From Saccoglossus kowalevskii (lineage: Eukaryota; Hemichordata; Enteropneusta; Harrimaniidae), in contig NW_003123407.1 in assembly GCF_000003605.2 (NCBI RefSeq), positions 372,634-422,162 of the forward strand: DNA of 49,529 bases. The letters are read 5' to 3'. Each line of letters starts with the position of its first letter. Positions within the stretch are counted from its first letter, which is position 1. This document shows, one piece after another, positions 1-49,529 of this stretch. Under the pieces are notes generated by a model. The model made no database searches. It saw nothing but the letters and a program-made list of their open reading frames with translations, and was not told where the DNA came from. The position numbers were made by a program, and so were the translations under genes.

Positions 1-440
1 CCTTGTTTAACTCCAATGCATTCCATACCCATATGCTACATTAAGTAACCCATGTTGTTTATCATTTTGCCTGTCGCTTAATATTAGCAATTTTCAAACA
101 GGGCTGACTATACAGGTGAATGTAATCGAATCCCACCACAACTAGGCTATCTCCCACGGCTCTCTACAGGATGTAATGCACGTTTGCGATATTAGGAAGC
201 GCTAATATACTTATGTGTAGCTATCAACCAAATCGAGTTAAATCTAGATGGCCAAAGCTCATTTAAACTGTTGCTGGACAAGCTTACCCCAAACAAAACA
301 CATCACGTTGCTTTCGGTCCATTTTTAATTCACATTATGTCAACTATTGTTCCCATTGTCTGTGTTGTACAATAGTGAACGTCTATACCGTTCATGATCA
401 GCACCATGTGATTACCCCGTGCATGTGATTCTGTTTTTAG
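1..440. other. Non-coding stretch at the left edge
   Basis: No convincing exon was seen on either strand. The only signal is a pyrimidine-rich acceptor-like sequence ending at 440, used for the possible exon that follows. It may be intron of a gene that starts outside the window. Confidence 0.5.
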
Positions 441-690
441 CATATGTTTGCTGAATACTAACGATATACATTATTGGAAATGTGAACATACTATTGACAA
501 TAATATGGACATGATCTATTATCTAACAGTAATGCTTGACAATGATGAAAAACATGATTACACAGAATTAAGCTTCAGCGATAATTCCTCTTCTACAGCG
601 GAAGTACATAAACACGTTTCATACAATGTGAATCAAGAAATGGAATTGACTTACCAACCGGCAAACACGAACTCAGGAGTAATAGAATGA
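441..690 (+). CDS. Possible terminal exon, unidentified protein
   Basis: An open frame of about 83 codons follows an acceptor-like sequence (ctgtttttag, ending 440) and runs to a TGA at 688-690. The peptide is polar and acidic, and in its middle carries a YTEL followed by a serine-rich patch. That resembles a cytoplasmic tail, but no family is recognised. It has no signal peptide or membrane segment of its own. It lies on the same strand as the nicotinic receptor but 800 bases before it and has no role in that protein. If real, it is the last exon of a gene whose other exons lie to the left of the window. It may be a chance open frame. Confidence 0.25.
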
Positions 691-1496
691 AAAAGGAGTA
701 CAACATTTCCAATGTTGACTGTCTTTGAATTAAGGTGAAAAGTGAGAGAGCAAGCTTAGCGGACTGACGTAAAACGATTTCGGCAGAATGTATAAATAGC
801 ATAAAGAAAACCTACGCTCTAAAGAGGATTAAATTTCATTTCGCGTAAATGAAGACTAAAACATTGCATCTCATGTAAAAATATGTTGCTTATAATTTTG
901 TCTCATTCCTTATATTAGCAATTTTGTCGTGTTCGCCCAAACTCATTTTATAATTTGCTATATATATCTATATACATAAAGCCGGTCGATAGGTGTTTTA
1001 TAATACACTACACCGAGATATCGCTACAACCACAGATTCTTGACACTTCAGAGGGTAATTTCCTCAGCATTTCGATAAGATGCTGCCTGTTTTTGTGTAT
1101 ATGATTTGCTTGTACCTTTGAGGTAAAAACAAATTCTGGTAAAATTCTAGGGCCTGCTTTGTGGTTGATGTCGTCTGCTGCCGAGTTGAACACGGATATG
1201 TTGTTTACATTGCGCATGCTCGAAACTGTAAATAAATAAATAAAATAAACATGCACATGTTACTACATTACCACGCTGTTTCCTTAAATAAAGTAACGTG
1301 TTCCAAAATCAGTATTTTTTATAAAACTTTCACCCCAAGCTTTACTCTCTGTGGTTGGGATTATTAGCATCGATACATTAAAAGATAAAAGTATGTTTAT
1401 CCTATTCACGTCTCTCTAACCTTCGACGTCATTACGCATGCGTACCCAGACGATTGCTTCCATTGCTAAAACACAACGGTCTATTTATTTTAACAG
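691..1496. other. Intergenic stretch before the receptor gene
   Basis: No exon recognised. The 3' end is a splice acceptor (tttattttaacag, ending 1496) ten bases before the receptor start codon. A 5' UTR intron of the receptor, or the outron of a trans-spliced transcript, may therefore occupy part of this stretch. Confidence 0.4.
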
Positions 1497-1505
1497 TTCA
1501 GGCCA
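1497..1505 (+). promoter_or_regulatory. Splice acceptor just before the receptor ATG
   Basis: A pyrimidine-rich tract ends in AG at 1495-1496, leaving nine bases of leader before the ATG at 1506. This fixes the start within a short exon of 67 bases. It implies either a spliced non-coding first exon or spliced-leader addition. No donor upstream was identified with confidence. Confidence 0.5.
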
Positions 1506-4500
1506 ATGGCAATGTTCTATGTTATGGGGTTGTTCCTAATTTTTAATTCTGATTTGTGTTTCGGTGAGTACTAAATCGTCTCAATTTACCTTGTATAAGA
1601 TAATTTACACAGTTCTTGTTTTGTATGTTATGTATGTTATTCCATCACTTATCGCACAGTACACGTCTTCCATTGTTTGTATAGAACGTAACTATTGCAA
1701 TTATCTCATATTCTGCTTAGTGTCATGTGAAAACATGACCTGTAGTGTGTTGTTGACATTTAAATATTATTTTACTGGGTTTGTATAGTATCCATGTTAT
1801 GGTTATTTTAAAATCAAATTGTTATTGAACATAATAATTCAAAAACTGATTCAGAAACAATGAACTTTATGTACATATTGACATAGGCGGTGCAATATTC
1901 ACTCAAATTGCGAGTAACATTTGACCTGGGAGAAGGGAGCTCATTTACATAAACATTAACATATCATTTTGCTGAATACCATTGTGATCAGATTTCGAAT
2001 TAAAATACTGAACACTGATGTTCTCCACAACACATGAGATGAATAAAATGACTTAATGCACAGAATGTAGGAGATTCTATTCAGTATTATTATTTTAGTA
2101 ATCCAGAAAATCCGGTGAAATCCGCTGTACAGTTTTAAACAATGTGACGTAGAACCTGACCTAGCTAATGTCCTTGTAGTATATCAGTTTGGATAATAAT
2201 AAGTAATATTCGACGAGCAGTAGTGTGGGTAACATATAGTTATTAATAATTAAAATTTGATTGCATTTTATATGAACTACCGACTAATATCTCATTGTTG
2301 TGTGTGTATAGTGTCGCTTTCTAAAATTCGAAAATGGTAATTTCAGCTAAATCTAATTATAGCTAAAATTCATTCCGACTGGTAAAATAGTAACAATAGA
2401 CTAATATACTGGTAGGTAGGAGAACTGTGACGCCGAAAAACTGCGCGTACAGTAGCTTAGTGTTATTTATATATTTTTGAATCATATGCACTATGCATTC
2501 AGTAGTGATGCAAATAATACCAATAAATATCGTGATACTAGCGGCGAGGGCGCTTGAGCTTATCATATATATGCATGAAGTTGGGGGGGGGGGGTTATAT
2601 CCACTGTGGAAATAATGTTTCCTTTCAATTTAAAGTAGTAAAAATTTGTCAACTGAATGTTGGTTTCGAGACAACATAGACATCCTTCTCACTTTGATGT
2701 AAACTCGAGTGCAGAAATGTTAATTCCAGATCAGAATGTGTACGTATTCCATGACAACGGTTAAAAGGTACTTCCCTTAGATGAAGAAATACTATTTATC
2801 ACTAGTAGCGTTGTTGCGCCATTATGGTCTGCAGATCAAGAGTTTAAATCTTCTCCCTCTGGTTAAACACTAACAGAAGAGTTTCAGTAGTGGTATTCAA
2901 TGGCCAAATGAACCACTCTCGCACATTTCCAAAACCAACACTTGTTTGTACGTTAGAACCTAGTTTATTTCTCCTTGCAATTACATGCAATATTACATTC
3001 TATTTAATAATGTTCTTCTCAGGGTCAAGCTTATATAGAAACAATCAGGATAATCTTATAAATGACCTACTAAACAACTATTTGATATTCATACGACCTG
3101 CATTGAATATGACCACTGCAACCGTTATAACTCATCGAATCACTCCGATACAAATTATTAATGTTGTAAGTAAACTTGCCTACACAATATAGTGTTATGA
3201 ACACAATATAGTGAATCAATCAGTATTTAATTGTTGTTCTGAAAAATCGGGCATTGTTGTTTCATAGGTGTATTGCACGGAAATCGAAATAGAGTGGATT
3301 TAGGTTGGAATAATATTTCTCAATCAGTTGGGAAATTTAATATAATGGAAAACGCAGTATTTTTTATGTATATCAGCCTTCACGGCCCAAAGTTGCGAGA
3401 ATATTTAGAGAATATTTTATAATTATTATTTTCAAACTCAAAACTCAAAATGTTTTGCATATTTATTGTTTTATTCATTTGTTATTTATATGATTTATTG
3501 AGAAATATTTAAATTCCACCACAAATTCAGGTGTATATGAAGTTGTAGTTCATTCGTCGACGCGCATCGACGTTAAAGCTATTGACATCAAGTCACATCG
3601 CACGGAGAGTTTTTCGCAGATGCGTTTTAATGAATACAAATGAATATTATGTACTCGCATTGCAATTTGATTGTGCATCTATATGTTGATTTCTCGTACC
3701 CGAATGTACACGTTCATAAAAAAATATAATCTCATACTTGATTTTTTCTCTCCAATTTTTAGGATGAACCGAATCAGATTCTAACAGTAAAGGTATGGGT
3801 GGGGCTGGTAAGTTATATTTTTACTCGTCAACAGTTTTAGCTTGAAGTACTATTCTCAACCCCTGTTCAACTATAAACCTTATTTCCACAACAATAATGT
3901 GTATTGGAGAAGGTAAAATATCAAATTTTAATAAAATAAAAGTACATAAACAGGTGCATTTAGCCTTTTATTTATTCTAAATTATTTGATCGGGAAGCTT
4001 GACCGTTAAAGTGATTATTTATACTTTGGTAGTTATAAGTATAATTATGTGGTTATTACAATGGAAGTATTCTGCAATAGCAAATAATTAGTAGGTTATC
4101 CTTGCAGCAGATAAGTATTCTTGGGGCATATATTATAAAAACTAAATGGCCGAAATAAATAGAATTTCTTTAGGTGTTATCCTATGTCTAATATACAACC
4201 ACTTTATGTAGATGTTTGCTATTCTGCTCTATCCGAGCATCTACGTCGGGCGCCGTCTACAATTAACCACCACAATTTATGTATTATAATACGAATGTGC
4301 ATGTCTCAAAAAAAACCAAAGCATATAGTTTTATCAACTCAAAAATATGCTCAATTTCAAACGAGGTGAACCCGAAACAATTGTTAATCCACCATGAACC
4401 AATGTTTTGAGTTATTACGAGTGTCCTGAGTGCATACTTTGCAGTATCCTCGTAATAACCTTATTATTATATATCATTGGAATGGCCAAATTCAAAACGT

Positions 4501-7500
4501 TTAGAATAGATTTAGCGAACTTCTTTGTGTGCGGTCCAGTCAAACTCTGGTGGCAGCCATGTTTGTTTTTATTATTAGAGTACGCTTACGCGCATAATCA
4601 TTCCATATTTGGAATTCGCATTTCCTAATATGTTAGGATGAAAATACCCCGTAAAATACAGCAAAATTACAACACGCTATAATTTAGGGCGTTACGGTGA
4701 CGAATGTATAATAATACCAAATATTATTATGTAAATATTGTTAAAATGAAAAAAAGAAGTTTGTATACATAGCGTAGCTCACTCTATTGCCAATCGCCGA
4801 ATGACAAATAAGTATTTCTTTTCAAAAGTCAAATACTTGTAACGGAAGATTCGTAGCTTGTCCCACGGGTTTCTTACAAGGTTAATCACCCACTCTCGCA
4901 TTCCCTTCAATGTGTAGAGCCTTTAAAAAGCCAAAAGTTTTAAGCATATTTTATTATGCACAGAAGCTATTGACAATTAAACAAATTATTGAAAAAAATG
5001 TGCGGTTGATATTTTTTACATTTATGGTTGATGCAGTATGTGATTGACAAACAATCAATATATGGTGCGGTTTGTACGTACTCAAAACATCGGCCCACAC
5101 CCAACAAATGCAAAAAAACACTTTCCAATTTGTTCATGAACCTGTGTCTTTGTGGTCTTTTTGTGTTTAGTCACGTGTCTTCCACATTAAACGTCTCCCT
5201 CACTTGGCAAATTCGGCGTTGAGATTACATTTACCATATGACGCAGTTCAATTTGTGAAATGAATTTTAGTTAGGATAATTCACGAATCATTCACAAATC
5301 AATTAATCACTAGTCAATTAATTTCAGACGAATTGTGGATATTTATTTATTGTGGATATATGAGGCATTGTGTAAAATAATTTTGCAATAGTCACGCTAC
5401 TTTCTAATTACAATAAATTTTAATTAAATGCGAGAGGTTCGAATAGTGCAAGATTCCTGGAGGTGTACCTAATTTCATTTTGTTCTTCTAAGAAATACAC
5501 ACTCACATTACACGCTCTTTCAATTTCAATTCAACGCTTCTCAGCAATACAGTTCACTCTAAGACATCATTGTTTCACTATACCACGTGATTCTCACATC
5601 GCGTTTCCTACGCCCACATCGGCTTACATATGCAACATGCTATTTTCTAAAATGCTACCCCCAATTACTATTGGACAAATGTTCGTAATAATGTACGATG
5701 CACTGGTGTATTTATGGAATAATAAACAAATACGGCAATGTGGATACGACGAATAAAATGATAAATATAAATGTCCTTTCTTGACAGAGATGGGTAGATG
5801 AATGTCTGCGCTGGAATGCATCACACTATGGAGGCCTTAACAGTATAAGCATACCAAGTATTGATATATGGCAACCTGATATAACATTGTTTGGAAGGTA
5901 GCTGGTTAAACAAATAATGTGGCGCTAGAATGGACAGATACATATTATTATGATTAAGTGACTCTAATTCATATCGTTGTATCATCCAAACAAATGCACT
6001 TAATTGATGACCCAATAATTTTATATTTTTGTAGTATTGACAAGGAATTTGATAGACGCCTATACACAGATGTCCAAGTCAGCTCAGACGGAAGTGTGTA
6101 CGCACCTCAACCAATGGTTTACAAAGCATCATGCCCGATAGACGCCACCTATTTTCCGTTTGATCAGCAGGAGTGCGTCCTGGAATTTGGATCATGGAGC
6201 TACGATGGGTCGGTAATAGACCTTGAAATTAATCCCGCATCCGGGTCCTTGAGTAATTACATACCCAATGGTGAATGGAATCTTATGGGAGTGTCGGTCA
6301 TAAAGCACGCGGTGTACTACACTTGCTGCCCACAACCCTATCCTCATATTACGTACACTTTTGTCATGCAACGTCGGCCTTTGTTTTATATATTCACCAT
6401 ACTCATGCCAGTTACTCTCATGTTTTTTTTCATTCTCGTCGGATTCTACCTGCCTACGCAATGCCGAGAGAGAATGACTATATTTGTCACTGGTATGCTG
6501 GCAGCAATAATGTTTCTGTCCCTAGCAACTAAATATCTACCTTCTACGTCTGATTCCATGTCTTATATGCGTAAGTTGATGTACTTGAGATAATTAATGC
6601 ATGGAAGGGTGGGGTGACGTATTGAAATTGATGAATTCGAAATATTGGAATATGATAATTTTAATGTCTGCTTTGAAGTTGCTGTACATTAAACCACTAT
6701 TTATTGTCTAGATTGTGAAATAAGTATATTCGATTGTTTATTCGACTTGTAATTACATTCGTAAACTTGTGGCCGTATGTACTTTGGCCGATGACGTCCA
6801 AACTTTAGAAATGCCTTATACATCCCAGGAAACATATGCACATACATTTGCCTTGTTATTCGATTGAAGCTAGCATAAAGATGACCATTCAACCATGTAT
6901 ATATTTATAAATGTTATATCTGACGTTATTGAAATTTAGTTACCTGTGTACTGTGTTCGTTTCATGGTCCAATTTAGAGCAACATAAATGCTGCTAATCT
7001 AGTGTCGGAAATCATCAAAATAAAGAGTTACTACAATTTTAGAACCGTATCTCGGCCATGTAGGGATATACTTTGTTTGTGTATATATATTGAACATTAT
7101 CCGAGCTTGGTGTACGGCATCTCTCAGATCGCATTTAAATGACCGAATGGCGACCTTTTAGTTTTAAAAAATGTTGTTCTATTACTTCAGTTCAGTTAAG
7201 TTCAAAGCAAACTTTATACATAGCTAATTTATTTTTAAAATTATCAATCAAAATGACTTACTGATGCTATTTGAGCTTGCTATTGCATGACAGTTATGTT
7301 TCGTTTTATGTTTCTCTTTTTTTCAATAACTAACATCATTTGTAAACTTTGAACCGGACTACGTAATAATTGTGTTCGTGAGTGATTGTAATTTTGTTTA
7401 TTATTGTTTGGAACTATAGACTACAAGTAACCAATCATTACTCGAGCTAATTTGTTAAGTTCTGTGCAATTAAGCATTTTCGAAATCGACAATTTATGCA

Positions 7501-9209
7501 GTAACGTAAATCTCAAAACTTTGATTGGTTCACGCGTATACGTAGAACACCAATTGCAATTCTCACAATGTTTTTGTACACTCACCATAGAATTGTTCTT
7601 TGCTTAGCGTTTATTCATCTCAAGAGGTGAATTTAATTGCCACTCCATTAGTTATTTCTCATATTCTGAATTATAAACAAGTGTTCCGGAATGACAAAGC
7701 ATGTCATATTATTGAAAATTTATAGATATTTTTGCAAATATAAATAAATATAACCACCGAAACCTAATCTGCGTAAGCTGTTTAATAATCTTAGCATGTG
7801 CCGGTATCTGTTTAAACAATACATTAAGGTAGAGATGCATGTTTGTGGGCACTTGAGAGTGAATTTTTTTTTCTTTGCTTTTTATTATCCAAACAGTCTT
7901 GGCTATGGACTGTTAACATTTTGTAGAATATTGAATAGTGGAACATACTCAAAAAACGATTTTAAAATTTAGATAACAGGTGCAAACATTCTCTCTTTTG
8001 AATGCTTAGCAAGATTTAGCAAGACTGTACATAAATAATAAAAAAGAAACGTGGTGAAAAAAAGAAATGACGGGATCTCCATATTATGCACTATATTTAA
8101 CTTTAACAAAACGATAATACATTTAAATTTGGAACTGTTACAGCCATTTTAATTACGAGCATTAGCAAACTTCTTACTGAGTGAATTGTTATGCAAATTA
8201 GCAATTATCTCAGCTTCTTATTTGAGCACATCCCAGAATTTTAAAACAAAATAGCTCCTAGACGCTTTAACCTTTTGTTTTGAAATTTTCACAAATGATT
8301 GACAATGCATTTATCTTCAAAACGCCGTCGGGGCATTGCTTTTTGTTGAACATTGGGCTGCTGCCCTGCAAAATTGACAACTGGTAGACAGTTTTCAAGA
8401 CGGCGCTTTCTTCATAGTAAACAGATGTACCCACAAAACAATTTTGACAGGAAACAGAAGAATGGTTTAGGAGCTAATTTTTTTTAAATCACTTTTGACC
8501 AAAAAAGCACATTTTTGTGCATATTTCAAACTACAGTGTCCATAACAAAAAAATACTAAAATAATTTTAAAATTCATACAATAAGCTTTCCGAAAATATA
8601 TAGTTTTGTGGACAAGAGAGGGCATCATGGTTTCCTAATTAACTAATTAAAATACCTGTCAGGTAAACTACATCTCTACCTTAAATGAACTTGTCATACA
8701 TTTCTGTACGGAATTGACTAGAGAAATGTGGTTTACATACTTTAATAAACCTTATTATTCTTCTTTGTTTCACAGAAAAATACATGTTGACTACTATCGG
8801 ACTGTCGGCATTATCTTCAGTTCTTACTGGATTTTCCGTAAATTTACATTATCAGACATGCGACGCTGCACCAGTTCCAGGATGGCTACGAACTTTTGTA
8901 TTTAAATATCTGGCTGTTATAGTTTTGATGCCTGGTACTGCAAATAAATATTTGAATGTGACAGACTATTCGAAACACGTCGAAGGTAAAGAAGACCACC
9001 GAAACGACAATATGATTAGTAGAATGACTCGAAACACTACTATAATGAACAAGTTCAACAGAAATCGACATCGCGCTTTTGAGTGGCAGATAGTGGCTAG
9101 AGTGTTCGACAGATTATTTCTCTTCTGCTATCTGTTTGGATATACATTTTTTACCGTGGGTCTATTTTTATATTTATATAATAGTGGTACGAGATTTGTC
9201 TATCACTAA
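1506..9209 (+). CDS. Nicotinic acetylcholine receptor, alpha-type subunit (6 exons)
   Basis: Exons are 1506-1563, 3023-3165, 3763-3807, 5788-5897, 6035-6570 and 8776-9209; all introns are GT-AG and the total is 1326 bases, 441 residues. The protein is a Cys-loop ligand-gated cation channel subunit of the plasma membrane. A signal peptide (about 1-19) is followed by the ligand-binding domain with loop D Trp (VWVGLRW), loop A WQPD, the Cys-loop C152-C166 (13 residues between), loop B WSYDG (173-177) and loop C YYTCC with vicinal Cys 216-217, which defines an alpha-type subunit. M1 (about 235-256) has its conserved Pro. M2 keeps the -1' Glu (264) and 9' Leu (274), so it should be cation selective. 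M3 and M4 follow, with a short intracellular loop. Oddities: 20' is Lys (285), 12' is Ile, and the loop A Tyr is Phe. The 45-base and 110-base exons are typical of the family. An AATAAA lies at 9271. Ligand and subunit partners cannot be told. Confidence 0.95.
4561..4712. repeat. Dispersed direct repeat (also near 48807)
   Basis: The block containing aatcattccatatttggaat, followed by tttcctaatatgntaggang and gttacggtgac, recurs at 48807-48918 in the same orientation. This copy has about 28 extra bases. It lies in intron 3 of the receptor gene. No ORF beyond short frames; probably two members of a dispersed family. Confidence 0.8.
7824..8684. mobile_element. TTAA-flanked foldback element (non-autonomous)
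   Basis: Inverted ends of at least 14 bases read TTAAGGTAGAGATG at 7824-7837 and, inverted, at 8671-8684. Both outer edges are TTAA, the target of piggyBac-type insertion, though the TIR does not start like classical piggyBac. Subterminal inverted similarity is visible inside (tagctcctag near 8251 against taggagcta near 8467). There is no ORF. It lies wholly in the last intron of the receptor gene and does not touch a splice site. Confidence 0.6.
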
Positions 9210-10137
9210 ATAAATACTATTGGTATTACTGAGTAATTAGTTCTCGTGCATGATATAGAAGAGCGTTCTGAATAAAGTTGATATTTATATATGGAATCGT
9301 ATTCGCCTTTGTTTAATCACAGACAGTGTTAAGATAAGCTTCTAAAAGAGGAGTTGCTTATAGTACGCTAAAATAATGAGACTATTTTTCTATGTATAAA
9401 ATTATTTCCAAAACTGTTTTTCCTTTAGTCAGTTTCACGCTATGTTGTATCGACCGTGCAATAATAATACCACCAATACCACCCAATAGATCTACTAAGA
9501 ATGACCATACTTGAAGTGAATTAAACAAAGTGTATTCTCGAGTAATTTGTCTGACAACTAAACGATAATTTTCGAGTTTCATTACAGTGAACAAATTTAA
9601 TTATTTTAATTTAAGTCTTAAACATATGACTCACCTGATTATCATACCAAGATATCAAAGTTTACAGCTGACATTCATGATTGTGATTGTAAGTTAATCC
9701 AATATGTACGTACATACATTCTAAGATTAAGGAAAGTCAACACACGTACCATTACTGCACTAATCAGCTTTAAAATTCATTTTCCGTCTACTATAAAAGC
9801 CTTACAAGTGAATAAACTTTTAAAATAAAATCGAAAAACAAATTTCCAAATAAATGCTTTTTTATTATCGATATTATTAGAACACTGCACGTTACTAGGA
9901 TTCCAAAGCACCGGCCAACGCCTATGTGTCTCTATAGAATACAACGATTGATTCTAACAATAAACAGAATGTCTGAAATGTGGATTTTACAGAGAACACT
10001 AAAGTAAAGATATACGCGCATTACATTTGTTAACAAGTTAAAAACATCAACATTAAGCATATATTACATTTTCAACGAAAAAAAAAACAAAACGAAGTAA
10101 GATTAAAACATACAAAAATAATTTCCAAATTCTTAGT

Positions 10138-10200
10138 CATTTATGGATGAACAAGAACACTACTACTGGAAAATAGTACACAACGAAGCAACGACAGACA
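10138..10200. repeat. Dispersed direct repeat, copy 1
   Basis: About 60 bases around the core atggatgaacaagaacacta. They recur near 11463-11526 with only a few differences (for example ggaaaatagt against gtaaaatagt). The copies are in the same orientation, about 1.3 kb apart, with no ORF in either. Confidence 0.7.
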
Positions 10201-11462
10201 ATATACACGCAGAAAACAATCCGACACAACAAAGATTATACGATAAATGTTTTGAAGAGTGAGCATACTCTATTCTTCATGTAGAATCCATTCTGTGCCA
10301 TAACTGATTACACTCTATAAGTATTTTTTTTGTAATAGGATAAACCTTACATTTTGATTACAACAAAGCTCTATGCAAAGTACAAAAGTCTCTATAGTAC
10401 GACATTGAGCAATTCGTTTGATCGGCTTTTTATTTCATGGATTTTTGCTGCGATTTTTCATTTGATAAGAAACTATACCAACTCATGCATTAACTATTTA
10501 TATTATTCTTAAATGATATAGCAAAAAGTCCATAGGTTGGAGGTCCTACAATGTATCTCCTCTACAAATGTCCCATTCTCTCCTATTTTTTCGTTTTAGG
10601 ATCTTATTTTAGGATTTTATTTAATTATTATCTCTGAATTGATTTGAAAAAAATCCCCATAGACAACCAAAAGTTACCAAATGCATGTCAAAAAATGGCT
10701 TTGATGTACAAGATTTTAATAAATATCGAATTAGCTCGGAATTTGTGCCCTACTTCCGAAAAGTAAAACTATTTTCACCTTTTCATCCAATTTGTTGATG
10801 CTTCAATTATAATCGCTTTGACTTCCCATACAATTAACCCGACTTTTCAATGAACTTAAACTTCTGTTGCTTTCCAACTTTTACAAATGTACACCTACCA
10901 ATTATGTCTTTTAAAATTTCGAGCTACAGCGATTAATACGGATAAGTACATCGATGTTGAATTTACTGGTCTATAATTTTATTCATAAAGGGTTTTGTAT
11001 GACATTTGATACGCTATTATCAAACGATTGATAATACCTAACTAAGCAACATTTGGGTGCCCTATATACTACTGATTTTCAAATTTGTGTAATTATATTA
11101 ACTATGGAGAACGTGAAATACAAACGCAAATTAGTATGAGGAGCAGTTGTATCATGTCCACATGCAGTATATTGAAACGTTGTAGGAGCTTTGCAAGTTT
11201 GAATATCCCATTTTTTAATTGACAGCTGTGAATACCTGTCATTGTATCCACATACTATGTTTTTTTTAAAAAAATATATTCCCTACAGTTGAAATTACTT
11301 TGATGGATATATAACAAAATTATACGATTACACCGACTTTTCAAACTTAAATAAGTATATGAAGTATGAGCAATCTAACCACTTAGCCTAGAAGGGTAGT
11401 CGAATTTCAATTTTTAACTGATGTTAAATCACTGCACCGTCAACACGTGGCATAAAAGTTCA

Positions 11463-11526
11463 TACTTTTATGGATGAACAAGAACACTACTACTGTAAAA
11501 TAGTACACAATGAAGCACCGACAAAG
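11463..11526. repeat. Dispersed direct repeat, copy 2
   Basis: Second copy of the 60-base repeat seen near 10138, same orientation. Similarity stops abruptly on both sides, which suggests fragments of one dispersed element rather than a local tandem duplication. Confidence 0.7.
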
Positions 11527-12912
11527 TCGATATATAGACATTCGTTGTATTAGTAAATTTGTATTTGGTTTCTTGTTAACAAGTCGCATCAAAGAGATGT
11601 ATTTTAACAGAGCTCATCACCGGCAAACTATACATTTACTCGACGCATGGACCGGTAGCTCATTGGGCGCCACATAGCCACGAATAGTTCAATTGGAGCT
11701 GCTAAACAACACAACCCTAATTATATGACTAATTCAAGCCACTGCTATAATATTTACAGTAACTGTATTTCATGCAATACATAAACTTGGAAACAAATGG
11801 TTTGAAAAAAGTATTCTGTAAGTTGTAGGATATTATGTAATTGCAAGACCATGGGTAAATTATTCTGTATACAACAGGTAAACATCACCTGGGAGGTACG
11901 GGATATTCGTTCGACTGATTGCATACTAATCGTAATTGGTACGGTAGTTTGGTTCCTGTTTACGAGAAATTTGGGTATTCGTTCGTGATTGGGAAGTTCT
12001 TTACAATTTTAAACCCCCCAAACAAATTTCTTTTCTGAGGTGGTCCTCGTAATATAAGTCCACCCCTTAATTTTCTCGATATTACATTTCCAGACCCCTG
12101 GGCGTATACACGGGAAAGTACGGTATATAACGTTGGAGTTATTTACCAACTTTAAATACACAACTTCGCATGCGCAGACACTGAAGACATTGAAATCTCA
12201 ATAATGTGCACACTAATTTGCATCAAGAAATGAGGTTACTAATGTAATCCTCGCTATTTACAATACAACTTCTTAAAGAAGATCATGTCTGTATTTCAAA
12301 ATGTTTAATGTTAATTCAGAGTAAAAATGAAAATGTGTAATATCCTACCATTATATATACCTAATTATTGTAGTTGCAATATAAACCAAAAAATAGCTTA
12401 ATATGATCTCTTTTATTGGCAACTATCAACCCGAATACACATCCCATTGGTAAATAGATTCCATACGAAACTGCTTAAAATCTATAAAACTAATAAATGC
12501 ATTGCATACATAAAATAATGTCTTTGAAAAATTTATTGTAGGTGAAATAAAACTGTAGTTTGTTCATTTTGATAACTGTATATGATACATCTCTCTCATT
12601 GATAGACTACTAAGTACTGTAAAGTCGTTTGTTGTTTGTATTTTTTGATGCACACTGAGTGTTACTATTTATAGAAACTATCCTTTCAATCACATTAGTG
12701 TAACGCTTGACGAAATAGAATGAAGTAGGATAGTGCCCCCCAATCAGTATTACAGTTCTGGACTAACAACATCGACCGACATGTTTCGTTCTCTCAAACG
12801 GCATTTGTAGTGCATTTCAACATCAAAAGAAAACACATACACTATAGATATACGATATACGATTTAATTCACATTACGACACTAAAGAAATCATCGATTT
12901 CAAGTCTAAGAA

Positions 12913-15900
12913 CTACAGTGAACAAGCGGGGATGTAGTCAACTTCTTTTGTTGTACTGTGAAAGAAAATAAAGAAAAAAGTAAGCATTTTACTCAATTAC
13001 AAATTAAAAAAAATCATAATAGAACATTCCCATAAATCGTTCCTTCAGTGAAATGTAATTTATCGTTGCACCAAAATGACTTATATTGGTGAATCAATGT
13101 CATTTAAATTGACTCCTGTATCGTTGTGTAGTCATTAGTCATTTGTCATTAGTCATTTACAATACTGTACAGACGAGTCAATTGAAAACTCTGAATACCA
13201 CAACAAATTGAAAACTGAAGTTTCATATTTGTTATGTTTGTGTTATGTGCTCATGCCACAAGGATACCGAAAATAAAAAAAAGAAATTGTTAAATATACA
13301 TATTTTGAGAAACAAAGTCAACAACTTTTTGTTCTCATTTAACTATGCTTGTCGATTATTGTCTCCGTTGATTTGTTAATTATAGATTGTTAAAACATTG
13401 CATTGCACTTTTTCATTATATAAAATGAAACGTTTTCTCCGGTATTGCTTTGTTTATATGCGCAGTTAACAAGATCAGTCGTGCAAAATATGCTTCTAAG
13501 AAACTCGACGAAAAGAGTAGTGTAAGGAAATGAACATACGGAACACGGACGACTGGACCCAATTCCTCGTCGGTACCAGGCATGAGAGCCGTCCCACCAT
13601 TCTCTATAGCCATATTACGAACAATAGCTGCAATAACGTTGTTCGGAGCATCTGGACAGTGACCACGAACGATAGCCGTCACGCCTGAATGGTAATTTCA
13701 AACAATAGTCTATTGCAAGTGATTCATGTAAAACTATTTTTGCACCGACATCATGAGGTAAATGTAGACTGTACGTACAAATTTCTGAGGATACAATGTG
13801 AACTTACCTGCCACATGTGCAGAAGCATATGATATATCCGGTTCGCTAGTCGCATAGTAATCTACTCTCGCAGTGTCATTGAAGTCAATTGACGAACTCC
13901 AAATATCTTCCATTGGTGCCCAAAGTTCAGCGCATTCGCCATAGTTGGACAGTGGGGATTTATAATCCAGTCTATCAACGCCGCCAACAGCAATTATCTG
14001 CAGGAAACCACATTGTATATTTGATTTTACCAACCCTTCTCAGTTGGAAAACTGCTAAAGATATCATTTGTTTTTATGCGTGGGCTAATATGATTTGCTT
14101 TACCTGAATTCTACACCTTTGATTGGTGACGTGGTTCGTAGGCGAGGATAGATTGAGAAAAACACAGGAGGAAGTGTTCTATTTTTCTTACTTGCTATTT
14201 TTTTGTTCTGCGATTATTAACACAAGTAGTACGTACAGCATGTGATTTATTTTATCAGATTAGTGCAGTACAGTTGGGTAATGAATGGCGATTAGACAAA
14301 TGAAAAAAAATAAATATATATTGAAATATTACCCGTCTTATTGATTAATAACATGATGTGAAAATGATTATCAAACCAGTAAATGGGCAATCTATTGATT
14401 TAAATAGGCTACGCGGTGGATATAACGATCTATATTCAACTTTTATCCTACGATATATTCCTAGCTTGCTGAATTCCGTTTAGAAAAAAACAAATCTTGA
14501 TTTAAGAGTGTTTTTAACTAAACCAGATCATCTAGAACACCACAATTCTTACACGTCTTTTAACTAATTGTGAACGCAATCGGTGGATAATTACATCAAC
14601 ATAACTCTCAGCGCAGCAAACGCATACTTATCATTTTATGAATATTTATAATGTTGAATCCACGTCATTTTCAAAAAAGTTCCAATGCTATTCAATCGGC
14701 AAAAAAACAAACAAACAAAAAAAAAAAAACGTTTCAGTTCAGTTTGAATTGTGAAATTTATAAATATTTATAAAGATAAAGGGAATGCCTTTATTGCGCT
14801 AGGAATATAATATAACAAATTCAATTCAATTCTGGTTTGTTTATTTGAGTTGATAAATTGTATAAATAAAATGTACACAAATAAATATATAAATAAATGA
14901 CTCACACCCTCAGTTTCATACATTCTACCTGGGGTGAAGTTAGTACAGTTTGTTTGATTTCCCATTCCTACATTGACAACTACTACAAGGTCGTTTGCTA
15001 CCATTTCATCAACTAGGTTCTCCACCACATCCAGTAATGCTGGATCGAGTGTAGCTACGTCGAACCACATACCTCCCAGTGCCACACCACGAAGATAATT
15101 TGTGGGATTCAAGGTTTTTCTGTTGATATAGTCATCGACAATTGCTTGCATTCCTAAAAGAAGAGGAAACATGTAAATTATAAATGCTAAAAAAACATTC
15201 TTTCTCCCTGCCGTTTAAATGTACAATGCCTCAATTTTACAGCAGACAAGTTTCACAACTAAACTCTTGTTAGAAAAACTAGAGATGAAACATCGGGAAA
15301 TACGCGTGTTCGATACGCAATGATCAAATGTGAGAATGGATGTAACATCGAAAGAAACATTCATGGTTTGTCTAGTGTATGAATTCCAATGTATAGGCAT
15401 ATCCGTTTATTTATGCTGTACTTGTATCTTAAAGAAGCCTTATGGCACAAGAGTATTTGAGTATTTACTTGAAAATGTCTAATATTTTGCTCTCCAAATT
15501 TTATTTTATTTACGTTGCTAATGTTTCGGCAAACATAGGGTGATTGTATCTCGGGGGTTGTTTATTAATTTTCGTACCTTCAATTAGATATGTGCCATTT
15601 AAGTTTTGATAGCTTGGATCGGCAGTAACTCGAACAGTAGACAATTCGACACCAGCGGCAGCTCCTGTATATGAACCACCAACTACGCCAGATAACATAG
15701 TACCACGGCCATCAGTATCCTGACCTTGAGGCTGCAACAAAACAGTCAATGCTGAATTCATAAGTCACATTTATAGCGGGGGAGTCATCACCTGCGCATG
15801 CGTCAGATGGCCATAGCGTGTCATTGTTTACAAACAAGCGTCTACCCACGAGCCTTTGCGTTTTTAGCGTGTGTTGTTATCGTCGCTTGGGACTCAATTC

Positions 15901-18549
15901 CAGCACATGCGCAGGTGACGACCCTACCTCTTTAGGTGCAATTATTCACACCTGGACCCGAGATGCAAAGAGCCGTTGGTGAACTTGTTTCTATGTTTCA
16001 AAGTGCTCCAATCACCATAATTACATAGCGGGAAACATTAAAGGAAGAAAATATTGTAATTCGATGTGTAACACAATTCGTGTCAGTAACGTAAGGCTAT
16101 TATTATTTTTATTACTATTATTATTATTATCACTAAGAAAAAAATACAATTATGTCTTGATTGCCGTACAGATAAGTTGTGAAATCTTGTGGATGTCCCC
16201 CATAATTTCCAAACGTGCGACAAAATTATATCGTAGTAACGACAGAGCCAATTAGCGGGTATGGGTTTCGTAACATGCTTTGGGTTGGCATTTCGGGGTG
16301 TAATTTGGTTTGTCATTTAATTTGTTGATTTCTCTGAGACTCGTTGTTGAAATATTAATATTTTCGATCAAAAATGTCACTCAACACGAAATGGCAGGAA
16401 TACAGTCTTTTAAATTAGTACAATGTAATATGGGATATCAATGTTCTCTTCTCTTAATTAATAAAGAATTTATAACTAATGGTCGGCCGTCTAAATATGG
16501 CAAATGTTCTTTTGTTTGAAGAAAACACCCAGCTGGAATTATACCACAATAAGTCACTTTATACGAGGGCAGATGCATATTCTTAATAATCGTTTGAATT
16601 CCACAATTTAGAAATTCCCAAATTTGTTCCTGCGTACACATTTTCTTTATATTATAACTTATTGAATTCTAGTCATGAAAACAGAATTACAACTGGCAAA
16701 ATACTTGCAAAATTTGTTAATTTCAAGAAAAAATAAAGCTATAAAATCTTGAAAATGGTCGTTTGATTTTGCGTTCTAATATACAGAACACACGTTACGG
16801 AGTTCGATGCGACGAGTATTGTGCAAGCCTGGTAATAATCTAATAATAACATTATTGTTTCACATCTTCTTAATCCAACTGCTTGGTATAGTATGCTCTA
16901 AAATGGGCATATTGAGAAAATGTATTGCTATTTTCACTATCTTGGAAATATACATGAAGATAAAATACGCTGACATATGTATAATATTATTATGTATATG
17001 TCAGTCTTTTAGACTTTGACATACCACATTGTCTGGGTCGAAATCATAGGTTACTGACTGGCGTATAAGTCCTGGCCCAAAGTTGTTATGAACATTATGT
17101 ATTCCAGTTCCAACAATGTAAACTACAGTACCTGCACCAGTATCTACAAGAAAATAAAACAGAAACCAAAATAAGATTACGCCTGATTGTGTACTAACAA
17201 AAAAAAAGCAAACAAAAAACATGACTATATGATAAATATTACTCTTGTTAATTGATTTATACACATGTATTTGTACGATGCACTTATGCTCTTGTTTTTA
17301 TTCACATTCCACATATCTGTACTAAATCACTTGGTATAATCCTAGCTGTAAATACAAATACACATATACATACAGTGTCGACGCCCAATTGACGTCATGG
17401 TCATGAGTTCGAACACCTTGTTGCTTGTTTATCAATTCGTAATGTTATATTTATTACTCCAAACAATTCCCAGAGAATCAACGACTACATTGTATCCATT
17501 TTACAGATCGCACCATTGTAATCACAGGGTTGTCAGGTGTTGTTACTTAAATTCTTTACAAAACACAATACACATTCAATCATAAAAATTAGAATGTAAT
17601 AACGAACATAATTCAAGAATCAACCATTCTTATTACTAGTCTACCTTTATTTGAATAGAACACCCTATTCACGAATGGTTTGGCATATAACGCTACATGC
17701 GTAGCATGTATTCCATCATGTACAGTGTTACTATCGAATTGTACCACGTATTGTAAATATAAATGTATCTTAGACATCACTCTAAGGCAAATCATGTTTC
17801 CATGCGACCATTAGTTTGTAGCAATCATAGGCGTTTTTCACTTATTTCACAAACGTATAATAAATATAGCATAGAGTACATTCACAACAATTAACCTTGT
17901 GAGATGTTTTTCTCGTTGCTGCAAAATCATTGTCAGTGGCAATGCAGGAAATAGCATTTCAGAGGGTCTACTTTTCAAAATATTTCCGGGGAGCATGCCT
18001 CAGACCCCAGACATCTGGTAAAGTTGCGTCTCCGGCTCGAGGGATGATGAGCAGATCTTACCCTCCCCATGCACAATTTCGTTCCGCCCCCTCTGATTGT
18101 ACAATTAAACACCAAAGGAATACACGCGTCCAAGGACACTGCTAATGCAGAAGACTTTGCTTAGTCCTGTGCCCGACAGGGGTATCTAGACTCAATTTTA
18201 AGGCCTTTTTACGCTCATGTGTGCTAGGTTTATGTTATTTTTTACGCGATCAGTCATAGCGAACTAGTGTTTAATAAATGCGTGCGCGTATGTACGCAAG
18301 TTACGAACGTAAATACGCGTGCTTGTTCACAGGCAGCGGCGTTTGCTATTCGGATTCCTACATACAGTGTACTCCTAATACTGATATAGTTTACTCACCG
18401 AATGGGTCATAATCTGCCAGATCTTTATTCCAGTTTGGCCACACAGGTTTAGTTTCATCCAGTCGATCAATATTCCATGTAACCTCGCCTTCGATGTATT
18501 GATAGGCGGCGGCAATGGAAGCCAACGATAATAATAATACAACACGCAT
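12913..18549 (-). CDS. Secreted subtilisin-fold pseudoprotease, paralogue A (7 exons)
   Basis: Exons on the - strand are 18549-18399, 17143-17025, 15731-15578, 15153-14906, 13997-13808, 13684-13540 and 12955-12913. They total 1050 bases, 349 residues. A signal peptide (1-15) leads straight into the proteinase K-like mature start (TWNIDRLD), with no I9 propeptide. Family landmarks in order: VVYIVGTGI (57-65), where catalytic Asp is Gly62; DTDGRGTMLSG (95-105), where catalytic His is Arg99; a VVVVNVG strand (198-204), where the oxyanion Asn of AAGN is not kept; SNYGECAE (241-248); and SYASAHVAG (280-288), matching the SMATPHVAG catalytic Ser motif, with Ser280 retained. Four Cys remain after the signal peptide (exons 4, 5, 6, 7), probably two disulphides. 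Active proteolysis is very unlikely; a binding or structural role outside the cell is inference. Exon 7 is inferred from a strong acceptor and an in-frame end that paralogue B shares. Without it, exon 6 would read through to a stop at 13416. Confidence 0.88.
15777..15930. mobile_element. Short inverted-repeat element (MITE-like) in an intron
   Basis: Inverted ends share GTCATCACCTGCGCATG-like sequence: left arm about 15777-15802, right arm about 15903-15930. The element is about 150 bp, with no ORF. It is more GC-rich than its surroundings and sits in intron 2 of paralogue A. The target duplication is not clear. Confidence 0.5.
17960..18180. repeat. GC-rich segment, probably a dispersed repeat
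   Basis: This part of the first intron of paralogue A is clearly richer in G+C than the flanks and carries ccggggagcatgcctcagac-type sequence resembling common interspersed repeats. The 71-codon open frame over it on the + strand has no family signature and is not taken as a gene. Confidence 0.3.
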
Positions 18550-18551
18550 TG
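18550..18551 (-). promoter_or_regulatory. Splice acceptor two bases before the paralogue A ATG
   Basis: On the - strand, a pyrimidine-rich tract ending ttttcacag stops two bases before the start codon. The start ATG therefore sits almost at the edge of its exon. A non-coding first exon upstream, or a trans-spliced leader, is implied. Paralogue B has the same arrangement. Confidence 0.5.
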
Positions 18552-19055
18552 CTGTGAAAATTAATAAATAATAATAATAATAATTACGCAGTGTTTCGAA
18601 TAAATGAAGCACTGAATAAAACCAGTCGTTAGTTATATACATAACGAAAAATGTAAAAGAATGCATACCAAGCAGGGTTTACACAGTATTGTGCGGTCCA
18701 CTGTAATTACTAAAATAATTATCCTCAAGCCTCGTGCTATTGATATAGTCAGTGGAGACTGTCATGGACAGATGTTTTCACAAAGATATTGCTTATGTAA
18801 TTTATGTGATACAAAACAGCTGCACGATCGGAAGATACGATGCAGATACCCATATGGTTTGTAAATGTGGATAGTACTTGTAGTGAAAAATACGGAATAA
18901 ATATATATCATATACTCATATATTTATATATATGTATATATGGAAAAAAATAGATTGACGTCAAGAAATAATTAACACTCGCCATTATAATACTCAATTT
19001 ATTGTTTCGTGTAGAATGTAATACACAATGACCTTCACCTTGTGAGACGTTACAC
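18552..19055. other. Upstream flank of paralogue A
   Basis: The stretch contains a TAA/ATA-type microsatellite at about 18567-18582 and AT-rich sequence with alternating TA near 18899-18945. A first non-coding exon and promoter of paralogue A should lie here or further up. No clear TATA-plus-initiator pair could be chosen. Confidence 0.35.
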
Positions 19056-19264
19056 TAAAGGCCGGTTTACACAAGGTAATATTTGAAGCAGCGCACCGAG
19101 TACCACATGAGGCAATGCTTCGCCTATAAAGAATACACAAGACATCTAACGATGACGAAGGGCTACAAGGTGCCCAAAATTGCGGCTTGTTGGTCTTAAG
19201 GCGACGTTTCCTGGCCAGTCTTTGTGTGTTGTCTCATAATTGTATACGTGTGAACCGACCTTTA
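19056..19264. mobile_element. Small terminal-inverted-repeat element (MITE-like)
   Basis: Ends read TAAAGGCCGGTTTACAC (from 19056) and, inverted, TAAAGGTCGGTTCACAC (from 19264): 17-base inverted repeats with two mismatches. The 209-bp element has no ORF. The heptamer gttacac abuts the left end and recurs four bases beyond the right end, compatible with an eroded target duplication. The superfamily is not certain. Confidence 0.6.
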
Positions 19265-20100
19265 ACCAGTTACACCCAGTGTTGTTCACGCGAGTTGAAG
19301 ATAAGTACTTAACGCATAATTACTCACCACTAAACACATGCGAGATAGAAGGGATGAGGCACACCCGTGTCTATTAAGTGTGTTATCTAATCAATAACTA
19401 TTTTTGGAATAGTAGTTTTAATGTTGTGCGTGACTGAAATTGGTGTATCCGATGGCAAGTTAATCCAATACTGCAGAATAATAAAACGAAATGAATAATA
19501 TTGTCGATATTGTTGGTTTTGCGGTCCCCTAAAAAAATATGCTGTATTTTCGTTCATCGAAATTTGTCAACAATTGTGTTCTGTTTCGAACATTGTGTGC
19601 AGTTGATCATACAAATCAGTTCCCATCATGCATTTGTGGAGAGGCATTTCCTGTTTGCTGAAATTTTATGTATTTCAACTATATCCATACCAATTAGAAA
19701 ACGTGTTAGGGAATTGTGTCAGTACAGTACTTCAACCCCGCACAACAACCCCGTTGAAGCAACAATGATGACGTTTGCAATAAAATTAAACTATAGACAA
19801 AATAATTGTTATACTTTTTGATAGCTTCAATTGCACCTAGTAATCGCTGATATGACGGACAAAGCCACTAATGTCAGCCAATCACGACGATGCGAGAGTA
19901 ACGGTTAGTATTCTGTACGCTGCGATCTATTTGAAAGTAAGCCTCCAAGACCCGTTATTTTTTGATTGATATAATAAACGTCAGGTCTAACGTCAATTTA
20001 CAAGATCCGGAAGTATTGTCGGTCACGTGACGATCAATGCCAGCTGCCAGCCATTCACGACAATGCGCACATATTGTTAGTCAAGAACGATGAATGGCAG
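19265..20100. other. Intergenic stretch before the minisatellite
   Basis: No exon seen. The 106-codon open frame at 19501-19821 on the + strand lacks any family motif, and its composition matches the surroundings. Degenerate copies of the following 40-bp unit appear from about 19870 onward. Confidence 0.5.
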
Positions 20101-20540
20101 TACTGTTAGCCATACACAATGACGTCACGGTCAGTGCCAGTATTTGTTTGCCACCCACAATGACGTCGCGGTAATTGCCAGTATTGTTAGCCATCCACAA
20201 TGACGTCACGGTATGTGCCAGTACTGTTAGTCATTCACAATGGCGTCACGGTCAGTGCCAGTATTGCTAGCCAGTTACAACGACGTCAGGTCAATGCCAG
20301 TACTGTTAGCCATCCACAATGACGTCACGGTAAGTGCCAGTACTGTTAGCCATCCACAATGACGTCACGGTCAGTGCCAGTATTGTTTGCCATCCACAAT
20401 GACGTCACGATCAATGCTTGTACTGTTAGTCATCCACAATGACGTCACAGTCACTACCAGTACTGTTAGCCATTCACAATGACGTCGCGGTAAGTGCCAG
20501 TACTGTTAGCCATCCACAATGGCGTCATGGTCAGTGCTAG
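20101..20540. repeat. 40-bp minisatellite, 11 units, each with a CRE-like site
   Basis: Unit starts (tactgttagcc or close variants) fall at 20101, 20141, 20182, 20222, 20262, 20301, 20341, 20381, 20421, 20461 and 20501. The unit is 40 bp, occasionally 39 or 41. Every unit carries a TGACGTCA-type palindrome: six are exact and the others are TGACGTCG, TGGCGTCA or CGACGTCA. Degenerate half-units flank it on both sides. The array lies about 1.6 kb upstream of the paralogue A start codon. CRE is the CREB/ATF binding site; that the array regulates anything is inference. Confidence 0.9.
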
Positions 20541-22927
20541 TATTGTTAACAAGTAACGACGATTGACAGTGCCGTTATCTTCGTTCAGGTGCGATGAACT
20601 TGCTAGAAACTTGTACGTGTTAAGTTTATGGTATTTTTCAACTACTTAAATAGTAAATAAACAAAATCCTAAATATAATTACGCCTGTATTTAATTCTTA
20701 CTTGTAATAGTTCCACAACCTGAAATCATTTAAATGAATAAGTCTGTCGGCAATATACATCAATGATCAATTTTATAAAATAGATAATGCAAGCGATGTC
20801 GCGAATGACGTACGGTCCTGCTACGGGGTACATATTTTCCCATGAGATTGTGTCCAGATAGTATTGTGAGCCAGAAATTTCGCCCGCGGTAACTGACTAA
20901 AATACGTTTAGTGCGGCTTCTACAAAAGTTATCATAAATTGTGTTGTCATTTGAAGCAGTAAAGGTAAGAAGATTCCACGCTGTTGTGTTGTTACCGATA
21001 CATTGGAAAGTTCGTAACATAAACATTGTCGTATTGGAAAACCTCGAATAAAACATAGTATGAAAATGAGTGGTACAGAAGGAATATACGTCTGATTTGC
21101 TGCCCCAATTTCAACGCTGAGGTCGTCCTGGCCATAGTGAATCGGCAATATATACTATATATACAAATCCTATTTCTAAAGACAGACCGACATAGTATTA
21201 GTACAATTTAGCTAGATGGTTTGGCTAGTATCCAGTTTGTTCAAGTTGTTTGCATTCCGGCATTTCCCCACACATCATCCTGTTAGGGGTGGATATTTGT
21301 AGAGCCACTATTTCCATTTTCACATTGTAACTATTGATCACAGGGGTACCCCTGTTTTATCAGGTGTGCAAGTAAACTTATACATATTCAGTGCTTTGCA
21401 GCATATATGACTATATATGAGTACTTCTAAATAGCGTTACAAGTGGAGCATTTCCAATGTTTTTCTGTATAAAAGTCAGAAATGACTGAGATAAAAATGG
21501 AATGACTATTTTGTAGATCTAGTATCTGAATTGAATGTAGATTACCGTGGCTTTTGAAGATAAATGTGATTACCTACCCACAACACATGAGTTGGCACGC
21601 ATTTTCCAACCAAGGTCAGCTGTCATTTAAATATGTATTGTCACATGTGATCATGGCAATCATAATAACAACTGAGATGTATATTGTTTATGCACATGTC
21701 TACAAACACGCTGCTGTTTGATTGGTCTGACTACTCAGTGTTTAGGCTGGATAAAATCTTCAGGTCAAAAGTATGACAAGAAAAAGTATTGCCAGCCAAT
21801 TAGCTCCCAATTAGAAAAAAATAATTGTAGTATAGTGAATGAGGCTGGCAGTATGTATGCATCTTGATTGACCCATTTGAAACCCTCACCCGTTTATTAC
21901 CTGCCCACATCATGTTGTGCATGATGTACCCGGCGAGACACACAGTTAACCTTGTATTCGCCAACCCACTTTTGAAAATTTAAAAACGTTGAGTCACCCT
22001 GTAAATTGAACGACGGTTAAGAAATCACATCGTGTATGTCACACTGACGTCTAAAATGTCTAACATCAACGTTACTGGGTGTAAGCATTCTTTAGTCAAT
22101 GTTTTGTTATAATACCCAAAACCTTGCTAATAGAAATGTGCATAGAATCATTGGAAGAAACAGTAGAATTGCCATGTGATAACTGTCATAAATTCAGGGC
22201 TCATACCACTAATTGAAACTCCATAGACGACAATGTTAACATATGACGAGATTGCTATATGAAAATGATAAACAAAGTTGAAAACATAGCTCAAAAATGG
22301 GAAATCAACATGACAGTAATCAACCAAATAAAAAAAAAACATGTTGGCCAGCTCAAACTCTTGCAAATCTCAGGTAAACAAGAAACACCTACTTTTTTGG
22401 ATTGCAACCAGAGAAATCACTGGGAAAACACCAAGATTAGAACATCCAAATACATACAGAATAAACCCACAAGTACACAACCGCCAATTAGTAAACAAAA
22501 GAGCACACGTTAGTCTCACCTTTGACCCAGGTGATCACGCCCTCAACCAGGGAGCACCCGAGAAAAAAATATTGATAAAAATGTCATTGGTTCTTGCAAG
22601 GCATTTAAATTACGAGCAGCGATTGTTTGATTGGTGGTGAGACGTTAAGAGATATAAGAAGGTTTAATAAAGTTCTTGTTGATCTTGTATATGATGGAAT
22701 ATCATTAGACGAGAAATTTCCCATGCAAATTTAAATCCTGGGAGTTATTTATCAAAATCTACCACTTGGAGGCGCCCTCTACCCAGACAATTAGTTGTAG
22801 AAATTGGCAACATACACACTCAGCATAACATCAAATTAGTGGCGAAGCTGAGGGATGATATCACGACCTACCTACGAATAAATTACACAAACAGATTAAA
22901 CGTTTGTTGAACATTTATTGTTTTCAA
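20541..22927. other. Intergenic stretch
   Basis: No supported gene. Open frames of about 70-100 codons occur on both strands (20760-21148, 22148-22640), but none shows a family motif and none has convincing splice signals at both ends. A perfect 16-base palindrome, acaggggtacccctgt, lies at 21341-21356. Confidence 0.45.
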
Positions 22928-24591
22928 TCAAATATTATGTTGGCACATTATACTGCTATAATTGATCAGAATATGTTCGGTAATAGTAAACACGCAATTG
23001 TTGTAAACAATTCTAGCTCCAGCGTCTTGGGTGTTTAGCTCATGGATTCCAAAATCCACAAGGGATGACGTGTCGGAAAATTCATTAAGGTCGACGTTTA
23101 ATTGCTTGGAGGTTGTAACAGCTGCGGTACCATTCAAAATATCGCTTACTTTCTTCTCCTGGTTCTGTGTTGTGCGTTTATAATTGCGAACACCTGTATC
23201 TTGTCAAGATAATTTAAATTTAATTAAGTTTTTCATGTGACCATGCATTCATTTAAAATTCTTTGAAAAATAAACCAGTAAAAACGTGCCTTGCTACTTT
23301 CCTTAGTTAAGTTAGTTTACAGTGATAACAATATATTAATAATGTTCAAGTTGGTAACCTTCTACTGAGCGGTGTCCTGCCCGTTCCATTATGAGTTGCT
23401 CATCAACACCATGCTCATAAAGACTGGTCGCAGCTGTAGCACGTAGACTATGGTTCGTAAAGTTTCCAACGATTCCGGCAGATCGTAATAAATCTGGCAC
23501 CACGAGTTGGATAGAGTTGTAACCCATTTGCTGCTTAGTAAACCATATCTTGTCGGATTCTTCGTATTTACGCCGGGGTTGCAGGTAGTTTGTTTCCCTC
23601 AGGTGGGCAGAGTGACGTGTACTTCTTGTACATTCTAATATGGCATTTGCATAATGCATTACCTCCTTCCGTCTTACTCTGCGATGCTTTAGACCACCTT
23701 GTTTGCTTTTCGACACGTCTTCAACATACTTCAAATGAGGCGTTTCGCCTGGTGACTCGTGTAAAGTGATTTGAGGTAGGTGACAACGTAGGGCTCGATG
23801 TCCCATTCTGCTTTTGAGGCCAAATTGTTTGCTATTCAGAAATACCATAGTGCGAACAAGAACCCGGGGAGAATAGTCTTCTAGAAGCTTTTCCATAGTA
23901 ACGCAGGTTGATCTTTGGTAATTACCACAGCTTGTTTTATTTTTGATCCCAACCCCAAACTGGACAATCTTTTCATTTCTGAATCGAGCACTTCACGAAA
24001 ACCTTGGAATTCTTTATTTGCAGCTCAGAACAACAGTAGCTTTGCAAACCTATGATCAAAGATAACAATGTTCTTGGCGGATAACAATTTCCATCCACTT
24101 TGCGCACCTCCAGAACGAATTTAGTTAACCAATAAGCCAAGTCCATGACGGGCATTACATCGATACAGTCATAAATTTTCACCTTTTCATCAGTCGTTAA
24201 TTCCAGTCGGTTGTTATTTTGTACCATCGCCCATTCATTAAAAGTACGCAGAGCCCACATGTTACGTCGCCTTGTGTTTATTTGGTATTTAATCCTTAGC
24301 GACGCCCGTACAGCAGAATCCGACACTGGGTCGCAAAACCGCCCACTCTGGATTTCCTGCAATACTTTAAAACAAGTTGCATGTAAAGTCAAGTTTGCTT
24401 TTTTTCAATACAAGAATATGATAAACCAGTAAATTGTAGTCACTGAAGTGTGAAAATACGTGTGGAACAGTACCTGGTTCAATATCGACATTATCAAACC
24501 TGAGCTGATTCAAATATTCAGCTGCCTCTATTAGGTCATCGTCGGAAAGTAGGATATGCTTCCATCTCTCCACGATGCGCGTAAATGCAAA
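22928..24591 (-). pseudogene. Crypton/KIAA1958-type tyrosine recombinase, frame broken
   Basis: The - strand reads as one DUF3504/KIAA1958-like protein in pieces: exon 24591-24474; a core from about 24364 to 23359; and exon 23193-22928 ending in TAA. The core shows a CryptonA-like N-terminal helical domain (RNMWALRTFNEW, LAYWLTKFVLEV), then LDSEMKRL, DYSP, KYVEDVSKSKQGGLKHR, NHSLRATAATSLYEHGVDEQ and GHRSVEG. The last exon supplies VRNYKR with the nucleophilic Tyr. The H-x-x-R, GHR and Tyr of the active site are present. The first catalytic Arg (family GLR) is Lys (FGLKS, about 23814). The frame shifts near 24000 and again near 23895 inside continuous homology, so the copy is dead or the assembly has errors. 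No ATG was found for the first exon. The family cuts and rejoins DNA through a phosphotyrosine link in Crypton transposons, and has been domesticated in vertebrates. Confidence 0.72.
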
Positions 24592-25098
24592 CTAGAGAAA
24601 TTTTGGAATTTTACGCACATTCAGCCGATATTACTTAGCCAATCAAACAACTTCAATATTGTGAATACCAAATGTCCGTGGCTTGATTGGTTGTATAAAA
24701 CTAAAATGCATCCAGGTGCGGATGACTAATTCCACAAAATCTGCGTATCAATAGGGGACTATACCATATACTATATAGTCCGGCAGAACTTGTGTTTAGG
24801 TTCGCAACAGAGTCCATAGTTTTTCTTAATGTGGTTTTAGATTGACCACTACCTATATAGCATATTTCAACTTGCTGGCCCTGTGTCAGCATTGGGCAAA
24901 TTCTCCCTAGCAACAAAATGCAAAATGGCTGCCTAGCAACTGAGTAATACCAAGAAAATTCCAACTTGGGAGCAGCAACCATGCAGTTTATTGCACGAAT
25001 CCCCACAAATGTGTATATGAGACACACACGTCATTTTTTGTAACCCAAACTACACACCTTCTTAGCAACGGGATTCAAAATGGTTGCCTAGCAACTAG
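24592..25098. promoter_or_regulatory. Flank with RFX X-box-like sites
   Basis: GTTGCCTAGCAAC at 25083-25095 is a near-perfect X-box inverted repeat (GTTGCC, one base, AGCAAC). Related half-sites cctagcaac occur near 24908 and 24932, and ttagcaac near 25062. The block aaaatggntgcctagcaact occurs twice, about 160 bp apart, so part of the flank is duplicated. RFX factors bind X-boxes, for example in ciliary gene promoters; use here is inference. Confidence 0.4.
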
Positions 25099-25175
25099 GT
25101 CAATTCATGCAGACTTGTTCTTTATTGGTTTGTTTACCACATCATGAACAAACTAGATACTACTATACTATACTA

Positions 25176-25298
25176 TTTTCCCGGCGGAATACACGGGAGG
25201 GAAGTGCTTTTGTGGATCCGTTGGAAATTTTCAAAACTCGCATCACCAGCAGAATTAAATCTGAGTACCAGTACTTCAAACTTGTGAAACAGGAGGAC
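25176..25298 (+). CDS. Possible exon fragment cut by the assembly gap
   Basis: The frame from about 25176 to the gap reads RRNTREGSAFVDP, then a basic, amphipathic stretch (FKTRITSRIKSEYQYFKLVKQ). It is open and richer in G+C than its flanks, which looks coding. The gap removes its end, so neither a stop nor a donor can be seen. No family is recognised. It follows the X-box-like sites by about 80 bases, so it could be a first exon. It may also be part of a transposon. Confidence 0.3.
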
Positions 25299-25348
25299 NN
25301 NNNNNNNNNNNNNNNNNNNNNNNNNNNNNNNNNNNNNNNNNNNNNNNN
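25299..25348. other. Assembly gap (50 Ns)
   Basis: Fifty undetermined bases; the round number suggests a placeholder of unknown true size. Coding sequence appears to run into it from the left. Confidence 0.99.
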
Positions 25349-26808
25349 TTCGCATTACGATTACGGAATGAGTATGGTATTATAATAACAATTTTAAAAC
25401 AAGACAATATAACAGAGAAAGTTTTACAAACGAGTTTTGGACTAGTTATGCATCCGTTTATTCTATGAGGTTTCATATATACAGAACCAACATGTTTTTA
25501 GATATACCCAAATAAAACTCAAACACTGCTCTGAATTATACACTCTCTTCATATGGGATAAAATAAAGGCCATGAAGGGGTAACAGAAAAAATATAAAAG
25601 GACCTATTAGATACTCAAACCATTAATAACACAAATCGCCTGTACTAAAACTATTTGTATTCATAAACACAGACATATGCCCTTGTACTGCAAGTTGCCC
25701 AATGCAGACAGAAAGCCAACAGGTGGTTTGGTGAAGCTAACAACATGGACAATATTTTTGGACAATAAAAAAAAAACTATGGACCCTATTACAAGGTTTT
25801 GCCAAAAGAGCCCTTCCTTCTGCCGGACTAATACATCAATGCTGATATCGTCCACTCGCTTCATTACAAAGGTTTTGGAAGGTTCTATTATGTTTTAAGG
25901 GTTATTTCTCTATAGTAGAGGGACATCCTCTCGTTGTGTGAGTTTGATATCGCATTCCTACCTCGACGATATCCATAATATCGACCTCTGCCTTCGGCGT
26001 CGGTCAATATTATGGATATCGCCTCGGTAGTCATGCGATATCTCACACATATCGACTTTATTTAAGAAGAAATGATGTTGCTAAAAACATAATAAAACCT
26101 ATCGTGGTTAAGTGAACTTTCCAATTTTCAAATGACAAAGATTGATAAACTGTTAATAGGTGTCATTCTACGTATTGCGGATCAGATACACTTTTATTCG
26201 TGTATGTGCAAAAGGATAATGGTATACATTGTCGCAAGTGGTTCTGGAAGAGTTGATCCTTTCCTTTGTATAATGTTTTTGTTAGGGCAGATAGACATAA
26301 AGTTCTCCCATCAGATGAAAACTGCAATGCTTCCATGGTGATATTAGGTAATTGCCTAGGATACAATGCCCGCTCTCTAAAGCTGTAACAGTATAATACT
26401 TGCTACTAACTTAACAATAACTCAATTAACTACCCTTTTTTGTGACGATAAATAAACCCTCAAACGTGACTTTGCATGCGCTTAAAAAACGAAGAACTAT
26501 ATACATGCACAACGATGAACGATGTTGCCGTTTTGTTCGGATACTGAAAACAATTCCCCTGCTATCTTATTCCTAAATGGACGATTTATTGGATGGCTTA
26601 AGTAACCTTAGTTCAGGTTTGAATAAATTCCACTACGTCGTGGCCAGGAATGTGTTTTCTTTTTTAAATTATTTCTAGAATCGTGATTTAGTGTTTTATA
26701 TGGGTTATATGCGTTCTATTCTTTGCGTGTGTTGTGTAATTTTAAACAAATACAAATTCATTATAGATGGATAGATATATTTTAATTACATTATTGAATT
26801 ATTAATAA
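25349..26808. other. Non-coding stretch before the 3' end of paralogue B
   Basis: It contains one foldback element (25935-26050) and otherwise no recognised exon. A tttatt at 26585 (AATAAA on the - strand), about 220 bases past the paralogue B stop, is a candidate polyadenylation signal for that gene. Confidence 0.5.
25935..26050. mobile_element. Foldback element or hairpin, about 115 bp
   Basis: The left arm (25935-25986) and right arm (26002-26050) are near-complete inverted copies. The core gatatccataatat pairs with atattatggatatc, and both outer ends read tgtgtgag/ctcacaca. The loop is about 15 bases. No ORF. The length and structure fit a MITE; a transcribed hairpin is a less likely alternative. 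Confidence 0.75.
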
Positions 26809-29800
26809 TCAAGGCGTGAAGCAAATTGGATGTTCTCCTTTGGACCTGTGAAAAGCAAGAAATAAAAACATTACATTTAACAACACATCTTTTTCCACAA
26901 TTAGCAATGCTAATAATATTGAATAAATATGTTTTTGTTTCTTTGAAACCGCCGAGCACATACTGTTTATAGCTCAGACTAATTCGCAGGTAATTGCATT
27001 ATACATAATATATTATATTATACAAAATATAAGTTTTAATATATTTTTTGTAAATATGTTTTGTTTAATACAAACACAAGAATGTGATAAAGCGGAGAAA
27101 CAAAAATACATACGCAACACGAATTATTGGGCCTAATTCTCCATCAGTGTCAGGCATAAGTGCTGTCCCGCCATTCTCTAAAGCATATTCAATAACCATG
27201 GGTCCTACGAGGTAGTTCGGAGTATCTGGGCAGCGGCCACGTATTATAGCTGCAACGCCTGTATTTACACGCAAGAGAGTGGTGGTGGATTTAGTTGCAT
27301 ACACTGATCTGTCGCATGTAATATCGCAACACAGAAATTGTACATACCATACATTTCTAAATCATGTTTTATGATAATGTTCCGGAATTCAACTTATGTA
27401 ATTAGATAATGCATTTCTATCTTCTCATTGCATTTTATATGATGGATTTGAATAATTCGCTTGCATGTCAGACATTTTAGAGATGTTTGATAAATTGAAA
27501 CGAATCGTTGAGACTGAAATGCATGTTGCTCATATGATAGTGATATTTTTCCGTAATACTTGTTAAGGTATACCTCTGCTCATGAATAGAAAATACCTGT
27601 TTTGATTTGTTTTAATTTTCTAAAATGTACACGTGAGTACGTTACAACAACTTATGTATACATGTACAGGTAACATTTGCCACGTTTGTACAGTGATGAA
27701 AACTACAAGTTTTATGATTTTAATTTATCCCAACCGCTTAATTTTAGACATCTAAAATACTTAAAAAATACTTTGTGTCACCATAAAAGAATATCCTGCC
27801 ACTGTTTTCATCTTCATTAGTAGTTACAAAAGAAATATTGTTTTGTAATTGATTGGAATTATAGAGACAGTAGTTATGCATATTGTGGCAACTACTTAAA
27901 AGATTATCTTACTCACAGTTATTGTTGCATATGAATGTTTTTCTACAAGATACAATGTACTAAACATTATACTGTTTGTCTACATCATACTAAACTACCC
28001 GGCATGTATGTCAATAATTATAGTTGTTGCAGTATTGTATGGCTTCAAAACAGCGAACACTTATATATGTGCATTGAGTGTCGCTCCCTAAAATAAACTC
28101 TACATTGATTAGGTAACCATGTTGACTTAACATGCGATTTGTAAACAGTCAATAAAATTAATACATTATTGAAGAATGACAATTATTTCTCATTTCACTA
28201 CAGGGCATATGAATAATTACCATCCAAATGAGGTCATAGTGACGTCAATTATACGAGCCTAGATTATTGCTTTTTGTTGTATGCAAAATATTTAAATTTC
28301 AGGCTATATATAATATCATAAAATGTGTGTTTCCGGTAGTAGCGCATCATCCTGTCTTGTTCAGCACACTGTACTGCCCCTAAAATGTCATGATTTTAAA
28401 ACAGATCTCATAACCCCAAACTCATATGCACATATTTATTAATGTAGATAATGTTGTATTACCTGCCACATGAGCAAGTCCAAACGCAAGAGTATGATCA
28501 GCAAACGTATAATAGTCTACCCTATCGGTGTCATTAGGATAAATTGCTGAACTCAAAATCTCCTCCATAGGTCCCCATACTTCAGCGCATTCGCCAACAT
28601 TTGACGCATTATCTTTATAGTCTAACATGTTTGTTCCTCCAGCAATAATGATCTGAAATGAGTATATATCAAATATTAAATAATAATTTAATGGTAATAT
28701 GTGCATGAACCGGCTCATCCTATGTGTCACGATATACATGACTTTAGTCAAATAATAGTCATTTGTTAAATAACAATTCCATACCAATCTGAATATGTTT
28801 TTGTTCTTGGAGTATTATTTCAAAAGTCGCACAGATGTTCGATCTGTCAGATCGAGTATGTGACACTAGATGTTATGCTGGTTTACGTTTACAGTAGAAG
28901 ACGCGAAGTAACGCCACCACCAGAGTCGAAGTAAACACATATTTTTTTTTACACTGCAATGTCTCACATTTGGAGTGCACACGAGTTAATCGATATAAAA
29001 AAGTCAACATAAAAAATTAGATCAAGTGTGTTTTTGGCATGATGTCATGATTTTGAAAATGACCTAAGAAGTCAATTATAAACTATGTTTGAATAAATTT
29101 TCACTGCCTACTAAAATCTTCATTTATTAATTTTCAATTGTCTATGGATGCCCGAGAGTAAATTTTGATAATTGACACGTGTTCCGTCACACAATTGAAA
29201 GTAGATGTGAAAGGTTCCTCAGCGGACTTAATTGACTCACACTGTTATCTGTATACAGTCTGGCTGGTGTCAAGTCCAAGCAGTCTACCTTATCATCATC
29301 GCCAACACCGCCAATAACTACTAGGTCTTCAGCTACCAGTTGAAGCATGAGGTTCTCTATATCATCTGCATCTGCTGGGTTAGTTCTGACATCAAGTGAT
29401 ACACTCCCGAGGGCGACTCCACGCAAATAATTTGTAGGATTATATTGTTTCCTAAATTTATAGTCATCAAGGATTGCTTGCATCCCTAGAATAAAGGTAG
29501 AATATATAAGTTGGTAAATTTTGTACAAGCAAAATGTTATATAAAAAATTGGATTGCACTAATTCTTATGTCAATTACTGAAATTTAAGTGTATTGACGC
29601 GGTAAGAAAAAAGTATAATTATTACGGCTCACTTTTACACATATCAACGTTCTTGCCTTGCTGTTCCGCAATATTTTGCAGTGCATTGTTATTTATTTTC
29701 CAATTAACAGTAACTTTAGATCAACATATTGTCACTGTCAACGGATTTTTCTTTTCACCCATTTACGTGAACAGATGGTTCCAATACAATTATTGACGGA

Positions 29801-31991
29801 ATATGTTATATATCGTGTCATGGAATGAAATGAATTGTACATACTTACGTATATAAGTAATTATTTACCTTGCAGAACATGTGTAATGTTTGCAGAAGTC
29901 GGATCTGCAGCTATTCTAACAATAGCGATTTCGATATCAATGGCAACTCCTGTATATGACCCACCAACCACGCCAGCCAACGCTGTACCACGACCATGTG
30001 TATCAGCACCTTGAGGCTGCAAAAAAGTTATCAATACCGATGTCTATTAGCAGCATTTAAGGTTTGAATTATATGGACTACATATGGTTTGGAACAGTGA
30101 GATGCGAGTTAAATGCAAATATTACCGGAGACTCTCGGTGTGTGTGGATATAGACTTTGTTATAGTTTTTTATTTATCTTGACACCAGCAACTATCAGTA
30201 GAAATTTAATCCCATGCTCAAGAATTTGCAGTACAAATAACTACGTAAACAACGTGATTATTTGGCTTATACATCATTATTGTATCACTTGGGAGGATAT
30301 AAAACGGATAACGAAATCTAGGCGGCCATTGACGTCAACTTTCAATTGTTTGAAGGTCAATGTTAATTTATGTATACATCACGTGCGACTGTGATAAGTC
30401 ATCAATGTGCTACGCTTTCCTACTCTGTTGACTAAAATAATACTAATGAAAACAAACTATTTCCTGCCTGTAACCTACCATATTGTTTGAATCGAAATCG
30501 TATATTATATTCTGACGTATAGTTCCTGGACCAAAATTATTATGTGAGCCCTGTATTCCAGTACTGAGAATGTAAACTACACTGCCTGCACCAGTACCTA
30601 CAAAACATTCATTGAAAACAACAATAATATTGTTATATAGAAATAAAATTAAAATCACTCATTTTGATGCTGAAAATTTAAATATATTGCAATATTAGTT
30701 TGGGATAAAGTTAACAAAGGGTCCTAAGTGTGACTTGGAAAATATAAAATTACTAAATATTGATAATTTTGAGTGCCGGTTTTGAATTAAAAGTCAGTAA
30801 AGTAATAGAATATGCGTGGTATTGAAAATACTGATTTAAATGGAAGGTTATATAAGACGTATGTATAGACATTTTCGATTTGGTTGAAAACCGAATTAAT
30901 GTTTGTATACAATTATATATAAAAATGTCATCCTTATTTTACTGACTAAACATTAAGGAATTTTGACTATATTTGGACCGACATTAAATCGATAATAACA
31001 TAGCTCCGGAGTAGCCAGTTTTGTATTTTAGAGACTACACCCGCGCTACAGATACTATATTGTATTTGACTGTTTATATGCTTATACAAAGTTTGTTCAA
31101 TAAACAACGATTTAATCAGATCATTTTGTTAAAGTACAGTGTAAAGTTTTTTTCATTATATATTCAAAACACCTAATCAAATTGTTTGCTTTGTTTAGGA
31201 TGTAGTTATATATATATATCAATCAATGTCCAACTTGGGTAATAAAATATGCAACTATGATCACTGAATTGTCTGCCATTTGTCTTCTGTTTACAGCTAA
31301 CATATCCCAGAGAAAAAGCTTTGCCAAGCATACTTTTCAAACGTCAGGTTGCTTTGTTATACCACTAAGATATTTTGAAGACGTCATAAATATGCAGTCA
31401 CGATGAAATACCGAGCTTATGTCAAATTATCGCTTAGATACAGAGATACATACAGCGACACATTTCACTGTTAAAATGAAAGGTGCATCATGTACGAGTG
31501 GACCAATCAGTTGTTAGATTTTCCGATGATGACATGTTTTTAATTTTGCTGCATCAGTTTGTATTGGTACGTTTTCAAGAACGTTTGAATTATAAAATCT
31601 AGTAAACACTTGTTCACCTAAACGGCCGACAAAACAGTTCCACAGAAAAAAAATATAATTTTTCGGTCAGGTAAGACTAAAACAAATATATAACGAATTT
31701 AAATTGTGCTCGTGTTCCATAATTGTTCACATCTTAGCGAAATGTTAACATCACATGGGGGAAATGCTCACATAATTGTACACATGTTTGGCTTCTGATG
31801 TTGCATTGTAAATAGTCTTCGCATAGAACATACTTACTTATTGGGTCATAATTTGCATTTTGGGAATTCCAGTTTGGCCATGCAGCTTTTGCTTGATCAA
31901 TACGATCAAGATTCCATGTAACAGTCTGGTCTTCCACGAAACCGTATGCAGTGGCAACTGTTGCCAACGTTATTAAGATCACAAGACGCAT
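26809..31991 (-). CDS. Secreted subtilisin-fold pseudoprotease, paralogue B (7 exons)
   Basis: Exons on the - strand are 31991-31838, 30597-30479, 30016-29869, 29485-29241, 28652-28463, 27258-27114 and 26845-26809. They total 1038 bases, 345 residues. Intron phases match paralogue A at every junction. The signal peptide (1-15) is followed directly by the mature-type start TWNLDRID; there is no I9 propeptide. All three catalytic positions are lost: VVYILSTGI has Ser63 for Asp, DTHGRGTALAG has Arg100 for His, and TLAFGLAHVAG has Ala278 for Ser. The oxyanion segment (VVIGGVGDDD) lacks the AAGN Asn. Four Cys occur at the same places as in A, including one in the 12-residue last exon, which supports that exon. 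By eye, about half or more of the residues match A. The protein is secreted; its role is unknown, and ligand binding or scaffolding is a guess. Confidence 0.9.
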
Positions 31992-31995
31992 TTTC
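31992..31995 (-). promoter_or_regulatory. Splice acceptor four bases before the paralogue B ATG
   Basis: On the - strand, catgcatttgcag ends four bases before the start codon. It matches the arrangement in paralogue A, so the 5' UTR intron or trans-splice acceptor predates the duplication. Confidence 0.5.
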
Positions 31996-32480
31996 CTGCA
32001 AATGCATGTTTTTAAAAGAATATTTCAATCAAAGAAAGCTGAGAAAGAACTCTCTTGTTGTGTGTTGGAGGCAAATAAGTACAAATATGGAATACTGTGC
32101 TATATTAGAGACGCAACGCCAATTAAAATTTGTATTGCATGCAAATCATAGAAGTATTATGAAGTCGCATTTTGACCACAGACTTGCCTTTATCTGAAAT
32201 ATGACATATTAATTAGGGAACAATAAACATATATGAACATGTGATATGCTAGTAATATCTTAGTGATCAAATTTCTCTAATATAACACTGGTCACATGTC
32301 AAGAGCAGTTAGCATATATTAAATTGTATGACCATATATGTTCATTTGATATGTTAGTCATATATATTGTCAAATGCCTCTATTGTCGCGTATATGTTGC
32401 ATGTCCTTATCTGTAATTGAGCGCTTGAGACATTACACTTATGAATATTAATGCTGCCACATAAACCCATTTATACAAGG
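31996..32480. other. Upstream flank of paralogue B
   Basis: No exon seen. Two similar 30-base stretches (catatatgaacatgtgatatg near 32229 and catatatgttcatttgatatg near 32333) are the only structure noticed. Confidence 0.4.
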
Positions 32481-33490
32481 TGGGTAATTAAAATGCGTGG
32501 ACTTCATCCCTTAGGTAATTAGATCTGTGGATCATCCAAAGGCACAGATGTACCAAATTTAAATGAAATTTGATGAGTAGTACTCAAGATGAAAATGAAT
32601 ATCACTCATATCGGAGCAAGTATGTACAAGATTCATTAAAATTGAAAAATGGTGAATAGTTGATATATAGGTGAACAAGCTAAAAATGGCAGAAACAATA
32701 TTATAATTATGTTATTATAATCATCGATTTCAATCAAAAACATCAGATTTGTGCATTGTTCCTATGTACCCAGTCAAATCATACCAGATATATGGCTCTA
32801 CAAGTACATTCAATAAAACAAAATGGCCACCAGTCAGCGTCATAAAATGACGTGTATCAGGAACCTATAATCTCAAATGTATGCACCAAGTTTGAACAAA
32901 ATCTATCAATAAACTCCAAGATCCAGTTCTGGAATGCCGGAAATACTTGATTTGTTATGATGTGTTATCACAAAAATGGCTGGCATTTGGCCATTTTGAA
33001 TCAGATAGTCAAACCAATATATCTATGTCGTGAGGTATAATGAATGTATAAAATTTTAACATAATCAGTCAACGCATGGCAGAGATATTGCACTAAAACT
33101 GCATTCATTAAAACAAAATGCCCGCCAGTCGGCCATTTTAAACCCGATCTGAAAAATGAATTAACGTGCATCAAGATCCCATAATGTCCAACATCAATGA
33201 ATGCTTGACTTTGATGTTTTTGTTGCACAAAATGGCCACCATTCAGCCATCGTGAATCAGATCGTCAGACAAATTAATATGCATATGTATAGTATTATTT
33301 ACGATGCATGTGTGAAGTTAGATTGTGATTGGTCCAGGCATGACTAAGATACAGGTCCGGGCGCACGGATGCATACGCACGAACGCACGGATGCACGATC
33401 ACACGGAGGCACGGACGCACACAGTTCAATCCATAAGTCCCCCATTTCGACCTGCGTCCGAACGGGACTAAATATGTTCAGTGGCCCTTG
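32480..33490. repeat. Element with internal about 130-bp sub-repeats
   Basis: At least four copies of a block with core aaaatggccaccagtc and, in most copies, catttt/atcagatcgtca recur near 32820, 32973, 33115 and 33230. An acgcacgga-type minisatellite follows at 33358-33420, then a short cccccattt...cgggac tail to about 33470. No ORF spans it; the 64-codon - strand frame over the minisatellite is a by-product of the repeat. It resembles a composite non-autonomous transposon, but the boundaries are approximate. Confidence 0.5.
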
Positions 33491-36469
33491 ACAAAAAAGG
33501 TGAAAATTAAAAATAAAAATCTGATAAATTATATCCAAATGAGGTCATTAGTATGCACGAATTTCAACCAAACACTAATCTGAATATGTTTGCTTGGAAA
33601 TGAATGGCGTAACTAACTGTTAGCTATATTATACAATAGTAGATTTTAAATACTGCTATCTGAGACTGACATATATTATTCCACAGATAATTTGACACGA
33701 GAGATGTATTTATTTATTATTTTTATTAAAACAGCATAAACTGATAACAATACTGAGTGGTTGGATTTGTAGTTCAAAGATTTAACAATACATCGTACTA
33801 CGTGACCCAGATGTCGTCACCTAATGGTATAATAGGCTCCCCGGTTATTGTTGGAATTCGAAATAACGATTGACTAAATATACTGTGTGACATCATAGCT
33901 AATAAATGAGGTTCAACCGCATGACGCCCCTGCTCAATATTTTCACACATACCCAGTAATGTTGCTATAAGGTTACACTTACTAGATTTGTAATTGTCAT
34001 ACCAATCTAGTCAACTCATGGAATATAATATTTTTCTGACCCCTTTATTTATGTGAGTATCGAATGCATCTTTCTCCCTCTCTTCTTATTACAGACCTTG
34101 CTGTGATATGTGTATTGCATTTTTTTTATCGCCTTTACCTCTTATAAACTGGGTATCTATTTTGGTGCATGTTGAATGCCGTGTTTAGTACTAAACTATT
34201 GCAGGGTTGCAGCGACATATGCCGGAGACATATAACCATACGAAGCAGAATTGTTTATTATACCTGATAAAGTATGGCTTCAAATTGTTCATACGTGGCG
34301 TCAAACTGTACGATTGAACGTGAGCAATATTGTCTCAATCTATATATGCGTAAAATTTTATTGAACTGTATTTGTGCCCATCAATCCAAATTACCCCTGT
34401 ACTATTGTATTGTTAAGAATTCGCAATAAGACACATGATTATGAATGAAAATTTTGTACCCACACATGACTCGTGGTGGTAGTTCAGGGTGATAAAATTC
34501 ACAAATTTTAGTAATCCGATTAGAACCGATCACAATTACCTTGATGATTCCACAACATGCCATATGTGGTGGTTCTTAATTGAGGGACTGATCATAACTG
34601 TAGTTATTTGAATATTCCCGACGATTTTCAAAGTCGGTTGAAAATGTTAAATGTTGTGTAAAAGCAACATACACGAGAGGCAACACTAAAACTCTAAGTT
34701 ATTGTAGGCACCCGAAACAACCACGATTCACAATTGGACGAAGGTGATTTCATAGTAATCATAGTGTTTGTGATCGATGAACATTAGTGCAATTGATAGG
34801 ACGCTCCAAGATGTATTAGGTACGATCTCGCAAATCGTGCTTCCGTGTTTTTAACCTTAAATACTGTGCAACGTATATTTGGAATCAGTAGGATATCAAA
34901 TATGTTACTCCACACTATAAGTTCTATAAAATGTATGTTGCATGTGGTATGGGGTCGATATATATATCCGATTAATGTATACACTAGAAAGTCGTGGATA
35001 GTCTACTCACTCGACCAGCACATCGCATTATACATATTCCTATGGAATGGGAATAGAAAAGACTTGACAAAAAGAGCGTACATACCAGGTGAAGAGTGTA
35101 TCTGCGGACCACTGTAATGTGCCCACAAGGCGACGTGCTTTTATTGTCACTGGCGTGTGACCTGGACAGATGATTTCACAACGATACGGATTGTGTAATT
35201 ATTCTTATTATTAGCACAGCTGTCGAATATGCAGAAGAGATGATAATAATATCTTAGTCAGATATACGTGGGCAATGTCTGCTGCTAACACATTGGCACT
35301 GTATGTTATTTAATCAGAAATGCAGTTGCAACTGTAAATGTCCTGAACAAATGCTGACGTAAATGGCCGTTTTTGTCTCTTGTATGGTGTTCCAATTGGG
35401 TCAGTCATTGCATCCACTATATTATCGCTTTATGTAACCATCTATTTGGAATAATGGGTGCCAAGATAAAGTCGAAATCGTGGCAGCTGTTTGTCTCTAA
35501 GTTGGATAAAAAAAATGGGCTCACTCATTCAAAACACCGTTTTGTGTAACTAGCTGACTAAACTCCACCAGTCATCATCGACTAAAGTAGTATAATGACC
35601 AATATTAAACCATTAAATAATGTATTAATTGTTCTCCAGGGTAAATTTACTGTTCGTAGAGTGTTTTTGGATGTTTGAGTAATGATAGGTTTGTGTGTAA
35701 CTATATCCGAAATTCATTGACAATCTTTTTTGTGTTGTGGTGTGTTCTGATATAAAATGCAGTATAGTTTTGATACATTAATAATACTTGGGTTACAGTT
35801 AAATTGCAATAATTACAACTTGTAGATATTCAGAGACAGACACGAGCAAATGTATATACCATAATGCTTTCTATGCTCTTTGTATCAAATGTCATCTTTT
35901 GATAAATACATAATAAAGAATTCTTACAATGAACCCGTGTAACAGTACGTGATGTCCGTTCCAGCTGGTGCATAGATAGGCAGTACTATCTATCTTAGAC
36001 AGGTACACCTGGCTTTTTCTCTGTCATTTTTATCTCTGTCGTACGTTGTGCCACTTGGTACTTCATGTAGTAAAATTCCCTGGAGGTCGTTCTCAACCAG
36101 CATTCAATTGATTGTTTACTGGATTACCTTATATATTTTATATGTTTTATGTATTTCAACAAATGCCGTTAACTGCGATGATATAATGAACTGTGTTTAC
36201 AAAATATGTTTTATGATTTAGTTTGTTTCATTGCTGCTAGTAGAAACATATTGTTCTTTATTAAATGTTAGCAATAATTTATAATTGAGTTTATTGGTGA
36301 CAGTTTCAACCAAAGTGTGTTATATGCGATAGGACTTCCAACATAAGCCTTCAACTTTACAAAAGCGACACAAACCACGTCACACTCAACCGAACTATAT
36401 ACTGTTCACGTGAGTTGTTCAAGATAACTAGTACATTAAAACACATATTTTTAAAAGATGTGACACAAG
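33491..36469. other. Long non-coding stretch
   Basis: No supported exon on either strand. Open frames at 34784-35117 overlap on opposite strands and have no family motif. A short inverted repeat (agataggcagtactatct) lies near 35972. Confidence 0.5.
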
Positions 36470-36675
36470 AATTACTACCTTATACTAAAATATGTTTGGA
36501 TATTTAGAGTAGTAACAAATCCCCACTTCCGACCCAGTTAGACTTAAAATACACCACGAATATTTCCTTTTAAGATATAATTTTTGGTATGTGCTGTTTC
36601 TTGGATATTTCAGATTCGTCGCCATGTACTCCGTTTAGTAATTCGAACTTCCCAGATTGCGTAAAAACGGATTCT
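36470..36675. repeat. About 200-bp direct repeat, copy 1
   Basis: This segment recurs at 37604-37785 in the same orientation. Shared blocks include cggttagacttaaaatacac-like, gatataatt/gatatagtt, tccgtttagtaattc and aacttcccagattgcgtaaa. The differences are spread out, so it is an old duplication or two copies of a dispersed element. No ORF. Confidence 0.75.
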
Positions 36676-37603
36676 GAATTTTAATAATTATCAACTTCGC
36701 AGTTAGTATCATGGTAAGTGCAACAAATGAAGTTTCGCAGTTAGTTTTTTTATCTTGACAATGATGTGTTCATAGAGAAAGACCACAGTCTTGCATCAAA
36801 CAAAAAAATAGGCACACGTATTTATACATATATATACACATTTCAAATGCATCATCATGGCAAGTAAAACTAATGCTTTCTTTTTTTAGGTTATAAAATT
36901 AACTCTTGGCATTTTATGAGAAATTTGGTGAGTGCATCTGCATGTGTAGTGTAGTGTACACCACTTAGAAATGATACAAACCTCAAATGCAAAGGACACA
37001 AGCAGAGTCAACAAAATTATTGAGTGATTGTGATTTTGGATTATCGAACATGCAATTTCTTTCAATTGTAATTTGTTGTATTGCAATACATAATTCCAAT
37101 AGTAATAATTAAAATAACATAATACCCACATATACATTTCTCTGTTTCATTGCTGAGAATGTGTTATACAATTGTTTCATACTATTATTTCTTATCTATA
37201 TTTGAAAATTGTTCTGGCGACTAATAATTCCAATACAAAATATTCAACTCTCCTTCATCAAAACCAATAATATCTCATTACTTACAGCATGCCACTAAGC
37301 AGTATAACAAGAATACATGATGCAAAGTCCATTCTATAAATATTCAAGTGTTACTTGGTAAGGTATAAAACTAGGAGGCAAATTCAGAGCATCTATCTTA
37401 TTTAGGAAACTCCTGCCAGAGCAACTGCACAAATCATATGGAACAGCTCAGAAGGATGGTAATCCAAGATTTACACCACATAACATTTTTATTCTCAAAT
37501 GAAAGGTCCAGTTACTGTGACAAAGCCCCACTCACTGAGAAAGCTACCTCCTATGAAAACCACTTACCGCAAAAACCACTAATTGAAAAGCTACTAGTTA
37601 CTA
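36676..37603. other. Spacer between the direct-repeat copies
   Basis: No exon recognised. An 83-codon - strand frame (36886-37137) is AT-rich and has no motif. Confidence 0.45.
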
Positions 37604-37785
37604 CCTTATACTAAAGTATGTTCGGTTATTTTCACTTCCGGTTCGGTTAGACTTAAAATACACTACGATTATTCACTTTTGAGATATAGTTCTTGTTATG
37701 TGCTGGTTCTTTGATATTTTAGCTTCGTCGACCTGTATTCCGTTTAGTAATTCAAACTTCCCAGATTGCGTAAAACGGATAGTTT
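37604..37785. repeat. About 200-bp direct repeat, copy 2
   Basis: Second copy of the segment at 36470-36675. It is slightly shorter, with a 20-base deletion near its start relative to copy 1. Confidence 0.75.
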
Positions 37786-38937
37786 TGCGATTTTGACACA
37801 GAAAATGCATGGGCTATATTATTTGCTGAGGGACGGCCGCTTAGGTATGCGCTCTGTAACTTGCAGCACATGAACCTAAGAGCGTTAGCTATTCAAACAA
37901 AAATGACGTTGTACTAAAGGACGCTCAAGGTCTTCACTTGTTCATAGCATAAACAAGATTTGCTCGCTCGCTTATTATGACACCCTCAGATCGACTGATT
38001 TCTATCCCTCACAAAAGTCAAAACAAAGTCACAAAATGGTCTCCTCTTTTATGCTACATCTCTAAATATTCGTTTATGTTTCACGAGTTTTGGTGGCTGT
38101 CCCAGCATGCATTGCAGATTATACATTTTCTCTATTTTGTGGTGAAACGATCTGTTTTGTTTTTATGGCTGATATGTATAAACATGAATACATTCCCCAT
38201 CTGATACATAAATTGATAGTGCGTACCTGTAATATCTATCTTGGTGAGGGGATCAATAGTTTGGTTCTTGTAAAATATTTATAAACCTGGCATGTGGCAG
38301 AAATACTCTACTTGAATTTTTAATTCTTGTCCTTTCATGGTCAGTGGTAGATTTTGCACACAATTCGGTCATGTGGACACAGATATGAATATTATGCTCG
38401 ATAAGACAAAACAAAAACAGAACAATAAAATACAGATATATATTCACTCATTGAGTATACAGCCTTGACAAAACTGACAGTAATGCTGGAATATATACAT
38501 CGGGATCTACATAATTCCCGATTCCGGGATTGATAGCGTTTGCCCGTTCATCGTTTCTGCGCTTGCGCCTATTGCGTGACCTGGGGACAACATACCGGAA
38601 AGTAGGACAGATTTTGAACGTTCCTAACGCGCAGAGTCACGGTGTACCGAACATCAATGCTTCCAACTCACAAAGTAATAGTTTCTCCTAAATAAAACTG
38701 CCATCATCTAATTGACATACTATTCTGCCAAAGCAAGAATAACGAGCATGCAAATTATCTTTGGCTACAGCGTAATATTTTCATATTTTTCGCGGGTATT
38801 TTGGGAGTTGAAAACTACGTCACGGTCATATTTACTCTGTGAAACACGCACGTACCATCTCCATTTCAGACCACGCTTATAACTTACCTCATAGCTGAAT
38901 AATACTTGCCTTGAATAGTGCAATTTAACAAACGTTA
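37786..38937. other. Non-coding stretch before the LINE remnant
   Basis: Overlapping short frames at 37977-38447 on both strands show no domain, and nothing here is supported as a gene. Confidence 0.45.
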
Positions 38938-40330
38938 ATGTCATTAATTACAATTATTAGCTTTTACTTTATTTTGCAAAGCAGTATACCCATTAAAAAA
39001 TATCATTCAAGCAACTTTTCTTCTTACATTGGTCATGGCATCATATATTCAAACACAAAAGCTTACATCAATATACATAATTATATAACCAGGGAATTTG
39101 CTATTAATAGAGGAGTAAAACAAAGATGTATAATTAGCCCAACTCTTTTCAACATTTTTATTAATGATTTAAAGGATAGTTTTGATAATGCCAATACTGA
39201 ATCACCATTCATGAATAATATCACTGTTAACTCCATTTCATATGTAGATGCTTTAGCCCTCACTTCCACTGCCCAGGCTGGTCTACAGACATCATTAAAG
39301 ACACTAAATGAATATTGCAATAAGTGGAAATTGAGTGTGAACCTTTCAAAAACTCAAGTTATTATCTCTGGTTCATAAACATTGAAAAAAATACCAATTT
39401 AGTTTTGGAAATGATAACATTCAAACAACAAACAGTTGTACAGATCTAGGAATCCCAATGAAATCAAATGAGAGTGTTGTTGTTTAGCAAAGCTGGAAAA
39501 TCAATTTACATCTTGAACAAAATACTTTAAAGAAATCTAGACATGAAACTAAAAGTGAAACATTTACAATTTTGCTTAATGGCTCCGAATTATTGACATT
39601 CAGGACAATGCTAAATGGTAGAAACATCAATTGACACAATCAATATTAAATCCTGCAAACAAATCTTTAAAGTAAATCAACAAATCCTGTAATATAGCAT
39701 CAATAGGTAGGTCATTATCCACTACTGTTCAGTGTAAAAGTACAATTTATTAATTACTGGTTGCATATAGAATCTCCCATATGACAATCTAACAAAAAAG
39801 GCATACCTAGAACAAACAGAACACAATACAATACAAATGGCTAAATGCAATACATACAATATTGAAAGAAAATTCACTAAACTTCATAAAAGAAAAAGAC
39901 ACTCACTATGTAACAAAAAAAGTAATTAATCGAATTTTAACATATGCTAAATTTAAAGCAGAATACATCTTTGTGACATATTTGAGTTAACTTAACACTT
40001 ATAAAATATTATATTATATTAACAGAATTTCGAATTAGCAACCATAATATAGCAATAGAGAAAGGCAGATATTCAATTCCAAAGAAACGTATGCAATATG
40101 CAATAACTTTGACATAAATTCAATTGAAGACGAAAAACAGTTTCTATTGAATTGTCTAAAATATAACACATACAAGGAAAACGTCGTCCACAAAATGTTA
40201 ATACTACTTTAATCCAAAAATAAAAATATGCAATTCACATATATACTCTCAAGCAAAGTTCCCAGCATAATTAAATAACTTGCCAATTAGACAACACAAA
40301 TATTGAAATAATACATTTGTTAGGCATTTA
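38938..40330 (+). mobile_element. Degenerate LINE (non-LTR) retrotransposon fragment
   Basis: The frame at about 38938-39378 is the palm region of a non-LTR reverse transcriptase. It shows GVKQRCIISPTLFNIFINDL (family GVRQGCxLSPxLFNIxIxDL), then SYVDALALTSTAQAGLQTSL (family YADDLxLxS), and YCNKWKLSVNLSKTQV. The catalytic YADD is altered to YVDA, so the copy is dead. After the stop at 39378, further in-frame scraps continue, including IEDEKQFLLNCLKY near 40120-40165, typical of the LINE C-terminal region. It is 5'-truncated. The clade is not determined; jockey/CR1-like lineages are plausible. Confidence 0.85.
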
Positions 40331-41092
40331 TACTTTGATAATAACTATCACAGCCTTTACAGTTTATTTGTATGTAAACAACTAATGCAAGGCATGACTG
40401 ACCTAATAGTATTCACATTGCTAGAGGATGAATAGTTATTTTAAACATTTTTGCTTCATTGACATCGTGATTCAAATCTCAATAAACCGCTTACCAATTG
40501 AAAGAATTTTCATTGACAACTCACTAGTAAAATTCTATCACTATTTTAATTATCCTTGACACAGACAGTCAACGAAACTAAAACCCCTGCGAAAGCGTAA
40601 CCACCATGACGCAGTCCATGTGTTGATTGGTCTGATTAACAGCATTGACAAACAATAGAACAACTGTATAACTTTGGCCACACACTTAAATTGCACGTAT
40701 TTAACAAGTTACATAAATAATCACGTTTACACCCTAGAATGAAAATGGTCACGTGAATACAATCGTATTATTCATGTTAAAAGAGCAATGTGTTGGCTAT
40801 CAATAATAGTAGCATTGAACCTCCATATAATATGATGAACGTTGGGTATGGAAAGATTTACTCATTGTGTTGTTTGTACAACCACGTTCAACTGTAAAAC
40901 GCAAGCACAGTATATTCATTATTTAGAGATTATAAACGGCAGGCGAGGGTATTTAGTGGTGGATATAAGACCTCTTTGGGGAAAATTTGCATATTTGGCG
41001 GGAGAAAAACGTTGGGAAATATAAGTTGAAACATCTGAGAATTTACCATTGTTCACAATAAAAAGGAAACTAGTAATTCATTTTTTTATTTC
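40331..41092. other. Non-coding stretch before the methyltransferase remnant
   Basis: A 60-codon frame at 40842-41024 has no family motif. N-terminal exons of the methyltransferase-like gene were looked for here and not found. Confidence 0.4.
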
Positions 41093-41927
41093 CACACGGA
41101 AATATAATCATATACGTTTCCGGAAAAAGAGAAGAGTCATTCATAAACAACTGTTGAACCTGTAGCATACAAACTGACAAAGTTAAAACTATTGGCGAAG
41201 GATAGAGGGGACCAATGGCACAAATTTACTTGACTTTTGTGTATTAGAATTGAACGAGAGAAAACACTTTGGCTTAATTTTGGAAACACATTCAGCATAT
41301 CATATCAAAGATTTTGAGCGCACTTTATTGGACCTCCATAAATGTCTTGTTAAAGAAAGAATATTATTCATCCAAATGAATGATGGTGCTTACTGATTAT
41401 GAATCTTATTGACCACAATTAAAAACAAATATATCTGGAATAATTGAATTTTCTTAACTCGTTAATTCAAGTCAAGTCAAGTCATTTGCATAACATCAAA
41501 TCAATCTTATAATGTTAAGAATGATTGCTGTAATGTTTCCATTCCCTTTGCAGGTAGGTGGGAGAAGTTATTTTTGAAAATCGGAAACTTTGTCACTAAT
41601 CCGCATTATAACTACATTGGATCCCATCGCATAGAATATATCATGAACCGTATAATACGAAATGTCAAATACGGTAGTATAAAGAGGGAGCTGTGGTTTG
41701 ATATCAGTGAATGTTTTGATGAAAAATCCCAAGTAGAGTACTGCATAATAGATGTTTTAACTCAAATTTACAATTTTCATAAAAAAGCAAAACCTGAAAT
41801 CAAAATACTGATATTAGATTATAGGAGGGAAGAATGTTGTAAGTATGATGAAAGTAAATTTAGTCTAATACAGATGAAAGAGATTCATTTATTTGCTTTG
41901 TGTAGTCTTAGTAATAACATAACATAG
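41093..41927 (+). pseudogene. Histamine N-methyltransferase-like gene, damaged copy (+)
   Basis: Two pieces are visible. The first, 41093 to about 41450, has IIIYVSG, TVEPVAYKLTKLK (compare the family VVEPSAEQIAKYK), GDQWHK, and ERKHFGLILETHSAYHIKDF matching the HNMT segment before the conserved loop. It is broken by a deletion with frameshift near 41150, a frameshift near 41230 and stops after 41390. The second, 41554-41927, follows a good acceptor (ccctttgcag). It is intact: RWEKLFLKIG (family GWDKLWKKYG), ELWFDISECF (family TMDISDCF), TQIYNF (family TETCNF), ending in TAG, with AATAAA at 41958. HNMT transfers methyl from S-adenosylmethionine to histamine; here the SAM-binding N-terminus is missing from the window. 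If the frameshifts are assembly errors, it could be a real gene. Confidence 0.65.
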
Positions 41928-42450
41928 TCATGAACTAGTCATTTAGAAAAACAAAACAAATAAAAACATGGAAATTGTCATTACAGTTATGTGATTGGGT
42001 TATCAGTAATATTATGTAGAGTTGATATCATGAAGATAATATAATAGAAAAACGGGATTTGTTTAAAATACAGATAGCTTAAATTTATTAACGTAATTAA
42101 AGCTGAACATTTTTTTTGTTGAACATAATCTTAGTGATTTGTGATCATAGAATCATTTTGGGTTTCAACTACCAAATACATGTAAAGGTTCACTATTATG
42201 TAGTTAGCTTGTAATTCATCAATATTAGTAATACGATGTAGAACTGGCGTTATGAATATGAAGGTATTGTTAATAATGTCTCAATGATAACAGAATAATT
42301 TATTTAATTATGCGATGTTATATCAATCGCTGAACTTAGGTGGCGAGATATGTAGGACGATGTGACATAACATATGTAAATGTAAGAAAAATAGTTTACA
42401 TGTAAAATCCATTTACAATTCCTGGTTATTTTAACTGTATGTTTAACAAG
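41928..42450. other. Non-coding stretch
   Basis: Apart from the AATAAA at 41958 serving the preceding exon, no feature is supported. Confidence 0.45.
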
Positions 42451-42640
42451 CTTGTAGATATCGTTATTTTCTATGCGCTCGTGAGGCGGCGCTATGCCAG
42501 TATGATAGTATTCACCCGAGTTTATGGATTCATTGGTATAATATAAATACGGGTCATAGGTCAGTCAGCTGCTGGTTTTCCATGAATCAGAATAAAGTTA
42601 TCTCAGCTTTACGCTACATTGTGGTAATCTTGTTCACAAG
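42451..42640 (+). promoter_or_regulatory. LTR-like promoter segment
   Basis: TATAAATA at 42542, a TCAGTC initiator-like sequence at 42561 and AATAAA at 42591 follow each other within 60 bases, and the block can be bounded as tgtaga...gctaca. This is the order of signals in a retrotransposon LTR. No second LTR and no gag-pol were seen, so it would be a solo LTR. It could instead be an ordinary promoter. Confidence 0.35.
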
Positions 42641-42647
42641 TTAATCA

Positions 42648-42764
42648 ATGAGTTCCCCCTACACAGAAGAAGCTGCTTCATCGCCACTGATGCTATTACC
42701 GATGGATTTTAAAGAAAAATCACACGTTTTCACAATTCCGGAACTGGATCTCAGTCATGTATGA
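42648..42764 (+). CDS. Tiny ORF 1 with an FTIPELD motif
   Basis: A 38-codon frame starts 50 bases after the AATAAA of the LTR-like segment and ends in TGA. It contains KSHVFTIPELD near its end. The next small frame, 40 bases on, carries PKIFTISELD, so the two are related. Function unknown; it could be the start of a degraded retrotransposon gag or a duplicated small exon. Confidence 0.25.
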   Translation: MSSPYTEEAASSPLMLLPMDFKEKSHVFTIPELDLSHV

Positions 42765-42803
42765 ACCAATGTAATAACAACTTGATAAATATAAGATGGC
42801 GAA

Positions 42804-42902
42804 ATGGAAACCAATGTAAAGCCCAAAATATTTACCATTTCAGAGCTGGATCAGTATTGTGTTTTGCGCGACCTTGTTGCACGTGAAAGATCATCTGATT
42901 AA
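42804..42902 (+). CDS. Tiny ORF 2 with an FTISELD motif
   Basis: A 32-codon frame ending in TAA. It shares K-x-(I/V)-FTI-x-ELD with the frame before it and then continues with a charged tail (RDLVARERSSD). No known family. The shared motif suggests local duplication of a coding unit. Confidence 0.25.
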   Translation: METNVKPKIFTISELDQYCVLRDLVARERSSD

Positions 42903-43974
42903 TTGTTTAATCTTTAATGTTACATTGAAGATTTCTGGCATTCTGAAACCAAATATTGATGCATATATTTTCGTTTTTTGATAAAATTATGTTCAAAGTG
43001 TTTTACTGGCGGTCATTTTGTTGGAATGAACGCAGTTGCAGTACCATATGCCCTCTTTAGAACCATATTCAAGCTTTATATAAACACCATGAGGTCACAG
43101 GGTCAGGTCAAATATTAATCCCAACCACTGATGGGAAATGTACAATTTTATATATATAATTAAAACATATTCTTAAGAATCGGGATCACTATTGTGACTG
43201 GGGCTTTCTATAGTTGAAATCCGTTATACCAGGGGCGTCATCACGAAAGTTATGGTTACTGATTGGCCTATTCGAGCAGCATTAAACTAGTTATATGACT
43301 TGTTTTCAGAGGCTGTTTACTGTGTGGCTCACACTTTGATATTTTTAAAAAGCATTGTGATTTGACGGTTGAAGAAAAACACTGTCAATTTATCTATGAG
43401 ATCGAAAGTATTCTAATTTAATTTTTTTGGTGCCATTAAACACATCACACCGGCAACCAAGTTTTGAGGTAATAATCGGAGGATCCCCATGGAAGTTCCA
43501 AGAATTACGTAATTTGGTGAGAGTGTTGATTCCAGATAAAATATGCAACAACCGAAATGTTACCGGTTTTGAATAGCCCAAAGTTGTTTGACTGAAAACA
43601 TTCATTTATTGTCATCGATTGTCAACCCGTGGAAAGATACATACATGGTATGCACAGGACTGATTATGGATAGTGAGTTATCTGTAAATCAATATGCCAT
43701 TCCAATGTGTGAGCATTTGATGTAAAGACACATTTATCGAAAAGAAGCATTTTAGTATTTAGTGATTTACTTAGTTGCAGTATTGGGAAACCATTTCGAC
43801 AAAGTCACTTGGTTAGTAGTCATGTTAAAGAAAAATCAAGATGTACTTTATTGCTTTCCATCAGTTTTGAGATCTGTTATTTGTATATTATTTAAACAAA
43901 CCAATACAAATTTTGATATTATTTGTTTGCCCATCTACCTACAGCAAATAACAATACGTTGTTTGAAATACCTT
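42903..43974. other. Non-coding stretch between the two methyltransferase remnants
   Basis: The final exon of the - strand methyltransferase copy was expected here but not found. A 71-codon - strand frame at 43390-43605 begins after an acceptor-like tttcag and has no motif linking it to the family. Confidence 0.4.
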
Positions 43975-44385
43975 TTTAGTAATAATTGAACATCTGAACC
44001 TGGAATTACTGTTTTCGGAAGCGATATATTCATGGTTTTCATCATCCATCCAGGTGAATATTCCTCCGTTAACCAAAGAGTTATATAGGTCCATTATAGT
44101 GCATTTGCATTTCAGATCGTTGAAATGATACACTTAATGTGCAGCAATAATCTTACCAAATTATTTCCTCTCATACATTTCCAAAAACTCTTCACTAGTA
44201 ATATCACGAAAGTCAAATGTAACGTTGTGCCACTGGTCTCCGTTATTTTTCACCAATTGCTTCAACTTTATCAGTTCGCCTACGGCAGGGTAAATAGATA
44301 TGTACGTGATATTTGGGTAATTAATCAGCAAGTTGTCTATGAATTTTTCTTCACTTTGTCCTGTAACATCATATATAATTATATC
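43975..44385 (-). pseudogene. Histamine N-methyltransferase-like gene, damaged copy (-)
   Basis: Read on the - strand from 44385: IIIYDVTG, SEEKFIDN, KLKQLVKNNGDQWHNVTFDF, then ERK, a stop, FGKIIAAH, a stop, and YHFNDLKCK...WMDDENHEYIA. It aligns residue by residue with the + strand copy at 41093-41450 (IIIYVSG, EESFINN, KLKLLAKDRGDQWHK, ERKHFGLILETHSAYHIKDF). Two in-frame TAA codons replace sense codons of the other copy. It keeps a segment (INYPNITYIS) that the + copy has lost. The copies face each other tail to tail about 2 kb apart. No terminal exon was found. Confidence 0.6.
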
Positions 44386-47300
44386 CTAGTATGACAATAA
44401 CAATAACAACAAATCCGATAGATCATAATTATCGTGGCTCATAATATATTCTGAAATATGTTTAAATTAATATTGTTCAACATATATTCTTTTATTGTAT
44501 ATAATGTTAGTAATGGACAATAATTGGATATACAAAGTAAAGCTTACATTTCCACACCCAACAGTCATAACAGAGGCTTAAGATATCAAACGAACATCAT
44601 AATGCATACTTACAATCAAAATATACAAACCTAAATATTATAAGCATTGTAATAAGGTTTACTCTATTCACATGTATCGCATGTTTTGCTACAATCGACA
44701 AAACATAGATATGTCTGAAGATGTTTTTATCAGCCCTTAGTAATCTATCAATAATTGAGCGATTATTCTATTGAACTTGCCTTGCTCTGAATATGTCTGT
44801 GGTTTCTATGTTTTACCCTTCAGCAAACAAATAATTGTTTAATTAAATTATGAACTGTATTGGGTAAAAACTTACAGTTCTAATTAAATTATTTTGAAAG
44901 ATATCTCTGTTACTTAATATAATAGCAATTATAGTTTATGGACACCGAGACTGCAGTTTGTTTTTGTAGCATAACTGTGTGTAAAATGATTTGCATGTAA
45001 TAACTTAAATGCAAACTAATTAAATAAGGTATCCATCCGATTATTTCCACGTTATGTACGAGAGAACAGGACTCTCACATAAGTGTTATTGTCATGGATA
45101 GGTAATTTGTTATGTTATTATGCGATATTGTGATTTTTGATTCATGGGTAAGTAAAACGAAATCATATTAGCGAATGTGACTTAGCACATAAACTTTAGC
45201 ACCCCGTTGGCAGGCCAGTCACACTTCTTCTAACTACAAGAGATTACGAAATCCCAACCAAATGCTAGGAAAAAGTGAAACATTGTTCATCTATGCGAAT
45301 CTGTTGGTGCAGGAGTTTTACGAGCGGATGCCCATACACAGTGCTTACAAGTACTACATCTTGCCAAGGGTGACCTGGAGGTAGTTGTGGCAAGGGTAAC
45401 TGGATGCAGTTTAACTTCTTTTGTTGTTATGCGATGTAGTAGTGAAGAAACCTACTGAATATGAATGAAAACAAACATTTGGATCGAAGGTTATCGTGGT
45501 TTTGAAAATCATTATTTATGACGATATAAGAATTTCTGAAAAATGCATGTAACCCATTATATTTTCCCTGTGTTGAATGTAACCTTGTGAAAGTTTCATG
45601 TTAGCCATTTATATATCGTCCATTACAAATTGCATATCCAAGTACAGACATGATTTTAATATAATATCACTGAAAATATGATAAGGTATTGTGAACTAAA
45701 GATTAACCATATATGGCGCGCTCGATGCAGTAATGACATTGTGTTAAAATGTTTACACGTATTTTATTCATCGATCATTTTCGTTATAATTGTGTGATCT
45801 TTTCAGAAAAACAAGGCCATTTCGAATTATGGCTCACCGTATATGTCAATCCAAGGAAATCAAAAAAATCCCTTGATTATGTTAAGTTCGTCGCGTCATT
45901 CATGCACATACTAAATAGGGCACTGAGCCTAGCCAATTACAGGCATGACTTTAACAGGTGCTTGTCATAAGCTGCTTGGTTTACCATACACGCTTTCAGC
46001 ATGGCATGATGTTGTTCAGCTCCTGTGTGGATACATATCTTCGTTTATCTTGAAGAATAGTAGATATCATTATAGACGGATAATGCGAGAATACGTACAC
46101 ATGAATGTCGACCTGCTTGCATCTGAATTAACGTGGTAAAAGGTATCAGAAATAGCAAAGAGGGTAACCCAAACGATGGATATTGTCGGTAATCTAATTG
46201 TATAATATCTCAATACAACATAATCAAATAATGGATCACAAAATTATTATATGCAATATGAAAGTCTGACTGAAAGTAAATAAATGGCAGAAGCAATAAC
46301 GATGGAAGTCGGTAGTCGGGGCGTAATGAATGACAGAATTATTATATGCAGTATTTCGAACACATATATATGGAATGAATAAATGAAGGCCTTTCGGTAG
46401 TAACAATGAAAAATTCATGCATTGTGTCCGAACCATTAATGGGATTGTTAAATTCCATCAAAAAAAATTCTTTAATTTTGAATATTAATTGTACATGTAT
46501 TTTTCCAGCATTACTACCAGTTTTTGTCAAGTATTTATACTGAATGATCAAGTCTGTGTACTGTTATGTAAAATGATTGCCCGCCATTATAACTATGTTT
46601 ATACATTCACGTCTTATGTACGTATATTTTGTTATAAGCACACTGTTATAATATATCAAATAGTTTACCGTAATTGTTTTTACTTGACTTTGTATACCCA
46701 GTAAGCTGATGCTCCTACTTCATTTACATATATATTTATAGTTTATTTACAGTTGATGCAGAAAGAATACAAAGGTTATCTCAACTATTAAATATTGATC
46801 TTAAATTAAAATGTGACAAACCGCATCCACTTTGAATAATAATCTCAAATTATATAAATTGTAATGTTTTTGCTTTTATTCACATATCCTACAGGTATAT
46901 GATGAGGCGTGTTTACCCTAACATTCATCAACGTTTGATATCATTCTACGCTAATATAAAAACACGACAAAAATTAAAACAATGTTCAAGTCAATGGCTT
47001 TCATTCACCTATTATGAGCAAGCAAGTTGACACACTATTTTGTAGATACCCACATGTTTCATATAATATAACATAATATATAATTTTGTTGGGTTGCATA
47101 TCACACTGATGATTCATATGTTGCCGTCACGTATTCATATCTGACATTGGATCACTTACGGCCAGACTAACATTGAAGAGGGAGTATTAAAATCGCTAAT
47201 CATTACTGACCCATACGGGTATTTCAAGGCAGCATATTATGTATTGTGTACTTTTGTACAATATAGTTCACTCATATTTGTCATACATACGCACTTCATA

Positions 47301-48800
47301 GTTGAAACTAGGAAAAATGGTTTATCTCATCCCATGCTATTGACTCCTTGTTGACGTTCTACAGTTACCATTATTTTTTTGTTTCTTCTGATTACTTTCT
47401 GAAAGTTTAGGTTTCCATGTGACAGACACGTGACATTTAATCCTGCCTGTCTGCCTCCTATTTAATGACGTCACTGGCTAACATGATGTGAACCGACAAA
47501 AATGTGAAAGGCTGTACGTACAATACTTCCACTCTTCCATCCTAGATAATTTCAACAATCATTTGAAACTATTGTAAACAGGTTGTGCACACCTCCAGTT
47601 TGGCGTATGCAGGATTTAAAACAACATGATTGAATTGAACACAGAAGCTCATCTTATTGAAATAGATAGCAGTTGCATATGCCAGACATAGTTTATATCC
47701 TGGCAACGTGTCTTGATACAGGCTCCAACCATTATTCTGTTAGACTTGTATGAACTGTTCTGAGATCTGCTGCTCTCAGCGGTGCCCTCCAGAATACCAG
47801 CATTCCTCTGCAAGCAAGACTCCTTCGTTGTTGGGTTGCAGAAGCCATTGAATGTTGTCCATTAATACATTCTGGAACTGTGCTTTATCACCAATGCACA
47901 CTTCCCTAAGCAAATCCCTATTTTATTGACTTTATTCAATGTATTTTTCTGTGCTTGGTTTTTTGTAATTATTTTGGTGTATGTGTATTTCATTTCCAGT
48001 ACTATTGTCTAGTCTACTACAATCTAGTAGTGAAAGAACCCCTTGTCCAGTGTTAGTTGTGTGGGTGGCCCTCTAAAATGCAATCAGGAGGCCTTACACT
48101 GTGACAGTGTCTGATTACGATAAACTTTTCCAGAATTCCTAAGAGCTGTCTTTAGCAGAGATCAAAATATTGTGCGCTGTCGAGCTGCCAAAACATGTCC
48201 GTTTTATCGGTTATCTTCTTCACGATGATGACGATTTTATTTACACCTATTTTTAAATATAATTTAGCAGAGAGACGTTTGATTTAGTCAATATTGCAAG
48301 ATAAAACGATTTCGAATGTCTCATTACTACTTGGTGGTGCGAAGAAATAATTTTGCATAATTTGGCTGAGAATTTGTTTTCATTTTCTGGAGTGAAAAAG
48401 CTTTACAGCCTTAAGCTTATCGTCACAGCCAAATTGTCGTTATTGCTTTGAAGCGGCAATAATTCGAAGATGATTTCGATGTTACTGTTTCAAAAACGGA
48501 TGGTGTGTTGTTAACCTGATCAAAGCGCTGTTGAAATACGTATTATATTTGAAGCTAACATAACAAATAGGAGGCTTCGACTGACACGGCAAATTGACGA
48601 ATTTCGTCTGTATTTGTTGCAGACGACAACAGAAATTTAGCAGCGCCAACATGTTCATCTAGATTTATCTCATTTCATTAATATTTCAAGAGAAAATGAC
48701 TGTTCATTATTTGTTCATGCTGTTTTCTAAATGAAATACGCAAGTTTAAGTTCGGATAAAGAACCAGGGGGGAGGGGCTGCCAAGTTTGTTATTAATATT
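44386..48800. other. Long non-coding stretch
   Basis: No supported gene. Short frames at 45749-46139 and 46236-46704 overlap each other in different frames without motifs. A 52-codon frame near 47770-47910 (ALSGALQNTSIPLQARLL) is less AT-rich than its flanks but has no recognised family. A TGACGTCA site occurs at 47466. Confidence 0.45.
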
Positions 48801-48806
48801 GTGACA

Positions 48807-48918
48807 GTTTGTTTTTATTATTAGAGGACGCTTGGGCACGTAATCATTCCATATTTGGAATTTGAATTTCCTAATATGGTAGGACGAAAATACTGTAACA
48901 TATGACGTTACGGTGACA
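48807..48918. repeat. Dispersed direct repeat (also near 4561)
   Basis: Second member of the family seen in receptor intron 3, about 44 kb away. It shares gtttgtttttattattagag and the later blocks with few changes. Confidence 0.8.
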
Positions 48919-49529
48919 GATGTATACTAATATATTTTACGTTGATGCATTTTTTGATAATGCCCTTGAATATAATTAATAATTCAACAATAACTTAAAT
49001 TGCTGAAAAAAAAAACATGAACATCTTTTTGATGGCGACAGGATTCTTCATATGTTGAAAATAATTTGAAATGTATGGAAACCATTTCAGAAGATTATAT
49101 ACACTAAACCTAGCTTCGTACTGTAGTGCAGTGTATTTTAAGGACATTAAGGACATTATATTATTAGTAAATTTTACAGTAGTACGTCCGGTAAACGCCA
49201 CATAGTCGCTAGAATATCAATCTTTTAACTTGTGTGTCGCAGTATCGAGAATTATACGGAGTCCTGCAATAGTTCTAAGGTAAATATTTGTTATACTATA
49301 TATTGCATATTCAGCCAAATTCACATAACGCTCGGAAAAGTTAAACAAAAGACAACCATGGAATAAAACACAGCTAAATATAGCAGTTTTTACAGTAGTA
49401 TGACTGTGCCACGTATTCAGTAAATGAGCAACGACTACTCGTCGACTCTTAGTGATAATACTCTTCCTTCAATCGTATTTTTCCCGAGCTGGACGAAGAG
49501 AACAGTATATAATTATCATATATGTAAGT
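48919..49529. other. Non-coding right edge
   Basis: No exon recognised. The 68-codon - strand frame at 48995-49201 is AT-rich and without motif. Confidence 0.45.

Follow-up and report, generated by a model that had tools for sequence, protein, structure and literature searches.

A probable proteinase K-type pseudoprotease family with at least four intact genes in the acorn worm Saccoglossus kowalevskii

The locus and its gene family

The window, that is, the whole stretch of 49,529 nucleotides that was analyzed (contig NW_003123407.1 of the Saccoglossus kowalevskii assembly, positions 372,634 to 422,162), carries two genes, A and B, which were spliced from its minus strand via GT-AG introns. 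The original prediction had placed two seven-exon genes with intact frames here, and the spliced models agree with it at both ends: the stop codon of A finishes at 12913, the ATG of B begins at 31991, and both frames are open, encoding 349 aa (A) and 345 aa (B) in seven coding exons apiece (Table 1). Exon lengths match closely between A and B, and the intron phases are identical (1,0,1,0,1,2). Both proteins start with a stretch that, by eye, resembles a signal peptide, and both have four Cys at matching places, as had been claimed. These Cys are common to all four family members described below (A to D), each of which also has sequons; signal peptide, shared Cys, and sequons together suggest that these proteins are secreted and held by disulfide bonds.

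An acceptor-like TTTTCACAG ends 2 nt upstream of the ATG of A (window 18550-18551) and an acceptor-like CATTTGCAG ends 4 nt upstream of that of B (window 31992-31995), while in the related gene C an acceptor-like AG also lies 4 nt upstream (L030 2458-2461). An AG 2 to 4 bases before the ATG in three genes suggests a 5' UTR intron or spliced-leader addition; that the offset is not constant (2 in A, 4 in B and C) speaks against an upstream coding join. The window also contains neurotransmitter-gated (Cys-loop) ion channel exons on the plus strand upstream of the A/B pair (5958-6590 and 8718-9206; Pfam LBD, 2e-30), a tyrosine-recombinase-like element in two overlapping frames on the minus strand between A and B (23336-24404; DUF3504 1e-13, Phage_integrase 1e-11, QRICH1 4e-10), and a reverse transcriptase fragment, part of a retroelement, on the plus strand (38929-39375; RVT_1 1e-14).

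Table 1. Coding exons of genes A and B (window coordinates)
Feature	Position	Strand	Content	Basis
A coding exon 1	18399..18549	-	Signal peptide and mature N-terminus	Spliced model
A exon 2	17025..17143	-	YIVGTGI, Asp-motif strand; Asp -> Gly	Spliced model and alignment
A exon 3	15578..15731	-	DGRGT, His motif; His -> Arg	Spliced model and alignment
A exon 4	14906..15153	-	Insertion RK..NPTNYLRGV (family-specific); oxyanion Asn -> Met; Cys 211	
A exon 5	13808..13997	-	Cys 246; ISYASAHVAG, Ser motif with Ser retained, GTSMA context gone	
A exon 6	13540..13684	-	C-terminal part; Cys 297	
A exon 7	12913..12955	-	C-terminal tail; Cys 347 and stop	
B coding exon 1	31838..31991	-	Signal peptide and mature N-terminus	Spliced model
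B exon 2	30479..30597	-	YILSTGI; Asp -> Ser	Spliced model and alignment
B exon 3	29869..30016	-	HGRGT; catalytic His -> Arg	Spliced model and alignment
B exon 4	29241..29485	-	Insertion RK..NPTNYLRGV; oxyanion Asn -> Asp; Cys 209	
B exon 5	28463..28652	-	Cys 244; LAFGLAHVAG, Ser -> Ala	
B exon 6	27114..27258	-	C-terminal part; Cys 295	
B exon 7	26809..26845	-	C-terminal tail; Cys 342 and stop	

The genome (572 Mb, 4830 contigs) was searched with A, B, and D as queries. Two further genes were found, both intact and with seven coding exons: C, a close relative of 342 aa (contig 346, 49261-55512), and D, a divergent copy of 351 aa (contig 3172, 143948-147429) that is about 35% identical and shares the family insertion, the tail Cys, and the last intron. 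Since only the best candidates were scored, the family has at least four intact genes. A lone copy of exon 1 (fragment E; contig 346 near 70.2 kb, L031 3357-3494) is decayed and has an in-frame stop. Contig 4830 (L144) is mitochondrial, with cox1 opposite in strand to the frames read as nad1 and cox2 and with seven in-frame TGA codons in COX1, as in an invertebrate-type mitochondrial code.

In the phylogenetic tree, which includes D although it was flagged as a long branch of odd composition, A to D are set apart by a branch supported at 100/100. Within the family, B pairs with C (100/98), and A joins these two (91/84). Thus, A and B do lie in tandem, as had been described, but they are not sister copies: the closest relative of B is gene C on another contig, a point that the original prediction did not include. 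That B and C are alleles or haplotigs was rejected, given a protein identity of 72% and a dS of 0.36.

Fold, catalytic columns, and prodomain

The proteinase K-type landmarks that had been read in order along both proteins were recovered by phmmer, by the family profile, and by the predicted fold. Against solved proteinase K-like enzymes, phmmer gave E values of 4e-18 for A and 3e-16 for B, and the profile built from all four members reached 2e-25, a similarity that chance does not explain. Structure prediction, one of the checks proposed at the outset, yielded a model with the proteinase K fold; a prediction restricted to the two window proteins was of low quality (pLDDT 40) and was set aside. 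By sequence resemblance and predicted structure, the family has the subtilisin fold of proteinase K type with its motifs in order, and its mature N-terminus is W..DRID-like, as in the proteinase K/aqualysin subfamily. The general S8 profiles were less sensitive: Pfam S8 matched A at 8e-10 and did not match B at E <= 1, and neither gene was among the matches of a genome-wide S8 search because exons were scored separately in it. NCBIfam mycosin matches appeared in all four members (C scored 40 bits against a cut-off of 279) and were taken as general S8 similarity.

We aligned the four proteins with three intact paralogues from the same genome and 14 bacterial relatives. All 17 of these other sequences have D-H-S-N at the catalytic columns, where A has G-R-S-M and B has S-R-A-D, in agreement with the replacements of Asp and His, the loss of the oxyanion Asn motif, and the Ser kept in A and Ala in B that had been proposed for the pair. 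In the order A, B, C, D, the members show G,S,S,G in place of Asp, R,R,R,L in place of His, M,D,E,D in place of the oxyanion Asn, and S,A,I,P at the Ser column, so that Asp, His, and Asn are absent from every member and Ser is retained only in A. Neither the profile alignment nor that of the family restored a catalytic residue at the Asp, His, or Asn columns, and an alternative triad was rejected on these grounds. S8 peptidases need Asp-His-Ser. With Asp, His, and the oxyanion Asn missing, A to D would not be expected to hydrolyze substrates by the S8 mechanism and, judging from these residues, are not expected to be active peptidases.

The loss extends beyond the catalytic residues themselves. 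Of 69 columns conserved in at least 90% of the 17 other sequences, A keeps 39, B 34, C 37, and D 34, and loss in all four members is commoner in active-site windows (14/27) than elsewhere (10/42), although the Fisher test (p = 0.02) is only indicative because the windows were set after the list of lost columns had been seen. The replacing residues differ among the copies, which indicates that the old active site itself has not been held constant. Conversely, 89 columns are invariant in A to D, and 54 of them (five in the signal peptide) are not common to at least half of the 17 others. Among these family-specific invariants are most of RK..NP.NY.RGV, where a helix of the model (residues 136-156) ends, as well as D270 and Y272, which belong to an insertion preceding the old Ser loop.

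The three paralogues that we built, K1 (L045, contig 131) and K3 and K4 (L046 and L047, contig 4556), have intact triads; a fourth proteinase K-type paralogue was seen by tblastn in L048. By eye, the last five introns of K1, K3, and K4 adjoin the same motifs as introns 1 to 5 of A to D. The phases of these shared introns are 1,0,1,0,1 in K1 and K3; the fourth intron of K4 was called phase 1 at a doubtful junction, and the second intron of K1, upstream of the shared five, is also weak. Upstream of the shared introns, a prodomain is encoded in the paralogues by two additional exons and part of another. Elsewhere in the genome, L001 carries on its minus strand (1024-2790) a 588-aa single-frame proprotein convertase-like gene whose coding part has no intron, possibly a retrocopy, and similar sequence spread over several frames occurs nearby (L002/L005).

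No prodomain was found in the family, which the original prediction had not addressed. Pfam I9 matched K3 (E = 0.002) and K4 (E = 0.004), both under the curated cut-off, but not K1, and gave no match in A, B, C, or D. When the prodomains of K1, K3, and K4 were searched against the window, L030, and L033, no prodomain exon appeared near A to D at E <= 1, and the sole match there was one of 15 residues to the signal peptide of D. As a control, the queries found their own prodomain exons, that of K1 found those in L048, and those of K3 and K4 found each other's; the K1 query missed the exons in L046 and L047, and the K3 and K4 queries missed those in L045. Overlooked upstream exons were thus rejected within a search whose reach between paralogue subgroups is limited, so that a strongly diverged exon could be missed. 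A whole-genome I9 search gave no matches, which carries no information, since several exons share the coding of the prodomain. Also counting against an overlooked prodomain, the signal peptide of A to D leads straight into the mature N-terminus. In C, YEFVEGE may represent the final strand of the former prodomain, which reads FEYIEED in K3 and K4, and a prodomain could be supplied to A to D in trans. Within the reach of these searches, A to D lack the I9-type N-terminal prodomain of active S8 peptidases, in addition to the triad and oxyanion Asn.

Purifying selection among A, B, and C

The frames of A, B, and C are under purifying selection. In the dN/dS comparison that had been suggested as a check, carried out here among paralogues of one genome, GY94 maximum likelihood gave an omega of 0.29 for A-B, 0.31 for A-C, and 0.50 for B-C, and omega = 1 was rejected in each case (p = 3e-14, 6e-14, and 5e-5; 2dlnL of 57.9, 56.5, and 16.3, respectively). 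NG86 bootstrap medians were 0.38 (0.29-0.50), 0.37 (0.27-0.49), and 0.48 (0.35-0.66) for the same pairs; for pairs with D, dS was saturated and omega is not quoted. A neutral simulation on the B frame produced on average 5.3 or 9.7 stops per branch, depending on which of two distances was used. With omega below 1 in all three pairs, pseudogene decay was rejected, and the view of A and B as maintained pseudoenzymes rather than decaying genes is supported.

The value for B-C indicates that constraint is partly relaxed. It is also uneven: between B and C, the signal peptide and exon 2 have the lowest dN, while dN over the initial 36 mature codons does not fall below dS (0.17 versus 0.13). Between the intact paralogues K3 and K4, a deep and saturated pair, omega was 0.07; set against this pair, the dead family looks less constrained, yet constrained. 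The family thus shows the mark of a pseudoprotease, the loss of catalytic residues from frames that selection has kept.

Candidate function and relation to known subtilases

Our evidence comes from one genome, in which A to D are known from their gene sequences and a predicted fold. On this basis, A and B would belong to a single animal family of proteinase K-type pseudoproteases, with at least four intact genes, that acts by partner binding, a reading to which we give a probability of about 0.68. Because intact copies have been kept by selection, A and B probably act by binding something rather than by cutting it. In the history we envisage, duplication would have come only after a single ancestral animal proteinase K gene had lost its prodomain and its catalysis and acquired insertions and a tail with Cys. 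The products would be secreted and fold without a prodomain of their own, perhaps aided by two putative disulfides (Cys211-Cys246 and Cys297-Cys347 in A numbering). They would then act stoichiometrically, a partner being bound by a putative family-specific surface and not by the degraded substrate cleft; candidates for this surface include the helix end and loop RK..NP.NY.RGV and the insertion before the old Ser loop. A broader version, in which a proteinase K-fold lineage freed from both catalysis and prodomain became a secreted binding or signalling family with the new helix-loop insertion, not the cleft, as its working surface, is offered tentatively and falls somewhat short of even odds. 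The family-specific invariant residues could also be kept for folding and not for binding.

Binding, decoy, or structural roles had all been suggested for these proteins and are all conceivable; partner binding via a new surface appears the likeliest, and its main rivals are a decoy cleft and heterodimer regulation. As competitive decoys or sponges, A to D would hold inhibitors or substrates of the intact paralogues in the old cleft. The presence of catalytically intact proteinase K-type paralogues in the genome and the preserved overall fold would suit such a role, but the cleft has drifted: positions of GSG, SLGG, AAGN, and GTSMA that are conserved in the 17 other sequences are often lost in all four of A to D and differ among them, which makes the decoy role unlikely. 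We judge it no more probable that they regulate an active paralogue, or one another, as heterodimers; CspC:CspA is described as a pseudoprotease dimer of this kind (PMC12880746), but no genomic pairing was seen here, and the active paralogues examined sit on other contigs.

Decaying pseudogenes with frames open by chance are very improbable. The lost catalytic residues, an omega above that of the saturated K3-K4 pair, and the in-frame stop of fragment E would be in keeping with decay, but four intact seven-exon frames, the rejection of omega = 1 for A-B, A-C, and B-C, and the conservation of Cys and insertions speak against it. Least credible of all is that A still hydrolyzes substrates through some unusual mechanism using its retained Ser, as it lacks Asp, His, and the oxyanion Asn and the Ser position is occupied by Ala, Ile, and Pro in B, C, and D.

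Partner binding by a non-catalytic subtilisin fold can be set beside several known systems. A to D resemble the proteinase K/aqualysin subfamily in fold and motif order and differ from it in the absence of Asp, His, and oxyanion Asn, in having no detectable prodomain, and in their extra insertions and Cys-bearing tail. In the phmmer alignment, Cys246 of A falls on a Cys of aqualysin, and Cys211 is one residue away from another; in aqualysin these two Cys form the second disulfide. PCSK9, a phmmer match of A (E about 2e-10), is likewise a secreted animal proteinase K-type protein that functions without proteolysis. It has a C-terminal Cys/His-rich domain, unlike A to D, in whose 342-351 aa neither a prodomain nor a further domain was found. 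PCSK9 is described as having the typical Asp, His, Ser, and Asn, as cleaving itself and staying bound to its prodomain, and as aggregating when the prodomain was removed (PMC8551645).

CspC and CspA of Clostridioides difficile are reported as subtilase pseudoproteases with a non-catalytic signalling role, bacterial spore proteins in which two triad residues are changed and which keep an N-terminal prodomain and a jelly-roll insertion (PMC6636752, PMC12880746); A to D have no insertion of jelly-roll size (about 130 residues) and no prodomain that we could find. Plasmodium PIMMS2, with a signal peptide, a transmembrane domain, and a C-terminal extension, has been judged a subtilisin-like pseudoenzyme, and in P. 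berghei it is described as keeping the triad residues and oxyanion Asn while missing the HGT and GTS motifs (PMC5520436). A to D share with it the signal peptide, the subtilisin-like character, and the pseudoenzyme state. The comparison places A to D as pseudoprotease-like proteins of proteinase K-type descent that are neither active peptidases nor PCSK9 nor Csp proteins.

Maturation of most subtilases is described as requiring the N-terminal prodomain (PMC6993865, and in part general knowledge), and by the accounts cited above CspC, CspA, and PCSK9, subtilases that do not act by proteolysis, have kept theirs. Titles and abstract openings in the literature, with subscription papers mostly outside this survey, mentioned no animal subtilase family without both triad and prodomain. 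If the broader version is true, the family would be a natural example in which the proteinase K fold attains its native state unassisted by its chaperone. The genome also holds a natural series, from intact paralogues with a prodomain to four dead relatives with shared introns, and a maintained family without prodomain and triad would make both the unaided folding of subtilisins and the use of this scaffold by animals testable.
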